Assembly: GCF_000424445.1 (NCBI RefSeq)
Contig: NZ_AUJX01000025.1
Coordinates: 1-60,085 of the forward strand
Direction of reading: 5' to 3'
Length of the DNA: 60,085 nt
DNA from: Oribacterium sp. NK2B42
GTDB taxonomy: Bacteria; Bacillota; Clostridia; Lachnospirales; Lachnospiraceae
The notes beneath the pieces were generated by a model that did not search any database, was not told the origin of the DNA, and worked only from the letters and a program-made list of their open reading frames with translations. The translations under genes and the position numbers were made by a program. Position 1 is the stretch's first letter; every line of letters begins with the position of its first letter. Below, in pieces: positions 1-60,085 of this stretch.

Positions 1-192
1 CGGCTTGTACTCCCAATGAAGTTCAGAAAACTTCAGGCAGATACAATCCGTATGAAGCTGATCAAAATAGCTGCAAAAGTAGTTCGATCAGCAAGATACA
101 TGGTATTCAAACTCTGTAGCAGTTGTCCATATCAGGAAGAGTTCATTGAGACACTTTCAAACATCAGGCAACTTCAAGTTGAGTTGGAATAG
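1..192 (+). CDS. Transposase C-terminus, IS1380-like (partial)
   Basis: The window opens inside an open frame that ends at TAG 190-192 and gives the last 63 residues of a protein. The tail reads RLVLPMKFRKLQAD and continues with basic helical sequence (KLIKIAAKVVRSARY). This is the kind of C-terminus found in IS1380-type (DDE group 1) transposases, which cut and paste insertion sequences. The catalytic core lies outside the window. The 174 bases that follow up to the next gene would contain the IS end, but I could not define a terminal inverted repeat. The family is recognised from the tail only, so the assignment is tentative. Confidence 0.6.
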   Translation, partial: RLVLPMKFRKLQADTIRMKLIKIAAKVVRSARYMVFKLCSSCPYQEEFIETLSNIRQLQVELE

Positions 193-366
193 CAACTTAG
201 TGGAACTTTGACAGCTTAAAAGGATTTCTTTCCAACGATTACGGGATTTTTGCGCCCTTTTTTCGGTAGATAACTGTTGATTCTTTTAAGGTTGTTTTTA
301 AAATTATCCGCAGAGGCTAAATTGAGTGAACTTATACCTCCGTGAATAATTCAGGATTATGATTAT

Positions 367-1665
367 ATGGGACGATTTGAGCAACTTATTTCAGAGTGCA
401 AGCCAATTGTGAGTAAACATTTGGCCGCTACGCAAGACGGAAACAAAAAATACAACATCTATCGGATTCTGAATCTGACACAGAATGAAGTTCAGATGTG
501 CAGGGTACTTGCTGATTTGCTAAACCCTTCAGGGGAACATGGTCAGGGAGCAAAGTATCTTGGCTGCTTTGTAAGGACAGTTCTTGGGCTTGATATTTCT
601 GATGAAGAAATTGAAGATGCTCATGTTTATAAGGAATATCCCATCACGGATGACAGGAGAATTGATATTGTTATCACATATCATGGTGGCTTTATTCCTA
701 TGGAAGTTAAGATAAATGCTGGGGATCAGAAAAGTCAGTGCTATGACTATTATCAGTTTGCAAAGAAAAGGGATAAGAATGCTTTTGTCGTATATCTGAC
801 AAAAAGCGGATACAAGCCATCTGAATATAGCTTGACCGGTAGAGCAGGTGACAGACTTCCTGAAGGTGCTGTAAAATGCATTTCATTTTCTGAGGACATT
901 TTAAGATGGCTGGAAGACATAAAGGCTGGTTCACCGGATGAGATGCAGGTGCTGATTGATCAGTACTCAGGAGCGGTCAAGGAATTTATTAATGTAGATA
1001 ATGCGGAGTACAAGATGAATCTTACAAACAAGATTTTAGCTGATTCTGATAGCCTTAGAACTTCTTTAGAGATAGCTGGTGGAGTTAATCATGCCAAAGC
1101 AGAGATTATGAAAAGGCTTTTTGAAGAGTTTGAAGCTCAGATGCAGCCTATTCTTTGTAAATATAATCTGGAGGTGGAAACAAGATCAGAATGGTTTCAC
1201 TACAAATATCAGGCGACAGAAGAGTACTATACTCGCAATGAATCTTCTTATCCGGGGCTTAATTACGTTATTAAATCAGTTAACCTTGGAAGAGATTTAT
1301 CTCTATGGCTGAGGATTGAGATAGACTATAAGCTTTTCGGAAGTTTATGTGTATTCGATTATGGGGCTGAGTCCAATACGGGATATGAAGTCGGAAATCA
1401 GTGTGATGTTATCTCAGATGATCTGTGGTTAAAGCTTCGAGAGCACATTAATCTTCCGGAGAAGAAAGAAAAAGAAGGCTGGATCATAGTATGGAAGTAT
1501 CTTCCAACTGGCTCGGATAGCACGATTGATGCTATAGATACGGTACCTGATTTTAAGAAGATGAATGAAGCTGCGATTGCACTTGTTGATGAAACAACAT
1601 GTAAAATATTTGTTGGCAAGTGCATAACAGTTATAGAGGAAACGCTTTTATCGTTGGTTAAGTAA
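367..1665 (+). CDS. PD-(D/E)XK nuclease-like protein (PDDEXK_4 type)
   Basis: A 432-residue soluble protein. Around residues 96-125 it has DRRIDIVI followed by a strand and then MEVKI. This is the D-x(n)-ExK core of the PD-(D/E)XK nuclease fold, in the form seen in the PDDEXK_4 family of bacterial proteins. That family is thought to cut nucleic acid, but most members are uncharacterised and many lie in mobile or defence regions. The C-terminal 200 residues are not recognised. The ATG has only a weak ribosome binding site. The gene stands alone just after a transposase remnant, which fits an accessory gene. Family call is fairly secure, function is not. Confidence 0.7.
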   Translation: MGRFEQLISECKPIVSKHLAATQDGNKKYNIYRILNLTQNEVQMCRVLADLLNPSGEHGQGAKYLGCFVRTVLGLDISDEEIEDAHVYKEYPITDDRRIDIVITYHGGFIPMEVKINAGDQKSQCYDYYQFAKKRDKNAFVVYLTKSGYKPSEYSLTGRAGDRLPEGAVKCISFSEDILRWLEDIKAGSPDEMQVLIDQYSGAVKEFINVDNAEYKMNLTNKILADSDSLRTSLEIAGGVNHAKAEIMKRLFEEFEAQMQPILCKYNLEVETRSEWFHYKYQATEEYYTRNESSYPGLNYVIKSVNLGRDLSLWLRIEIDYKLFGSLCVFDYGAESNTGYEVGNQCDVISDDLWLKLREHINLPEKKEKEGWIIVWKYLPTGSDSTIDAIDTVPDFKKMNEAAIALVDETTCKIFVGKCITVIEETLLSLVK

Positions 1666-1776
1666 TACAATGTCTAATAAGAATTGTGAAAGAGCTTGAA
1701 GAAGATTTCCTTGGTAGACATTTCACTTTGGATGGTCAATAATCAATTAAAAATAATTAGAAAGAAGGTATTTAAC

Positions 1777-2217
1777 ATGACAAAATTTGAAACACTTCAA
1801 AAGGATATGATCGCTGCAATGAAGGCAAGAGATAAGGCTAGAAAAGATGCAATTTCTTCTCTTATATCAGATGTTAAGAAAGTGGCTATAGACTCTGGAT
1901 CGAGAGACAATATAGGTGATGACCTTGTGGATCAGGTGATTCTTAAGTCTCTTAAGATAGCGAAAGAACAGATTGATACTTGTCCGGACGATAGAGCAGA
2001 ACTCAAAGCAGAGTATCAGTTCAGATATGATGTAATCAAGGAATATGCTCCTTCTATGATGTCTGAGGATGAAATTAAGGCATTCTTGAAGGAGAAGTTT
2101 GCTGAGGTGATAGCAACCAAGAATAAGGGAGCAATAATGAAAGAAATAATGCCGGTTCTTAAAGGTAAGGCTGACGGCAAGGTGATCAATATGATAGTTG
2201 CAGAGCTCTGTAAGTAA
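1777..2217 (+). CDS. yqeY: GatB/YqeY domain protein
   Basis: A 146-residue protein that matches YqeY along its whole length: MTKFETLQKDMIAAMKARDK, then the KKVAIDSG region, and the terminal helix MKEIMPVLKGKADGK. YqeY is related to the tail domain of the GatB subunit of the tRNA-dependent amidotransferase, which binds tRNA. The function of the free-standing protein is not settled. I chose ATG 1777 because AAGAAGG precedes it at a good distance. The frame is open from 1696, but that would add about 27 unrelated residues. It lies 8 bases before the next gene and may share its transcript. Confidence 0.9.
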   Translation: MTKFETLQKDMIAAMKARDKARKDAISSLISDVKKVAIDSGSRDNIGDDLVDQVILKSLKIAKEQIDTCPDDRAELKAEYQFRYDVIKEYAPSMMSEDEIKAFLKEKFAEVIATKNKGAIMKEIMPVLKGKADGKVINMIVAELCK

Positions 2218-2225
2218 GACTTAGG

Positions 2226-2696
2226 ATGTGTGATATCGAAGCTGCCAGAGCCAGAACTGCGGCAGGCAGAAAGAAAAGAGAACTTTTTAAAGATAAGGTC
2301 GAGGCTGCCAGAGCAGAGCTCAGAGAAAAGTTTAAGCTTAATGCCAGGGATGCCAATGACTTCTCCAGAAAGATGTACTATGCCTCTGCAATGCTTCTTA
2401 AAAACAGTGAGGATGATAATCTGATCTTCTGGGATGATGATTATGATTTTTTCTGGAAAGATGGATTTATTAAAGGGATTGGCTATCTGAAATCTATGGT
2501 GGGGCAGAATGCCGGGTATGGATACAAGTATACCTGTGATATTTTCTCCGATATAGGCATTAAACCACCGCTCATGCTACTCGGTACAGAAGAAGCAAAC
2601 CGGATTGCAAATGAAGAAGAGGGTAAAAGGATCAGGGAGTACATGGATGGGTTCTATGGAAAGATTACAGGTGAGAAAGAGAGGGATGGTTTATGA
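2226..2696 (+). CDS. Hypothetical protein, helical N-terminus
   Basis: A 156-residue protein of unknown function. Residues 5-45 are rich in Ala, Arg, Lys and Glu and should form a long charged helix. Residues 65-80 are rich in Asp, Phe and Trp (FWDDDYDFFWKDG). No signal peptide or membrane segment is visible. The stop overlaps the start of the next gene by four bases (ATGA, 2693-2696), so translation of the two is probably coupled. It follows yqeY by 8 bases. I do not recognise a family. Confidence 0.6.
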   Translation: MCDIEAARARTAAGRKKRELFKDKVEAARAELREKFKLNARDANDFSRKMYYASAMLLKNSEDDNLIFWDDDYDFFWKDGFIKGIGYLKSMVGQNAGYGYKYTCDIFSDIGIKPPLMLLGTEEANRIANEEEGKRIREYMDGFYGKITGEKERDGL

Positions 2697-2950
2697 AAAG
2701 AATTATCACGCAGGTATTATGCCTGACCTTAATAGCATTACTCATATCCTGTGGGAAATCAAATACGAAACCAGCTGAAACGAATACTACTGAAAACCAC
2801 TCAGAGAGTTCTTCTGAAGAAGTTATAGATATTTCCAAAACCGTACTGCTAAAGATTGAGACAGAAGGGTTGGGCTATGTTGCTTATGCAGAAGATGGAG
2901 AGCAGCGTACTGATGAGACATTTAATGCCTGGGATTATGTGGACGAATAA
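2693..2950 (+). CDS. Small lipoprotein
   Basis: An 85-residue protein beginning MKRIITQVLCLTLIALLISC. A basic start, a hydrophobic core and LLISC form a lipobox, so a signal peptidase II type signal with lipid attached at Cys20 is predicted. A Ser/Thr/Asn/Glu-rich spacer of about 25 residues follows, then a short Asp/Glu-rich domain. It would sit on the outer face of the cytoplasmic membrane. The start overlaps the previous stop (ATGA). Function is unknown, and the mature part is too short to say more. Confidence 0.65.
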   Translation: MKRIITQVLCLTLIALLISCGKSNTKPAETNTTENHSESSSEEVIDISKTVLLKIETEGLGYVAYAEDGEQRTDETFNAWDYVDE

Positions 2951-2960
2951 GGAGCACCCT

Positions 2961-3299
2961 ATGGATTTTAAATCAAACAATTCATGCACCTGGCTGGAAG
3001 ACGAGAACGGAAAACGTATTGCAGTACTTGAATATCCGGAAGTTAAACCCGGGATAGTAAACCTTACTCATACAGAAGTAGATCCGTCTATGAGCGGACA
3101 GGGAATAGCCGGAAAAATAACTGAACATGTAGCGAACCTTCTTAGAGAAGATGGCCGTAAGGCTGAGCTTTCATGCTCCTACGCTATAAAATGGTTCCAG
3201 AAACACCCTGAGTATGCAGATGTTTTAGCAGATCCTGTGGCAGAGGCAGAAAAAGCAATGAACCTCGGCGGTCCTGCATGTGGGATAAAACAGCCTTAA
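2961..3299 (+). CDS. Small GNAT-fold N-acetyltransferase (YjdJ/CG type)
   Basis: A 112-residue protein of the minimal GNAT type. VDPSMSGQGIAGKITEHV, around residues 38-55, is the acetyl-CoA-binding V...GQGIAGKL motif of the small YjdJ/GCN5-related family (PF14542 type). CSYAIKWFQKHPEY near the end is the usual closing segment. Such proteins bind acetyl-CoA, and their acceptors are mostly unknown. I chose ATG 2961 because GGAG at 2951 precedes it. The frame is open further upstream but overlaps the lipoprotein gene out of frame. It lies 10 bases after that gene. Confidence 0.8.
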   Translation: MDFKSNNSCTWLEDENGKRIAVLEYPEVKPGIVNLTHTEVDPSMSGQGIAGKITEHVANLLREDGRKAELSCSYAIKWFQKHPEYADVLADPVAEAEKAMNLGGPACGIKQP

Positions 3300-3343
3300 A
3301 GCTAAGGTTATTCTTTCAGTTTTGGCAACGGAATGGTGTTCAT

Positions 3344-3640
3344 ATGGATAATCGTAGAGAATGGTCAATTTACCGGGATGAATTAGTCAGTGCCATAGTA
3401 AGCCTCGGATTCCCGGGCGAATTTGGCAACCAGATAGCAAAGCAGCTAGGAAGTCCCAAAGCCATGCAGAGAATGTGCAAGTACTTAAACAATGTAAAAC
3501 CGAAGAGTGCTGAGCTTATAGCTGACGAGATGCTTTCCATATGTACTGAAATCGAAAGATGGAAAGAAAAGAAGGCGTGTGAAGAGGCTAACGCAAATTA
3601 TAACAGGATGCTGTGGGAAGGGTTGTTCGATGATGAATAG
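3344..3640 (+). CDS. Conserved small protein, Lachnospiraceae type
   Basis: A 98-residue soluble protein. The central FGNQIAKQLGSPKAMQRM and KPKSAELIADEMLSIC segments are of a kind I associate with a short conserved family of unknown function in Lachnospiraceae. It is predicted to be mostly helical, with a charged C-terminal helix. The start at 3344 begins the conserved part; the open frame continues upstream to 3278. The end overlaps the start of the PAP2 gene by about 10 bases, which suggests coupled translation. No function can be given. Confidence 0.6.
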   Translation: MDNRREWSIYRDELVSAIVSLGFPGEFGNQIAKQLGSPKAMQRMCKYLNNVKPKSAELIADEMLSICTEIERWKEKKACEEANANYNRMLWEGLFDDE

Positions 3641-4526
3641 AAAGAAAATAATGGGTGTTCCTATAATGTGCTTTTGTGTTGTAATCGCTGTCTGTACCAT
3701 TGGCATAATTATAGGGTCATTTTTTGATTACAGCATCAATGTAGCGCTTGCAAACAAGACGGAAATTGGAGCGTTTTTTGCAACATACGGGTCGTACTTT
3801 TCTTACTGCCTTTACCCTGCGTCCGGGATGTGCATATATAAAGGTCTCATGAAGAAGGGCAGTCGTTATCAGATGCTGGCCCGCGTGATCATGGCAATCT
3901 CATACTTTATGGCCGTTTATTACAGCAACAATTATAACGGATCAAAGGTAAGGGCACTGTTTGGCTATACAGCCGGTGAATCTTCGCCGATTCTGTCTGT
4001 GCTAAGCTGGCTATTCTGGGTTGTCCTCTATGCGTGGGTGCCTATTGTCTGCTACAGACTATTCGATGACAGTGATGAAGATAAACTAATCGTGACAGGA
4101 GCAGCAATTCTTATAGCCGGAATCACAGCTGATAATCTGAATCTATGGCTAAAGCAGGTCGCATCGAGGCCAAGGTTTAAGTATCTTATAACGCTTAATG
4201 ATCCAATGTCAGAGTACAGGAACTGGTGGCAGATGATTCCTAATCTTGCAGGTTCTAATGACAATTACAAAAGCTGGCCAAGTGGAAATATGACGATAGC
4301 AAGTATGATGTTTTCTCTGCCTATGCTTTCAGATGTTTTGAAAAAACGCTCTGACAAAAAGAATATGGTATGTTTTGTGATTGCCTTATGCTTTGTGATT
4401 ATTTACGGTTACAACAGGATACATATGACAAATCATTTTCTTTCGGATGTGTGCTTTGGAACCCTGATTACTTATATTCTATATTCGGTTGTAAGTTCGG
4501 CATTCCTGGATGCAGCAAGAAAATAG
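3630..4526 (+). CDS. PAP2-family membrane phosphatase-like protein
   Basis: A 298-residue membrane protein with about six hydrophobic segments and the three PAP2 signature regions in order: KQVASRPRF, SWPSGN, and RIHMTNHFLSDV. The family removes phosphate from lipid phosphates such as undecaprenyl diphosphate or phosphatidic acid, with active-site residues at the outer membrane face. The second motif is normally PSGH. Here the His is Asn, so catalysis may be impaired or altered. ATG 3630 or 3633 follows GGAAGGG. The start lies inside the previous gene's end. A diverged fragment of this gene recurs at about 37.9 kb. Confidence 0.8.
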   Translation: MMNRKKIMGVPIMCFCVVIAVCTIGIIIGSFFDYSINVALANKTEIGAFFATYGSYFSYCLYPASGMCIYKGLMKKGSRYQMLARVIMAISYFMAVYYSNNYNGSKVRALFGYTAGESSPILSVLSWLFWVVLYAWVPIVCYRLFDDSDEDKLIVTGAAILIAGITADNLNLWLKQVASRPRFKYLITLNDPMSEYRNWWQMIPNLAGSNDNYKSWPSGNMTIASMMFSLPMLSDVLKKRSDKKNMVCFVIALCFVIIYGYNRIHMTNHFLSDVCFGTLITYILYSVVSSAFLDAARK

Positions 4527-4586
4527 CTTTGTTGGAGGAACCGGAGAAATACTAATTGGAAAATGAGCTGTAGGTATATGTAAAAC

Positions 4587-4754
4587 GTGAAATCAAGGAG
4601 TCCTAAATATCAGGAGTACACGCTTGTCATTTATCTCAGTGACACAACAATAGATGATGTCCATTCCCTTTGTGATGAGTTGGTCGATGTGTATAGGCAG
4701 AGTTCTGTGCTTATCCAGGCAAATGAGACTACGACGGAGTTCTATTCCGGGTGA
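4587..4754 (+). other. Short unassigned ORF in a 330-base gap
   Basis: The stretch between the PAP2 gene and the macro-domain gene (4527-4854) holds no recognised gene. One GTG-initiated frame of 55 codons reads with protein-like composition (YTLVIYLSDTTIDDVHSLCDELVDVYR). It has no clear ribosome binding site. It may be the remains of an older gene, as other gene fragments lie nearby. The long minus-strand frame through here is the shadow of the macro gene. Confidence 0.25.
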
Positions 4755-4854
4755 TTCAATGCAAGTGAGCGCGTAGATAATCGTAAAAAATATAATCAGA
4801 GATAGGCGTATAAAAGCTGCTTCAGAATATATAGAAATGAAGGTGGAACAAAAT

Positions 4855-5355
4855 ATGAGTAATATAGTTCTTATCCAGGAATCATGTGTTAACCAGAATG
4901 TGGATGCAGTAGTCAACGCTGCAAATTCGGGTCTTTTTGAAGGTGGTGGTGTTTGCGGCGCAATTTTCAGCAGTGCAGGAAGTGCTGAACTTGCGAAAGA
5001 GTGCAGCAAGTACAAGACTCCGCTTAAAGACGGTTCTGCGGTCATTACTTCGTCATGCAGAATGAAGAATTGCAAGGCAATAATTCATGCCGTGGGTCCA
5101 GATTTCAGGATAAAGAAGGATGCTTTCAAAGAATTATATGAAGCTTATTATAATTCTATGACTGTGTTGAAAAACAATGGCTATCACAGCATAGCATTTC
5201 CCTTAATTAGTTCGAGTATTTTTGCAGGGAATTTAAAGAATCCGGTCGCCGAATCTACAAAACAGTGTAAACGGGCATATAAGCAGTTTACAGAAGATTA
5301 TCCGGATTATGATATTAATGTTAGGCTTGGGGGAAGAGGCTTTATAATGAAGTAA
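4855..5355 (+). CDS. Macro-domain protein with altered C-terminus
   Basis: About 166 residues with the macro (ADP-ribose-binding) fold signatures: VDAVVNAANSGLFEGGGVCG near the start, AIIHAVGP in the middle, and IAFPLISSSIFAG toward the end. Free-standing macro domains bind ADP-ribose and often deacetylate O-acetyl-ADP-ribose or remove ADP-ribose from targets. ATG 4855 follows AAGGTGG; an in-frame ATG at 4837 is the alternative. The last 8-10 residues (RLGGRGFIMK) come from DNA that in another frame encodes a yaaA fragment, so the native tail seems to have been lost in a deletion or insertion. The core motifs are intact. Confidence 0.8.
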   Translation: MSNIVLIQESCVNQNVDAVVNAANSGLFEGGGVCGAIFSSAGSAELAKECSKYKTPLKDGSAVITSSCRMKNCKAIIHAVGPDFRIKKDAFKELYEAYYNSMTVLKNNGYHSIAFPLISSSIFAGNLKNPVAESTKQCKRAYKQFTEDYPDYDINVRLGGRGFIMK

Positions 5356-5648
5356 GAGATGAAACAGGAATTATCATTAATCTTGCGTCTAAGGAATACT
5401 CAAAGTGTGTAGAAAAGTATCTTAGACCGGAGGATACGTTTATAACTGTAACTTTTGGCGAGACTGCAAATGGAAAGCTTGTGACAAAGGGTACATATGC
5501 AAAAATGGCACGTGGCGAGATGGTAAGGTTTATGGCAGAAAACATGATAGAAGATCCAAATGAGATAAAGACCTTTGACCGTCTTGGATATGTTTTCATG
5601 GATGAGCTATCTAACAGTGATGAACTGGTATTTGAAAGAAGAAAATGA
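5325..5648 (+). pseudogene. yaaA: yaaA C-terminal fragment
   Basis: In a frame different from the macro gene this stretch reads AWGKRLYNEV, IIINLASKEYSKCV, TYAKMARGEMVRF and FDRLGYVFMDELS, then ends in TGA. These match, in order, the C-terminal third of YaaA (DUF328/UPF0246), a protein linked to control of free iron during peroxide stress. The frame is closed upstream by TAG at 5322 and no start codon is in place, so the first two thirds are missing. It overlaps the macro gene's last 31 bases. This is a dead remnant, and the join with the macro gene marks a rearrangement point. Confidence 0.75.
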
Positions 5649-5670
5649 TTTTACGTTTTTTGGAGTTACT

Positions 5671-5898
5671 ATGTTTAGCATTTTCCCAAAGAGAAAACCA
5701 AATATCCCGGCATATGACTACGATCCCGAAAAAGAGATACCTGTGATCCGTGCTTCAATATGCAATGGTGAACAGGTTGCAGGATTTAAGGATATAAAGA
5801 CAGGAGTGTTTCATGAGTTAATGCTTATTCGTAGCGATAAGGACATTGCTGAATTCAAAAATGCCTTTAGTCTTAAGGATATTAAGAAGGAGTATTGA
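5671..5898 (+). CDS. Conserved 75-residue protein
   Basis: A 75-residue protein with PVIRASICNGEQVAGFKDI followed by a short strand-rich segment and KEY at the end. Short clostridial proteins of this type are sometimes annotated as aspartate dehydrogenase, but this one is too small and has no dinucleotide-binding motif, so I would not use that name. ATG 5671 has GGAG 6 bases upstream. A two-stranded sheet plus one helix is likely. Function unknown; probably an independent small gene. Confidence 0.6.
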   Translation: MFSIFPKRKPNIPAYDYDPEKEIPVIRASICNGEQVAGFKDIKTGVFHELMLIRSDKDIAEFKNAFSLKDIKKEY

Positions 5899-5901
5899 AC
5901 C

Positions 5902-5973
5902 ATGGAAACAAGACATTATGTTGTGGTAAAAAATCTTTATACTTACATAAAAAATTGTAAAATAAAGAAATAA
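5902..5973 (+). other. Possible 23-residue ORF before the biosynthetic locus
   Basis: An ATG 3 bases after the previous stop opens a 23-codon frame (METRHYVVVKNLYTYIKNCK) with AAGGAG about 9 bases upstream, inside the end of the previous gene. It may be a real small peptide or the 5' end of a lost gene. The DNA from here to 6020 is AT-rich and is the only place for a promoter of the biosynthetic operon, but no convincing -35/-10 pair was found. Confidence 0.25.
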
Positions 5974-6008
5974 ATATGTAAGCAGTGTGTGTGAATGAGT
6001 GCAATCTC

Positions 6009-6024
6009 AAGGAGAACATAATTG
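6009..6024 (+). promoter_or_regulatory. Ribosome binding site fixing a TTG start
   Basis: AAGGAGA at 6009-6015 lies 6 bases before TTG 6022-6024. No ATG or GTG in this frame lies near the expected N-terminus of the adenylation protein, so TTG is very probably the start. A TTG start at the first gene of the locus would keep expression modest. Confidence 0.7.
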
Positions 6025-7488
6025 GACGACTATAAAAAGCAAACAATTCCTCAGGTTCTTGAACAATACAGGGACAGTGACGAGCCGGCCGTGCTCTGTG
6101 GGGATGAAACTGTCAGTTATTGTGAACTGCTTTCCGATGCCCGGAAAATTGCTTCAGGTATACAAAAACGCGGTATCAAAAAGGGCGATTGCGTTGTATT
6201 GCGTTTGTCCCGGGATACGGTTTATATCAGAGCATGGCTCGGAGTGCTGTATGCCGGTGCAATCCAGCTAACATTCCATGATGGATGGCCTGAGAAATTC
6301 ATAGAATCAGCTATGGCTGAGTGCCACCCGGCAATGGTTCTGGACGATAAAGCTATAGGTGAGCTGCTTGAATCTCCTGAACCTTCGGACATTTCTCGAT
6401 TATTTACAGAACTTGATGGAGAGGATCCCTTCCAGATCATCTACACTTCGGGAAGCACGGGACAACCCAAGGGCGCGGTCAATGCCCATCTGACGGCTGT
6501 CAGTCGTACTCTGGCTGCATATGGAGACCCTCTGCCGGATTATTTTGTACATAACTGCAGCAGGCTGCTTTTGGATTGCAGTCTTGGTTTTGTTCTTTCC
6601 TCGTTTTGCATTTGTCTCTGTTTACTGAATAAAAAAACTCTCGTTCTTGCACGGAAGCAGGATATACGTACGCCTCGTGCAATCGCGGAATGTGCCGGAA
6701 AATACGGCGTAGATACTATTCATGTTACCCCTTCCTATTTTCAACAGTATAGAAGTGATCCGGCTTATGGCTCGCTTTTTAGAGAGATGAAGCTGGTGAT
6801 GGCAGGCAGCGAGGCTGTTTCTGAACAGACGGCGCATATGTTGACGGACCTTTCCGGAGGGAAAACGGTTTTCTGCTATGGTGCTTCTGAGATATTTGGA
6901 CCTGCTTTTTTTCAGTTCGGGAGCGAATACCATGGAGGAGATATCTGCTTTAGTGCGGCACCATCCGTTAGGGAGACATATGTGCTCAATGAACAGGGAC
7001 AGGCTGCCGGGATCGGAGAAGAGGGTGAACTCTGCGTGGGAGGAATTGCAGGCAGATTGGGAAGATATCTTGGGTCGTATGCGTCATCTCCTAACTTTAC
7101 AGAGCATTCTGGGCTTGGGCGTTTGTATCTGACAGGTGATATTGTAAAAAGAATGGCTGACGGCAGATTCTGCATCGTAGGCAGAAAAGACTCTATGGTA
7201 AAGCTTTACGGCATGAGGGTTGAATTGGGTGTCATCGAGAGTAAACTCCGAACCATTCCGGGCGTGCTTCAGGCGGCAGTCAAGGTGCAGGGAGAAGGGA
7301 ACGAGGCAAGGCTTTGTGTATGGTATGCTGCTGAGGATCAGGTGAGTGAATCAGAACTTCGCCGGTATCTTTTGGCTTCTTTGCCAAACTATATGGTTCC
7401 CGCTTTCTGGATCAGGATGAAAGAGCTTCCGCTCAATCCAAGCGGAAAGCTGGATCGCAAAGCACTGCAATGGGAAAGGGAACAGTAG
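6022..7488 (+). CDS. Stand-alone NRPS adenylation protein
   Basis: A 488-residue acyl- or aminoacyl-adenylate-forming enzyme without carrier or condensation domain. It activates a carboxylic acid with ATP and passes it to a carrier thiol. Motifs in order: A3 YTSGSTGQPKGA (141-152), A4-like LDCS near 184-187 with the Asp that binds an alpha-amino group, A5 CYGASE (about 285-290), A7 LTGD (370-373), A8 GRKDSMVKLYGMRVE, A10 NPSGKLDR with the catalytic Lys. All catalytic positions are present, so it is probably active on an alpha-amino acid. Its likely carrier is the two-PCP protein at 13.9 kb. The substrate cannot be read with confidence. The 137-base gap after it holds only a 16-codon ATG frame (7491-7541). 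Confidence 0.88.
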   Translation: MDDYKKQTIPQVLEQYRDSDEPAVLCGDETVSYCELLSDARKIASGIQKRGIKKGDCVVLRLSRDTVYIRAWLGVLYAGAIQLTFHDGWPEKFIESAMAECHPAMVLDDKAIGELLESPEPSDISRLFTELDGEDPFQIIYTSGSTGQPKGAVNAHLTAVSRTLAAYGDPLPDYFVHNCSRLLLDCSLGFVLSSFCICLCLLNKKTLVLARKQDIRTPRAIAECAGKYGVDTIHVTPSYFQQYRSDPAYGSLFREMKLVMAGSEAVSEQTAHMLTDLSGGKTVFCYGASEIFGPAFFQFGSEYHGGDICFSAAPSVRETYVLNEQGQAAGIGEEGELCVGGIAGRLGRYLGSYASSPNFTEHSGLGRLYLTGDIVKRMADGRFCIVGRKDSMVKLYGMRVELGVIESKLRTIPGVLQAAVKVQGEGNEARLCVWYAAEDQVSESELRRYLLASLPNYMVPAFWIRMKELPLNPSGKLDRKALQWEREQ

Positions 7489-7625
7489 TTATGGAGCTTA
7501 GTAAAAAAGAACTTGATTTGGAAACGACCATTCAGATTTGACGATATCTGTCCTTTGACGTATCATACAAGATATTGATAAATATTCATCCTTGGGTTTT
7601 TAGGAGGAGTTAAAGGAATAGCATT

Positions 7626-9836
7626 ATGATGAACGACGATTATCGTGACTTCCAGAGGATGGTTGTTCAGAACCAAAGGATACTTGCGAACATGGCCAGC
7701 TATATACAGGCGAGGTCTGTGTCAGCGTCTGGGTCTGTGCACTTGGGGCAAAAGGAACGGCCATTCGACTGTGGCGGAAGGAATTTTGTTTGGTTCGACA
7801 AAGTCATCCAGAGATATGCCGGACAGGTCGGCAAGGCGGCTGGGGAATCTGCGAATTGGGCCGGCAAAGCGGCTAGAAGACCTGCAGATCACGTCGACAA
7901 GGCTCTTGGGAGTTCACCTTCGGTCAAGGATGAGGTCTCCCATGATCATACGGCAGAAAAAAAGGCCTTTTTCGACACCTCAAGGTACACTGCTGCAAAT
8001 CTTTCCGAACACGATCTGAGCAAAATCATCAGCCTGTACGGAAATGCCGTGCAGGACATCTACGAGCTTGCAGCCGGACAAAAATGGATGCTGGAGGAGG
8101 GAAAACATGTGAAGTCAGCATTTTTTCTCCAGATTCTGACAAAGGCCGTGATCTCGCTGGATCCCGCTACTTTTCGCCAGCAGGCCGATCTGGTCTGTGA
8201 AAAGCATGAAAATCTCAGATCAGCCTTTGTCTACAGAAACGTGAAGCATCCCTACAGGGTCGTTCTCAAGGACCGCCACCCGGAGATTAATTATTTTGAT
8301 TTGTCCGACCTTAGCATGGAGGAATTTGACAAGCGGATATCCAAAATGATGGAGGCAGATCGGCGGCGAGGCTTTGATCTCGAGAAGGATTCTCTGCTCC
8401 GGATCAGCGTGTATAAAAGCTGTGAAAAGGATACTTATGCGCTGATTGTCTCTCAGCCACATATCAATTCAGACGGCACTAGCCTCGGTATCCTGTTCGG
8501 CGATCTCTTTGTCGGCTATGCGCTTGATTTAAACGGCATTGACAAAAAGATCGAAGAACAGTCGTATCAGGCCTATGCGGAGCATCTGCAAAATGTTGAT
8601 ATAGACAAGGAACTGTCTTGGTGGAAGGAATTTTTGGGAGATATGAGGGAGAATGTTCTGTTGCCCGGACAGAATCCCAGTGACCTGGAGTATAAGCGGG
8701 CTGAGTATTTCGCACCGTTTTCAGAGGACGATGTGGCTACACTCAAGGCTTTTCAGAAAAAGCTTAAGGTGACGCAGTTCACCCTTCTTCAGACCCTGTG
8801 GGGCATCATGATTGCAAGATTGGGAGGAGAAGACAGTATAGTGTTCGGTGCTGTCACGTCCGGAAGGGATGCCGAGGTATCGGACAGCATGAAGCTTGAT
8901 GGCGGATTTATAAATGCAATCCCGGTGAGGATAAAGTTTTCTGAGGATGAAAAATATGCGGATCTGGTGAAACGCTCACAGGAAGATTTCGTCCGCTGCA
9001 TGGAAAATTCCCACTGTTCTCCGGGACAGATCCAGAGAGCGTTGGATAGAAGTCAACCGGTGTTTGGTCATATTCTGAACAATCATAATTTCGTAAAGGC
9101 AAAGCAGCCGATCTCCGGTGGAGACAGCCTTTTCGGCATACGTATCCTCGGGGGTGATGCCTATGACAACCTTTCGGCAGATCTCTGTATCTATTTTACG
9201 GAGAAGGAGGGAAAGCCCGGCAGCAGCTATTCCTATAACGAGAGGGCTTTTTCCAGAGAGGTCATACAGCTGCTCAGCGAGCACTTTATGAAAATGATTT
9301 CTGCGCTTGCTGATGTGACAGAGGATACCGTTATCGGCGATTTTCCAGCGTTGGACGCAGACCTCATACTTGCTGTGCAGGACAATGAGCGGATCAGGCA
9401 GGCAAAGATCGCGAGTTATATGAAGAAGCATCCGCTTTTTGGTTATGCGGATGACAACGAACTGTTTTTCTTGGCAGATGAATGTGTCATGACGTCCTTT
9501 GCTGAGGATGAGACCATTGTGCGCATCGGCGAGAAGCAGGGCAGCATACCTATCCTCATGCGCGGAAGGGCGATCGTATACGGAGAGACCAGAGACGGAT
9601 GGAACAATCCCGTTCGTATCCTCAGGCAGGGAAGCGTGCTTTCCTATGCATCTCTCCTCGGCAGGAAGGAGGAGAACATCATCACCAGCGGGGAGGATGA
9701 TACGGTGATTCTCTTTGTTCCATCGGATGTGTTGCTCAATCTCATGGAAACCCATGCAGAGACTTCACTCAGGATCATAACGGATCTGATGAATCAAAGG
9801 GAAACCTACATGAAGCTCTGGTTGAATGCAGGGTGA
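7626..9836 (+). CDS. Condensation domain fused to cyclic-nucleotide-binding-like domain
   Basis: A 736-residue protein. Residues 1-30 are a Met/Gln-rich helix (RMVVQNQRILANMASYIQ) that resembles a docking helix, followed by an Ala/Gly-rich region to about 130. Residues 137-580 are an NRPS condensation domain, opening with VQDIYELAAGQKWML and carrying SQPHINSDG, where His279, Asp283 and Gly284 keep the second half of HHxxxDG. Residues 600-735 (HPLFGYADDNELFFLADEC ... GSIPILMRGRAIV) match the beta-roll of the CRP/cNMP-binding fold. The usual GE(L/I)A...R(T/S)A phosphate-binding cassette is not evident, so nucleotide binding is uncertain. AAAGGA precedes ATG 7626. I know of no such fusion in NRPS systems. 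Confidence 0.8.
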   Translation: MMNDDYRDFQRMVVQNQRILANMASYIQARSVSASGSVHLGQKERPFDCGGRNFVWFDKVIQRYAGQVGKAAGESANWAGKAARRPADHVDKALGSSPSVKDEVSHDHTAEKKAFFDTSRYTAANLSEHDLSKIISLYGNAVQDIYELAAGQKWMLEEGKHVKSAFFLQILTKAVISLDPATFRQQADLVCEKHENLRSAFVYRNVKHPYRVVLKDRHPEINYFDLSDLSMEEFDKRISKMMEADRRRGFDLEKDSLLRISVYKSCEKDTYALIVSQPHINSDGTSLGILFGDLFVGYALDLNGIDKKIEEQSYQAYAEHLQNVDIDKELSWWKEFLGDMRENVLLPGQNPSDLEYKRAEYFAPFSEDDVATLKAFQKKLKVTQFTLLQTLWGIMIARLGGEDSIVFGAVTSGRDAEVSDSMKLDGGFINAIPVRIKFSEDEKYADLVKRSQEDFVRCMENSHCSPGQIQRALDRSQPVFGHILNNHNFVKAKQPISGGDSLFGIRILGGDAYDNLSADLCIYFTEKEGKPGSSYSYNERAFSREVIQLLSEHFMKMISALADVTEDTVIGDFPALDADLILAVQDNERIRQAKIASYMKKHPLFGYADDNELFFLADECVMTSFAEDETIVRIGEKQGSIPILMRGRAIVYGETRDGWNNPVRILRQGSVLSYASLLGRKEENIITSGEDDTVILFVPSDVLLNLMETHAETSLRIITDLMNQRETYMKLWLNAG

Positions 9837-9847
9837 GGAACAGTTGA

Positions 9848-9931
9848 TTGAAGGACGATGGACTAAGTCTTACGTATGAGACAGTGAAGAAGATCATGAA
9901 AGAATACCTGAAAGGAAAGGAAGGGGAATAG
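9848..9931 (+). other. Possible 27-residue leader ORF
   Basis: A TTG-initiated frame reading LKDDGLSLTYETVKKIMK and ending KEGE stops exactly one base before the ATG of the GT8 gene (TAG at 9929-9931). It is helical in character, and its end contains the AAGGAAGGGG that serves as ribosome binding site for the next gene. It could be a short translated leader, but no good binding site lies before it. Confidence 0.25.
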
Positions 9932-11944
9932 ATGAGGGAAACTTTGGATATTGTGTATGCATCGGATCAGACTTACCTGTTCTTCTGCTGTGTCTCCATT
10001 TTGTCCCTGATGGAGCAGCTTCCCGAAAATCAGAAGGTTAGACTTCATCTGCTTCTTGATGAGAGCTTCAGTGAGGAAGACCGAAGGCTGTTAAATTATC
10101 TGACAGACAGTTATAAAAACCTGAAGCTTTCGGAACATCGAATCTCTGAGGCAGCTTTTGACAGCAGAGACTTTAAGGATTCCCTATGGTCTAAGGCCGC
10201 CTGTTATCGGCTTATCCTGCCAATGCTCCTTCCGGATGTGGATATTTGTCTGTATATTGATTCAGACACGCTTGTGGTGGGAGACATCCTCCCACTTTGG
10301 GAAACGGATATGACGGATTACTATCTGGCAGGAGTTTTTGATGATATTTCCCCTGTTCGGGAACAGACCGTGAGAGACAATATTCCTGACATCCAGACCT
10401 ATATCAATTCCGGCGTGCTGCTCATGAATCTTTCACTTATGCGGAGGCATGGGATCCAGAAAAAACTGATGAAAGGTATACAGGACTATCTGGTGGTGGA
10501 TCAGGATCTTTTAAACGTCGTATGCTATGGAAGGATACGGCTTCTGCCATCGGATTACAACTGTATTCCCGGTGTATTCTGTGATACTCCGAGGATCCTG
10601 CATTTTCTGATGCGTGACTATATACGTCCGTGGAAAAACCTGCGTGCGGAGGGAAGCGATCTCTGGTGGCGTTGCGCTGAGAGATTTGAGGGACTGTACG
10701 ATATCAATGGACTCAGGGAAAAGGCCGATTGGTATGAGATGGGCAGTCTTACTGCCATTCTTCGAAGAAGCAGTGATTATGAGCGGATTTATGTGGTTGG
10801 ATCAGGTATGGATGCACAGCGGATTTACAGAGCTCTGCGCCTTGGCAGACTGAGCGGTCTGCAAAAGCTTCTAAAGGAGGACGATCCTGCCCCCGATGTA
10901 TCCGGGACGCTTCTTATCGTTGCGACAAAAAAGAAGAAGATACCCATTGTACAGTCTTTTTTAAAAGAGAGTGAAAGTGAAGGTCAGGTGTTTTATTTTG
11001 CAAAGTGGCCGCTCTCATTCTATCGACTACTTCCCAAGAACTGTGCTCGTGAGGTGAATGGAGAACTTCTGATGTGGGAGTATGGTGCAGACAGCAAAGG
11101 AACAGCTTCCATGACGTTGCTGCTTGAAATCAGTGCCGCCAGATTTCCGGAACGGGAGGCTCTGACAGAATGGCGGGACGGTGCAGCTACCTCGGTATCA
11201 TGGAGGGAATTGAACCGAATGGCAAACCGAATGGCAGACAAGATCCGGCGGCAGAATATCAGGCGGGGATCTGTGATCCGTCTTGGTTCGGATGGCAGAA
11301 AAGGTATAAGTTTTCTTGCCGGTATGCTTGGAATCATGAAAAGCGGATGCATCGCCGCTATGGATGAGAATGACGATTATCCCTGTATATCGATTCCAAA
11401 GGAGGGAGAGTATTTATCCGATAATCCGCCTTTGGAGGTTCTGCCGGATGAACCGCTGCTTATTGAGGATACTGCTGTGGCTTTGGATAATCCTGTATGG
11501 ACAGGGCGCAGAATATGTGAGATGGCAGAGGTTTTTCGAAGGAGAACAGGTTGGCATGGTAAGGACAGGCTGATGATCTGTCAAGGAGAAAGTTCTTTGG
11601 TCTGGGTGCTTCTTGCCGCAGCGTTTTATGAAGGCAGTCCTGTAACCTTTGTTTGTGATGATGCTATGGGTGATTTTCTGACGGCTGCAAAGGAAAAGAA
11701 TGTTACGGTCATCTTTTCAGAGAATTCTGTTTTAAAAAGAACCCTATACAGAAGGGAAAAAGAAACATTGGATCCCGGATGCCTTCGGATGTTGATCACG
11801 GAGACATTTTGGAAAGCCCCGGGGAGGTCGGCAGAACTCGATGAGGGAGAGATTGCTGACAAATGGCATACTCTCGTACCATCCGTTCCGGTGAACGGAC
11901 AGGGATATGAAGGTAGCTTCTGCTATGATAGTGAATGGTATTGA
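9932..11944 (+). CDS. GT8 glycosyltransferase fused to half an adenylation domain
   Basis: A 670-residue protein. Residues 1-270 are a family 8 glycosyltransferase: LDIVYASDQTY at the start, metal-binding DSD at 110-112 (CLYIDSDTLV), and TYINSGVLLMNL near 156. Residues 280-370 look like a small Rossmann-type linker (RIYVVGSGMDAQRIYRALR). Residues 385-670 resemble the N-terminal lobe of an AMP-binding enzyme (FPEREALTEWRDG, SWRELNRMANRMADKI, WVLLAAAFYEGSPVTFV). The A3 loop and the whole A7-A10 part are absent, so it cannot be a working adenylation domain. The half domain may be structural or bind a partner. GAAAGGAAGGGG precedes the ATG. Confidence 0.75.
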   Translation: MRETLDIVYASDQTYLFFCCVSILSLMEQLPENQKVRLHLLLDESFSEEDRRLLNYLTDSYKNLKLSEHRISEAAFDSRDFKDSLWSKAACYRLILPMLLPDVDICLYIDSDTLVVGDILPLWETDMTDYYLAGVFDDISPVREQTVRDNIPDIQTYINSGVLLMNLSLMRRHGIQKKLMKGIQDYLVVDQDLLNVVCYGRIRLLPSDYNCIPGVFCDTPRILHFLMRDYIRPWKNLRAEGSDLWWRCAERFEGLYDINGLREKADWYEMGSLTAILRRSSDYERIYVVGSGMDAQRIYRALRLGRLSGLQKLLKEDDPAPDVSGTLLIVATKKKKIPIVQSFLKESESEGQVFYFAKWPLSFYRLLPKNCAREVNGELLMWEYGADSKGTASMTLLLEISAARFPEREALTEWRDGAATSVSWRELNRMANRMADKIRRQNIRRGSVIRLGSDGRKGISFLAGMLGIMKSGCIAAMDENDDYPCISIPKEGEYLSDNPPLEVLPDEPLLIEDTAVALDNPVWTGRRICEMAEVFRRRTGWHGKDRLMICQGESSLVWVLLAAAFYEGSPVTFVCDDAMGDFLTAAKEKNVTVIFSENSVLKRTLYRREKETLDPGCLRMLITETFWKAPGRSAELDEGEIADKWHTLVPSVPVNGQGYEGSFCYDSEWY

Positions 11945-11974
11945 ACTTGAAACGGGAAATCATGGTGGTAAAGT

Positions 11975-13738
11975 ATGAAAAAAGAAAAAACATTGATGGA
12001 GGGAGTATTCTCCAGATTATTTACAGTCATGCTGGTTGGAATGGTGTGTGGTATCCTGTGCAATGTGATTGACTCGGCAGTTACAGGACAGTTTCTCGGA
12101 AGAGATGCAGTAGCGGCTTCAGGACTGACCGGTCCGTTTGTTTCACTGATCGGGCTTGTGATCGCATTGTTTGTGGCTGGAACCGGACAGCTGTGTACAG
12201 AGAATATGGGAAAGGCGGATATAGGAAAAGTCAACCAGATTTTTTCAACCATGGTTGTTTGCGTTACGGTATTTGGTCTTCTGATGACAGTTTTATTTAC
12301 GGCTTTCTCTCCGATGTTTTTGCCTTTCATGGCAAAGGGCGCGGATCCGCAGGTTATGGAGATGGCAGACGGTTATCTAAGGGGTTATTCTCTGATCATT
12401 ATTCCCATGAGCCTCTCTTCTCTGCTCAACAGTCTTTTTGCTCTGGATAATGACCAAAAGCGAAGTCTAGGCTATGCAGTGATCATTCTGGTCGCTGATG
12501 TAGTTCTGGATCTTTTAAATGTTTTCGTTTTTCACGGTGGGCTGCTCGGTATGGCATTAGCGTCTGTAGTCAGCGCAGTTATAGGTCTTTTGTACCTTTT
12601 GCTGCATTTTCGTCAGGAAGGGCATCTTCTCAGATTCAGCATGAACAACTTAAACTTCCGGGATGTTCCCGAGGTTCTCGTATACGGATTTGCCGGGGCA
12701 ATCCCCATGCTGATGGGAAGCTTTAGATCCGCCTCCTTCAATTATGTTCTGCTGAAAGCAGGAGGTACGGACGCAATTGCGGCTTTTTCGGCTGCAGGCT
12801 GTGCCTTTATTCTGCTTGTGTCCCTCACCATGACCATACAGTCCGTGACGGCATCTCTGACGGGGCTTGCCTTCGGAGAAGAGGACACCGATTCCATTGG
12901 ACAGATACTTCGCATCTCCCTTGTATTCACCTACAGGGTATTTCTGGTGATAGGACTCCTTTTGTTGATTTTCGCAGCTCCTGTTTCCTCTATTTTCATC
13001 CGGACAGAGGATACAGCCTTGAGACATCAAACAACAGCTTTTATCAGATACATGGTGATTCAAAACCTGTTTGGGATAGCCAGCTATTGCTTTAGCGGAA
13101 GCTTCACAGGCACAGGACATGTCAGGCTGAATTATCTTGTGAGTATTTTCAGGGATGGTTTATTTCCCTGTCTTTTGGTGCTTATTTTAGGGCTTGGGTT
13201 CGGAATACCCGGGGCAGAGGCAAGCATACCGGCAACGGGTATTTTGACACTGCTTAGCTGCATTTGCATTCCGGCTGTCATAAACCGTGTTTTCCCAAGG
13301 TCTGTTCGCGATCTTCTGATTCTTTCAGAGGACTTTGGGACGAAGCCGGGCGAATGCTTTGAGGCCTCGGCTAAGGATATGGAGCAGGTTGTGGATATGT
13401 CCGAAAAGGCACGTCAGTTCATCATGGAGAGAGGTGAAGATGTGAAAATGGCAAATCACGTCGCACTGTTCATTGAGGAAATGGCAAAAAACACGGTGCA
13501 ATACGGATTTAAGAAAGTAAAAAACGGTCGCATCGAGTTAAAGCTGATACTTAAGGAGCAGAAAAAGATGATACGGCTTAAGGATAACGGAAGACCTTTT
13601 GATCCCATAAGATGGCTTGAGGAAAACAATCCGGAAGAACCGGGAAAGAACATTGGCATCCGGATGATCATCGGTCTGTCAAAGAAAGTGCAATATATCC
13701 CGGGTATGGAACTTAACAATATTATCGTGGAATTGTAG
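11975..13738 (+). CDS. MATE transporter fused to anti-sigma-type ATPase domain
   Basis: A 587-residue protein. Residues 1-435 form about twelve membrane segments of the MATE family (VIDSAVTGQFLGRDAVAASG is the typical opening), which exports organic compounds using an ion gradient. Residues 455-587 are a cytoplasmic GHKL ATPase domain of the RsbW/SpoIIAB type: N-box FIEEMAKNTVQYGF, G1 LKDNGRPFDP, G2 GKNIGIRMI. The ATP-binding motifs look intact. Such a domain could bind a sigma or anti-sigma partner and sense transport. It starts 30 bases after the GT8 gene and probably exports or flips the product. The 181-base gap after it holds no gene; a TTGACA lies at 13822 without a good -10. Confidence 0.85.
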   Translation: MKKEKTLMEGVFSRLFTVMLVGMVCGILCNVIDSAVTGQFLGRDAVAASGLTGPFVSLIGLVIALFVAGTGQLCTENMGKADIGKVNQIFSTMVVCVTVFGLLMTVLFTAFSPMFLPFMAKGADPQVMEMADGYLRGYSLIIIPMSLSSLLNSLFALDNDQKRSLGYAVIILVADVVLDLLNVFVFHGGLLGMALASVVSAVIGLLYLLLHFRQEGHLLRFSMNNLNFRDVPEVLVYGFAGAIPMLMGSFRSASFNYVLLKAGGTDAIAAFSAAGCAFILLVSLTMTIQSVTASLTGLAFGEEDTDSIGQILRISLVFTYRVFLVIGLLLLIFAAPVSSIFIRTEDTALRHQTTAFIRYMVIQNLFGIASYCFSGSFTGTGHVRLNYLVSIFRDGLFPCLLVLILGLGFGIPGAEASIPATGILTLLSCICIPAVINRVFPRSVRDLLILSEDFGTKPGECFEASAKDMEQVVDMSEKARQFIMERGEDVKMANHVALFIEEMAKNTVQYGFKKVKNGRIELKLILKEQKKMIRLKDNGRPFDPIRWLEENNPEEPGKNIGIRMIIGLSKKVQYIPGMELNNIIVEL

Positions 13739-13919
13739 CTGTAGAAGATGACATTTGGATGCTTCTCGCCTGTTCCTTATGGTTCGCAGCCTGAAACAAT
13801 CGCAAATATCGCAGCGAGCAGTTGACACCCCCGGTTCACAATGGCTTGCATTTATGAATCATTTATAATAAAGTTATTGTATAAATGCTTGAAACTCTTA
13901 TAGAAAAGGAAGATGAGTT

Positions 13920-15077
13920 ATGAAGTCTGAAGAAAAAATCTCATTGCTTAAACAGGCATGGAAGGAAGTTTTCGGAGTAGATGAGGTTGCCGATGATGCT
14001 GATTTCTTTGACGATGGGGGGGACTCCATCAAGGCGGTACAGCTTTCATCTTGGTTGGTTCAGAAGGGCATAAAGCTGGATTTGGGCAAGATCTTCTATA
14101 CGCCGGTTTTGTCAGATATGGCTGAGACATTGGAGGAAACGGATGCCATGTATGTACCGGCGGAGCTTCTTACCAAAGATGTTATGCAGCAGAAACTGAA
14201 TGAGGTGATGCAGGAGTCTTCATCGAACCAAGCCGCAGATGACCAACAGATATGTGATCCGGAAACGATGCAGCAAGTCAATGCCGCAGATGGCCAACAG
14301 ATATGTGATCCGGAAACGATGCAGCAGGTCAATGCCGCAGATGGCCAACAGATATGTGATCCGGAAACGATGCATCAGGTCAATGCCGCAGATGGCCAAC
14401 AGATATGTGATCCGGAAACGATGCATCAGGTCAATGCCGCAGATGACCAGCAGATATGTGATCCGGAAACGATGCAGCGGGCAAATACCGCAGATGGCCA
14501 GCAGATATGTGATCCACAACTTGAACCCCGGGTTTACGGTGGGATGACTTCACTGAAGATGATGAGGTCAATGCTTAAACTCATGATCATGCAGCAGCAG
14601 ACGGTACTGCAGATGATGGAGATCATGGCAGAAATGATCATACCACCTGTCACTAAATCTCCGATGGGAAATATGCCCGGACAATATTTCGTGCCAAACA
14701 AGTGGATGGGAAACAACAATCCGTTTATGAAACAGCCTTCGGGAGATATGAAGGCAAAGGTGCAGAAGGCAATGGAACCTTATATTTCAAGAAAGGCAGA
14801 TAAGCCGATCGAGCAGCCAAACGTGATCGAAATTAACAAGGCCAAGGTTGCCAAGCCTGTCAAAAGTGCAGAGGAGGTTCTGGAGCATGTTCTTTCCGGA
14901 CTTCTGAAAAACGGATTCAATAAAACAGATGATTTATTTGAACAGGGGCTCACTTCTCTGGATGCCGTCAAGATTGTAACCAGGTGCGGAGAACATGGCT
15001 ACTCTGTTAAAATGCAGGATATCTATATGCATTCTACTTTTGATGAGTTGGTGAAGTACATGACTCCGGGTGAATAA
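13920..15077 (+). CDS. Double carrier protein with Cys-containing tandem repeats
   Basis: A 385-residue protein. Residues 1-75 are a peptidyl carrier domain (FFDDGGDSIKAVQL, phosphopantetheine Ser36). Residues 107-199 are five copies of a 17-residue unit DGQQICDPETMHQVNAA plus a partial sixth, each with one Cys. Residues 205-235 are a Met/Gln-rich helix (MIMQQQTVLQMMEIMAEM), then a Pro/Gly/Asn-rich linker. Residues 310-383 are a second, more acyl-carrier-like domain (DDLFEQGLTSLDAVKIV, Ser346). Each carrier would need a phosphopantetheine arm. It has no catalytic domain, so it must be loaded in trans, perhaps by the stand-alone A protein. AAAGGAAG precedes the ATG, and a terminator follows. 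Confidence 0.85.
   Translation: MKSEEKISLLKQAWKEVFGVDEVADDADFFDDGGDSIKAVQLSSWLVQKGIKLDLGKIFYTPVLSDMAETLEETDAMYVPAELLTKDVMQQKLNEVMQESSSNQAADDQQICDPETMQQVNAADGQQICDPETMQQVNAADGQQICDPETMHQVNAADGQQICDPETMHQVNAADDQQICDPETMQRANTADGQQICDPQLEPRVYGGMTSLKMMRSMLKLMIMQQQTVLQMMEIMAEMIIPPVTKSPMGNMPGQYFVPNKWMGNNNPFMKQPSGDMKAKVQKAMEPYISRKADKPIEQPNVIEINKAKVAKPVKSAEEVLEHVLSGLLKNGFNKTDDLFEQGLTSLDAVKIVTRCGEHGYSVKMQDIYMHSTFDELVKYMTPGE
14238..14516 (+). repeat. 51-base in-frame tandem repeat inside carrier gene
   Basis: Five direct 51-base units begin at 14238, 14289, 14340, 14391 and 14442, followed by 24 bases of a sixth. The units differ at a few positions only (for example Gln/His, Gly/Asp), so they arose by recent duplication or are kept alike by recombination. 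The length is a multiple of three, so copy number can change without breaking the frame. Each unit contributes one Cys in QICDPETM. Confidence 0.95.
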
Positions 15078-15096
15078 AAATCCTATAGAGCGTGAT

Positions 15097-15136
15097 AAAA
15101 GAGAAGCCATGCCTGCAAAAGCATGGCTTTTCTTTT
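15097..15136 (+). terminator. Rho-independent terminator after carrier gene
   Basis: Arms 15097-15112 and 15121-15136 pair over 16 bases with one mismatch (core GCCATGC with GCATGGC) around an 8-base loop, and the right arm is T-rich. It lies 20 bases after the carrier gene and before the first A-PCP-C gene, so it would divide the plus-strand locus into at least two transcripts or reduce downstream expression. Confidence 0.75.
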
Positions 15137-15251
15137 ATATCGGGAACCGCTAAATTGAAAGAGAAAAACAGGATTACATAAAACTGTGGCTCAGGGTGCT
15201 TTGAACCAGATAGGAAAAAAGGCGGCGTATCCGGATGGAGAGGAACAGAAG

Positions 15252-18200
15252 ATGAATCTGAAGGAAGCTGACAGGTTTCAGACAATTCTCGATGGAATCA
15301 TTAGATACAGAGAAAGCGAAAAGACTGCCGTACTATGCGGGGAGGAAAGGATATCCTACAGAGACCTGATCCGTGATGCCATGCTGCTTTCGCATGCTCT
15401 GAGAAACAGGGGGGTAGGAAAAGGTTCTTTTATTATCCTTGCTATGAACCGCAGCGTGCATATGATTAAGGCTCTGCTTGGGATACTGTATGCGGGAGCG
15501 GCTTATGTGGCTGTGGATCGGACGTGGCCTTCCCGGAGGCTTTCGTATATACAAAAGGACTGTCAGGCCTCATTCATACTAGATGATGTGTTTTATGAGG
15601 GTCTCTGCCGGGAAAGCGTGGCGATTCTACGGCAGAGAAGCTTTGACGTGGACGAAAAGGAGCTGTACCCTGGCGAGGAGAATCTTCCCAGAGTAGAGGG
15701 CTGTGATGCGATCGCGGTATATTATACCTCCGGCAGTACGGGGGAGCCCAAGGGTACGGTAACCCATCACGGAGTTTTCCTGAATGAGGCCATGCCTGTG
15801 TCTTGCAATATCTGTTCCTGTAAGACTGCCCTTCTATGCGACGTGGTTTTTTCCATGGGCAATTTTGCATACGGTGCCGTTGCCTGTGATATTTTTTATG
15901 CTCTGTTTAACGGGATGACCCTTGTGCTCGCATCGGAAAAGGAGCGGCTCTCGCCGGATCTTTTAGGGAAGTGTATGCTTAAGCATCACGCGGATGCTCT
16001 TCTGGGTACGCCATCCATGCTGATGGGATATCTGGAGGATGCTACGTTTGCCTCCGGCTTTTCAGCTCTTAAGAGAGTCATCCTGACAGGAGAAGCCCTG
16101 TCCGAGGATGCGGCTTCAAGGATCGCTTCCTGTACCGGAGCTGTCCTCTTTGACGCCTTCGGTGCATCGGAGGTGCGAAATTACGCCTTTACAGAGATAA
16201 AGCCCGGTGAAACTATCAAACTGGGATCACCCACCCGGCAGGCTGTGCTGCTGTTGCTTGGTGAGGAAGGCATACTTCATGAAGCGGATAAGGCCTCCCC
16301 TGATACGAAGGGGGAGCTTTGTATCGGAGGAGAGCCGGGCAAATACGGATACTATCTCAACCACCCGGAGCTGACAGCTCAGAAGTTTACCGTTACCAAA
16401 GAATACGGAAGGATCTATCATACCGGAGATATGGCGATGGTAATGAAGGATGGGAGTATCATTCTGACGGGACGCGCCGACGGTCTGCGAAAGCTCCATG
16501 GACAGCGCATGGAGACCGGTGAGGTGGAGAGGATGATGGAACGGTATCCCGGGATTTACAAGGCGGCGGCGGATATCCGCGGTGAAGGGGCGGATGCGGT
16601 TCTTTGTGGATGGTATAAGGGAAATGAGATCGATGAGGATGGGCTCAGGACTTTTCTGGCAGAAAGACTGCCGGCTTTCATGGTTCCTGCCCGGTTGATG
16701 GCACTTAACGAGCTGCCGCTTAATGATAGCGGAAAGCTTGACAGACGTGCCCTTCCGGATATTCCCGCAAAGGACGTGATTTTCATTCCGCCTCAAAACG
16801 ATCTGGAAAAGCTTCTGTGTGATACTTTTGCAAGGGTATTAAGGCTACCATCAATTCCGGGAAGAGATTCCGGCTTTTTCGGGTTGGGAGGAGATTCCAT
16901 CAAAGCCATGATGCTGATCAGTATCATGGAGGAGTCCGGATATCATCTGTCTATGGCAGATATGCTTAAATATTCGACGCCGGCGCAGCTTGCGGCATGG
17001 CTTGACCGGGAGGAATCCACGGTAAAAACCTCTGTGGAGGTAAAGGCTCCGGAGCTGTTCACGCTTCCTGAGGAGTTGATGACGCTAAGGGAGGATGCGA
17101 ACATAAAAACAGTGCTTCCTGTCAGCAATGTAACCGACGTTTATCTTAGGATGAAGGGGCTCGGGATCTCTGACCGCCGAAATGTGACAAGGGGAAAGTT
17201 CTATGTTTCCCGAGGCTTTACAGAGGAAGAGTTTCGTGACCGCGCAGAACACCTTGTCAAGAACCATCCTGCTCTCAGGTCTGCCTTCAGGCAGGACAGC
17301 TCCGGAAGGTTCTGGCAGGTATTCTATAAGGAGTATCAGCCGGTCATATATTATAAGGATATCCGGAAGCTGTCGGGGGAGGTAAAGGCAGGGTTTACAG
17401 ACGGCTTCCTGAAGGTCATGGATATGGGAGAAGGACTTTTTCAGGCCGCATGCCTTCTTCTTTCTGACGAAAAGAGCGTTCTTTTGCTTTGTGTAGATCA
17501 CACCATCGCAGATGGGATATCTGTTCAGATCATGGCTTACGAGCTGGCTTCTCCCGATTACAGGAAGCTATCGGAGGATGCTTTGCTGTCTCACAGAGAG
17601 AGGGTTATGCAATATCTCACCCCTCCCGCTCCTGTCCGTGACTATTATCGGAAGGCGCGGCCCCTGTGGAAATCGATAGAGAGCCTTCGTCAGGATCAGC
17701 CGGACAGAAAAGTCCGCAGGGTATCTCTTACGAAAGATGAAACAGGACGACTTAATCAGATCCTGGCAGAACGTGGTATCCTTCTCTATACCTGGGTTCA
17801 GTTCTGTTACGGAAGAGCCCTTTTGGATGCCCTTTCAGGAGAAGAGATCTGGCTTTTGACCCTGGAATCCGGCAGATATCCCGACTGGAAGGACGATATG
17901 AGGACAGTCGGAAACCTGATCATCGGCACACCGGTAAAGATTAGCCGCGATATGACTGCAAAAGCCCTGCAGGAAAAACTGTTTATGTTAAGGAGTGGTC
18001 CATGGCTTTCGGATAGCGATATCCTGCGTGACGGAAAGTGGATGGGGATCTACGAGGGCATCACCTCCAATATGTTTGACGGCATCGGGAACGAAAATGA
18101 ACCCGTGGTGGAATTATGGGAGGATCGTCCGAGAACCGGAAACAGTATGGAGCTTACGGATAAGGCGCTTGTCATCGAGCTTCGTCATCCGGATCAGAAG

Positions 18201-18272
18201 GAAGAAAATGAGCGTTTCGATCAGGTGGAGGTGAAACTGAGGGAATGGATATTACATATCCTGTCACTGTAG
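15252..18272 (+). CDS. NRPS protein A-PCP-C (first)
   Basis: About 1006 residues. Adenylation domain, residues 1-510: A3 YYTSGSTGEPKGTV, A4-like LCDVVFSMG with an Asp, A5 FGASEV, A7 YHTGD, A8 GRADGLRKLHGQRMETGE, A10 NDSGKLDRRALP. Carrier domain, about 515-590: FFGLGGDSIKAMML with the attachment Ser. Condensation domain, about 620-1000: LCVDHTIADGIS, keeping the second His, Asp and Gly of HHxxxDG. The order A-PCP-C is unusual, since most modules run C-A-PCP. It would load its own carrier and pass that unit onward through its C domain. I chose ATG 15252 (GAGAGG upstream); the frame is open from 15186. Its end overlaps the GT2 gene by 28 bases. Confidence 0.88.
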   Translation: MNLKEADRFQTILDGIIRYRESEKTAVLCGEERISYRDLIRDAMLLSHALRNRGVGKGSFIILAMNRSVHMIKALLGILYAGAAYVAVDRTWPSRRLSYIQKDCQASFILDDVFYEGLCRESVAILRQRSFDVDEKELYPGEENLPRVEGCDAIAVYYTSGSTGEPKGTVTHHGVFLNEAMPVSCNICSCKTALLCDVVFSMGNFAYGAVACDIFYALFNGMTLVLASEKERLSPDLLGKCMLKHHADALLGTPSMLMGYLEDATFASGFSALKRVILTGEALSEDAASRIASCTGAVLFDAFGASEVRNYAFTEIKPGETIKLGSPTRQAVLLLLGEEGILHEADKASPDTKGELCIGGEPGKYGYYLNHPELTAQKFTVTKEYGRIYHTGDMAMVMKDGSIILTGRADGLRKLHGQRMETGEVERMMERYPGIYKAAADIRGEGADAVLCGWYKGNEIDEDGLRTFLAERLPAFMVPARLMALNELPLNDSGKLDRRALPDIPAKDVIFIPPQNDLEKLLCDTFARVLRLPSIPGRDSGFFGLGGDSIKAMMLISIMEESGYHLSMADMLKYSTPAQLAAWLDREESTVKTSVEVKAPELFTLPEELMTLREDANIKTVLPVSNVTDVYLRMKGLGISDRRNVTRGKFYVSRGFTEEEFRDRAEHLVKNHPALRSAFRQDSSGRFWQVFYKEYQPVIYYKDIRKLSGEVKAGFTDGFLKVMDMGEGLFQAACLLLSDEKSVLLLCVDHTIADGISVQIMAYELASPDYRKLSEDALLSHRERVMQYLTPPAPVRDYYRKARPLWKSIESLRQDQPDRKVRRVSLTKDETGRLNQILAERGILLYTWVQFCYGRALLDALSGEEIWLLTLESGRYPDWKDDMRTVGNLIIGTPVKISRDMTAKALQEKLFMLRSGPWLSDSDILRDGKWMGIYEGITSNMFDGIGNENEPVVELWEDRPRTGNSMELTDKALVIELRHPDQKEENERFDQVEVKLREWILHILSL

Positions 18273-20152
18273 TAACACCGGTTCGGGATACACCGATCCC
18301 GGTTTTTAAAAGAGCCCTTGCATCCCTGCAAAGCCAGAGCTTTGGCTTTGACCGTATACAGTGGGTTGTGGTACTTCACCTTTGCTCCCCGTCTTACAGG
18401 GATGAGGTTACCCGCCTTTTGGAAAAATATCAGAACGTTACTCTGATTTCCGAGGATAGACCGGAAAGTGCTTTATCGGATGTCAGAAACAGGGCACTGG
18501 ATCTGGCGGAAGGCAAGTGGCTGTTTTTCCTGGATTCCGACGATGAGCTGAAGAGAGATGTGATCAGGGATGTTGTCGGACATATGGAGGCATCGGGTGC
18601 TGACACAGGGATCTTTGGCGCGGAGATCGATTATAACGGCTTTAGTGTCACCTCCCTGCCTGACTCCGGATCAGATAAAGCGCATGTCCTTATGCGCGGA
18701 GACGAGCGGATCGGCAAAGGTCTTTGCGAGTATGGCCTGTATCTGTGGACGAGATGTTATCGCAGACAGTTTCTGTCAGAAAAGGTCATCCGTTTCCGTC
18801 CGCATATGTTTCATGGAGAGGATTTTTTCTTTAATCTTGACGTTACTGCAGAAGCCGGCAGGGTACTCATACTTCCGAAGCTGTCCGGATACAGGCATTA
18901 TCTGGCCGGAGGAATGAGCGCAAGGTTTGCGGAAAAGATCGGAGCAGGAGAGAGTACGAAGCTGTCAGAGGAGTTCGTTGCCGACTATGCCCTTTTGCTG
19001 GATGACCTTTATGAAGCCGGGAAAAAGATGGCTCTTGCGCTGGACAATGCGATCTGGTATCACATATGGAATTATGGCCGTTCCTTTTTCTACGCGAAGG
19101 GAGAGGTAAAACGTGTATTCAGGGATTCCATATCACCCCTGCTGCAAAAGCTCCGTCCTCCCGTGATGCTTGACTTAGACAGACAGAAACAGGCGGAAGG
19201 CATCTATAGGAAGATCATTGAGCAGACCGGTGACATTTCTTTGAAGCACTGCATGGTATCCGTGATCATACCGGTTCATAATGGAGCGGCGTACCTGAGA
19301 GAATGTCTGGAGGCGATTCAGAGGCAGACCTGGAAGCGTCTTGAGATCCTGGTGATCGACGATGCATCTACGGATGAAACAGGACGGATCGCGGAGGATT
19401 TTGCCCAAAAAGACGACAGGGTCAGAGTCATTCACAATAACGTCAATAAACAAGTATTTCATGCAAGGCGGATCGGATTTGAACAGGCCCGGGGGGATTA
19501 TCTGATCTCTGTTGACGGAGATGACAGGTGTTCAGAGGACTATGTGGAATCGCTCCTTCTAGCCGCCGGTGAGAGCGGTGCCGATCTTGTTGTAGGAGAT
19601 CATATTCTGTACACTACCGAAAGATCAGTTTTTCAAAATCTTGCCATGGGCCGGAATGAGGACAGGCAATATCTGGTTCCGCAGGATATGGAAATGGAGT
19701 TTTATATCCCGATCGACATCAATGATTATCGATATGATCAATGTCTGGTGCCGGTATGGTCAAAGCTGATCCGTAGGGATCTGATGGAACGGGCGCTTCC
19801 CACCTTTCGGGCAGTGACGTTTCCGATGTCTTTCTTTGAGGATGTTCTGTATTCCGGTGTTTTTTACCGCCTCAGCCGGCGGTCGGTTTTTACGAACCAT
19901 GGAACCTATTATTACAGGAGACATTCCGCATCCAACACAAGCAAGGATCTGATAGAGGCGCTGGAAAGCAACGTCAGAGGACAGCTGGAAACGATCGTAC
20001 AGCTTCGCTGGCTCCTTCGGCAGACGGATGCGGGGAAAGAAAAGACGGATCGTTTCGAAGCCTGGCGGGATTCACTCTGGAAGGTCATGGAGGCCCGATA
20101 CGTCGTCTATATTGGGAAGGAAGCAGCTAAAAAGAAGGAAGGAGACGCATGA
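18245..20152 (+). CDS. Bifunctional GT2 glycosyltransferase (two GT-A domains)
   Basis: A 635-residue protein with two family 2 glycosyltransferase domains in tandem. The first (residues 1-330) has VTVVTPVRDTPIPVFKRAL, then FLDSDDEL as the metal-binding acidic motif. The second (about 335-620) has VSVIIPVHNGAAYLRECLEA, LVIDDASTDET and SVDGDDR. Each would transfer a sugar from a nucleotide donor, acting in the cytoplasm. The start lies 28 bases inside the end of the A-PCP-C gene, so translation is coupled. The stop overlaps the next gene by four bases. The acceptor may be the peptide or its first sugar (inference from position). Confidence 0.88.
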   Translation: MDITYPVTVVTPVRDTPIPVFKRALASLQSQSFGFDRIQWVVVLHLCSPSYRDEVTRLLEKYQNVTLISEDRPESALSDVRNRALDLAEGKWLFFLDSDDELKRDVIRDVVGHMEASGADTGIFGAEIDYNGFSVTSLPDSGSDKAHVLMRGDERIGKGLCEYGLYLWTRCYRRQFLSEKVIRFRPHMFHGEDFFFNLDVTAEAGRVLILPKLSGYRHYLAGGMSARFAEKIGAGESTKLSEEFVADYALLLDDLYEAGKKMALALDNAIWYHIWNYGRSFFYAKGEVKRVFRDSISPLLQKLRPPVMLDLDRQKQAEGIYRKIIEQTGDISLKHCMVSVIIPVHNGAAYLRECLEAIQRQTWKRLEILVIDDASTDETGRIAEDFAQKDDRVRVIHNNVNKQVFHARRIGFEQARGDYLISVDGDDRCSEDYVESLLLAAGESGADLVVGDHILYTTERSVFQNLAMGRNEDRQYLVPQDMEMEFYIPIDINDYRYDQCLVPVWSKLIRRDLMERALPTFRAVTFPMSFFEDVLYSGVFYRLSRRSVFTNHGTYYYRRHSASNTSKDLIEALESNVRGQLETIVQLRWLLRQTDAGKEKTDRFEAWRDSLWKVMEARYVVYIGKEAAKKKEGDA

Positions 20153-21357
20153 TTTTCTTGTTTGTGAACCCCTTCTGGGGGCATATTAATCCTCTTCTTG
20201 ACCTCATCAAAGGACTGGCTGCGCGAGGTTTTACGGTCAGGGTATACAGCGGAACAGAGACAGCAGACGCCATTACGCAGGCAGGCGGTATGTTCGTTGA
20301 CTGCACACGCTTTTTTCTGAGACCGGGAGAGATCCAGTACGCTGTATCCGGTTATCTGAATGCACTTGAGGCCGCCATGGCGATGGATGGGTTCATGGCA
20401 GATCAGATACAGGAATGGAAGCCTGTATATGTCATCTCGGATATCGAGAGTATCTGGGGCAGTCTTCTGGCGGAAAAGTATCAGCTGCCTCTGATCATAT
20501 TTTCTCCCACCCATCTGAGGACGCTCTTTGCGGCGGGAGATTACTGGGGAGAATTCTTTCGGGAGCTGGAGCCTTATGAGGAAGCATTTGAAAGAAGACT
20601 GCAGCTTTTGAACGAAAAGGGCTTCCCGAAAAAGAGCATGATGTCTTTACTTTGCGTGGATCCGGAAAAGAACTATATCGCTGCCGTTCCCCGCATCCTG
20701 CAGCCGGATTGTGAGAGCCTTGATGAAGACCGGATAAGCTTTTTTGGAGGCATCGGCCTGAAGGTTAAGGACAACGCTTACAGATCCGGCAAATACCGCC
20801 CGCTTATCTATGTGACGCTTGGAACCACGTATTTTTCCGATGCACATGTCTTTTTCCGATGCTGTATCGAAGCCTTCCGGGATCTGGATGCGGATATCGT
20901 GATGGCGGTATGGAAATATGTGGATATCCGTAAATTGGGAGAAGTTCCGGAGAATATCGACATCCGGGTTTTTGTAGATCAGACAGATGTCCTCAGAAAA
21001 TGTGACGCGGCACTCTTTATAGGAGGTATCAATACGGTAAAGGACTGCCTGATGCTGGGCATACCCATGGTCATCTGTCCGTTCTTTTACGATAATTATG
21101 CCACCGCCAAACTGATCCGGGAAGCCGGAGCCGGAGTGCGGATTGACAGCTATCAGCCCGGGCTGCTGCGTGAGAGCGTCCTGCGGGTTCTGAAGGAGCC
21201 TTCCTTTAGGGAGAAGGCGGCTTCCCTTGGAGAGATCATCAGAAGCAGTCAGGGTACTTCTGAGGCGGTCGAATGGATCCTGACCCGCATCGAAGAAAAA
21301 CAGCAGGAGGACTTTTCACAGCATTCAGATTCATTGCCGGGAGCCAGATACCGTTAG
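20149..21357 (+). CDS. GT1 (UGT/MGT-type) glycosyltransferase, copy 1
   Basis: A 402-residue GT-B glycosyltransferase of family 1. The N-terminal acceptor-binding domain starts FVNPFWGHINPLLDLIKGL, with the catalytic-type His at WGH. The C-terminal donor domain begins at PLIYVTLGTTY and holds FIGGINTVKDCLMLGIPMVI where the family usually has HGGxxT. Here the HGG His is replaced (IGG), so donor binding may differ. Family members glycosylate small molecules such as macrolides and peptides. It overlaps the GT2 stop (ATGA) and is more distant from copies 2 and 3 than these are from each other. Confidence 0.88.
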   Translation: MIFLFVNPFWGHINPLLDLIKGLAARGFTVRVYSGTETADAITQAGGMFVDCTRFFLRPGEIQYAVSGYLNALEAAMAMDGFMADQIQEWKPVYVISDIESIWGSLLAEKYQLPLIIFSPTHLRTLFAAGDYWGEFFRELEPYEEAFERRLQLLNEKGFPKKSMMSLLCVDPEKNYIAAVPRILQPDCESLDEDRISFFGGIGLKVKDNAYRSGKYRPLIYVTLGTTYFSDAHVFFRCCIEAFRDLDADIVMAVWKYVDIRKLGEVPENIDIRVFVDQTDVLRKCDAALFIGGINTVKDCLMLGIPMVICPFFYDNYATAKLIREAGAGVRIDSYQPGLLRESVLRVLKEPSFREKAASLGEIIRSSQGTSEAVEWILTRIEEKQQEDFSQHSDSLPGARYR

Positions 21358-21447
21358 TGACCGTACTTCGGTAACTTACAGGATCGGCATCCGACCGCAC
21401 ACATTCAGATTTTAATAAGCGTTTATGGAGGAAGAAAGATAGAAACT

Positions 21448-24400
21448 ATGTATACATTCAAGGACATCTGGAAGGGCGCAGACGAAAACGTCACCGTACA
21501 TGAGCTTCTTGAGCGTACAAGGAGCTGTGAAGGGATCGCCATGGATATATGGGGCGAGACCATGAGCTATCAGGTCTTTCACGAAAGATCCGATGCTGTG
21601 GCGGCATTTTTGCAGCACAGGGGATATGGCAGGGGTGATATGATCCTCGTGCGCATGGAGCTTTGCTGTGATCTGTACTGTGTCATCACCGGCGTGATAA
21701 AAGCCGGCGCTGTCGTGGTGCCCCTCGATAAGGAGCTTCCCGACGCTCGTCTAGCGTTGATCATGGAGCAGACATCCCCGGTCCTTCAGATCACGGATGA
21801 GTTGGCGGAAAAGATGCTGACAGAAGGGAAAGAACTCACCTTTTGTCCTGCAAACAAGCAGATGTCATCTCAGGATGTCATAGCCATCCTGTATACATCG
21901 GGTTCTACAGGGGTTCCCTGCGGCATCCGTGTGATTTCCAGTGTCATGGTATGCAGCCTCCTTCCGATACCGGAAAACAGGATACTGTCAGAGGCAATAG
22001 GGGATTGTACAGCTCTTTTTAATATCAGCCATCCTTCAGTTGCTTTTGGATTTACGAACTTTTATTACACGATCCTGTATGGAAAAAAGTTTGTGCACAT
22101 TCTTATGGGGCAGGCGGACACCATGGAGCGGATTGCTGCAAAGCTGAATGAGAATGAGAGCTGCTTTTTGTTCTTCCCGCCATCCGCTGTTTTAGCCTGT
22201 CTTGACAATGAACGGGTACGCATGGCCTTTTCCCACGTAGGTGGTGTCATGGTGGGCTCGGATATCGTCAAACCCTCTCTGATGGAGGAAATGAGAAGCG
22301 TGCTGCAGCCGGGTGCCAGGATCGTCATCCTCTATGGGAGCTCGGAGGTCGCCCTTGCCACCGCAAGGATTGTCGTGCATCCGGAGAAGGCACATTCGGT
22401 CGGTTTCCCCACTGCCTTTTCCCGGATCGAGATTGTGGATGAGAACCGAAGACCCCTGCCCGTCGGAGAATCGGGTGAAGTAAGTGTGCGGGGAATCCGT
22501 GTGAACATGGGCTACATCGGCGCTGAGGATCAGAAACAGAACAAGATCGTCTTTCATCCGGATGGAACCCGTACCTGGTACTCAGGGGATCTCGGGTATC
22601 TGAAGGAAAACGGAGAGCTGTTTGTACTGGGAAGAATGGACCGGATCATCAAGCATCATGGATACCGGCTGGATCCCGTGGAGATCGAGGAATGCTTCAA
22701 ACGGGAGCTTGGTGTAAAAAATGCTGCGGTCAAACAATTTGAAATTGCGGGAAGATCCGTTCTGTGCGCCTTTTATGAACACACCTTTACGATGCCGGAG
22801 GAAGAGATTCGGCAAAAGCTCTCAGATAAGCTTCCCCGTTACAGTATCCCGGAGCGGTTCGTGCAGTTGGATAAAATGCCGTTAACCGATCGCGGGAAGC
22901 TTGACTACCGCGCCCTTTCCCTGCCGGATTCTGAAGGGCAGGCCCCCTATAAGGCGCCCAGGACAAAGGAGGAAAGGCAGATCTGTGAAGCCTTTGCAAA
23001 GGTGATGAAGCTTTCCCGCGTAGGGGTAAATGATAGCTTCTTTGCCCTGGGAGGAGATTCCATCCTTGCGGCAGGAGTTCTTTCCATGCTGAGGTATGAG
23101 GGACTGGAGCTTACGGTTGCTGAGCTTTTCCAAAAACCGACTCCTGCCATGCTGGCCGGCTGTGCAAGGCATGTGACTTTACCTGATCAGACAAAGAAGG
23201 ATTCCTTTGCCGGAGAAAGCGGCCGTGGGGAGGAGCTGTCCTGGAAGGATCGGCTGCCGGAGGAACTGGCATATCTTTCGGAGGATGAAAGGATAGAGGC
23301 GGTTTATCCGACAGACCCTTCCACAGGCTTCTATCTGTTTTTGCAGGAATCCGGGAGCGACTACACAAGAGGAAATATGATACGCTTCCTGATCCGCTGT
23401 AAAAGAGGATTTACGGAAGCCGCCTTCAGAGAACGGGTAAAGCAGATCACGGCAAAGCATCCTGTGCTGAGATCCTCTTTTGTGCGAGCAAAAGACGGAA
23501 AGCCATATCAGGTATTCAGGAAGGAGACAGAGCCTTCTGTCTGGTATAAGGATCTGGGCTCCCTGTCCGAAGAAGCCCGTGAACGGTTCCTTGGCGGATT
23601 CTTTCAGGTGATGGAAGAGGAGGGAAGCCTTTTTTCGGCAGCCTGTTTTCCGGTGGCTGATTCCTGCTGCGAGCTGCTTCTGAGCCTTCGCCATGTGCTG
23701 ACAGACGGGCTTTCCCTTTATGAGGTGATACGTGAACTGACGGCAGATTCCATCACGCCGGATACAGATGCCTTTTATCTGTGGCGGGAGAAGCTGATGC
23801 AGGAAGAGGACAGGATCCCGCCTGAGCTTCTTGAGCATTACCGGGATTTCGGGGAGAAGATGCTTCTTCCCTCCGGCAAGGGAACGGGAGATTTTACGGT
23901 CAGGGTGCGGAAGCTTTCTCTTGATCCGGACAAGACCCGGGCTATTCAGGAAAAATGCGCCGCAGAGGGCGTATCTCTGGTCACCTATGCCGAGTACTGC
24001 TACGGAAAAAGTCTTCTGAAGGTCATGAGCCGTGACCAGCTCTGGTTTTCCCATCTGTATTCCGGCAGGAGCCCGGAGCTTTCCGGAAGCGATGCCATCG
24101 TGGGAAATCTTTTCTACACGATGCCGGTGAGAATAGATAACCGGATGACTGTACAGGAATTTCAGGAGGAGCTCCTTCTGCCCTGGCGGTATCCCTACAG
24201 CACGCAGAATTCTCTTTACAGAAGATTGAACCGTTTTGTCGTTGAGGAAGGACTGGTATCCAATCACTTTACCGAATTGGGGGAAAATGTGTTGGAGATC
24301 CGGGATATTCAGGAAAACACACGTACCGGACATTCGGTTGAAAGCAGGGATGGCCGTCTGACCATTACCCTTCGGCATTTTGACCGGGAAGAGGAAAACA

Positions 24401-24465
24401 GGTCATATGATCAGATCGAAGAAAATCTTCTGTCCCTGCTTAATCAGGTATCGTCTGAGCACTGA
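21448..24465 (+). CDS. NRPS protein A-PCP-C (second), atypical A domain
   Basis: A 1005-residue protein. Adenylation domain 1-500: A3 is YTSGSTGVPCGI, with Cys where Lys is usual; the A4 region reads FNISHPS, with Asn where the alpha-amino-binding Asp is expected; A5 LYGSSEV, A8 GRMDRIIKHHGYR, A10 TDRGKLDYRAL with Lys kept. Carrier about 510-580: FFALGGDSILAAGV. Condensation about 610-1000: LSLRHVLTDGLS. The Asn at the Asp235-equivalent position is known from aryl-acid-activating enzymes such as DhbE, so the substrate may lack an alpha-amino group. GGAGG at 21427-21431 precedes the ATG by 16 bases. Confidence 0.87.
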   Translation: MYTFKDIWKGADENVTVHELLERTRSCEGIAMDIWGETMSYQVFHERSDAVAAFLQHRGYGRGDMILVRMELCCDLYCVITGVIKAGAVVVPLDKELPDARLALIMEQTSPVLQITDELAEKMLTEGKELTFCPANKQMSSQDVIAILYTSGSTGVPCGIRVISSVMVCSLLPIPENRILSEAIGDCTALFNISHPSVAFGFTNFYYTILYGKKFVHILMGQADTMERIAAKLNENESCFLFFPPSAVLACLDNERVRMAFSHVGGVMVGSDIVKPSLMEEMRSVLQPGARIVILYGSSEVALATARIVVHPEKAHSVGFPTAFSRIEIVDENRRPLPVGESGEVSVRGIRVNMGYIGAEDQKQNKIVFHPDGTRTWYSGDLGYLKENGELFVLGRMDRIIKHHGYRLDPVEIEECFKRELGVKNAAVKQFEIAGRSVLCAFYEHTFTMPEEEIRQKLSDKLPRYSIPERFVQLDKMPLTDRGKLDYRALSLPDSEGQAPYKAPRTKEERQICEAFAKVMKLSRVGVNDSFFALGGDSILAAGVLSMLRYEGLELTVAELFQKPTPAMLAGCARHVTLPDQTKKDSFAGESGRGEELSWKDRLPEELAYLSEDERIEAVYPTDPSTGFYLFLQESGSDYTRGNMIRFLIRCKRGFTEAAFRERVKQITAKHPVLRSSFVRAKDGKPYQVFRKETEPSVWYKDLGSLSEEARERFLGGFFQVMEEEGSLFSAACFPVADSCCELLLSLRHVLTDGLSLYEVIRELTADSITPDTDAFYLWREKLMQEEDRIPPELLEHYRDFGEKMLLPSGKGTGDFTVRVRKLSLDPDKTRAIQEKCAAEGVSLVTYAEYCYGKSLLKVMSRDQLWFSHLYSGRSPELSGSDAIVGNLFYTMPVRIDNRMTVQEFQEELLLPWRYPYSTQNSLYRRLNRFVVEEGLVSNHFTELGENVLEIRDIQENTRTGHSVESRDGRLTITLRHFDREEENRSYDQIEENLLSLLNQVSSEH

Positions 24466-24534
24466 TGCTGATATCCGGAAGAAATGACGGATGAAAGGAT
24501 GAAACTCTGAACAATGTTTTGGGAGAAAGGGAAC

Positions 24535-25743
24535 ATGAACTCTGTAATTGCGGTCTTTGTCATTCCGGGTGTCAGCCATATTGCGATGCTGGTACCTCTT
24601 TTGCGATATTTTGGGGAACAGGGATATGCTGTCCGTGTCTATACAGCTTCTTTTATTGCTTCTCATGTGGAAAAGGCAGGTGCCGAGCTGGTTTGCCTGG
24701 ATGATCTCTATGATCAGCTGGAAGGGGATCCTTATACACGTGCCACCAGTCCCTACGCCATGCTGGAGCTTGTGAAGTTAATGGATGAAAGGTTTGGAGA
24801 GGAGCTCCGTACCCATCCTCCTGCTCTTGCGCTGGTGGATGCCCATACGGTTTGGGGGCGTCTTCTTGCCGGGAAGTACGAAATTCCGGTGATCATTTCC
24901 AGCACTACCATGATCATGAACCCTTTGACGATGAAGAAATACTTCCGGTATTACGAACGATCGGTTCAGATCATGGAGGAAGGCGATCTTGACAATAAGC
25001 TGGAAGAACTGACCCGGGACGGCTTTCCGAAACGGGATATCTCTTCCCTTTATTCTGTGGGGGAAAAGGAAAACTGCATCGTGTATGTATCAAAGGAGCT
25101 TCAGCCCTGTGCGGATCGGATGGATATTTCCCACGTGTTTTTTATGGGATATGCAGATGAATTTAAGGGAATTCCTGTCAGAAGGTCGTCTTCACGTCCC
25201 CTCATCTTTATCTCCATGGGGACCTCCTTCTTAAATACCGGATTCGTATTCAGAAATTGTGTCACTGCTTTTAAAGACAGAACGGAGCTTGACGTCGTGA
25301 TGGCAGTCAGCAGTGAAGAGATAGTGAAGCATCTGGGAGAGCTGCCGGGACATATCCGGGCACTGCCCTTTGTGGAGCAGAAAGAGATTCTGGCGATTAC
25401 TGCTAAGGCGGATGTGGTGATCTGCCATGGAGGACTAGGCACAGTACGGGAGAGCCTTCTGGCCGGCGTGCCCATGATCATCTGCCCCCGGGCATTTGAC
25501 CAGGAAGGAAACGCAAAGCGCGTGGAGGAGCTGGGGGCCGGAATCACTCTTGACAACAACCGTCCGGAAACGCTACGGCGGGCAGTCCGGCTGATGCTGT
25601 CGGTTCCATCTTACAGGGAAAACTCCTTCCGCATAGGGGAGACCCTGAGAAAAAGCGGCAATGTCGAGGAAGCGGGCAGATGGATTCTCTCCTGCCTTCC
25701 TCATACTGAGAAAATATCGGGGCAGTCCGAAATACTGTTATGA
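24535..25743 (+). CDS. GT1 glycosyltransferase, copy 2
   Basis: A 402-residue family 1 glycosyltransferase. It begins MNSVIAVFVIPGVSHIAML with the His at the usual acceptor-activating place. The donor half has PLIFISMGTSFLNTG, then VICHGGLGTVRESLLAGVPM, the full HGGxGT motif. It is a close paralogue of the next gene (long stretches such as FGEQGYAVRVY and PRAFDQEGNAKRVEELGAG are identical). ATG 24535 follows GAGAAAGGG; an in-frame ATG at 24514 is less likely. Copies in tandem suggest two sugars added in turn or a recent duplication. Confidence 0.88.
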   Translation: MNSVIAVFVIPGVSHIAMLVPLLRYFGEQGYAVRVYTASFIASHVEKAGAELVCLDDLYDQLEGDPYTRATSPYAMLELVKLMDERFGEELRTHPPALALVDAHTVWGRLLAGKYEIPVIISSTTMIMNPLTMKKYFRYYERSVQIMEEGDLDNKLEELTRDGFPKRDISSLYSVGEKENCIVYVSKELQPCADRMDISHVFFMGYADEFKGIPVRRSSSRPLIFISMGTSFLNTGFVFRNCVTAFKDRTELDVVMAVSSEEIVKHLGELPGHIRALPFVEQKEILAITAKADVVICHGGLGTVRESLLAGVPMIICPRAFDQEGNAKRVEELGAGITLDNNRPETLRRAVRLMLSVPSYRENSFRIGETLRKSGNVEEAGRWILSCLPHTEKISGQSEILL

Positions 25744-25759
25744 AGGGAAGGAGAGGAAT

Positions 25760-27019
25760 ATGAAATCTGTGATCATGGTTTTTGTCTTGCCATACATAGG
25801 GCATATTACGCCGATGGTTCCCCTTTTGCGATATTTTGGGGAACAGGGATATGCTGTCCGCGTCTATTCAACTCCTTCCATTGCTCCTTATGTGGAGAAG
25901 GCAGGCGCGCTGCTGGTCAACCTGGATGACCTGTATGACCAGCTGGAGGGGAATGCTTCTGATCATGCCATCAACCCGCTTGCCATGATGGATCTTCTGA
26001 TGCTGATGGATGAACAGATGGAGCGGGAAGTCCGTATCCATCCTCCTGCTTTCGCGCTGGTGGATGCCGCTACAATCTGGGGCCGCCTTCTTGCCGAAAA
26101 GTATAGGATTCCGATGATCCTGTCCAGTGCGCCTATGATCATAAACCGCCTGACGATGAAGGAATACTTCCGGTATTTTGAACAGCTGATGCAGATTCTT
26201 GAAACTGGCGTGATGGAGGAAAAGCTGGAGGAAGCAGCGAAGGCCGGCTTTCCGAAAAAGGATATATACTCCCTGTATACGGTAGAGGAAGAGGAAAACT
26301 GCATCGTATATGTATCAAAAGAGCTCCAGCCCTGCGCGGATCAGATGCAGTCGTATCACATCTTTTACGCGGGATACGTCAATGATGAGAAAGAGGGAAG
26401 GGACAATAGTCTGGAAGATGAGGTTGGTCTGAAAGCCGGAGGCGAAAGGGATGCTGCCCCGCAGGACACGGAGCACGAAAGATCTTCCTCGCGCCCCCTC
26501 ATCTATATTTCGATGGGGACCTCATCCATAAATACGGGATTCTTCTTCAAAAACTGTGTCACTGCCTTTCAGAACCGGGAGGAGCTTGACATCGTGATGG
26601 CAGTCTGCAGCGAAGAGATCGTGAAACAGCTGGGAGATCTGCCGGGACATATCCGGGCGTATCCCTATGTGGACCAGAAGGAGATCCTGAAAAAAGCCGA
26701 CGTGGTGATCTTTCATGGCGGGCTGAATACCCTGCGGGACAGCCTTGTGGCCGGTGTGCCGATGATCATCTGTCCCCGGGCATTTGACCAGGAAGGAAAC
26801 GCAAAGCGCGTGGAGGAGCTGGGGGCAGGAATCGCTCTTGGCAACAACCGTCCGGAAACGCTGTGGCGGGCAGTCAGGCTGATGCTGTCAGTTCCTTCAT
26901 ACAGGGAAAACGCTTCCCGCATAGGGGAGACCCTGCGGAAAAGCGGCACTGTCGAAGAAGCGGCCCGGTGGATCTTATCGTGCATCGGGACTGAAGACGC
27001 ATCGCAGCGGCTCTCCTGA
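25760..27019 (+). CDS. GT1 glycosyltransferase, copy 3, with insertion
   Basis: A 419-residue family 1 glycosyltransferase closely related to copy 2. The His of the N-domain is in YIGHITPMVPLLR, and the donor motif is VIFHGGLNTLRDSLVAGVPM. Between the two domains it carries about 18 more residues than copy 2, acidic and Gly-rich (EVGLKAGGERDAAPQD), which lengthens the hinge. AAGGAGAGGA precedes ATG 25760; the open frame upstream to 25661 overlaps copy 2 and is not used. It is followed after 57 bases by the radical SAM gene. Confidence 0.88.
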   Translation: MKSVIMVFVLPYIGHITPMVPLLRYFGEQGYAVRVYSTPSIAPYVEKAGALLVNLDDLYDQLEGNASDHAINPLAMMDLLMLMDEQMEREVRIHPPAFALVDAATIWGRLLAEKYRIPMILSSAPMIINRLTMKEYFRYFEQLMQILETGVMEEKLEEAAKAGFPKKDIYSLYTVEEEENCIVYVSKELQPCADQMQSYHIFYAGYVNDEKEGRDNSLEDEVGLKAGGERDAAPQDTEHERSSSRPLIYISMGTSSINTGFFFKNCVTAFQNREELDIVMAVCSEEIVKQLGDLPGHIRAYPYVDQKEILKKADVVIFHGGLNTLRDSLVAGVPMIICPRAFDQEGNAKRVEELGAGIALGNNRPETLWRAVRLMLSVPSYRENASRIGETLRKSGTVEEAARWILSCIGTEDASQRLS

Positions 27020-27076
27020 GGGGAAACTGCTGCGATGTGTCAGGAAGCTGGTGTCTACAAAGGAGGTAATCGCATT

Positions 27077-28192
27077 ATGGTGGCAATATGGGGAACATAT
27101 CCGGGTTTTTTGGAGATATACCAAAAGCTTGACCCAGAAGAAAGGAGGGATATCTGTTTTGTGGTTTCCGGTAAAGGGCAGTTGGAAAAATATAAGGACC
27201 GTTTTCCCGTCATTGATCTGGAGCAGTTCTCCGGGGAACAGGTTGAAAGACTGATCATTCCTTTATTTGACATGTACATAGTCAATGATATCGTGTGGAA
27301 GGTATTTCGTCATACTGATCTAAAGGCAGATCAGATCTGGATCATGGGTCCTACAGAGCTTTTGAGAGAGCTCAAGAAATATGGCTCAATGAAGGAAATC
27401 CTTGGTTGTGGGAAGCTTCCCTGTCTGAGTGGGTTGGAATATGATGTGGTATTCCATTGTAATCTCAACTGCAAGGGATGTAGCCATTTTTCACCTATCG
27501 CGGAACCGGGCTTCGGTGATCCGGTAGCTTTTCGGAAAGATCTGTCCCGAGTACATGAGCTGGTGGATGAGCTCGGGGAGATCCGTCTGGTTGGCGGTGA
27601 ACCGCTGCTCTGTGACAATCTGACAGAATATATAGTGGCTGCGCATGCAATATTTCCGGATACAAAAATCCTCATTTTTACGAACGGTATACGTCTTGGG
27701 AGTATAAATGACGACCTGAAGGACTGTATGAAACAGTATGGCGCACAATTCAGTGTAACCATCTATCCGCCGGTGGAAAACTATGTCAGGGGAATGATAG
27801 AACAGCTGGAGGCGGAGGGGATCGCCATTTACCGTAGCCTGCCGATGCCTTTTTTTGGAGCATGGATCATTCCGGCCGGTGATTCAGATCCGGAGGCAGC
27901 CGCAGCCTCCTGCTACATTCCTTTTTGTTACGCGATGTGGCAGGGCAGGATTTATCGATGTAGTACGGAAAATAAGATCCGGGTATTTGAGAAGTTTTAT
28001 AAGCCTGCCACGGCCTTTCCCGAAGGAGGCATCGATCTTTATGATCCATCTCTGACGGGGTCAAAGCTTGCTTCGTACTTGCTGTCTCCGATAGAGATGT
28101 GCCGTTTCTGCGGCAAAACGAGAAAGTTTACCTGGGACAGGGCAGGAAAAGAGCCCTCCGCCGAGGATTGGTATGGGGATGGAAGAATATGA
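27077..28192 (+). CDS. Radical SAM enzyme with C-terminal Cys cluster
   Basis: A 371-residue protein. Residues 1-115 form a Rossmann-like domain without a clear function. FHCNLNCKGCSHFSP at about 136-150 is the CxxxCxxC motif that binds the 4Fe-4S cluster of radical SAM enzymes, and RLVGGEPLL follows as the GGE motif. Near the C-terminus CYIPFCYAMWQG, YRCS and MCRFCG could hold a second cluster, as in SPASM or twitch domains. Such enzymes make hard changes by radical chemistry, for example epimerisation, dehydration or methylthiolation. AGGAGGT lies 9 bases before ATG 27077. Within this locus it may act on the peptide or on a sugar. Confidence 0.87.
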   Translation: MVAIWGTYPGFLEIYQKLDPEERRDICFVVSGKGQLEKYKDRFPVIDLEQFSGEQVERLIIPLFDMYIVNDIVWKVFRHTDLKADQIWIMGPTELLRELKKYGSMKEILGCGKLPCLSGLEYDVVFHCNLNCKGCSHFSPIAEPGFGDPVAFRKDLSRVHELVDELGEIRLVGGEPLLCDNLTEYIVAAHAIFPDTKILIFTNGIRLGSINDDLKDCMKQYGAQFSVTIYPPVENYVRGMIEQLEAEGIAIYRSLPMPFFGAWIIPAGDSDPEAAAASCYIPFCYAMWQGRIYRCSTENKIRVFEKFYKPATAFPEGGIDLYDPSLTGSKLASYLLSPIEMCRFCGKTRKFTWDRAGKEPSAEDWYGDGRI

Positions 28193-29211
28193 GAATAGGA
28201 ATACTGTGCCCGTCAGAAATCGCATACAGACGATTCCTTCCTGCATTAAAGCAGATTGATGATGTTATTTTTGCAGGAGTGGGAGTGAACTCTCCATATG
28301 AAAGATATGGGGATACGTTACCAGATAAAGAAGAAATCACTAAGATGCTTGAAAGGGGCAAAGCAAAAGCTGGTCAGATGATCTCAGAATACGGAGGACG
28401 CTTATTTGACAGCTATAAGAGCGTTGTTTCAGCTCCTGATATCGATGCCGTCTATATCCCTCTTCCCCCCGCTTTGCACTATAAGTGGGCGAAGAGGGCG
28501 TTGGAATGCGGGAAGCATGTCCTGGTTGAGAAGCCTGCCACCACCTCCTATGATGCTGCAAGGTCACTTGTGGAGCTCGCTTCCGAAAAGGAGCTTGCAC
28601 TGCATGAGAACTATATGTTCATTTTCCATGCCCAGCTTGATGCGATAGAGGAGGTAATTAATAGCGGAGAGATAGGAGATGTACGCCTCTATCGTATCTC
28701 ATTCGGATTTCCGGCAAGATCTGCGGATGATTTTCGCTACAACAAATCATTGGGAGGGGGAGCTCTCCTTGATGCCGGAGGATATACCCTGAAATATGCC
28801 GCAAGACTGCTGGGGGATACGGCCAGGATCAGGTATGCCGGGCTTAATTACACAGACGATTTTGAAGTTGATATGTATGGATCGGCGGTGCTTGTAAATG
28901 AAACCGGTATTACTGCTCAGATCGCCTTCGGGATGGATAATGATTACAGGTGTGAACTTGAGGTATGGGGGAGCAAAGGGACCCTTAAGACCGGAAGAGT
29001 TCTTACTGCCCCGGCAGGTTTTATACCGACGATGACGATAAAAAAGAATACTGCTGTTGAGGAACGGCCATTGCCCGCTGATGATGCTTTCAGAAAATCC
29101 ATCGAATACTTTGTGAGATGTATGACAGATAAGGAAGCACGGAAGGAAAGCTGCAGGGCGATCCTAAAGCAGGCGCAGCTGGTGGAGCAGTTTCATGAAA
29201 TGGCAGGATAA
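28189..29211 (+). CDS. Gfo/Idh/MocA-family oxidoreductase, likely sugar 3-ketoreductase
   Basis: A 340-residue NAD(P)-dependent sugar oxidoreductase. The N-terminal part is a Rossmann domain (MRIGILCPSEIAYRRFLPAL) and HVLVEKPATTS carries the EKP motif of the family. GGGALLDAGGYTLKYAARLLG in the second domain is typical. Next to an NDP-hexose 2,3-dehydratase, members of this family reduce the 3-keto group that forms after C-2 deoxygenation. Overlap of four bases with the radical SAM gene (ATGA) points to one transcript. The exact sugar is unknown. Confidence 0.85.
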   Translation: MRIGILCPSEIAYRRFLPALKQIDDVIFAGVGVNSPYERYGDTLPDKEEITKMLERGKAKAGQMISEYGGRLFDSYKSVVSAPDIDAVYIPLPPALHYKWAKRALECGKHVLVEKPATTSYDAARSLVELASEKELALHENYMFIFHAQLDAIEEVINSGEIGDVRLYRISFGFPARSADDFRYNKSLGGGALLDAGGYTLKYAARLLGDTARIRYAGLNYTDDFEVDMYGSAVLVNETGITAQIAFGMDNDYRCELEVWGSKGTLKTGRVLTAPAGFIPTMTIKKNTAVEERPLPADDAFRKSIEYFVRCMTDKEARKESCRAILKQAQLVEQFHEMAG

Positions 29212-29286
29212 ATTTTTCAAAACGCTCTCCTGATAGTCACATGGCACAGGGATGACCGGGCGGAAGATGGGGGATTGTAAGGAAAA

Positions 29287-30693
29287 ATGTACAACATACA
29301 TGCGAATATGTCGCTTATGCAGTTAATTGAATCATGGGCAACAACAGAAAACCCTTTCAATTCGACGGATGACATTCTCACTTGGATCAAAGAAAAGAAC
29401 AGGGACGTCAGGGTTGATATCAGAAAGATTCCATATGATTATACGGGTGACAACTGGCATTATGATCAGGAAAGAGGAGAGATCAGAAACAGGGACGGCT
29501 CTTTTTTTCAGATAAAGGGTCTTCAGAAGGCGGAAGATGGCCGGATCCTTCATGAGCAGCCGATCATCATTCAAAACGAGATCGGATATCTTGGAATCAT
29601 TTGTAAGGAATTTGACGGTGTCCTGTATTTTCTGATGCAGGCAAAGATCGAGCCGGGAAATGTCAACAAGATCCAGATATCGCCGACCATACAGGCTACC
29701 AAGAGTAATTTTATGCAGGTTCATGGCGGACGTGTTCCGGCGTTTCTTGAATATTTCTCAAACAAGCGCAATTACGAGATCATCGTGGATCAGATCCAGT
29801 CCGAACAGTCCTCGAGATTCTTAAGGAAGCGGAACCGCAATATCATCATTGTGGTGAATGAAGAGATCGAGGTGCCGGATACCCACAGGTGGATGACTCT
29901 TGGACAGATCAAGCAGTTAATGCGCTATGATAATCTTGTAAATATGGATACCAGGACAGTGATTTCCTGTATTCCCTTTTCTTTAAGAGATTTCTCCTAT
30001 AAAGAACTCAGTCATATCAGGATGCTGTTTCATCAGGAGCCCTTTTATAACTCCGTTTTTTTCGGAAATTCCGGGTCAGAGATCAATAAGATATATCAGT
30101 ACATGAATGAGGTCAAAATGCTTGACCGAAGCGAGATCAGACTGGTGGATCTTTATTCTCTCGCGTCATGGAAGAGAAAAATGGATGAGATCAGTTCCGA
30201 ACATGGAGCCTTCAAGGTGGTCTACTGTGACATCGAGATAGAAGGCAGAGAGGTCAGAAGGTGGCAGCAGCCATTGCTTGAAGCCGAGGGGCAGTCTGTA
30301 TTCGGACTCATATACTGTGTTGAAGACAACCTTCAGAAGTTTCTGATCCAGACAAAATCTGAGGTCGGATGCTTTGATAAGATCGAGATAGGCCCAAGCG
30401 TACAGCTCGAGCCCGGTGAGAATCCTAATGCAAGTCTTGTCGATGCTCTGTTTACATATAATTATGAGCACAATAGGGGAATAGAATTTGACGGCCTGTT
30501 TTCAGAGGAGGGTGGTCGCTTCTATCAGGAACAGAATCGTAACGTGATCATGAAAATTGAAAAAGGCGATCTGCCGCAGCCCCTGCCGGAGGGTTATTTC
30601 TGGGCTGATTTTCAGACGCTCAATATTCTGATCCAGTTCAATAACTGCCTGAATATTCAGCTTAGAAACCTGCTGTCTGTTCTGGATATATGA
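29287..30693 (+). CDS. NDP-hexose 2,3-dehydratase
   Basis: A 468-residue protein of two similar halves, as in the NDP-hexose 2,3-dehydratase family (TylX3, EvaA, Gra-orf27 type). The first half has QAKIEPGNVNKIQISPTIQA and QVHGGR. The second repeats it as QTKSEVGCFDKIEIGPSVQ. The enzyme removes the C-2 hydroxyl of a 4-keto-6-deoxy-NDP-hexose, the committing step to 2,6-dideoxysugars such as those on macrolides and glycopeptides. The length fits the family. It is 75 bases after the ketoreductase gene and 8 before the SDR gene. This is the clearest pathway marker in the locus. Confidence 0.9.
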   Translation: MYNIHANMSLMQLIESWATTENPFNSTDDILTWIKEKNRDVRVDIRKIPYDYTGDNWHYDQERGEIRNRDGSFFQIKGLQKAEDGRILHEQPIIIQNEIGYLGIICKEFDGVLYFLMQAKIEPGNVNKIQISPTIQATKSNFMQVHGGRVPAFLEYFSNKRNYEIIVDQIQSEQSSRFLRKRNRNIIIVVNEEIEVPDTHRWMTLGQIKQLMRYDNLVNMDTRTVISCIPFSLRDFSYKELSHIRMLFHQEPFYNSVFFGNSGSEINKIYQYMNEVKMLDRSEIRLVDLYSLASWKRKMDEISSEHGAFKVVYCDIEIEGREVRRWQQPLLEAEGQSVFGLIYCVEDNLQKFLIQTKSEVGCFDKIEIGPSVQLEPGENPNASLVDALFTYNYEHNRGIEFDGLFSEEGGRFYQEQNRNVIMKIEKGDLPQPLPEGYFWADFQTLNILIQFNNCLNIQLRNLLSVLDI

Positions 30694-30701
30694 GGTGAAG
30701 G

Positions 30702-31619
30702 ATGAATAAGGTTATCATTACAGGATGCGGAGGCTTTTTCGGAAGAGTACTTACACGAACGCTTCTTGATCATGGCGTCAGGGTATACGGGGTGGATATT
30801 AACGAAGAAAAGCTGAGTGGGTTTAAGAAGTATGACAATTTTTATCCCGTTGCAGCGGAATTTGAGGATTATGAACAGCTTCCGGAGAGGATAAAGGATA
30901 CCGATATAGACGTATTTTATCATCTTGCATGGGCCGGCGGATTTACAACGGCAATAAGGGATTACAAATTACAGATGAAAAACGCGGCTTTTGCCGGAGA
31001 TGCCCTGGTTGCTGCCCATAGGATCCATGCAAAAAGGTTTGTATATGCCAACACCTATAATCAGTATGAGATCATGAATTTCCTGGAATCAGAAGGCTTT
31101 GAGCCCAGATATACCTGTATCTATTCCACCGGAAAAACGGCTGCAGGCCTGATCTGCAGGACACTGGCCCATAATCTTGGCATGGAATACAGTGCAGGGC
31201 TGATTCCGATGCCATATGGGGAAAACAATTATTCAAAGCAGCTGGTGAATGTCGTCATCACCAGCCTGAATCATGGAGAAGCTCCGAAGCTGGTCGAAGG
31301 AAATAATCTATACGATCTGGTATACGTTCAGGACATTGCTGATGCCCTGATCGCCATCGGAGAGAAGGGGAAGAATAAAAAGGAATACTACGTCGGCCAC
31401 AGAAGGTTAAAAACCTTCAAGGAGTGGATGATCGAGATCCGTGATGAGATTGCCCCGGAGGTCGAGTTAAAATTCGGTGAATTTAAGGACAATCAGCAGA
31501 TCGATTATTCGAAGGTCGATCTGGATGCACTCTACAGAGATACCGGATGGGAATGCCGATATGAGCTGAGAGACAGGATCAAGGAAGTCGCACAGTGGGT
31601 AAGAGATCATATTATATGA
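30702..31619 (+). CDS. Extended SDR, NAD-dependent epimerase/4-ketoreductase
   Basis: A 305-residue extended short-chain dehydrogenase. IITGCGGFFGRVLTR at the start is the GxxGxxG dinucleotide motif, FYHLAWAGG is the middle motif, and CIYSTGKTA contains YxxxK. Such proteins epimerise or reduce nucleotide sugars, and in deoxysugar clusters they usually reduce the 4-keto group last. It ends the plus-strand run, and its stop is 3 bases from the stop of the convergent minus-strand NRPS gene, with no terminator between them. Choice between epimerase and ketoreductase cannot be made from sequence alone. Confidence 0.85.
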   Translation: MNKVIITGCGGFFGRVLTRTLLDHGVRVYGVDINEEKLSGFKKYDNFYPVAAEFEDYEQLPERIKDTDIDVFYHLAWAGGFTTAIRDYKLQMKNAAFAGDALVAAHRIHAKRFVYANTYNQYEIMNFLESEGFEPRYTCIYSTGKTAAGLICRTLAHNLGMEYSAGLIPMPYGENNYSKQLVNVVITSLNHGEAPKLVEGNNLYDLVYVQDIADALIAIGEKGKNKKEYYVGHRRLKTFKEWMIEIRDEIAPEVELKFGEFKDNQQIDYSKVDLDALYRDTGWECRYELRDRIKEVAQWVRDHII

Positions 31620-31622
31620 TCG

Positions 31623-34559
31623 TCATATTCCTTTCAGAATAGCATCAACTCTTTCACAGACTAAAATAAGTCCCAATGCCCTTTCAAAGGCGCTGACAAG
31701 CCTCTCTGTCTCCTGATAAGAGAAGTATCCTTCACCAAAGACATCGATCGCAAGCTTTCCATCTGCCAGTTCATCAATATAGAATTGGAGCCATGCCTGC
31801 CGGTGGCTAAAGCCGGCGAGGTATCCGAGCGGAAGAGACGGAAGCTTCTTCTCTCCAAGGTGAAAGCTTCTTTTCATATTCCCCCTGTAATTCAGGCTGA
31901 TAAAGGATTCTGCCTGCGGATATCTGACCACAAGCTCCTGTATGGGGATCACGTCATAATAGACAGTATCCTGCCAGGTTTTCTGGAGTTCATTTAAGAA
32001 GTCACCTGTTGCTTTCGTTCTGTCGATGTCCGCACGCAGAGGGGTGGCTCTGGCAACGCATCCATGCAGATTGTCGTAAGCGGAGCCATCTCTGCCGCTG
32101 TGAAATATCTGACAGATCAGCCGGTTTTGGTTCAAAAACTTTGCCAGGGTAAGAAACAGAGCTGCCTGGATATAGGTACTCTCAGATACGCCGTTTTGTT
32201 TCAGAAACTTTGTTTTTTGCGTCTGAGAAAGTCCGGCGCCGATCTCCCGCGAGACCGAACAGATCGGGTAGTTCCCGGAGGATCCTGCGGGCTTTTTCTT
32301 GAGATTTCCGAATTGACCCTCAAAAAAGTGCAGGGCTTCACGGCGAAAGTCGGATCCTTTCAGTTCCCCTTCATATGCGGCAACATCAAAATAGTCATAG
32401 TCCTCTCTGACAGGCTCTCTTCCCTCATACCGGTCAGATATCTCGTCAAACAGAAGGTTGATGGAGACCTGGTCAGCCAAAAGATGCGATAGGTTCAAAT
32501 ACAGGAATCTGGTTTTTCCCGCATGAACGATCTCGAATTCGAACAGAGACTGACGCAGCAGATCCCGTTTCTGTGACGATTTTTTCATTCGATATGCCCC
32601 GAATTTTTCAGGCGCTATCGTCACTTCCCCGACGCTCGTGTCATAGGCTTCGTTTCGAAGGATCATTCCGGATGGGCTGAAACGGATACCGTATACCTTG
32701 TGTGCCCTGAGGCTGTCCTCGATCGCTTGCCTGAGCCTTTCTTCGTCAATGGTACGGTCAAGCCGGTAAAGACACCTCACATCCGTCCAATCAATCGGTT
32801 CACCGATGCTTCCGGCATCATAAAAAAAGTAATGATTGGAGAGCGTCATCGGATATTCTCTTTCGGGCTTGTATTTATGATCAAGTACAGGTTTTCGTAT
32901 ATCAGCATTCTTTTCGTATTGCAGGGCGATCCCTGCGGGGGTTTGTCCAAGCATGATATCACGGATCGAAAGTCCTTTGAGTCCAGATATTGAGGCCAGC
33001 GCAGCCGCATTGATGGAATTGCCGCCAAGTTCAAAGAAATTATCATTTCTGCCTGCCCTGTCGATATGCAAAACCTCCTGCACGGCATTACAGATTGCTT
33101 CCTCGACTTGATTTATAGGCTTCTCATAGGCAGCTTTAAACATGGAAAGATCTGGCTTCCTGATCGCTTTCCTGTCTGTTTTTCCGTTTTGGTTCACGGG
33201 AAAGGTATCCATTCTGACAAAAGCCCCCGGTATCATATAAGATGGTAGCTTTGCCTTAAGCATAGCCATAATGTTTTCCTTTTTCACAGGTCTCTTTTCG
33301 GTATAAAAGCCGCAGAGGAGCATAGTACCGTCTTCGTTTTCAAAGGCCTTTACGATAGAGCCAGTAATACCGCTGACACTGTTCATCACCGACTCGATCT
33401 CTCCGGGCTCCACCCTCTGCCCATGAAGCTTGATCATCCAGTCGCTGCGGTTTAAGTACAGAAGGTTTCCATCTGGGAGCTTCTTTCCTATATCTCCCGT
33501 GCAAACGAGGAATCTCCCGTCCGGGAGAAGCCGGAATACTTTCTCTGTCTCCCCGGGAAGCCTGTTGTATTGCCGGGGCAGATTTCCGATCACGCAGAGC
33601 TGCCCCTCCTGACCGTCCTCCACTTCATTCCCGTCATGGTCTGTTACGATTATTTCGATTCCATTAAGGGGTCTTCCGATGGGAGTATTGTCATAAGACC
33701 TGTCAATGACAAACGCACAGATACCTCCCACGGTTTCGCTCAGCCCATAGGAGTTAACGATCTCAAAGTCAGAGCTGAAAAGCTTAACCGCCTTTTCACC
33801 AATGGTAAATACCCTCTTTAAGCATTTGCTTCTGCTTACAAAGCCCTTAAGGATCCCGAGGCTTATAAAACCGCAGGTGATTTCATGGGCTTTATAGTAT
33901 TCTGACAGTCTCTCAGCATCGGATCGAACCTCATCGGAGATCATATGAATATGTCCGCCCATCGTCAGAGTCGTGAAATACTCTGTCACCGCGACGCAGA
34001 AGCTCAAGGAGGCGGAGGCGGCAAAAATAAGCGGATGAATGTCATTCACGCTGGACTGCTTTCGCAGGATCTGTACGTCCATAGTGCTTCTTGTGTACAC
34101 AACGCCCTTTGGGAATCCTGACGATCCGGAGGTATAAATGATCATTCCCCGATCCGCATCCCGGCTTTCGGAAATGTCCGGTGCCTCATCCGGCACTAAG
34201 GCTTCCTGCCTAAACCCCTCTAAGGATCGTAAAAAATCCTCTCTTATTACAAGGGCTGCATCACAATCCTTTTTTATAAAGGAAACCCGCTCATCCGGAT
34301 ATTCCGGAATCAGAGGCACGATCACGGCTCCGATTTCAAGTAAGGCAATCTCTGTAGCGATGTATTCACTGATTCTAGGAAGAATGAGGATGACGCTGTC
34401 TCCTTTTCTGACACCGAGCTGTAAGAGCTTACCGGCAATCCTGTCGGAGAGCGCAGCAAGCTGGCGGTAGGTAAACGTTCTCCTGCCGTTCATGTCCGTG
34501 ATGGCAGGAGCGCTTCCACAGTCTATGGTTTTCCTGATAAATTCCTCTATAATAAACAT
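31623..34559 (-). CDS. NRPS protein A-PCP-C (third), minus strand
   Basis: A 978-residue protein. Adenylation domain 1-470: A3 IIYTSGSSGFPKGVV, A4 region IFAASASLSF with Ala in place of the expected Asp, A5 NSYGLSETVG, A7 CTGD, A8 NRSDWMIKLHGQRVEPGEIE, A10 NQNGKTDRKA. Carrier about 485-550: FFELGGNSINAAAL, Ser present. Condensation about 565-970: LNLSHLLADQVSI, where the final Gly of HHxxxDG is Gln and only the second His and Asp remain. Loss of the Asp hints at a substrate without an alpha-amino group, such as a keto, hydroxy or fatty acid. The gene faces the others and has a weak ribosome binding site. Confidence 0.87.
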   Translation of the reverse strand: MFIIEEFIRKTIDCGSAPAITDMNGRRTFTYRQLAALSDRIAGKLLQLGVRKGDSVILILPRISEYIATEIALLEIGAVIVPLIPEYPDERVSFIKKDCDAALVIREDFLRSLEGFRQEALVPDEAPDISESRDADRGMIIYTSGSSGFPKGVVYTRSTMDVQILRKQSSVNDIHPLIFAASASLSFCVAVTEYFTTLTMGGHIHMISDEVRSDAERLSEYYKAHEITCGFISLGILKGFVSRSKCLKRVFTIGEKAVKLFSSDFEIVNSYGLSETVGGICAFVIDRSYDNTPIGRPLNGIEIIVTDHDGNEVEDGQEGQLCVIGNLPRQYNRLPGETEKVFRLLPDGRFLVCTGDIGKKLPDGNLLYLNRSDWMIKLHGQRVEPGEIESVMNSVSGITGSIVKAFENEDGTMLLCGFYTEKRPVKKENIMAMLKAKLPSYMIPGAFVRMDTFPVNQNGKTDRKAIRKPDLSMFKAAYEKPINQVEEAICNAVQEVLHIDRAGRNDNFFELGGNSINAAALASISGLKGLSIRDIMLGQTPAGIALQYEKNADIRKPVLDHKYKPEREYPMTLSNHYFFYDAGSIGEPIDWTDVRCLYRLDRTIDEERLRQAIEDSLRAHKVYGIRFSPSGMILRNEAYDTSVGEVTIAPEKFGAYRMKKSSQKRDLLRQSLFEFEIVHAGKTRFLYLNLSHLLADQVSINLLFDEISDRYEGREPVREDYDYFDVAAYEGELKGSDFRREALHFFEGQFGNLKKKPAGSSGNYPICSVSREIGAGLSQTQKTKFLKQNGVSESTYIQAALFLTLAKFLNQNRLICQIFHSGRDGSAYDNLHGCVARATPLRADIDRTKATGDFLNELQKTWQDTVYYDVIPIQELVVRYPQAESFISLNYRGNMKRSFHLGEKKLPSLPLGYLAGFSHRQAWLQFYIDELADGKLAIDVFGEGYFSYQETERLVSAFERALGLILVCERVDAILKGI

Positions 34560-35039
34560 ATCAATCGGGGTAGAGACGGTTGTGTCCCAACTTTCCGCTG
34601 TGATTTAGCGGCAGTTCATTTATGCGTTTCCTATATTTACTGCACCGTATCATATTTTGAAACAGGTGTAAAGGCTGATTCTTTCTTCCGGAAGATAGTC
34701 AAATCTAACGGTCTTATATATGTCTGTATGCATCAGCTTTGTCAGGCTGCTTTCTGTTTTTTTGAAGCGGAGCGTAAACTGTAAACCGTTTATCGGAATC
34801 CCTTAAATACTAGGATTTTTGGTAAACATCAACAAAAAAGAATAGAGAGAGTTTTGTGGCAGTACCATAATATGACCGGTGTTACCCTTTTTTTATATCT
34901 GCTTTTCATATCCAAAATGTTGTTTATTGGTTTATTATCTATTTGTATTATTATACATTTTTCATTTGTTAGACTATTGTTAGAATTAAAGACTTGATGT
35001 TATGCTTATCATTACCGAGTATACTTATTAAAGAGCTTA

Positions 35040-35198
35040 TCTCAGACTAATACAAGCTGTATTTTTTCCATAAGAGATAACGGATGCGGTATCCCCAAGG
35101 AATCAATTGAGCATATATACGATAAGTCTCCACATCCGGCAGCATCACTTCAAACGAATGCTTTCTGTGTAATGATTAAAATATCGGTCTTTCGATAA
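35040..35198 (+). pseudogene. Histidine-kinase-type ATPase fragment in a long gap
   Basis: The 796 bases from 34560 to 35355 hold no intact gene. One open frame reads CIFSIRDNGCGIPKESIEHI and ends at TAA 35196. DNGCGIP is the G1 box of GHKL ATPase domains of sensor kinases. The upstream dimerisation part and the downstream G2 box are missing, so this is a remnant. The rest of the gap is AT-rich (34860-35040) and should include the promoter of the minus-strand NRPS gene and of azlCD, but I saw no clear promoter pair. Confidence 0.45.
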
Positions 35199-35355
35199 AT
35201 GAGGAGCTTATTTACGTAAAATGCCATATGGGTGATACTGGACTCCTATTGTGAGGAACGTAAAGCTATCCACACTCGGTTATCAACCGGATGTATGGAA
35301 GAAGTGGGAGTGATATAGAAAGTCGGGATTTATAGTACTGCTATTGGAGATATAG

Positions 35356-36051
35356 ATGAAGGAGTTACGCTTTGCCATAAGAAATACGATTCCAATATTC
35401 TTTACCTATCTGTTCATCGGGATTGCCTTTGGCATTCTGATGAGTGATGCAGGATACGGTGTTATGCTATCGACAGCATCCGCTTTTTTTATTTTCGCTG
35501 GTTCGATGCAGCTTGTAATGGTGCCAATGATGACATCCGGAGTATCCTTGTTTTCACTGGCACTCATGTCCTTTTTTATCAATGCCCGGCATATTTTCTA
35601 TGGAATTGGATTTATTGAAAAGTTTCGCGGAATGGGCTGGCGCTATCCCTACATGGTTCTGACTCTAACAGATGAAACTTATTCCGTTCTCTGTTCAGTA
35701 AAGTATGATAAGGATCTGGACGAGGACAGGGCTGCATTTCTGATTGCCATGGCAGACCATCTGTATTGGGTTTTCGGCTGCTTCATTGGCGCATGCGTGG
35801 GGCGATACCTTCCGTTCGATATGAGAGGAATCGAGTTCTCTGCCACGGCTTTTTTTCTGGTCGTGGTTATCAATCAATGGCATCAATACCATTCCAAACT
35901 CCCATTTTTTACAGCTGCCGTATGTACCATGGTTTTTTATTTGTTGCTGGGTAAGGATTTTTTCCTGATTCCCACCCTGGTCACCTGTCTGGCTGTGATG
36001 ATTTTTCTTCGAAAGCCCGTAGAGCAGAAGGAGGGCTTTGCCGATGAATGA
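35356..36051 (+). CDS. azlC: Branched-chain amino acid exporter, large subunit
   Basis: A 231-residue membrane protein of the AzlC family. It opens with IPIFFTYLFIGIAFGILM and has FIFAGSMQLVMVPMM and FFINARHIFYGIGF, which are hallmark segments. AzlC forms, with AzlD, a permease that exports branched-chain and some other amino acids. About five to seven membrane segments are visible. GGAGATATAG precedes the ATG. The end overlaps the azlD start by 8 bases, so the two are an operon. Confidence 0.9.
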   Translation: MKELRFAIRNTIPIFFTYLFIGIAFGILMSDAGYGVMLSTASAFFIFAGSMQLVMVPMMTSGVSLFSLALMSFFINARHIFYGIGFIEKFRGMGWRYPYMVLTLTDETYSVLCSVKYDKDLDEDRAAFLIAMADHLYWVFGCFIGACVGRYLPFDMRGIEFSATAFFLVVVINQWHQYHSKLPFFTAAVCTMVFYLLLGKDFFLIPTLVTCLAVMIFLRKPVEQKEGFADE

Positions 36052-36367
36052 AGTGCTGTATCCACTGGCTGTGATAGCTGTCGTCGCACTAGTTACATGG
36101 ATGCTCCGGGCTTTTCCTTTCCTGCTGTTTGGTAACAGACCGCTTCCCAAGGTGATCCTGTATCTAGGCAAAGTCCTTCCGCCTGCGATTATGACTGTTC
36201 TGGTAATCTATTGCCTTCGGGATATATCTTTTTCCCAGCCGCCCTATGGAATACCGGAAATCGTTGCATGTGTTGTAGTTGCTGCTTTGCAAATCATCCG
36301 CAGGAATATGTATCTTTCAATTATAGTGGGAACGATTTGCTACATGATAATGATCCGTGTTGTTTAG
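36044..36367 (+). CDS. azlD: Branched-chain amino acid exporter, small subunit
   Basis: A 107-residue membrane protein of the AzlD family with about four membrane segments. TWMLRAFPFLLFGNRPLP and LGKVLPPAIMTVLVIYCL are typical. It partners AzlC in amino acid export. GAAGGAGGG at 36028-36035 lies inside the azlC end and sets ATG 36044 as the start. The length fits the family. No gene follows in the operon; the next DNA consists of gene fragments. Confidence 0.9.
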   Translation: MNEVLYPLAVIAVVALVTWMLRAFPFLLFGNRPLPKVILYLGKVLPPAIMTVLVIYCLRDISFSQPPYGIPEIVACVVVAALQIIRRNMYLSIIVGTICYMIMIRVV

Positions 36368-36420
36368 AATGTTGCGTTTATAACTTGTTTCATAAAGTTT
36401 AGTCTAAGGGGTTAAATTCT

Positions 36421-36537
36421 AGCTTGCTATCAATAGTTTATATAACAGCCGAAAATACGATATCTATATTACAGGTTCCAATGCATTTTTGTTAAGCTCA
36501 GATTTATCGACGTTATTTACTGGGAGATTTATAGAAA
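36421..36537 (+). pseudogene. Near-identical 117-base fragment of the DUF4143 ATPase gene
   Basis: This stretch matches 55890-56006, inside the ATPase gene at 55.6 kb, over about 117 bases with only two differences by eye. It corresponds to the Walker B to sensor 1 region ([17 protein letters not shown]). The sequence diverges abruptly on both sides. No start codon or remainder of the gene is present. The close match means either a recent copy event or a second, now deleted, nearly identical paralogue. Confidence 0.9.
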
Positions 36538-36585
36538 TTCAAGTTTGAAAAAGGCAAGCTCTTGATAAAGTAATCAAAAAATAAT

Positions 36586-36720
36586 ATGAAACACATGATT
36601 AAATATATATTGATGCTCTGCATTGTATTTTCTCTTTCAGGGTGTGTCAGACGGAACGTTACCCCCTCCGTAGATCCCAAACTTTTGGAAAGTTGCGCCG
36701 GATCTGTTTTTGGTGATTAA
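36586..36720 (+). other. Truncated lipoprotein ORF, 44 residues
   Basis: An ATG frame reads MKHMIKYILMLCIVFSLSGC and then 24 more residues before TAA. The hydrophobic stretch ending LSGC is a good lipobox, so this was the 5' end of a lipoprotein gene. The frame then runs into DNA that encodes an acetyltransferase fragment in another frame, so the lipoprotein body is lost. No strong ribosome binding site is seen. Probably a remnant. Confidence 0.4.
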
Positions 36721-36952
36721 AGACAGGGAAAATGATGGAAAGATTGTAGGATTCCTGAACGGCATAGCAACAAATGAACGTATATTCAGGGATGAATTTT
36801 TCACTGATGAAAGCCTTCATGAGCCTGATGGAGAAACAGTAATGATTATGGGTCTTGACGTCCTTCGGGAGTACAGAAAAATGGGCCTTGCCAGGGAACT
36901 TGTTTTCAATTATTGCAGGAAAGAGCAGGCTCGAGTACGGAGGAACAAGTTT
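36674..36952 (+). pseudogene. GNAT acetyltransferase fragment
   Basis: An open frame without a proper start (TAG at 36671) reads APDLFLVIKDRENDGKIVGF, then MIMGLDVLREYRKMGLAREL. The RKMGLA part is the acetyl-CoA-binding loop of the GNAT fold, and the whole is like the middle of arylalkylamine-type acetyltransferases. The N-terminus overlaps the lipoprotein remnant and the C-terminal strand is replaced by the next gene. The frame runs on into that gene, so a fused product from TTG 36710 is possible, but a good internal start at 36953 makes this a remnant. Confidence 0.65.
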
Positions 36953-37891
36953 ATGAATAAGAAATTATTAATAGAGTTTAAAAATCATATCGATTTGGGG
37001 GATCTGATAAAAAAATATAATCACAGCTTCGATGAGTATGTAACAATGCAGATCGGCTTTGATGGAAACGTTTATATTTTATTCAATAAAAACATTCCGG
37101 AACGAATAGATGGAATGTTTGTTCCAACAGAGTCAAACAGTAATTATTCTGTTTTGCTATTACAGATTGACTGGAATGAAGAAAAAATAATAAATGAAAA
37201 GTATTATGATCTTGGTGTTCAGAAGATGAATTACAGCTTTGTCCAGCCAATTTCTGAGGGTCTTCTTTTGGTATCTTCGAGATGCAGATTTAATAAAGGA
37301 AATCCGGAAAATAATGCTGCAATAGTTGATTTTAATGGAAATATAATCGATGAATTCTGTCTTGGAGATGGGATATCTCATTGCTTTGTTCATCCTGATT
37401 TAGGAATTGTTATCGGGTACTTTGATGAAGGTGTCTTTGGAAATTACGGATGGAATAATCCGCTAGGTGCATGTGGTGTCAGGGTCTGGGGAAGAGGCGG
37501 TCAGGATATATGGCAAGCAGACAAAAATATCTATGATTGCTATGCTATGAATATAAGTGAGACAGGGACTATCTGGTATTACTATTACGATGAATTTAAA
37601 CTTGTCAATGCAAGTATAAACAATTCTTGCGAAAGAGAATACGTTCCTGAAATAGACGGAGCGGTGTCTCTTATTATTTCAAAAGATAATCTCACAATAA
37701 TGATGGATAAAGGATACGATGCCAATGATGAATTCGTAGCAAAAAAGATAATAGACGATAAGCTTTGCGATGAAGTGCATATTAGCTTTATGTATCAGGG
37801 GAAATGCCGTAAAGTCAGTTTGATTTCTTCATATGGTTCCAAAGCTGCATTTGTTGAAAATGGAACTTGTTTATTTTTAAGAAGTTTCTAG
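36953..37891 (+). CDS. Conserved hypothetical protein, repeat-rich (propeller-like)
   Basis: A 312-residue soluble protein of unknown function. It has recurring strand pairs with GN, DG and Trp/Tyr-rich turns (FDGNVYILFNK, VDFNGNIIDEF, DCYAMNISETGTIWYYYYD), which suggest a beta-propeller-like or other all-beta fold. I associate this type of protein with clostridia, where no function is known. CGGAGG ends 9 bases before ATG 36953. No signal peptide is visible. It is the only complete-looking gene in a 1.7 kb stretch of fragments. Confidence 0.55.
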   Translation: MNKKLLIEFKNHIDLGDLIKKYNHSFDEYVTMQIGFDGNVYILFNKNIPERIDGMFVPTESNSNYSVLLLQIDWNEEKIINEKYYDLGVQKMNYSFVQPISEGLLLVSSRCRFNKGNPENNAAIVDFNGNIIDEFCLGDGISHCFVHPDLGIVIGYFDEGVFGNYGWNNPLGACGVRVWGRGGQDIWQADKNIYDCYAMNISETGTIWYYYYDEFKLVNASINNSCEREYVPEIDGAVSLIISKDNLTIMMDKGYDANDEFVAKKIIDDKLCDEVHISFMYQGKCRKVSLISSYGSKAAFVENGTCLFLRSF

Positions 37892-37893
37892 CC

Positions 37894-37957
37894 GGAGCCT
37901 TTTTTGCAACATATGGGTCCTGCTTTTCTTACTGCCTTTATCCTGCAGCCGGGAAAT
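37894..37957 (+). pseudogene. Fragment of a PAP2 phosphatase gene
   Basis: The reading GAFFATYGSCFSYCLYPAAG matches residues of the PAP2 protein at 3.6 kb (GAFFATYGSYFSYCLYPASG), and the DNA aligns with 3768-3831 with few differences. The frame continues without similarity to TAA at 38017. It begins right at the stop of the previous gene. A second short unassigned frame follows (38012-38111, ending VGVMPYRKSTVR), and the rest up to 38162 holds nothing I recognise. Confidence 0.8.
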
Positions 37958-38162
37958 TGCAAGTAAAAAGCACTGAGTGTATGGTTTGCTGCAAAGAAAA
38001 AATAAGTGCAGATGGGTAATTGAGTTTGCAGAATTACTTATATTTTATGAGAATGATTCCGATTTTCAGTATGTGGGTGTTATGCCATATCGGAAGTCCA
38101 CAGTACGATGATTAAGGCATTAACAGTAGGCAGCTATCTGTTTTATAGAAAGGATAACGAAC

Positions 38163-40847
38163 ATGAAAGCAGATAAGATAATCAAAAATGCAAAAATCTA
38201 TACATCTGACAAAAACAAGTCAATTGCGAATGCTCTTGCTGTAAAGGACGGGAAGTTTGTTTATGTGGGAGATGAGGCCGGTCTTTCTGATTACGAGGGA
38301 GAGGTCACTGACCTCGGAGGAAGGTTTGTCTTGCCCGGAATCATTGACAGCCATGTCCATGTAACCACCGGTGTTGCATTTGAGTACACTGACCTTGGCG
38401 TACCGGTCATGGAATCCACTAAAAAAGAATGTCTTGAGTTTATGGCTGATTATATCAAAAAAAATCCGGGACTTGAGCGCTACAGATTTATGATGGAGCG
38501 TACCTGCCTTGCCGGAGAAGAACTCACAAAGGAAGATCTCGATGCTATCTGTCCGGATGCGGAGATTCTGGTTTTGGAGGGTGAGGTGCACAGTAACTGG
38601 GTCAACTCCAGAATACTTGCGGCTCACGGAATCACCGATGACACACCGGATCCGGTACCGGGGCTTGCCTACTATGTGCGTAAAGATGGACATCTGACCG
38701 GAAACTCTTATGAAACCGCAAGCTGGCCTTTCCTTTTCGATGGTGTCAACAAACTCACTGATGAGCAGATTACTGTAGCATTACTTCGCTGGCTGGACTC
38801 ATCTTTAAAATATGGAGTCAGCGCTGTATTTGATGCCGGATTCCCTGAACACAACCATATGAATGAGCGGATATACTCAATACTTCGTGATCTGGACAAA
38901 CAGGGATTGCTTCCTGTTTATGTTGACGGATGTTATGTGCTCACACAGCCGGGGAAAACGAAAGAAGCACTTGATGGAGTAAAGCGTTTCAGAGAAGAGT
39001 TCAACACTGAGCACATGAAGGTGCATACCTTAAAAATATTTATGGACGGAACTCTGAAGATCGAAACCGCGGCTATGGTCACTCCATACATAGATACCGG
39101 TGCATTTGGAGCCCCGGCCTTTAATGCAGAAGAACTTGCCGATATCATTAAGGAGCTTAATGCAGAAGGACTGGATCTCCATGTACATACCGTAGGTGAG
39201 GCTTCATCCAGAGTGGTTCTTGATGGGGTAGAGTTGGCCAGAAAGGAATTGGGAGACAAGTACCGTGTTAAGGTGACCTGTGCGCATCTATGGGTTCAGG
39301 ACGACGCAGATCTAAATCGCTTTGCTAGTCTTGGTGTAACCGCCAATTTCACTCCATGGTGGCACAGCGGCAACGTAGGCGGCAACCCTGCTGAGTACTG
39401 GCCTCAATTTATCGGAGAGAAACGCGGTCACAACATGTTCCGCTGCAAAACGATCTGGGATACCGGTGCGCTTGTGACATGGTCAAGCGATGAAGTGTTC
39501 TATGGAGATTTCAAAAACTGGAGTCCTTATCTCGCCATGGAGATAGGTATGACCCGCTGGATCAATGAAAAAACCAGATTTGAGGAAACAAGCAGAACAG
39601 TTGCAGCATTTCCTCCATTAAGTGAGAGAATGAATATCGAGGAAATGATACAGGGTTATACCATCAATGGTGCCAAGCAACTCGGTATCGAGGCATCCAA
39701 GGGTTCTATAGAAATCGGAAAGGATGCGGACTTCCTTGTGTTTGATAAAGATCTGCTCACTGCTGAGCATGAGGGATTCAGTTTCAACATGCCTTGTGAA
39801 GTTTATTTTGGCGGAAAAAGTATGACTCCGAAATCCGCACATCTCCTGGCAGAAGGCTATGAGATCATGAACGGTTTAACTGTGCCGGTGGGAACTTCCA
39901 ACAAAGATCTGGCAGTTGAAGGCGCAGAGCCGAAGAATGCTGAAAAAATCACCATTGAGTGTTCGCGTGGAGAAAAGATCAATCTGTATGTTTTCCGTCC
40001 TGCAGATTATGTGAAGGGTGAGAGAACGCCGCTTATCTATTTCATTCATGGCGGAGGATATCACTTTGGCAATACCTCCATGGATGAATCAAAGATACAG
40101 GGTGTGGCAGATGGAAGCAATGCCACGGTTGTTTCTCCTGACTATACACTTTCACTGGACCCTTCATACAGATATCCTATGGAGCTTGAAGAGGTTTATG
40201 CAGGTCTCGAATATGTGTACAGGCATGCGGACGAATTGAATGTGGATCCTGACAACATAGTCATTGAGGGAGAAAGCGCCGGAGGCGGTCTGACTGCACG
40301 TCTGGCTCTTTATAATCGTGATAAGGGATGTGTTCCTCTGAAAGGTCAGGTTCTTATATATCCTATGCTTGACTGCCGTACCGGTGGCGGAGATGACATT
40401 TACAAGAATGAATATGCCGGAGAGTTTGTCTGGACAAAGGAAAATAATGTTTTTGGCTGGGGAAAACTGCTCGAAGGTCAGGAGAAGGAGCTTTCCGATG
40501 ATGAGAAGATTTATTTCTCACCGGCACTTGCTGATGTAGAACAGCTGAAAGGATTGCCTGAGACTTTTATGATCGTCGGAAGTCTGGATCTTTTCTGTAA
40601 TGAAGATATGGATTATGCCAAAAAGCTTATGCAGGCCGGTGTTTTTACGGAGCTTTATGTAGAACCTGGAGTGCCTCATGCCTATGAGTATCTGGAGTGG
40701 ACACCTCAGGCAGCCCGTTTCCTCGAGCTGAGAAATCATGCTACCATAAGGATGCTTGGAACCGAAGAGAAATCACAGACTCCTGATGCAGGAATAGAGT
40801 TGGGAGACCTTTTAAAGTATATCTCCGGCATGGGTAGTACAAAATAA
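38163..40847 (+). CDS. Amidohydrolase (YtcJ type) fused to alpha/beta-hydrolase esterase
   Basis: An 894-residue protein of two enzymes. Residues 1-585 are an amidohydrolase of the YtcJ/amidohydrolase_3 group: LPGIIDSHVHVTTG gives the HxH metal site, then LHVHTVGEAS, CAHLW and the D of TWSSDEV. It would hydrolyse an amide or similar bond. Residues 600-890 are a hormone-sensitive-lipase-like esterase: HGGGYHFG oxyanion motif, GESAGGG nucleophile, GSLDLF and PGVPHAYE for the acid and His. All catalytic residues look present. The fused form suggests two successive steps on one substrate. GAAAGGA precedes the ATG. sfsA follows after 8 bases. Confidence 0.87.
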   Translation: MKADKIIKNAKIYTSDKNKSIANALAVKDGKFVYVGDEAGLSDYEGEVTDLGGRFVLPGIIDSHVHVTTGVAFEYTDLGVPVMESTKKECLEFMADYIKKNPGLERYRFMMERTCLAGEELTKEDLDAICPDAEILVLEGEVHSNWVNSRILAAHGITDDTPDPVPGLAYYVRKDGHLTGNSYETASWPFLFDGVNKLTDEQITVALLRWLDSSLKYGVSAVFDAGFPEHNHMNERIYSILRDLDKQGLLPVYVDGCYVLTQPGKTKEALDGVKRFREEFNTEHMKVHTLKIFMDGTLKIETAAMVTPYIDTGAFGAPAFNAEELADIIKELNAEGLDLHVHTVGEASSRVVLDGVELARKELGDKYRVKVTCAHLWVQDDADLNRFASLGVTANFTPWWHSGNVGGNPAEYWPQFIGEKRGHNMFRCKTIWDTGALVTWSSDEVFYGDFKNWSPYLAMEIGMTRWINEKTRFEETSRTVAAFPPLSERMNIEEMIQGYTINGAKQLGIEASKGSIEIGKDADFLVFDKDLLTAEHEGFSFNMPCEVYFGGKSMTPKSAHLLAEGYEIMNGLTVPVGTSNKDLAVEGAEPKNAEKITIECSRGEKINLYVFRPADYVKGERTPLIYFIHGGGYHFGNTSMDESKIQGVADGSNATVVSPDYTLSLDPSYRYPMELEEVYAGLEYVYRHADELNVDPDNIVIEGESAGGGLTARLALYNRDKGCVPLKGQVLIYPMLDCRTGGGDDIYKNEYAGEFVWTKENNVFGWGKLLEGQEKELSDDEKIYFSPALADVEQLKGLPETFMIVGSLDLFCNEDMDYAKKLMQAGVFTELYVEPGVPHAYEYLEWTPQAARFLELRNHATIRMLGTEEKSQTPDAGIELGDLLKYISGMGSTK

Positions 40848-40855
40848 GGTTATTT

Positions 40856-41533
40856 ATGAATTATGAAAATATAGTCCCCGGAGTTTTCCTGAAAAGACCG
40901 AACCGTTTTATTGCGGAGGTTGAGATAGATGGCCGGAAGGAAACGGTTCACGTGAAAAATACGGGACGGTGCAGAGAACTTCTGGTACCGGGATGTGAGG
41001 TATGGCTTACAGCGCCGGGGACTCTGGGAAGAAAAACAAAATATGATCTTGTGGTTGTGAGGAAAAGCACAGGGGTGTTGTTCAATATCGACAGTCAGGC
41101 ACCAAATAAGGTGGTGAAGGAATGGCTTTCAACACAGGGCTTTGACAGGGTTATCCCGGAATATACCTTTGGTGACTCCCGGATCGATTTTTATATGGAG
41201 AAGGGTGATGAAAGATTCTTGATGGAAGTGAAAGGCTGTACTTTGGAATTTGACGGCATCGGTTATTTTCCTGATGCTCCTACAGAGCGTGGGGTCAAAC
41301 ATATACGAGAGCTCATAAAGGCCAAAGCCCGGGGTTACAGAACCGCCCTTGCATATGTTATACAGATGGAGGGGGTTTCAGAAGTGAGACCTCACAGGGA
41401 GATGCATCCTGAATTTGGGGAGGCCATAGATGATGCCATAAATGCCGGAGTGGAGATATTGTTTCTGAGATGTAAGGTTGAGCCGGATAAGCTGTGGATC
41501 GAGCAGGACTCTTATTTTCCTGTATTGACTTGA
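40856..41533 (+). CDS. sfsA: SfsA family DNA/RNA nuclease-like protein
   Basis: A 225-residue protein matching SfsA throughout: RFIAEVEIDG, HVKNTGRCRELL, SRIDFYM, MEVKGCTLE and FPDAPTERGVKHI. It has a nucleic-acid-binding N-terminal part and a PD-(D/E)XK-like core with D and ExK (SRIDF, MEVKG). SfsA was first described as a sugar fermentation stimulator in E. coli; nuclease activity has been reported. It is 8 bases after the fused hydrolase and probably co-transcribed. Length fits the family. Confidence 0.93.
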   Translation: MNYENIVPGVFLKRPNRFIAEVEIDGRKETVHVKNTGRCRELLVPGCEVWLTAPGTLGRKTKYDLVVVRKSTGVLFNIDSQAPNKVVKEWLSTQGFDRVIPEYTFGDSRIDFYMEKGDERFLMEVKGCTLEFDGIGYFPDAPTERGVKHIRELIKAKARGYRTALAYVIQMEGVSEVRPHREMHPEFGEAIDDAINAGVEILFLRCKVEPDKLWIEQDSYFPVLT

Positions 41534-41631
41534 TCCGTGATAATACCTGCAGCATTTTTAATCGTCATCAATGTCTATAGAATAGATTTTGTGATAGTAT
41601 AGCATCATATAGATAATGAAGGAGATTTATC

Positions 41632-43335
41632 ATGCCGAAAGTGATTTCCATCGGAGCACAGTATTTCTATGACCTTAGGGATAATGACTGTTTTTACATA
41701 GATAAAACCCATTTTATCAAGGAATGGTGGGAGAGGAAGGATGCAGTCACCTTAATAACCCGTCCTCGTCGCTTCGGAAAGACTCTCAACATGAGCATGA
41801 CAGAGTGTTTCTTTTCCATAAAGTACAAGGATAGAGGGGATCTTTTTGAAGGCCTTTCTATATGGGAAGATGAAAAGTACAGAGCACTGCAAGGAACTTA
41901 TCCGGTTATATTCCTGTCTTTCGCAGGCGTCAAGGCAGTTAATTATGAGACTACAAGAGAATCCATCAATAAGATTATAGTAAATCTGTATGATGATTAT
42001 AAGTATATACTTGAAGATAAAAGATTTGACGAGAAAGACCACGCAGTATTTGATGAAATATGTATGGATATGCCTGACAGTACGGCATACACCTCTATCA
42101 ATCAGTTATGTAAATATCTTGAGAAGTACTATGGCAGGAAATGCATAGTGATAGTTGATGAATACGACACTCCGATGCAGGAAGCCTGGATCCATGGCTA
42201 CTGGGATGAACTGACGGCATATATCAGAGGACTTTTCAACAATACCTTCAAGACAAATCCATACCTTGAAAGAGGACTGATGACCGGAATTATGAGAGTG
42301 AGCAAGGAGTCTATCTTCTCAGACCTAAACAATCTCAATGTCATAACCACTACATCAGATGAATACGCAGATTGTTTTGGATTTACAGAAAAAGAAGTCT
42401 TTGATGCGATGGATACGCAGGGGATAGACCCTTCAGAAAAGGAAAAAGTCAAAGAATGGTATGATGGTTTTACCTTTGGCAACATCTCGGACATCTACAA
42501 TCCATGGTCGGTAACTTCATATCTTGACAAAAAGAAGACCGGTTTATATTGGGTCAATACCAGCGGAAACGGACTTATTAACAAGCTTCTTCAGGAAGGA
42601 GATTCGGACATCAAGATGAAGCTTGAAACCTTGATAAAAGGAGGAACGCTCAGAGCAGAGATAGACGAACAGATTGTGTTTTCTCAGCTTTATGAAACAA
42701 GAGATGCTTTATGGAGTCTGATGCTTGCATCCGGATACCTCAAAGTAGATAAATACGAAGAGATTGAAGACTATGACGGACAGCTCATCTTCATGTATAC
42801 CCTGTCTATCACAAATCGGGAAGTCCGGGCAATGTTTGCGAAGCTTATAAAGGGATGGTTTAATAAAGGTACAGCCTTTAGCGATTTCATTTCCGCCATG
42901 CTGCGAGGTGACGAGTACGAGATGGAAAGATACATGAATCAGGTAGCATTAAACACCTTCAGTTCCTTTGATACCGGAACATCTCCTTCCGGCGAGAAGC
43001 ATCCTGAAAGGTTTTACCACGGCTTTGTTCTCGGACTTATGGTGGATAGATCAAGAGACTACATCATTAAGTCAAACCGGGAAAGCGGCTACGGAAGATA
43101 TGATGTGGTGATGGAACCAAAGAACACTTCAGATGTTGCAGTGATCATGGAATTCAAGGTCCGGGATGAGAGACGCGGAGAGAAGTCTCTTTCAGATACC
43201 GCGGATAATGCTCTGTCACAGATAAACGAAAGGAAGTATGACGCAGACCTTCTTTCCAGAGGCATCCCTGCGGAACGCATCTACAAGTATGGTTTTGCAT
43301 TTGAAGGAGAGACCTGCCTCATAAAAAAAGGATAA
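41632..43335 (+). CDS. AAA-ATPase-like / DUF1703 nuclease-fold protein
   Basis: A 567-residue protein. Residues 1-290 are the AAA-ATPase-like domain (PF09820 type): FIKEWWERKDAVTLITRPRR before GKTLNMSM as the Walker A region, and CIVIVDEYDTPM as Walker B. The C-terminal 150 residues are the DUF1703 PD-(D/E)XK domain (FYHGFVLGLM, GRYDVVMEP, VIMEFKV). The family is abundant in Bacteroidetes and Clostridia, often many copies per genome, with unknown role. GAAGGAG precedes ATG 41632. It stands alone, 98 bases after sfsA. Confidence 0.9.
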   Translation: MPKVISIGAQYFYDLRDNDCFYIDKTHFIKEWWERKDAVTLITRPRRFGKTLNMSMTECFFSIKYKDRGDLFEGLSIWEDEKYRALQGTYPVIFLSFAGVKAVNYETTRESINKIIVNLYDDYKYILEDKRFDEKDHAVFDEICMDMPDSTAYTSINQLCKYLEKYYGRKCIVIVDEYDTPMQEAWIHGYWDELTAYIRGLFNNTFKTNPYLERGLMTGIMRVSKESIFSDLNNLNVITTTSDEYADCFGFTEKEVFDAMDTQGIDPSEKEKVKEWYDGFTFGNISDIYNPWSVTSYLDKKKTGLYWVNTSGNGLINKLLQEGDSDIKMKLETLIKGGTLRAEIDEQIVFSQLYETRDALWSLMLASGYLKVDKYEEIEDYDGQLIFMYTLSITNREVRAMFAKLIKGWFNKGTAFSDFISAMLRGDEYEMERYMNQVALNTFSSFDTGTSPSGEKHPERFYHGFVLGLMVDRSRDYIIKSNRESGYGRYDVVMEPKNTSDVAVIMEFKVRDERRGEKSLSDTADNALSQINERKYDADLLSRGIPAERIYKYGFAFEGETCLIKKG

Positions 43336-43356
43336 TTATTGATGTAAAGGTCAAAA

Positions 43357-43503
43357 AACGCCGCTTATTAATTTCATTCATGGCGGCGGATATCACTTTG
43401 GCTATGCCTCCATGGATGAATAAAAGATACAGGGTGTGGCAGATGGAAGCAATGCTACTGTTGTTTCCCCTGACTATACACTTTCACCGGACCTTTCGTA
43501 CAA
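43357..43503 (+). pseudogene. Esterase-domain remnant before second amidohydrolase
   Basis: This 147-base stretch aligns with 40025-40171 in the esterase half of the fused hydrolase, including the HGGGYHFG region, with roughly one difference in ten bases. The frame is broken by TAA after SMDE. It ends about 55 bases before the second amidohydrolase. The parent seems to have been another esterase or fused hydrolase gene beside this amidohydrolase that has since decayed. Confidence 0.88.
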
Positions 43504-43559
43504 ATCCGTGATTATCAGCTGAGAAGAAGATCATAGAAGATAAGGAGGATATTTTATCA

Positions 43560-45185
43560 GTGAAAGCACAAACGATTATTTTAGGAAATGTTATTACAAT
43601 GGATGAATTCAAGCCTTATGCTGAGGCGATAGCGGTGAGTGATGAAAAAATCATTTACGTTGGCAGTAAAGATGCTGCGATGAAGCTGAAGGATGATAAA
43701 ACCGAGGTTTTGGATTACGGAACGAATTCTGTTTATCCCGGCTTTTTGGAGGCACATTGCCACCCCGGTTTTGCCGGAAATATGATGTTTGGAAGGGCAA
43801 AGCTTTCAGAAGGTAAAACTCCCGAGGATTATCTGAAAATTCTAAAAGAATATGTTGACAACAACCGGGATAAAAAGAATTATGTCGGATCGGGTTGGTC
43901 GGATGATCTGTTATATGATCTTAATGCAAAGCAACTGGATGAGATCTGTCCGGATAAGCCTATGATCAATCAAAGCAGCAGCGGACACATGATGTGGGTC
44001 AACACCAAGGCCATGGAGGCCTTTGACATCAATGAAGATGCAGTGAAACAGTGGGGAACAGAATGTATCCATGTTGATGAGAATGGCAAGCCGAATGGTG
44101 TGCTCGCCGAAAAGCCGGCCATTGATCTGGTAAAGCGGGTTCAGCCGGATCTTGCGCAGGCAAAAAGTGAACTGCTTGGATTCCAGAAATATGCGTTTTC
44201 AAACGGCTATACAGGTGTATATGACGCCGGATACCAGCTTCTGACCAGTCACGATCCGCGTGCCTACAGGGAGCTTGACGATGAGGGTAAGCTGAAGCTG
44301 TATTCATATTGTGGCAGTTTCGTTAATGACAATACCGATACCCCTGAAGAGGAAATGGACAGAGTTGCGGAGGAGGCAAAGGAATATAACGGCAAGCACG
44401 TGAAGGTGATCGGCGCCAAGGTCTTTGCCGATGGAGTCGTGGAGGGACACACCGCATGGATGCTGGATGATTATGTGGACAAGCCCGGGTACAAGGGCGT
44501 AAGAAGGTTTGATGATCACGAAAAGATGGTAAGGCTCGTCAAGGCGGCGGCAGCCCACAATATGAACGTTCACATTCACTCGATCGGAGACGGAGCCACA
44601 AAGGCATGGATCGACGCAATCGCGGAGGCGCAGAGCGAGACAGGGAATTTCGATATGAGAAATGCGCTGGCGCATTTACAGGAAGTCACTCCGGAGGATG
44701 TTAAGAGAATGGGCGAATATAATGTTATGGCTGTATGCGGAATTATGTGGGCAATCAAGCATCCTGCCGGCTTTGCACAGGAGGTTGCCTATGTGGGCGA
44801 GGAGAAGTCCTATAATGCCTACCCGGTCAAATCCATCATGGATGCAGGCGGCGTGGTTGCCAACCACTCAGACTACCCCGTGTCGCCTCTGTTCAGCGCG
44901 ATTCAGGCGTTTTGCTATGGAGTGTTGAAGAAGCTGCCCTCAGACCCGGATGACTATATCAGAAATATTGACCAGGCGCTCACCAGACATGAAGCATTAA
45001 AGACGCTTACGAGTAATGTGGCTTATATGTGGCATGAAGAGGACAGGATGGGATCGATCAGTATAGGAAAAATTGCCAACTTCGTTGTCATGGACAAGGA
45101 TTTTATGCACGATGATATGTCAGAGATTGAAAAGGCAAGATGCCTTGCTACGATTGTTGATGGTGAGGAGGTATATAAAGCGTAA
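43560..45185 (+). CDS. Amidohydrolase (YtcJ type)
   Basis: A 541-residue metal-dependent amidohydrolase: VYPGFLEAHCHPGF gives the HxH motif, VHIHSIGDGA the second metal His, LAHLQEV the third, and VANHSDYPVS the catalytic Asp. It is a paralogue of the first half of the 38.2 kb fusion but lacks the esterase half. GTG 43560 is the start, with AAGGAGG about 12 bases upstream. Residues 1-55 and the last 50 form the usual beta sandwich. Substrate unknown. The 445 bases after it (to 45630) hold no gene apart from a large palindrome and a weak promoter. Confidence 0.88.
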   Translation: MKAQTIILGNVITMDEFKPYAEAIAVSDEKIIYVGSKDAAMKLKDDKTEVLDYGTNSVYPGFLEAHCHPGFAGNMMFGRAKLSEGKTPEDYLKILKEYVDNNRDKKNYVGSGWSDDLLYDLNAKQLDEICPDKPMINQSSSGHMMWVNTKAMEAFDINEDAVKQWGTECIHVDENGKPNGVLAEKPAIDLVKRVQPDLAQAKSELLGFQKYAFSNGYTGVYDAGYQLLTSHDPRAYRELDDEGKLKLYSYCGSFVNDNTDTPEEEMDRVAEEAKEYNGKHVKVIGAKVFADGVVEGHTAWMLDDYVDKPGYKGVRRFDDHEKMVRLVKAAAAHNMNVHIHSIGDGATKAWIDAIAEAQSETGNFDMRNALAHLQEVTPEDVKRMGEYNVMAVCGIMWAIKHPAGFAQEVAYVGEEKSYNAYPVKSIMDAGGVVANHSDYPVSPLFSAIQAFCYGVLKKLPSDPDDYIRNIDQALTRHEALKTLTSNVAYMWHEEDRMGSISIGKIANFVVMDKDFMHDDMSEIEKARCLATIVDGEEVYKA

Positions 45186-45349
45186 AAGCTGAATTATCAG
45201 GCAGGAAGAATCCTTGCAAATCCCAGACAGACCAACCTTAAGGATTGTGTGATGCTTTATAAAAAAGCACTGTGATATACCTTATGGTTGTGGTAAGTGA
45301 AGGAGTTTTTGATAAAAGAAGGCTGATGAATCAGGATCCGTAAGTTTAA

Positions 45350-45423
45350 TGATGAACCAGTGGGACGGAGTCAATGGGGCATTTACAAAATGTCCCACTG
45401 ACTCCGTCCCCTTTGGTTCATCA
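45350..45423. repeat. REP-like palindrome, arms about 35 bases
   Basis: Arms 45350-45384 (beginning TGATGAACCAGTGGGACGGA) and 45388-45423 are near-perfect reverse complements around a 3-base centre. The repeated core is GGGACGGAGTCA. Such GGGACGGAGT palindromes are typical of REP elements moved by RAYT (Y1) transposases. No T-run follows, so it is not a simple terminator. Confidence 0.75.
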
Positions 45424-45577
45424 GAAAGGTACTTGACAGCCAGGCGGAACAGCACAGAGCATTAGTTGACAGTGTCATTTTTGTGTCTTACGATGAAACT
45501 GAATACTGCGTTCGTGAAGGATAACCGTCGGAAGCATTTTTTCTGATATCTGTATTTAATTTATTATTGTCGACCTT

Positions 45578-45583
45578 TATAAT
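45578..45583 (+). promoter_or_regulatory. Possible -10 box before LacI-GGDEF gene
   Basis: A TATAAT hexamer lies 48 bases before the start. The matching -35 region is AT-rich and poor (TTTAAT at 45555), so the promoter is only tentative. It is the best candidate in the gap. Confidence 0.3.
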
Positions 45584-45630
45584 GATAGAGTGAGTATTAT
45601 ATGTAGAGTATTTAGTAAGAGTGAGATGAT

Positions 45631-47937
45631 ATGAGCAAACGATTTAATATAGCTTACCTAATAGCCCATAAGACCCTGGGCTATCCTTTAGGAATTCAGA
45701 ATGGCCTTAGAAACTCAATAGAAGAGCAGGGTCATAATCTCATAAATATTATGGATCTTTTGCCGTCGAATAACTTTCTTGAATGGCCGGAGAACTATAT
45801 TCATGTGGCATTTGCATTGGCCGCCAGAATGGAATTTGATGCGTATATTGTTCCGGTGGGTGTTGTCAATGCTTTTATTTCACGTTCCTCAACAAATGTC
45901 AACGCTATGGATTATGTGAAATTGCTCAATCCGGAAAAAACTATTTTGATTGAGGAATTTCATGAGGGTTACAGATGTATCAGGAAAGACAATAAACCGG
46001 GAATACGTCAGTTAATAAGACATCTTATTGAGGATCACGGATACAGAAAGATCTGTTTTTTAAGTGGACCTGCCACGAGCTTTGGGGCAAAGGAAAGGGA
46101 AACGGTTTATTTTGAAGAGATGCATAAGCATGGACTTCCTGTTGAAGACCATATGTTTGCACGTGGAATATATTCAGGTGACTGTGACGACGTGGTGGAG
46201 CAGCTTCTTCTCAACAATCCCGATGTGGAAGCTGTTGTCTGTGCATCGGATCATATGGCGGAAACTGTTTATCGCGTCATGAAAAAGCACGGACTTACTC
46301 CGGGCTCAGATATAGCTGTAACAGGGTATGATGATATTTCATCTGCTGCCGAAATGACTCCGCCTCTTACCACTGTGCGTCTTTCGGCGTATGACATGGC
46401 ATATGCTGCCGGTTATGAAGCAGTTCGTTTATGCGAAGGTAAACCGCAGGAAACAGAAGTAATAGAAAGCATTTTTGTACACAGACTTTCCTGCGGAGAA
46501 AAGGTGACCGATAATAATTCCGATCTTGTAAAGCTAATGGCACAGACACCGGTTGACAGAGAAGCCATGGCAAAGCAAATGATGGAGGACGTGGCTGAAA
46601 CTGCTTCAAAAAAACTAAAGCAGGAATGCCTTCCTCGCTTTAAGTTGTTTGTCGAAAAGATATATAACATACTTATGGACGGGGAACAAAGAGGCTCCGT
46701 TCATCTCACGGGGCAGGACGATATCGACGATATTTTTCGTTACGATTTCAGAGATTATTTCTCCTTAAGGAAATTCGGTGATGCAGTTACGGATTGTTAT
46801 GATTATGCGGTGTCCCGACTTGAGGGAGACGAAAAGATATGGATATTGAATGAGCAGGCAATGTTTCAGCGCATTATCAGAAAGAATATAGTAGAGCAGT
46901 ATGAACAGAGACTATGGCACAGCCAGAAGAGACAGTACTACATTACCCGCATAACGATGGATGCATTGATGAATTCCCTGGATAGAAAAAAAGCTTTTCT
47001 GGCAATGTTTGATGATCTTATCAAGCTTGGGGTTAAGGATGCTGCTCTTCTGAGTTTTCCTGAACCTGTTGAGTATTTTCACAATTCATTGCATATGGGA
47101 GATACTCTGCTTCTTGAGGCTTCACTGTCCCGGGGAGAGATCAATGTTTCGGATAAACCGAAGACATATAAGCTTTATCAGATTGTAAAAAGCTTTATGT
47201 CACCGGATACGCCTGAACAGACAGCATTTCAGGTGAATCCGAGCTTTACTGTTGGAGCATTACTTACCGGTCGTGAAATGGTAGGAGTTTTCATAACAGG
47301 ACCAAGCTTCATGTATTCTACTGAGCTGGTCAGAGTTTATCACCAGATGGCGGTGGGCGTGCAGCATATCAGACTTATACAGAATGAGCAGGAGCTTATA
47401 GCTGTATTGAATCGTAATAATCTGCGTCTTTCACGGGAATCAGAGCATGACGAGCTGACAGGAGCTTTTAACCGCAGAGGTTTCATGAACAATCTGGAAC
47501 AAAGGGTGAACTCTATACTTTCAGAGAATAAAACTGATTGTAAAGCTGCCATTTTCTATATGGATATGGATGATTTAAAGCATATCAATGATACCTATGG
47601 TCACGATGACGGGGATTTTGCAATAAAAAGTACAGCAGAGGTTCTTGCAAAGGCTTTTGCAGGTGGTCTGGTAGGTCGGCAGGGTGGAGATGAATTTTTG
47701 GGCTTCTGCATGTTGGGCGGCTCACAGATTTCTGACCCCGGGGAAATGATTTCAAGGGTAGATAAACTCATGGAAGAGGTCAATGCGAAAAGCGATAAAC
47801 CATATAAATTGCGTATATCTATCGGATATCGTGAATTTACTGTGGATTCCGATACCATGAAAATATTCTCTTCATATATGGAAGAGGCAGATACCATGCT
47901 TTATGAAAATAAGAGGAAGCATAAGGCGTTGTCATAA
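45631..47937 (+). CDS. Diguanylate cyclase with LacI-type sensor domain
   Basis: A 768-residue soluble protein. Residues 1-310 match the sugar-binding half of LacI/PurR repressors without the DNA-binding helix (KICFLSGPATSFGAKERE, VVCASDHMAETVYRVMK, VTGYDDISSAAEMTPPLTTV). A middle part of about 280 residues is unassigned. Residues 600-768 are a GGDEF domain (HDELTGAFNRRGF, RQGGDEFLGF), with the motif intact, so it can make cyclic di-GMP. Binding of a small ligand, perhaps a sugar or nucleoside, would control synthesis. The gene ends at a strong shared terminator. Confidence 0.88.
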   Translation: MSKRFNIAYLIAHKTLGYPLGIQNGLRNSIEEQGHNLINIMDLLPSNNFLEWPENYIHVAFALAARMEFDAYIVPVGVVNAFISRSSTNVNAMDYVKLLNPEKTILIEEFHEGYRCIRKDNKPGIRQLIRHLIEDHGYRKICFLSGPATSFGAKERETVYFEEMHKHGLPVEDHMFARGIYSGDCDDVVEQLLLNNPDVEAVVCASDHMAETVYRVMKKHGLTPGSDIAVTGYDDISSAAEMTPPLTTVRLSAYDMAYAAGYEAVRLCEGKPQETEVIESIFVHRLSCGEKVTDNNSDLVKLMAQTPVDREAMAKQMMEDVAETASKKLKQECLPRFKLFVEKIYNILMDGEQRGSVHLTGQDDIDDIFRYDFRDYFSLRKFGDAVTDCYDYAVSRLEGDEKIWILNEQAMFQRIIRKNIVEQYEQRLWHSQKRQYYITRITMDALMNSLDRKKAFLAMFDDLIKLGVKDAALLSFPEPVEYFHNSLHMGDTLLLEASLSRGEINVSDKPKTYKLYQIVKSFMSPDTPEQTAFQVNPSFTVGALLTGREMVGVFITGPSFMYSTELVRVYHQMAVGVQHIRLIQNEQELIAVLNRNNLRLSRESEHDELTGAFNRRGFMNNLEQRVNSILSENKTDCKAAIFYMDMDDLKHINDTYGHDDGDFAIKSTAEVLAKAFAGGLVGRQGGDEFLGFCMLGGSQISDPGEMISRVDKLMEEVNAKSDKPYKLRISIGYREFTVDSDTMKIFSSYMEEADTMLYENKRKHKALS

Positions 47938-47946
47938 TCACGATGG

Positions 47947-47996
47947 AAAAGGCTCCTGATATAAGATGATCTGACATCTTATATCAGGAGCCTTTT
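47947..47996. terminator. Bidirectional terminator between two GGDEF genes
   Basis: Arms 47947-47968 and 47975-47996 pair perfectly over 22 bases around a 6-base loop. One side reads into TTTTTT and the other into AAAA, so it stops transcripts from both convergent genes. Confidence 0.9.
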
Positions 47997-48009
47997 TTAA
48001 ACCATATTT

Positions 48010-50286
48010 TTAGGTGTCTTCCTTTTTCTTCAAAAATCCAAGGATAATGGCAGTGACCATGGAACCGGTTAAAATTGATAACATGTAAAGCAGAGGATGT
48101 TCCACAAGGGGTAGTACAAATATGCCTCCGTGAGGGGCAGGAAGACTGCAGCCAAATATTGAAGACATTAATCCTGAAACCGCAGAGCCTGCAATACAGG
48201 AGGGGATTACCCTTATAAAATCAGTGATCACAAAGGGAAGTGCTCCTTCTGTGATAAAGGAAAGACCCATAAAGAGCGCCATGATTCCGCCGTTCTTTTC
48301 ATCAGTGCAGAACTTATCCCTGAAAAGCATTATGGAGATGGCGATGCCTATAGGGGGAACCATACCGCCGGCCATTACTGCGGCCATAATCATGGTGTCC
48401 CTTGCATCAATGGATGCAAGTCCGTAGTTATAAGCTATCTTGTTGATGATCCCACCCATATCAACCGACATCATCCCGGCAGCTATCGTGCAGGTAAGGG
48501 GCTTGCTGATGAGCTTCGCATTGTCCAGTATTGTGTTAAATACTGAACCCAGTACAACCGTTGTCGGTCTTATCATGAAAATTGAAATTGCCTGTACTAT
48601 GGTCAGACTGAATATGGGATATATAACTATGGGAGCGGCTCCCCGGATGAATTTCGGAAGCCTGTCTGTAAAAATGTTGATCTCTCTGCTGATGATTCCG
48701 GCAGCAAGACCGGCTATAGCTGCTCCGATAAATCCCGAATTGGTATCTATCACCATATAACCGCCTACAAGTCCTGCCATAAAGGCACTTTCTCCGGCCA
48801 GGCTGTATGCCATAAAGGCCGAAAAAACAGGCAGCATAAAATTGAAGGTTGTATCCCCCAGATATTTCATGTAGGTGGAAATGGAAGTCATTGAACCCAA
48901 GGAAGCTCTTTCGTCAACTGATAGTTTGGAGAGGTCAAAGCTTGCGGCATCAAAAAGGAATGCCGAAGCGATAAGGATACCTCCTGCAGCCACGAAGGGA
49001 GTCATCCACTTAACGGCGAATATGATCCCGGGCAGAAATCTTTCTCTCAGAACCTCTTTAAGGCTGAGCCTTGTTTCCTGTGGTTCTGCTTTAAGCGTAG
49101 TATCTATGTCAAGAGACATGGTTTCTGTCAGATTCTGCTGCTGGTTCGTATTGACATTGGCGATAACGGAGATGTCCTTTTCTGCTTTTGCCATGGCATC
49201 AGAAAAGACAGAAACAGTATTTCTTCCGTTCTTTTTTGATTCATACAAAGCGAGATCCGCATTTTCACAGACATGGGAGAGTGTCATGCCGCTTTGTACA
49301 GATGTTATACCGACACTTATGGTAAACGGAGTTTCTTTTTTCGGTGAATCCTGTTGTATATTTTTGCAAAGCTCAAAGAGTAAAGCTTTTGCTTCGGCTG
49401 AGGGCAGGTTTATGACACCGATGAACTCGTCACCACCCCATCTTCCGGCAAAGCCATTTGCCTTTGATACCATGGTCTTTATGTATGCTGCAAGCATTGA
49501 CAAGGCGGCATCACCGGCGGCGTGGCCGTATTTGTCATTGATCTGTTTGAATAAATCTATATCCAGAAGGAATATTGAATATTTACCGGATTCATCGGAG
49601 TTTAAGACCATTCTGCGATTGAACTCAGCAGTAAAGTATTTTCTGTTGGCAAGACCCGTAAGCTCATCGGTAGTGGCAAGCTGCAAAAGCCTGTTCTTGT
49701 ACCGGGAGAACATGTTGGAAATAAGAACTAAAAGTGTAATGATCAAAATTACACCGATAGAAAAGATCACAACATATTGCATCCTTTGTATCTGCCGTTC
49801 CTTGGAGCCGTCATTTTCCAGGATGAGGCTATAGCTCCCGTTGCTGAATATTCGTGCGATATATATGGTTTTGTCAGCAAAAAATAGGGAATTTCCTCCG
49901 GTATTTGCATCAAAAAAAAGCTTATCAGGCTCTTTTACAGAGTCCAGGAAGGATGATTTGAATTCTATGGCATTACCGGGGGCTTCTGCCACGATATCAC
50001 CGGAGGAATCGAGCAGCCACAGGGAAAAACCCTCATCTGTATACTCGGAAGACTGATCTTCAAAGTACTTTGCAAGCTCAGTGTCCTTATCTGAGGATGA
50101 AGTACTTGTGGCTTTTTCGTTCAGAATACGCGCCAGTTCATGGGAGATCATCTTTGTATCTGTTTCCAGATATCTCAGGGAAAGACTGTTGCTGAGATAT
50201 GCAAAAGAAAGAAGGATCAGGGTGAAGGTGCCGATGATCAGGAGGAAAATGATATTTAATTGTCTTTCATTGGCCTTCTCGTTCAC
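48010..50286 (-). CDS. Membrane diguanylate cyclase fused to PTS fructose EIIC domain
   Basis: A 758-residue protein. Residues 9-30 and 172-196 are membrane segments enclosing an extracellular sensor region. Residues 205-365 are a GGDEF domain (TTDELTGLANRKYF, RWGGDEF at about 282-288). After a linker, residues 411-756 are a fructose-type PTS EIIC permease (ITEGALPFVITDFIRVIP, CSLPAPHGGIFVLP). No EIIA or EIIB domain is present, so on its own it cannot phosphorylate sugar. It may sense sugar or PTS flux and control cyclic di-GMP. GTG at 50286 follows AAGGAG; an upstream ATG at 50388 would add 34 unlikely residues. Confidence 0.9.
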   Translation of the reverse strand: MNEKANERQLNIIFLLIIGTFTLILLSFAYLSNSLSLRYLETDTKMISHELARILNEKATSTSSSDKDTELAKYFEDQSSEYTDEGFSLWLLDSSGDIVAEAPGNAIEFKSSFLDSVKEPDKLFFDANTGGNSLFFADKTIYIARIFSNGSYSLILENDGSKERQIQRMQYVVIFSIGVILIITLLVLISNMFSRYKNRLLQLATTDELTGLANRKYFTAEFNRRMVLNSDESGKYSIFLLDIDLFKQINDKYGHAAGDAALSMLAAYIKTMVSKANGFAGRWGGDEFIGVINLPSAEAKALLFELCKNIQQDSPKKETPFTISVGITSVQSGMTLSHVCENADLALYESKKNGRNTVSVFSDAMAKAEKDISVIANVNTNQQQNLTETMSLDIDTTLKAEPQETRLSLKEVLRERFLPGIIFAVKWMTPFVAAGGILIASAFLFDAASFDLSKLSVDERASLGSMTSISTYMKYLGDTTFNFMLPVFSAFMAYSLAGESAFMAGLVGGYMVIDTNSGFIGAAIAGLAAGIISREINIFTDRLPKFIRGAAPIVIYPIFSLTIVQAISIFMIRPTTVVLGSVFNTILDNAKLISKPLTCTIAAGMMSVDMGGIINKIAYNYGLASIDARDTMIMAAVMAGGMVPPIGIAISIMLFRDKFCTDEKNGGIMALFMGLSFITEGALPFVITDFIRVIPSCIAGSAVSGLMSSIFGCSLPAPHGGIFVLPLVEHPLLYMLSILTGSMVTAIILGFLKKKEDT

Positions 50287-50490
50287 ATGAAGCTCCTTAT
50301 ATTTATGTAAAGCACAAGTTACGATACTTCTATATCGGCAGGTGGGGTGGTTATTATAAGAATCAAGAGTGGTTTTATAGATGAACATTGGCTGTCATCC
50401 ACATTTCAGGTAACAGATCAGCTGACTCATCGAATTTCTGAAAAATGTATAAAACCTCTTAAAATGCGGAAATATGTGCTTGAACGGTAT

Positions 50491-50520
50491 TTACAGACTG
50501 TCGGTGAGTCATGGTATAAT
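50491..50520 (+). promoter_or_regulatory. Promoter before SprA-type gene
   Basis: TTACAG at 50491 and TATAAT at 50515 are 18 bases apart, with TGG just before the -10 (extended -10). It would drive the SprA-type and acetolactate decarboxylase genes with a leader of about 150 bases. The leader contains GC-rich inverted segments (for example GCGCCTTGCGC near 50625) but I do not recognise a riboswitch. Confidence 0.55.
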
Positions 50521-50678
50521 GTTTACATAAGTGGAAGACAGACTTCATGACACGCCCCACATGGAGCAAGGAAGGATGCTATAGCGGACCGGGAGTACGG
50601 AATGTGTGAGAATCGTGGGAGCGCCTTGCGCGGATCGGTTCTATGTAGAAGTGTATACTTGAAAGAAAGGAGCAGGGT

Positions 50679-51212
50679 ATGGCTGTGAATCCTATCGGTG
50701 CGTTTGGTACAGGAAGAACGAATAGTGATCCCTATGAGGGATATTATCGGGCGTACTATGGGAATGCCCGGAATCCTCTGAATTACAGACAGATGATGTC
50801 TGGTAACGACCAAAACTCTGTGTATAAAAGCGAGGATACCATTAAGCCGGGCAGGTTAAGCGCACCATCCGAGTGTCAGACCTGCAAAAACCGCAAGTAT
50901 CAGGACGGATCCAATGAAATGGACGTTTCCTTCAAGTCGGCTGCCCACATCTCTGTCAAGGACGCTCCCGCAAAGGTTCGGGCTCATGAGCAGGAGCATG
51001 TTGCCAATGCCTACCAGAAGGCGAAGGAGTCAAATGGTAAGGTGTTGCAGGCGTCGGTTTCCATAAAGACTGCAATATGTCCTGAATGCGGGACAACCTA
51101 TGTTGCAGGCGGTGAGACATCTACAAAGATAAAGTATCCTGTTGACAAAAAAGCAAAGGAGAGTATTGCGGAGGACACAGGTCTCGGGAAATTTTTTGAT
51201 GCCTCCGCCTGA
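50679..51212 (+). CDS. SprA-related putative metalloprotease
   Basis: A 177-residue protein. The central part reads CQTCKNRKYQDGSNEMDVSF, then VRAHEQEHV and ICPECGTTYVAGG. This is the SprA-related family (PF12118 type), with an HExxH zinc-protease-like motif and two CxxC pairs that may bind a second metal. No signal peptide is seen. Function of the family is not known. AAAGGAGCAGGG precedes the ATG. The next gene follows after 31 bases, so the pair is likely one operon. Confidence 0.8.
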   Translation: MAVNPIGAFGTGRTNSDPYEGYYRAYYGNARNPLNYRQMMSGNDQNSVYKSEDTIKPGRLSAPSECQTCKNRKYQDGSNEMDVSFKSAAHISVKDAPAKVRAHEQEHVANAYQKAKESNGKVLQASVSIKTAICPECGTTYVAGGETSTKIKYPVDKKAKESIAEDTGLGKFFDASA

Positions 51213-51243
51213 TGGCGTAGATTTATAGAAAGAGGTAAATGTT

Positions 51244-52956
51244 ATGAATAGACTGGCTGCATTGGTTTTATCGTCTGCTGTAGCAGCAACATCCGTTGGT
51301 TCCGCTCCTCAGGGTGTTTTCGGATCTGTAAAGGTGAACATTTCGGATGCTGCACACAATATTGAAAATGTCCTCGATAATCTTGATAAGGATAAAGTGA
51401 AAGATGTACAGGGCATACTGAAATCGGCTTACGACGCTGTATCAGAATCGAATGTTGTTAAAGCTGCTTCAAAAAGGCCGGCTGAGTCCGGTGACAAGGA
51501 TGATCCGATAAAGGAGCCGGAGGATCCCGTAAAGGTGAAATCCGAGGAGAAGGTTTTAAAAGAGAAGCCCTCGGAAAAAATATATGCAGAAGATAATAAA
51601 ACTGAGGTTATTAAATCTGAAACACCGAAGTTAAAAGCTTCTGACAAAGCAAATAAAGAGAAGAAAAAATCAGACACAAAGGATAAAGGCGAAAAGAGTC
51701 AAGAGAAGAAAAATCAAGAGAAGAAAAATCAAGAGAAGAAAAATCAAGAGAAGAAAAGTCAGGAGAAGAAGGATCATGACAGAAATAAGAATAACAGGAA
51801 AAAGTATTCGTCCGATAAAGCTAAGTCAGAGGAATACTATTCCTGGAGTAAAGACCGTTTAAATGAGGGAAAATACGGCCATTATCATGATCGTGATGAT
51901 GATATGCCATACGGCGGTTGTCGATTCCATGATGACTACATGCCATATGACGGCTGCCGTTTCAATGATCGAGATGAAGATGACATGTCTTACGGGGGCA
52001 AACATTACAGATTAGAGTATCGCGGCCAGAAACCATTCTTCGGATTCTGTATCATTGACGAAAATGAGGAGGCGAAGCCGTTTATAGGCGTACCTCTTCC
52101 TGATGATGCCGAGGATTATGGCTCATACGGTAGTTTCAGCCTTTATAATGCTCCCGATTGGGATCCATCAGAAGGACCGGAAATGATTCCCGGATTTTTT
52201 GAATTCCAAAGCTCACAGGAACAGAAAACAGAAAAAGTATTTCAGGTGGCACTTCTTCAGTCACTTACCATAGGGCAGTATGACGGAGTCATCAGTGTGG
52301 AGGAACTGAAAAAGCATGGTGACATAGGCATTGGCACCTTCGAGGGTGTTAACGGGGAGATGATCTATCTTGACGGTGTTATGTATCAGGCACTGGGTGA
52401 TGGTTCTGTTGTTGAGGCTGATGATGCTGAAACTGTTCCCTTTGCTACGGTTGCTTACTTTAATCAGGATCTGATAATAGACGATGTTTCCGCAAAGAAT
52501 CTTGATGACCTGAAGGATCAGCTGGACAAAATCGTAGAGGAGAACGGAAGTAACCAGTTCTACTTTATAAAAGCTGAGGGTGATTTTGAGGATATTCAGG
52601 TAAGGAGTGAGCTTAAGCAGGAGAAACCTTATAAGACACTGGATGCCGCGCTTAAGACAGACCAGAGGGAATTCTCATATGAGGATGTATCCGGAACCAT
52701 AGTGGCTATTTATTTCCCTTCATATATGGGAACCCTGAATACTCCGGGCTGGCACTTCCACTTTATCTCTGATGATACGTCAAAGGGCGGACATGTACTT
52801 GGTCTCACGGGATTCTCAGGTATGATTGAAGGCAGCAAGATGAATCAGTTTGAAATGTATTGCCCTGATTCGGATACCTTTAATAAAGAAGATCTTTCTG
52901 TAGATCAGTCTGACAGGATCAAATCAGTTGAGCAGAAGTCAATGAATGAAGAGTGA
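51244..52956 (+). CDS. Exported acetolactate decarboxylase with long charged N-terminus
   Basis: A 570-residue protein. Residues 1-28 look like a signal peptide (MNRLAALVLSSAVAATSVGS). Residues 30-185 are rich in Lys, Glu, Asp and Gln, including SQEKK/NQEKK repeats. Residues 205-255 are rich in Asp, His, Tyr, Gly and Cys (DDDMPYGGCRFHDDYMPYDG). Residues 332-560 match alpha-acetolactate decarboxylase (BudA): LQSLTIGQYDG, FEGVNGEMIYLDGVMYQ, and GWHFHF with a later GGHV that supply the three zinc His. The enzyme turns acetolactate into acetoin and is normally a cytoplasmic protein of about 240-260 residues in most bacteria, though some are secreted. Catalytic residues appear intact. Confidence 0.83.
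   Translation: MNRLAALVLSSAVAATSVGSAPQGVFGSVKVNISDAAHNIENVLDNLDKDKVKDVQGILKSAYDAVSESNVVKAASKRPAESGDKDDPIKEPEDPVKVKSEEKVLKEKPSEKIYAEDNKTEVIKSETPKLKASDKANKEKKKSDTKDKGEKSQEKKNQEKKNQEKKNQEKKSQEKKDHDRNKNNRKKYSSDKAKSEEYYSWSKDRLNEGKYGHYHDRDDDMPYGGCRFHDDYMPYDGCRFNDRDEDDMSYGGKHYRLEYRGQKPFFGFCIIDENEEAKPFIGVPLPDDAEDYGSYGSFSLYNAPDWDPSEGPEMIPGFFEFQSSQEQKTEKVFQVALLQSLTIGQYDGVISVEELKKHGDIGIGTFEGVNGEMIYLDGVMYQALGDGSVVEADDAETVPFATVAYFNQDLIIDDVSAKNLDDLKDQLDKIVEENGSNQFYFIKAEGDFEDIQVRSELKQEKPYKTLDAALKTDQREFSYEDVSGTIVAIYFPSYMGTLNTPGWHFHFISDDTSKGGHVLGLTGFSGMIEGSKMNQFEMYCPDSDTFNKEDLSVDQSDRIKSVEQKSMNEE
51697..51771 (+). repeat. 15-base in-frame repeat, five units
   Basis: Five 15-base units (AGTCAAGAGAAGAAA type) encode SQEKK, NQEKK, NQEKK, NQEKK and SQEKK in the N-terminal extension of the decarboxylase gene. 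Units are nearly identical, so copy number may vary among strains. Confidence 0.92.
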
Positions 52957-53030
52957 TGCTGATGTTCCCACACAAAAAACTATCCTTTCATTGAAACGTA
53001 CATTAATAAAGCATCCAACGGTACTAAAAG

Positions 53031-53074
53031 AGCTTACAGAACGGATATTCACAACATTATCCGTTCTGTAAGCT
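53031..53074. repeat. Hairpin after the decarboxylase gene
   Basis: AGCTTACAGAACGGATA (53031-53047) pairs perfectly with 53058-53074 around a 10-base loop. Only the minus-strand reading has a short T-run after it, so it is a weak terminator or an mRNA-end stabiliser. The 274-base gap that contains it holds no gene. Confidence 0.6.
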
Positions 53075-53144
53075 GAACTCTTAATACGGTATAAAGTACG
53101 AGGATTAAAACCTTTATATATTAATGCCATTTATGTTATCATGT

Positions 53145-53190
53145 CAGCAGCACATTAACCGGTATAAAGCGTCCGGTCGATGTGCTGCTG
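53145..53190. repeat. Hairpin before the thioesterase gene
   Basis: CAGCAGCACATTAACCGG (53145-53162) pairs with 53173-53190 with two mismatches around a 10-base loop. It lies about 40 bases upstream of the thioesterase start and could be an operator or a structured leader. Confidence 0.5.
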
Positions 53191-53230
53191 ATTTAAGTTG
53201 AGCATTTTTACGTAAAGAAAAGAGAGACAT

Positions 53231-53620
53231 ATGACAGGAAAGAATATCATTGATTACTACACCAGAAGCCGGTTCGTAGAGCATTGCGGCATTGAATTTG
53301 AAGAAAACGCGAGGGATGGTTCCATAACCTCCAGGACAGAAATATTACCCATGCATATGAATGGGAGCGGACATATACACGGCGGGCTGCTGTTCACCAT
53401 CGCAGATACCACAGGCGGTGCCAATGCCCGTCTTTATGCGGATCCTCTGGTAACACTTGATAGTGACTTTCATTTCCTTACCAGCAAGACCACAAGATAT
53501 CTTTATGGTTCAGCAGAGCTTGTAAGAAACGGCGGCGCTATCGTAGTGATGAGAGTTACCATCAAGGACGATAACGGTGAGACCTTTGCGGAGGGAACCT
53601 TTACCTATTATAAGGTTTGA
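53231..53620 (+). CDS. PaaI-type hotdog thioesterase
   Basis: A 129-residue protein with the hotdog fold of PaaI-like thioesterases. The GSGHIHGGLLFTIADTTGG segment holds the HGG turn and the catalytic acidic residue on the central helix. These enzymes free coenzyme A from acyl- or aryl-CoA. The length fits a single hotdog domain that would act as a dimer or tetramer. AGAAAAGAGAGA precedes the ATG. It stands alone. The substrate cannot be read from sequence. Confidence 0.87.
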   Translation: MTGKNIIDYYTRSRFVEHCGIEFEENARDGSITSRTEILPMHMNGSGHIHGGLLFTIADTTGGANARLYADPLVTLDSDFHFLTSKTTRYLYGSAELVRNGGAIVVMRVTIKDDNGETFAEGTFTYYKV

Positions 53621-53741
53621 TTTTTTATATCATCAAAATAATAAGTTTTGAATATTCTTCAGATCCTCTGTAAAAAGCCCGGTCGGCAGACCTCGTTTTC
53701 TGAGTTCAATGGCTGAAATGATATGGAACGAAATTACAGAA

Positions 53742-54041
53742 GTTGAGTGATTTTACGGAAGGGATGAGTAAATGTACGTGTTGGTTGAGTGAAATTACGG
53801 ATATGTTGGCAAAGCTACGGTATTTCCGGCGGGAGTGATTAATGAAAAAACGGCTGAAAAAGAGTTGTTCACATGTACTGATGCGGACATATACCGCTAC
53901 AGATCATAAAAAACGTAAAATCACTCACCCTTTGGATGTAAACGTACAAAGACTCACTTATTGACAGAAATGAAAAATCGTTCAACGTAAGAGAGGAACG
54001 TAAAATCACTCAACCTCACATGAACCGTATCATAACTCAAC
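53742..54041. mobile_element. Array of transposon-end-like repeats (IS21-type remnant)
   Basis: A 16-base motif GTTGAGTGATTTTACG occurs in direct orientation at 53742, 53763, 53784 and 53805 (21-base pitch, the fourth weaker), and inverted as CGTAAAATCACTCAAC-like units at 53914, 53943, 53971, 53999 and 54026 (27-29-base pitch). Multiple end repeats of this sort occur in IS21-family and Tn7-like elements, where they bind transposase. Only about 95 bases lie between the two arrays, so no transposase gene remains. A short frame inside ends FTCTDADIYRYRS. The rest of the 568-base gap holds no gene. Confidence 0.65.
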
Positions 54042-54104
54042 TTTTACTTATCGGAGATTATCACGGCAGAAAAATATTTTTAACTGTTTTTTTCGATCTG
54101 TTAG

Positions 54105-54113
54105 TGTTAAAAT
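54105..54113 (+). promoter_or_regulatory. Possible extended -10 before GGDEF gene
   Basis: TGTTAAAAT carries a TGn extension before TAAAAT, 85 bases before the GGDEF start. The -35 region is T-rich without a good TTGACA, which is tolerable for an extended -10 promoter. Confidence 0.35.
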
Positions 54114-54197
54114 ACACAAGAATTATGTGAAAGGCATAAAATATTTTCACAAATCATTAAATTTGATTAAATTTTAGGAATTTTTAAGGTGATAAAT

Positions 54198-55361
54198 ATG
54201 GGGTACTATACAGCAGTGATTTATTTGTCGTGTGCCACATTGCTGATGTTTGCGAGAATGATTCACGACAATCAACAGATTGATATTGATACAAGAAAGA
54301 GGTTTTCCGTATCTTACTTGGTGATAATAGTTGCTATGCTTGCAGAATGGGGAGGAGTTGCGCTGAACGGAGCGCCTGCCTGGACGATACCTCTTCATGT
54401 ATTGATGAAAGCAATTGATTATATTGTGACGCCCTATCTGGGGTTGAGGCTGGTTGAGATCGTTATGCCAAAAAGCAGGCTGTTAAATTATCTCAGATTG
54501 CTGATTGCAAGTAATTCCATAGCAGAGATAATTTCGGCTTTTAACGGCTCCATATATTATGTGGATTCACAGAATGTATACCATCATGGTGCCTTTTACT
54601 CAGTATATGTAATGGTATTTGTTTCTGCCCTTGTAAGTGTTCTATGGGCTTATTTAAAGGTCTTAAGGGATTCGTCAAACACCTATGGCAGATCTACGAT
54701 TTCAATCGTTTTGATGGTGGCTGCAGGTATCGGACTTCAGGTTTTTTTCGGCAATGAAATGCGTACCATCTGCCTTGCCATAACTTACGGAACCATGCTT
54801 TTGTTTGTTCAGTACCAGGAGTATTATCTTCGTAAAAACGAGATAGATCTCTCTGAGAAGCAAAAGCTCCTTGAAACTGATGTGATGACGGGGTTGAAAA
54901 GCCGGTTTGCCTACAGTAATGTACTTGATAAGTATGAAAGTCTTGATAAGCTTCCGGATAATCTTACCGCAGTGGTATTTGATGTGAACGGACTTAAGCG
55001 TATCAATGACAGTCTGGGGCATAAGGCCGGTGATGAGTTGGTGCAGGGTGCCGGAGAATGCCTGAAGAAAGCCTTTAGTGATTACGGAGAGTGTTATCAT
55101 ATAAGTGGCGATGAGTTTGTGGCTCTTTTAGAGGTTGATCCGGATTACCTTAATGAAGCGATGGTTGGATTCAATGATATCGTTGCCTCCTGGAGGGGTG
55201 AGCATATAGACAGCATAAGTGTATCCGCAGGCTATGCTGTAGCAAAAGATAATCCCGGAAACATCAATAATCTCATTTCTATAGCAGATGCGATGATGTA
55301 CGAGAATAAGCGTAGTTACTACAGTAAAAAGGAAAACTGCAGACGAAAAAACACAGGTTAG
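54198..55361 (+). CDS. Membrane diguanylate cyclase
   Basis: A 387-residue protein with six or seven membrane segments in residues 1-205 and a GGDEF domain in 215-380 (LLETDVMTGLKSRFAY, DVNGLKRINDSLGHKAGDE, YHISGDEFVAL). The signature is SGDEF, a variant usually still active. The membrane part resembles sensor regions of the 7TM type without an extracellular domain. I chose ATG 54198 because AAGG lies 8 bases upstream; GTG 54189 is too close to it. A terminator hairpin follows. Confidence 0.87.
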   Translation: MGYYTAVIYLSCATLLMFARMIHDNQQIDIDTRKRFSVSYLVIIVAMLAEWGGVALNGAPAWTIPLHVLMKAIDYIVTPYLGLRLVEIVMPKSRLLNYLRLLIASNSIAEIISAFNGSIYYVDSQNVYHHGAFYSVYVMVFVSALVSVLWAYLKVLRDSSNTYGRSTISIVLMVAAGIGLQVFFGNEMRTICLAITYGTMLLFVQYQEYYLRKNEIDLSEKQKLLETDVMTGLKSRFAYSNVLDKYESLDKLPDNLTAVVFDVNGLKRINDSLGHKAGDELVQGAGECLKKAFSDYGECYHISGDEFVALLEVDPDYLNEAMVGFNDIVASWRGEHIDSISVSAGYAVAKDNPGNINNLISIADAMMYENKRSYYSKKENCRRKNTG

Positions 55362-55362
55362 A

Positions 55363-55407
55363 AAAACATCCCGGATTCAAGGCGAGCGCCATGATCCGGG
55401 ATGTTTT
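55363..55407 (+). terminator. Terminator after GGDEF gene
   Basis: AAAACATCCCGGAT (55363-55376) pairs perfectly with 55394-55407, which ends in TTTT, around a 17-base loop. It immediately follows the stop codon. Confidence 0.8.
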
Positions 55408-55418
55408 CTATATAGTGA

Positions 55419-55479
55419 AGTATCAGATGTCAATATGTCCTTACAAGCAAGCTTGACGGACATATTGCCGCCTGATACT
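55419..55479. repeat. Imperfect inverted repeat, arms 22 bases
   Basis: Arms 55419-55440 (AGTATCAG...CAATATGTCC) and 55458-55479 pair with three mismatches around a 17-base loop. There is no T-run. It could be a small mobile palindrome or the trace of one. Confidence 0.6.
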
Positions 55480-55500
55480 GGACTGGCTGCTTTTTGCTTA

Positions 55501-55583
55501 TTTTCAAAAAAGAAAAATATTGTAAGTTTTGAAAGCGAATGATACAATATTTTCAAAAGTGAAAAGAAATTAAAGTTTTGAAA
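55501..55583 (+). promoter_or_regulatory. Promoter with paired TTTTGAAA operator-like sites
   Basis: TTGTAA (55520) and TACAAT (55543) are 17 bases apart and form a plausible promoter. Around it TTTTCAAAA (55501), TTTTGAAA (55527), TTTTCAAAA (55550) and TTTTGAAA (55576) alternate in orientation at 23-26-base spacing. Two inverted pairs over a promoter suggest a repressor or self-control by the ATPase gene that follows. Confidence 0.6.
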
Positions 55584-55594
55584 GTGGAACCCGT

Positions 55595-56785
55595 ATGAAG
55601 ATTATTAAAAGAAAAGATTATTTGGATAGACTCGTTCGATTAAAGGATACTCCTGATATAAAGATAATAACAGGGTTGAGACGTTCAGGAAAGTCTGAGT
55701 TGGTGCGAGCATATATGGAATGGATACGCACAAACGAAGATACAAATATAATATACGTTGATTTTGCAGATTTAAAATTCGATGATTTAAAAACATATAA
55801 GGAACTCTATAATTTCTGCGAAGGACAATACATTGATGGTAAAACAAATGTCATTATTGTAGATGAAGTTCAAATGTGTGAAAAATTTGAGCTTGCTATC
55901 AATAGTTTATATAACAGCCGAAAATACGATATCTATATTACAGGTTCCAATGCATTTTTGCTAAGCTCAGATTTATCGACGTTATTTACGGGGAGATTTA
56001 TAGAAATCCCTGTTTATCCATTTAGTTTTGCTGAATATTGTGAGTACTATGGATATGATTCTAATACAGCAAATGTATTGGATTCATATGTTATGAGTGG
56101 TGGTTTATCTGGGTCATATGTGTACAGCGAAAAAGAGGATCAGGCATCATATATAAAGGATGTTTACACTACAATTATAAAACGTGATCTTGTAGACAAG
56201 TATGGTATTAAGGAAGAGGCGCTTTTGGATTCTTTAACAGATTATATGATGGATAATATTTCCAATCTGACATCTGCTAGTAAGATTAGTAATGTTTTTA
56301 AGCAAAATAAGGTTGAGACGAATCATATAACAATAGGAAATTATATGAAGTATCTCTGCAGTGCATTTATGTTCTATAAAGTAAAACGATACGACATTCG
56401 TGGAAAAAAGTATTTAGAAACATCAGATAAGTACTATCTTAGCGATTTAGGATTTAGATATGCAATGCTTGGAACAAGAAATATGGATTATGGACGAGCA
56501 TATGAAAATATAGTTGCATTAGAATTACTCAGGAGGGGTTACCAGATTTATGTTGGCAAGTTGTATCAGAAGGAGATAGATTTTGTAGCTATGAAACAAA
56601 ATGAGAAGCTGTATATCCAAGTATCAGATAATATTTCTGATTCAGATACATTAGAAAGAGAGTTGTCTCCACTAAGAGCGATAAAAGATGCATATCCAAA
56701 GATTTTGATAGCGAATACAAAGCATGATAACTATGACATTGAAGGAATAAAAGTACTAGATTTAACTAATTGGTTAATGAGATAA
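55595..56785 (+). CDS. AAA_14/DUF4143 ATPase
   Basis: A 396-residue protein. Residues 20-150 form an AAA ATPase domain: IITGLRRSGKSELVRAYM (Walker A), VIIVDEVQ (Walker B), [11 protein letters not shown] (sensor 1). Residues 200-390 match DUF4143, with a nuclease-like end (ALELLRRGYQIYVGK, KEIDFVAMK). The family is widespread in anaerobes and archaea and of unknown role. The gene is more AT-rich than its neighbours. A near-identical piece of it lies at 36.4 kb. The promoter before it has paired repeats. Confidence 0.9.
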   Translation: MKIIKRKDYLDRLVRLKDTPDIKIITGLRRSGKSELVRAYMEWIRTNEDTNIIYVDFADLKFDDLKTYKELYNFCEGQYIDGKTNVIIVDEVQMCEKFELAINSLYNSRKYDIYITGSNAFLLSSDLSTLFTGRFIEIPVYPFSFAEYCEYYGYDSNTANVLDSYVMSGGLSGSYVYSEKEDQASYIKDVYTTIIKRDLVDKYGIKEEALLDSLTDYMMDNISNLTSASKISNVFKQNKVETNHITIGNYMKYLCSAFMFYKVKRYDIRGKKYLETSDKYYLSDLGFRYAMLGTRNMDYGRAYENIVALELLRRGYQIYVGKLYQKEIDFVAMKQNEKLYIQVSDNISDSDTLERELSPLRAIKDAYPKILIANTKHDNYDIEGIKVLDLTNWLMR

Positions 56786-56811
56786 ATCGGGATTTGAAGG
56801 AGAACCAGCAA

Positions 56812-58071
56812 ATGAAAGAGTTTTTTGAGCCAATGCTTTTTCTATCCACACCAGATCATCCCAACACGATGGGGGCAATTGCCGTTCTGAAGGAAGCGGT
56901 GGATGGAGAGATTCTGCGAGACGTTGTAGAGGATTTGCGCCTAAGGTTCCCATACTTTTATGTGCAGGCCGTTGTGAGAGAAAACGATATCTTCCCGGAG
57001 CCTAACGCGCTTCCCATGACGGTGCGGAATACTTGGGTGCCGATCAAACTGAATTCAGAGAAATCCAATTATCATCTCGCGGCGTGGAAATATGAGGGTA
57101 ATCGCATGGCGTTTGAGATTTCCCACTATTTAACGGATGGTGCAGGTGTGCTGCCCTATGTGAAAAGTGCGCTGTACCTCTATCTTTCCCGCAAAACTGG
57201 ACAGACCTTCGACCCCTCGGGATTCCGTCTGCCGGGAGATATAATTCCGGAGTCTGAGATAGGAAATCCCTTTGCCGACTTGAATATTGACGCTGCAGAA
57301 GAGCCGTTATATACCAGGGAGACGGTAAAGGACTTCTATCGCCTGAATAAAGGAACGGAGCATGATGCACGTACTTTCTGCATCAAACTTTCAGAGGCGC
57401 AGCTGATGCAGTATTGCAGGGATTTAGACGGAAGTCCCAACGCATTTCTGGCTGTGATACTCGCAAGGGCGATACGGCACTATGATCCTGCAAGTGAAAA
57501 GACGATCAGTGCTACCGTTGCGATTGATCACAAAGCGATATTGGGAAACCATGACAATTACCGCTTATTCGCCAACGTTGTGGAACTGGATTTTCCAAGA
57601 GACCGGAATCTTGATGACCTGATGAAATCCTGCACCGGAGCCCGTGGACAAATGCTCCTGCAGACCCAGCCGGAAAACTCCCTTTGGGCTATGAAGCAAC
57701 GGAAAGCACTTTACGCAAAACTCGACCAGGTGCCGCTGGATGTAAAGACCGGAATGATGGCGCAGGCGGCAGGCGCGACGCGCTGGACCTTCAGCATTTC
57801 CTACGTCAACAACAGAACTTTCGGACCGCTGGACCCTTATATAGAGGAACTATATTTACTGACTCATCCGGATGTAATAGATGTTGGCTGTGAGATCACC
57901 TGTATCAATCACAACTTTTTCGTGGCTTTCATCCAGAGTTTTTCTTCTGAGGAATTCCTGAACGTGTTCCTCGACGAGCTGAAATCGGTTGGGCTCAATT
58001 ATGAGGTGATACGCAAAGAGCCGCTTCGCCTATGCGGAATGGAAGCGTATATGAGCAGGGCAGAGTTGTAA
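56812..58071 (+). CDS. Condensation-like acyltransferase
   Basis: A 419-residue protein of the CoA-dependent acyltransferase/condensation superfamily. FEISHYLTDGAGVLPYV near residue 105 is the HxxxDG active-site motif, and the late RWTFSISYVNN is like the DFGWG region. Such free-standing enzymes, like alcohol acetyltransferases and PapA-type proteins, join an acyl group to an alcohol or amine. ATG 56812 with GAAGGAGA upstream is preferred; the frame is open from 56770, overlapping the ATPase gene. It may or may not act with the locus at 6-34 kb. Confidence 0.78.
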   Translation: MKEFFEPMLFLSTPDHPNTMGAIAVLKEAVDGEILRDVVEDLRLRFPYFYVQAVVRENDIFPEPNALPMTVRNTWVPIKLNSEKSNYHLAAWKYEGNRMAFEISHYLTDGAGVLPYVKSALYLYLSRKTGQTFDPSGFRLPGDIIPESEIGNPFADLNIDAAEEPLYTRETVKDFYRLNKGTEHDARTFCIKLSEAQLMQYCRDLDGSPNAFLAVILARAIRHYDPASEKTISATVAIDHKAILGNHDNYRLFANVVELDFPRDRNLDDLMKSCTGARGQMLLQTQPENSLWAMKQRKALYAKLDQVPLDVKTGMMAQAAGATRWTFSISYVNNRTFGPLDPYIEELYLLTHPDVIDVGCEITCINHNFFVAFIQSFSSEEFLNVFLDELKSVGLNYEVIRKEPLRLCGMEAYMSRAEL

Positions 58072-58140
58072 AACCACGATTGTAAGATGATGGGATACCC
58101 TGTAGAATTGTAGCAGAAGCATATATTCCAGTTTGCAGAG

Positions 58141-59097
58141 ATGGTAAGAGAGGTAGGAAGTAATGCCCATGCCACCGAGAATCAGGTCAATGAAAATACA
58201 GAAAACAGTTCTCAGCAGAATGAGAAAAAGTCGGAAGAGAAGAATACTGATACCGGGAATGATGATACTGATAAAAAGGGCTCTGATACAGACAACTCAG
58301 AATCTGTAAACAAAGACCAAGACAAGTCCGGTACGGATACTGATAATTCAAATAAAGGCTCAGATAAGTCTGACTCAACATCGGATAATAAAGCCGGTGA
58401 AAAAGACACGTCAGGCAAGGATGAGTCAGATGGTAAGTCTGATGATAAGTCAAAAGATGCGGATAAAGACTCAACTGATGATAAATCAAAGGATGTAGAC
58501 AAGGACTCAACTGATGATAAATCAGGAGATACAGATAAGGATTCAACTGATGATACGGAACAGATTGAAGAAGGTAAAGCAGCTGCTTCGGAAGATGGAT
58601 CAGATTCAGAAAATAAAGACAAGGATGATTCAGATAAAGAAACCGATGGTGAAACAGATGAATCCAGCGAAGCTCCTGAATCCGAAGAAACTGTAGCATC
58701 AACAGAAGACCTTGAAGAGACTACAGCAGAGGAAACATTGGCTGAGACAGAAGCTCTGATAGAAGAAACTGTTCCTGCAGAGACGACGGCACCGGCGGAG
58801 ACATTGGCAGAAAAGAAAAAGGAGTACCTTACCATGGAGGACACGGAAGGGCTCTGGAGCATCGATGACATCACTTCCTACCGCTTCACAAAGAGCGGAT
58901 CAGGGGCTCTGGTACTTCCGGAGCACAGCTACAGCTTCGACTATGAGCTAGAAGAAGATACTCTCAAGGTAGATTTCGAGAAGAGTAACCTCAGGGACTC
59001 AACCTTCAAGGTATCCATCGTGGACGGAGTCATGAACCTTCAGTGTCTGGATGAGTATTTCGAGAATGAGTATGAGCTTCACAAGGCTGAGGATTGA
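58141..59097 (+). CDS. Acidic repeat protein, probably 5'-truncated
   Basis: A 318-residue frame. Residues 1-225 are almost wholly Asp, Ser, Lys, Glu, Thr and Asn, with repeats of DKDSTDDKS type. Residues 230-318 are a small beta-rich domain (GLWSIDDITSYRFTKSGSG, SFDYELEEDTLKVDF) like lipocalin-style DUF5640 domains. There is no signal peptide or ribosome binding site, and a stop lies 28 bases upstream, so the anchor part has probably been lost. If intact, such proteins sit outside the cell. Minus-strand frames here only reflect low complexity. Confidence 0.55.
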   Translation: MVREVGSNAHATENQVNENTENSSQQNEKKSEEKNTDTGNDDTDKKGSDTDNSESVNKDQDKSGTDTDNSNKGSDKSDSTSDNKAGEKDTSGKDESDGKSDDKSKDADKDSTDDKSKDVDKDSTDDKSGDTDKDSTDDTEQIEEGKAAASEDGSDSENKDKDDSDKETDGETDESSEAPESEETVASTEDLEETTAEETLAETEALIEETVPAETTAPAETLAEKKKEYLTMEDTEGLWSIDDITSYRFTKSGSGALVLPEHSYSFDYELEEDTLKVDFEKSNLRDSTFKVSIVDGVMNLQCLDEYFENEYELHKAED

Positions 59098-59151
59098 TTC
59101 AAAAAATGGTATATGATGTCATTCACACCATAACAATGGATGATTAAAAAA

Positions 59152-59202
59152 AGACAGCTATGTTTTATCTGCATTTTGGCAGGAAACGTAGCTGTCTATT
59201 TT
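59152..59202 (+). terminator. Terminator after acidic repeat gene
   Basis: AGACAGCTA (59152-59160) pairs with TAGCTGTCT (59189-59197), followed by ATTTTT, with further pairing in the loop (CTGC with GCAG). The rest of the gap to 59454 is AT-rich and leads into the insertion sequence. Confidence 0.7.
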
Positions 59203-59454
59203 TGATCTTTTTAAAGGTTTTGCTTAATTTGAAATAAACCATTTATCTACCATTTATGACATATTTTTACTGTAAAAACAAACAAAACTATTATAATATT
59301 GTATAGGTGTATATTACTAATACTTCCCACATGAATAAGTGCCGGAAAGCCTTATTCTAAGCGGGTTTCCAACAATAAAATAGCGTAGTCACAACCCAGC
59401 TGTGATATAATTAAGTTGCTAACAAAAACATTCACAACATAGGAGTGCTACGCT

Positions 59455-60085
59455 ATGAATACTATATCACAGTCTGAGATATTGCTTCAAGATGCTACGA
59501 ACGAAGTCGGTTCTTTCCTCCGAAAATATCAGGTATCTGATATTCTGAAACAGTGCAATGGTTACAAGCAGAAAGGCTTTTCGGTGATCCAGCTGTTTGC
59601 CTACCTGGTAACGCTGATGTTCCAGCCGTTAAGCACATACATGTCCATGCGTGTCGGTGCTTATAAAGAGCCATTCTCCAAGAATACAATCCGCCGGTTC
59701 TGCAATAATTCCTCGATCAATTGGCACAAGTTCCTGCGCATTCTCTCGCAGAAGCTTGTAGTTGAATTCATGCGGCCTGCTACTTCCGATGATCGGGAAG
59801 AATTCTTCATCATTGATGATACACCTTTCCAGAAATCCGGGAAGAAGACGGAACTGGTAAGCAGGTTCTTCAACCATGTCAGCATGAAATATGAACTGGG
59901 CTATCGCATCCTGACATTGCTCTGGACGGATGGCTATTCCAACGTTCCGGTCGATTTTGCGCCGCTGTCCTCTGGGAATGAGAAACTGATCATTTCCAAA
60001 GCAAAGGAATACGATGGCCGTACACTTGCAGGAAAAATCCGGAAGCAGGCATGTATGAAGGCCCCGGAACTGATCCTTCAGATGC
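59455..60085 (+). CDS. IS transposase, IS4-like DDE type (partial)
   Basis: An ATG frame with AGGAG upstream (59441) stays open to the window end (210 codons). It reads MNTISQSEILLQDATNEVGS, RRFCNNSSINWHKFL, then FFIIDDTPFQKSGKKTEL, where IDD is the likely first catalytic Asp of a DDE transposase, and LLWTDGYSNVPVDF. This is like IS4-type transposases common in Lachnospiraceae. The C-terminus is outside the window. AGCGTAG at 59382 and CTACGCT at 59448 form an inverted pair around the leader and binding site, which may limit translation. Confidence 0.75.
   Translation, partial: MNTISQSEILLQDATNEVGSFLRKYQVSDILKQCNGYKQKGFSVIQLFAYLVTLMFQPLSTYMSMRVGAYKEPFSKNTIRRFCNNSSINWHKFLRILSQKLVVEFMRPATSDDREEFFIIDDTPFQKSGKKTELVSRFFNHVSMKYELGYRILTLLWTDGYSNVPVDFAPLSSGNEKLIISKAKEYDGRTLAGKIRKQACMKAPELILQM

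Follow-up and report, generated by a model that had tools for sequence, protein, structure and literature searches.

The stretch of DNA analysed here (the window, 60,085 nucleotides from Oribacterium sp. NK2B42) encodes a protein in which a free-standing condensation (C) domain of nonribosomal peptide synthetase (NRPS) type is continued by a tail with the fold of cyclic-nucleotide-binding domains (CNBD). Our results, which directly support the fusion, the folds of its parts (one predicted model each), the catalytic motif, the loss of a cassette glutamate from the tail and a recurrent gene neighbourhood, indicate that this C-CNBD protein is, as judged from sequence, a member of a conserved enzyme group and not a singleton. 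The explanation that we prefer as a whole, with a probability of roughly 45%, is that it is a trans-acting condensation enzyme with a regulatory or docking CNBD-fold tail, which would be one input of a partner-switching circuit operating at the protein level.

Gene and domain layout of the C-CNBD protein

The following features were assigned to the gene and its product.

7626..9836, + strand: C-CNBD protein, free-standing condensation domain and CNBD-fold domain, 736 aa (ORF translation, Pfam, AlphaFold2)
7626..8006, + strand: N-terminal extension, residues 1-127, with helix 3-35 and helix 101-115 (AlphaFold2)
8049..9326, + strand: condensation domain PF00668, residues 142-567 (Pfam)
8457..8477, + strand: catalytic motif P278-H279-I-N-S-D283-G284 (motif reading)
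9408..9833, + strand: CNBD-fold tail, residues 595-736, with PF00027 at 624-710, ending in the [LM]W motif (W732)

The 736 codons form a single uninterrupted frame on the forward strand, with AGGAGG at 18 bases and AAAGGA at 8 bases upstream of the ATG. Pfam assigns PF00668 to residues 142-567 (E 7.6e-64, 216.5 bits) and PF00027 (cNMP_binding) to residues 624-710 (E 1.3e-6, 28.8 bits vs. the curated cut-off of 27.5). An earlier note on this DNA had described a condensation domain with H279-x3-DG kept, followed directly by a tail that reads as a cNMP-binding domain, and had proposed a Pfam search of the latter. These descriptions hold: H279, D283 and G284 are present, PF00027 is found above its cut-off, and the tail modelled alone is confidently predicted to adopt the CNBD fold (mean pLDDT 91.7, AlphaFold2).

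In the full-length model (AlphaFold2, 17 sequences of the group, mean pLDDT 78), the values mostly exceed 80 in the condensation domain and the tail and are below 50 in residues 30-107 and 488-501. At the domain junction, helix 544-563 of the condensation domain is followed by helix 578-601 and then by the CNBD, which extends up to the last residue, in agreement with the direct succession of the two domains. Residues 1 to about 127 lie outside both domains, are mostly modelled with low confidence at 30-107, and are poorly conserved between relatives.

A trivial source of such a protein would be an artefact, i.e., two genes fused by an assembly error or by a frameshift, and a frameshifted neighbour had been named in the earlier note as a point to check. 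The same continuous fusion is present in 27 other unbroken frames from many genomes (16 further loci with and 11 loci without the condensation motif), and therefore a frameshifted neighbour is excluded and the artefact can be regarded as ruled out.

Condensation domain

In a Foldseek search, the model of the whole C-CNBD protein lands on condensation domains (SrfA-C, E 2.9e-37, target TM 0.86), and the closest solved relatives of its C domain by sequence are bacitracin synthase 3 and SrfA-C. The HHxxxDG motif reads PHxxxDG in the window protein, i.e., the second His, the Asp and the Gly are kept and the first His is replaced by Pro. This form of the motif is present in all 17 members sited in NRPS clusters (the window included) and in none of the 11 other relatives, one of which (L107) keeps H-S-S-D-G, shorter by one residue. 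With the second His, the Asp and the Gly of the motif intact, the C-CNBD protein is predicted to act as a free-standing condensation enzyme of the NRPS type and to form peptide bonds.

Relatives and phylogeny

Two or three candidates per genome were scored in a survey of 397 genomes of the same family as the window's genome, and therefore its counts are lower bounds; it revealed at least 14 full C-CNBD proteins in at least 12 genomes, and at least one NRPS that bears the same type of tail at its C-terminus. A first search of 60 relatives returned C-domain matches only, the window itself apart, and a contig search with the single window protein gave 13 pattern matches and no relative. An alignment of three members searched against GTDB contigs yielded 70 loci, 18 of which (L123-L140) are C-CNBD relatives by coverage and identity. 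Sixteen of these include the tail; L136 and L139 end before it and were excluded from alignments. Two loci of one Lachnospiraceae bacterium, L131 and L133, coincide with G175:C78 and G175:C3 and were counted once each. The hosts of the NRPS-type relatives comprise Lachnospiraceae, Butyrivibrio, Eubacterium, Blautia, Christensenella, Clostridiales, and Coriobacteriales/actinobacterium bins, several of them from the rumen; the one named isolate carrying a C-CNBD protein is Sporomusa ovata DSM 2662.

The survey for the same tail, suggested in the earlier note, thus shows a layout common to the window protein, 16 further proteins of NRPS clusters and 11 relatives that lack the condensation motif. 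The statement in that note that such a domain is not known from any peptide synthetase agrees with the literature that we searched, in which no report of a condensation domain-CNBD fusion in a nonribosomal peptide context was found, but the protein is not the isolated case that this statement might suggest. Among seven relatives put to Pfam, PF00027 scored above the cut-off in six (not in L045) and PF00668 in six (not in L050); for the remaining relatives, the domain assignments come from tblastn, a profile search and home-made HMMs. A tree of 83 C domains was built by a quick method, with reference C domains restricted to matches of at least 330 residues and to no more than three per locus; it contains several long branches. 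In this tree the 17 motif-bearing members form one clade (SH-aLRT 99) and, together with the 11 motif-less relatives, occupy one side of a branch with a support of 84.

Two kinds of fusion can be distinguished: a catalytic kind, sited in NRPS clusters, and a motif-less kind. In four of the five loci of the latter kind whose neighbours were checked with Pfam (L045, L047, L049 and L052), these neighbours are unrelated to NRPS (HD, MecA, HrcA and DnaK genes in the case of L049), which we counted against the preferred reading. The motif-less gene of L050 adjoins a MATE gene, with an A-PCP gene 2.3 kb away on the same strand and, at a greater distance, a gene of a STAS protein. The stretches fetched for the other six motif-less loci showed no A, PCP or ordinary C domain. 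In L106 the gene of a motif-less relative comes after one encoding dCache-HAMP-SpoIIE and one encoding HATPase_c_2, and in L109 GGDEF-EAL, STAS and STAS-ABC genes come after the gene of the relative. The NRPS with the tail at its end (L103) is a multidomain protein. Its gene is flanked on one side by genes of a phosphopantetheinyl transferase and of two SpoIIE proteins, and on the other by that of a HATPase. The C domain of this NRPS is placed elsewhere in the tree, and therefore the tail was probably joined to it separately.

Fold and possible ligand of the tail

In fold, the tail matches PKG II CNB-B (5jiz, E 7.2e-10, TM 0.80; Foldseek), and further matches include the DNR sensor domain, GlxR, and trypanosome PKA subunits titled cAMP-independent, one of them guanosine-bound. 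A profile of 28 tails compared with PDB sequences pointed to cGMP-dependent kinases and Crp/Fnr proteins (4byy, E 1e-18). A C-terminal DNA-binding HTH, as in Crp/Fnr, is absent; the protein ends after the C-helix of the CNBD.

The Glu of the ribose-binding cassette, the column of which was set by the alignment with PKG, is present in none of the 28 tails, and none of them has an Arg in the column of the PKG phosphate-binding Arg; the cassette had been read as degenerate already in the earlier note. The column after that of the Glu is occupied by E or D in 10 of the 11 motif-less copies and by S or A in 11 of the 17 tails of the NRPS kind. K or R is found one column ahead of the PKG Arg column in 12 of the 17 NRPS-type members. 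G-W (658-659) is kept in 16 of the 17; [LM]W at the C-terminus is shared by 26 of all 28 tails.

Since the cassette Glu is missing from every tail, canonical sensing of cAMP or cGMP is disfavoured and, on the basis of these alignments, unlikely. A classical sensor that couples peptide synthesis to the nucleotide level, which is one of the two functions considered in the earlier note, would be in line with the PF00027 score above the cut-off and with the presence of class III cyclases (PF00211) in 8 of the 13 genomes with C-CNBD or NRPS-CNBD proteins, but it conflicts with the loss of the Glu and with the window's own genome, 99% complete, in which no PF00211 cyclase was found. We consider it very improbable.

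The K/R kept near the phosphate Arg in 12 of the 17 members makes a ligand other than cAMP or cGMP possible. The tail could then sense a small molecule, e.g., a nucleoside, haem or a phospho-ligand, and exert allosteric control over condensation, similarly to PatA, for which the control of an enzyme by a CNBD is described in the available text of PMC8007912. The presence of the DNR sensor domain and the cAMP-independent PKA subunits among the fold matches is consistent with such a role. However, the K/R column is off by one relative to that of PKG, and the five NRPS-type members without this residue would need another mode of binding; we consider this explanation unlikely. Given a CNBD fold without the cassette Glu, the most likely role of the tail would be in regulation or docking, with a protein or some other ligand as its binding partner.

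The constraint on the tail was compared with that on the C domain. In the close pair L123/L124, dN/dS is 0.034/0.29 for the tail and 0.039/0.30 for the C domain, i.e., equally low in this single pair. At the longer distance between the window protein and L125 the tail diverges faster (33% identity vs. 62% in the C domain), and this was counted against the preferred reading. The 15 best matches to the tail profile in 299 genomes (at least 85 bits) are all on C-CNBD proteins or on the single NRPS (L103), and the next matches listed, mainly to Crp/Fnr-sized proteins, reach at best 79 bits; the margin for the NRPS tail, at 85 bits, is therefore small.

NRPS cluster and the carrier protein

The C-CNBD gene of the window is surrounded by genes of NRPS components and an exporter.

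6022..7488, + strand: free-standing adenylation domain, directly upstream of the C-CNBD gene (PF00501 E 1.1e-44)
9932..11944, + strand: GT8 glycosyltransferase (PF01501 E 2.8e-32), then a piece matching only the first 74 positions of the adenylation profile (PF00501 E 1.1e-7)
11975..13738, + strand: MATE exporter with a C-terminal HATPase_c_2 (RsbW-like) domain (PF01554 E 1.3e-24, PF13581 E 5.5e-10)
13313..13735, + strand: HATPase_c_2 domain of the exporter (Pfam)
13920..15077, + strand: carrier protein PCP - QxCxP repeat linker - PCP, 385 aa (PF00550, two stretches)
14247..14516, + strand: six QQICDP repeats of the carrier linker, one every 17 aa (sequence reading)
15186..18272, + strand: NRPS module A-PCP-C, same cluster (Pfam)
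21448..24465, + strand: NRPS module A-PCP-C, same cluster (Pfam)
31623..34559, - strand: NRPS module A-PCP-C, opposite strand

The layout of GT8 with a partial adenylation piece is similar in L123 and L124. In 15 of the 19 loci (the window and L123-L140), the stretch that holds the C-CNBD gene also holds a gene of a carrier with PCP domains; such a gene was not seen in the stretches fetched for L127, L128, L132 and L135. Eleven of these carriers are complete PCP-linker-PCP proteins, and four are cut by a contig end and have one PCP each. QxCxP repeats, 2-12 in number, are present in 14 of the 15, the fifteenth (L130) being a fragment without the linker. Six such repeats occur also in the N-terminus of the C-CNBD protein of L129, the only one among 13 C-CNBD proteins scanned, and their presence in both proteins therefore links the carrier with the condensation enzyme. 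Our guess is that QxCxP is a docking repeat, and we propose the carrier encoded at 13920-15077 as the partner of the C-CNBD protein. Acting in trans, the C domain would make a peptide bond, with the PCP-(QxCxP)n-PCP carrier of its own cluster as the most likely site; this carrier would be charged by stand-alone or modular A domains.

Partner-switching domains in the neighbourhood

Domains of partner-switching systems, such as RsbU/RsbW/RsbV and SpoIIE/SpoIIAB/SpoIIAA, are encoded near the C-CNBD gene in 8 of 20 NRPS-type loci, in some cases fused to proteins of the cluster; neighbours were annotated with home-made HMMs, and selected genes were checked with Pfam. Fusions of MATE-HATPase size are located within 20 kb of the C-CNBD gene in five of the 20 loci (the window, G175:C3, G439:C25, G448:C36 and G449:C79), as compared with 0.33 expected by chance (Poisson P 2.5e-5), or in three of 18 as compared with 0.26 (P 0.002) when the two loci known beforehand (the window and G175:C3) are left out; the chance estimate is based on HATPase frames of 560-680 aa counted by eye, with the MATE part checked in the five near C-CNBD genes only. 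Relatives of the HATPase tail of the window exporter (E of at most 1e-6) are encoded in 40 of the 397 genomes, and most of the matches listed are in frames of about 600 aa. The N box of the window exporter is EEMAKN, and E-E-x-x-x-N is present in 20 of 21 MATE-HATPase proteins, L213 being without its Asn.

STAS domains are associated with a methyltransferase-like protein in two cases. In G439:C28 the STAS score is above the cut-off, and the start of the gene overlaps the stop of the C-CNBD gene by ATGA; in G175:C78 the STAS domain scores 20.8 bits, just below the cut-off of 22.6. The methyltransferase part of these fusions is not recognised by Pfam, and its name comes from a glycine-rich motif read by eye. 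The C-CNBD gene is accompanied by SpoIIE-STAS-HATPase genes in L129 and by MATE-HATPase, SpoIIE, STAS and HATPase in L226 (G448:C36). A serine in the loop before a glycine, at varying positions, is present in all 15 STAS domains that were aligned; the STAS loop that holds this serine is the phosphorylated one.

In the other 12 of the 20 loci, neither a HATPase within 20 kb on the same contig nor a STAS or SpoIIE domain in the fetched stretches was found, which was also counted against the preferred reading; Sporomusa ovata, with its long contig, is among them, and 9 of the 12 contigs are shorter than 25 kb. The window contig itself has neither SpoIIE (PF07228) nor STAS (PF01740). Elsewhere in the same genome (G000:C19), the gene of a STAS-adenylation fusion adjoins that of an SDF transporter, which itself matches HATPase_c_2 weakly (21 bits, cut-off 27.4).

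Such domains occur also in NRPS clusters whose fetched stretches encode no C-CNBD protein: the whole partner-switching set is present in L111, and STAS and MATE-HATPase in L113; no STAS was seen in L112 and no stand-alone HATPase in L110. Stand-alone proteins of the cNMP type are encoded in eight loci, only one of which (L216) has a STAS-HATPase-cNMP gene row, and the domain of L216 keeps the cassette GE and therefore represents another subfamily. Such a gene row was considered as a general ancestor, and with one of eight loci it is not claimed.

Proposed mode of action

In the explanation that we prefer, the tail would serve as one input of a partner-switching circuit imposed on the assembly line at the protein level. 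The pieces of this circuit would be the kinase-like HATPase_c_2 domain on the MATE exporter, the STAS domain on the methyltransferase-like protein and, in some clusters, the SpoIIE phosphatase. A more far-reaching version, which we consider doubtful, is switching free of sigma factors: the CNBD enzyme, the STAS tailoring enzyme and the HATPase exporter might be pieces of one SpoIIE-type circuit, in which phosphorylation of STAS would gate assembly or activity and control synthesis and export together, after translation.

Alternatively, the tail might be a plain structural element for dimerisation or carrier docking, with no part in signalling, and the nearby partner-switching genes might regulate other things, e.g., transcription. 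The loss of the cassette Glu from all 28 tails and the 12 of 20 loci in which the sequence searched showed no signalling domain close by agree with it, the low-complexity N-termini and repeat linkers suggest scaffolding, and the [LM]W end, kept in 26 of 28 tails, could be an interface. What it accounts for less readily is the presence of the same tail on motif-less relatives, one of them encoded beside SpoIIE and HATPase genes, and on the terminus of an NRPS in a cluster with SpoIIE and HATPase. We treat it as a tentative alternative that deserves to be kept in mind. The docking module suggested as a second function in the earlier note fits our data too; what that note had missed is the possible regulatory context, which is added by the neighbourhood.

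To our knowledge, the regulation of NRPS assembly lines has been described mostly at the level of transcription. A conserved condensation enzyme with a tail of sensor fold, accompanied in some clusters by kinase-like and antagonist domains on the exporter or on a tailoring enzyme, would allow control of peptide synthesis at the protein level to be tested on a handful of purified proteins. The phosphatase and antagonist genes reported next to NRPS genes in a rumen methanogen, which as an archaeon has no sigma factors, would also gain in it a candidate target.

Comparison with known systems

In the literature searched, no paper was found on an NRPS with a STAS domain and SpoIIE, and none that unites at least three of STAS domain, MATE family, nonribosomal and HATPase; the term 'cyclic nucleotide' does not occur in the available text of PMC8241843 on rumen NRPS clusters. 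The only paper found in which NRPS genes are associated with an antagonist, a phosphatase and MatE is that of Leahy 2010 (PMC2812497). According to its available text, NRPS genes of Methanobrevibacter ruminantium are flanked by those of serine phosphatases, an anti-sigma factor antagonist and a MatE exporter, and a role in sensing the environment and in regulating NRPS expression was proposed for these flanking genes (PMC2812497). Those clusters and the ones described here have in common that genes of the partner-switching type and a MATE exporter gene accompany NRPS genes. However, the available text (PMC2812497) mentions no C-CNBD fusion, and in our case the signalling domains are fused to cluster proteins.

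Mycobacterial PatA-type acetyltransferases (CNBD-GNAT), in which the CNBD binds cAMP and controls the acetyltransferase, resemble the C-CNBD protein in the fusion of a CNBD to an enzyme, but their CNBD is, in the text available (PMC8007912), N-terminal and cAMP-binding, whereas that of the C-CNBD protein is C-terminal and non-canonical. With the condensation domains of NRPS such as SrfA-C and bacitracin synthetase 3, the C-CNBD protein shares the profile match, the fold and the His, Asp and Gly of the motif; it differs from them in being free-standing and in having Pro in place of the first motif His, a CNBD tail and a long variable N-terminus. The tail matches the CNBDs of Crp/Fnr proteins and PKG/PKA in profile and fold, but is devoid of the cassette Glu in all 28 cases, has no DNA-binding domain behind it, ends in [LM]W and is joined to an assembly-line enzyme. 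Finally, the domain set of RsbU/RsbW/RsbV and SpoIIE/SpoIIAB/SpoIIAA (SpoIIE, HATPase_c_2 and STAS) recurs in some C-CNBD clusters; in contrast to those systems, the domains are here fused to an exporter or to enzymes, and a CNBD is added.

Occurrence of the CNBD-fold tail on other proteins

At L103, one of the loci fetched around relatives, a CNBD-fold tail is found at the C-terminus of a multidomain NRPS (9951-16400), which is flanked on one side by a gene for a phosphopantetheinyl transferase together with a pair of SpoIIE genes, and on the other by a HATPase gene. A tail of the C-CNBD type accompanies a motif-less condensation domain, i.e., one without PHxxxDG, in proteins of further fetched loci (L045, L047, L049, L050, L052, and L104-L109), at least four of which are situated among non-NRPS genes.

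Other composite proteins of the window

9932-11944, GT8 glycosyltransferase, then a piece matching an adenylation domain at its start only
11975-13738, RsbW-like HATPase fused to a MATE exporter
14247-14516, linker joining the two carrier domains, with QQICDP repeated six times at a 17-aa period
38163-40847, alpha/beta hydrolase joined to an amidohydrolase in one protein of 894 aa

The layout of the GT8 protein is similar at two fetched loci (L123:11973-13958 and L124:11043-13013), and the HATPase tail of the exporter has relatives in 40 of the 397 same-family genomes surveyed. QxCxP repeats are present in 14 of the 15 carriers of the same type as that of the window, the remaining one being a fragment without the linker.

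STAS domains

In another genome, the contig that bears a C-CNBD cluster ends with a STAS match interrupted by two stop codons (G175:C78:17512-17757). In the strain's own genome (contig C19), a STAS-adenylation fusion adjoins an SDF transporter (L204:3918-5798 and 5838-7592), the latter with a weak N-terminal HATPase_c_2 match. Three methyltransferase-like proteins of this genome carry a STAS domain at the C-terminus:

L205:5473-6759, STAS confirmed by Pfam
L206:5338-6588
L210:6389-7723
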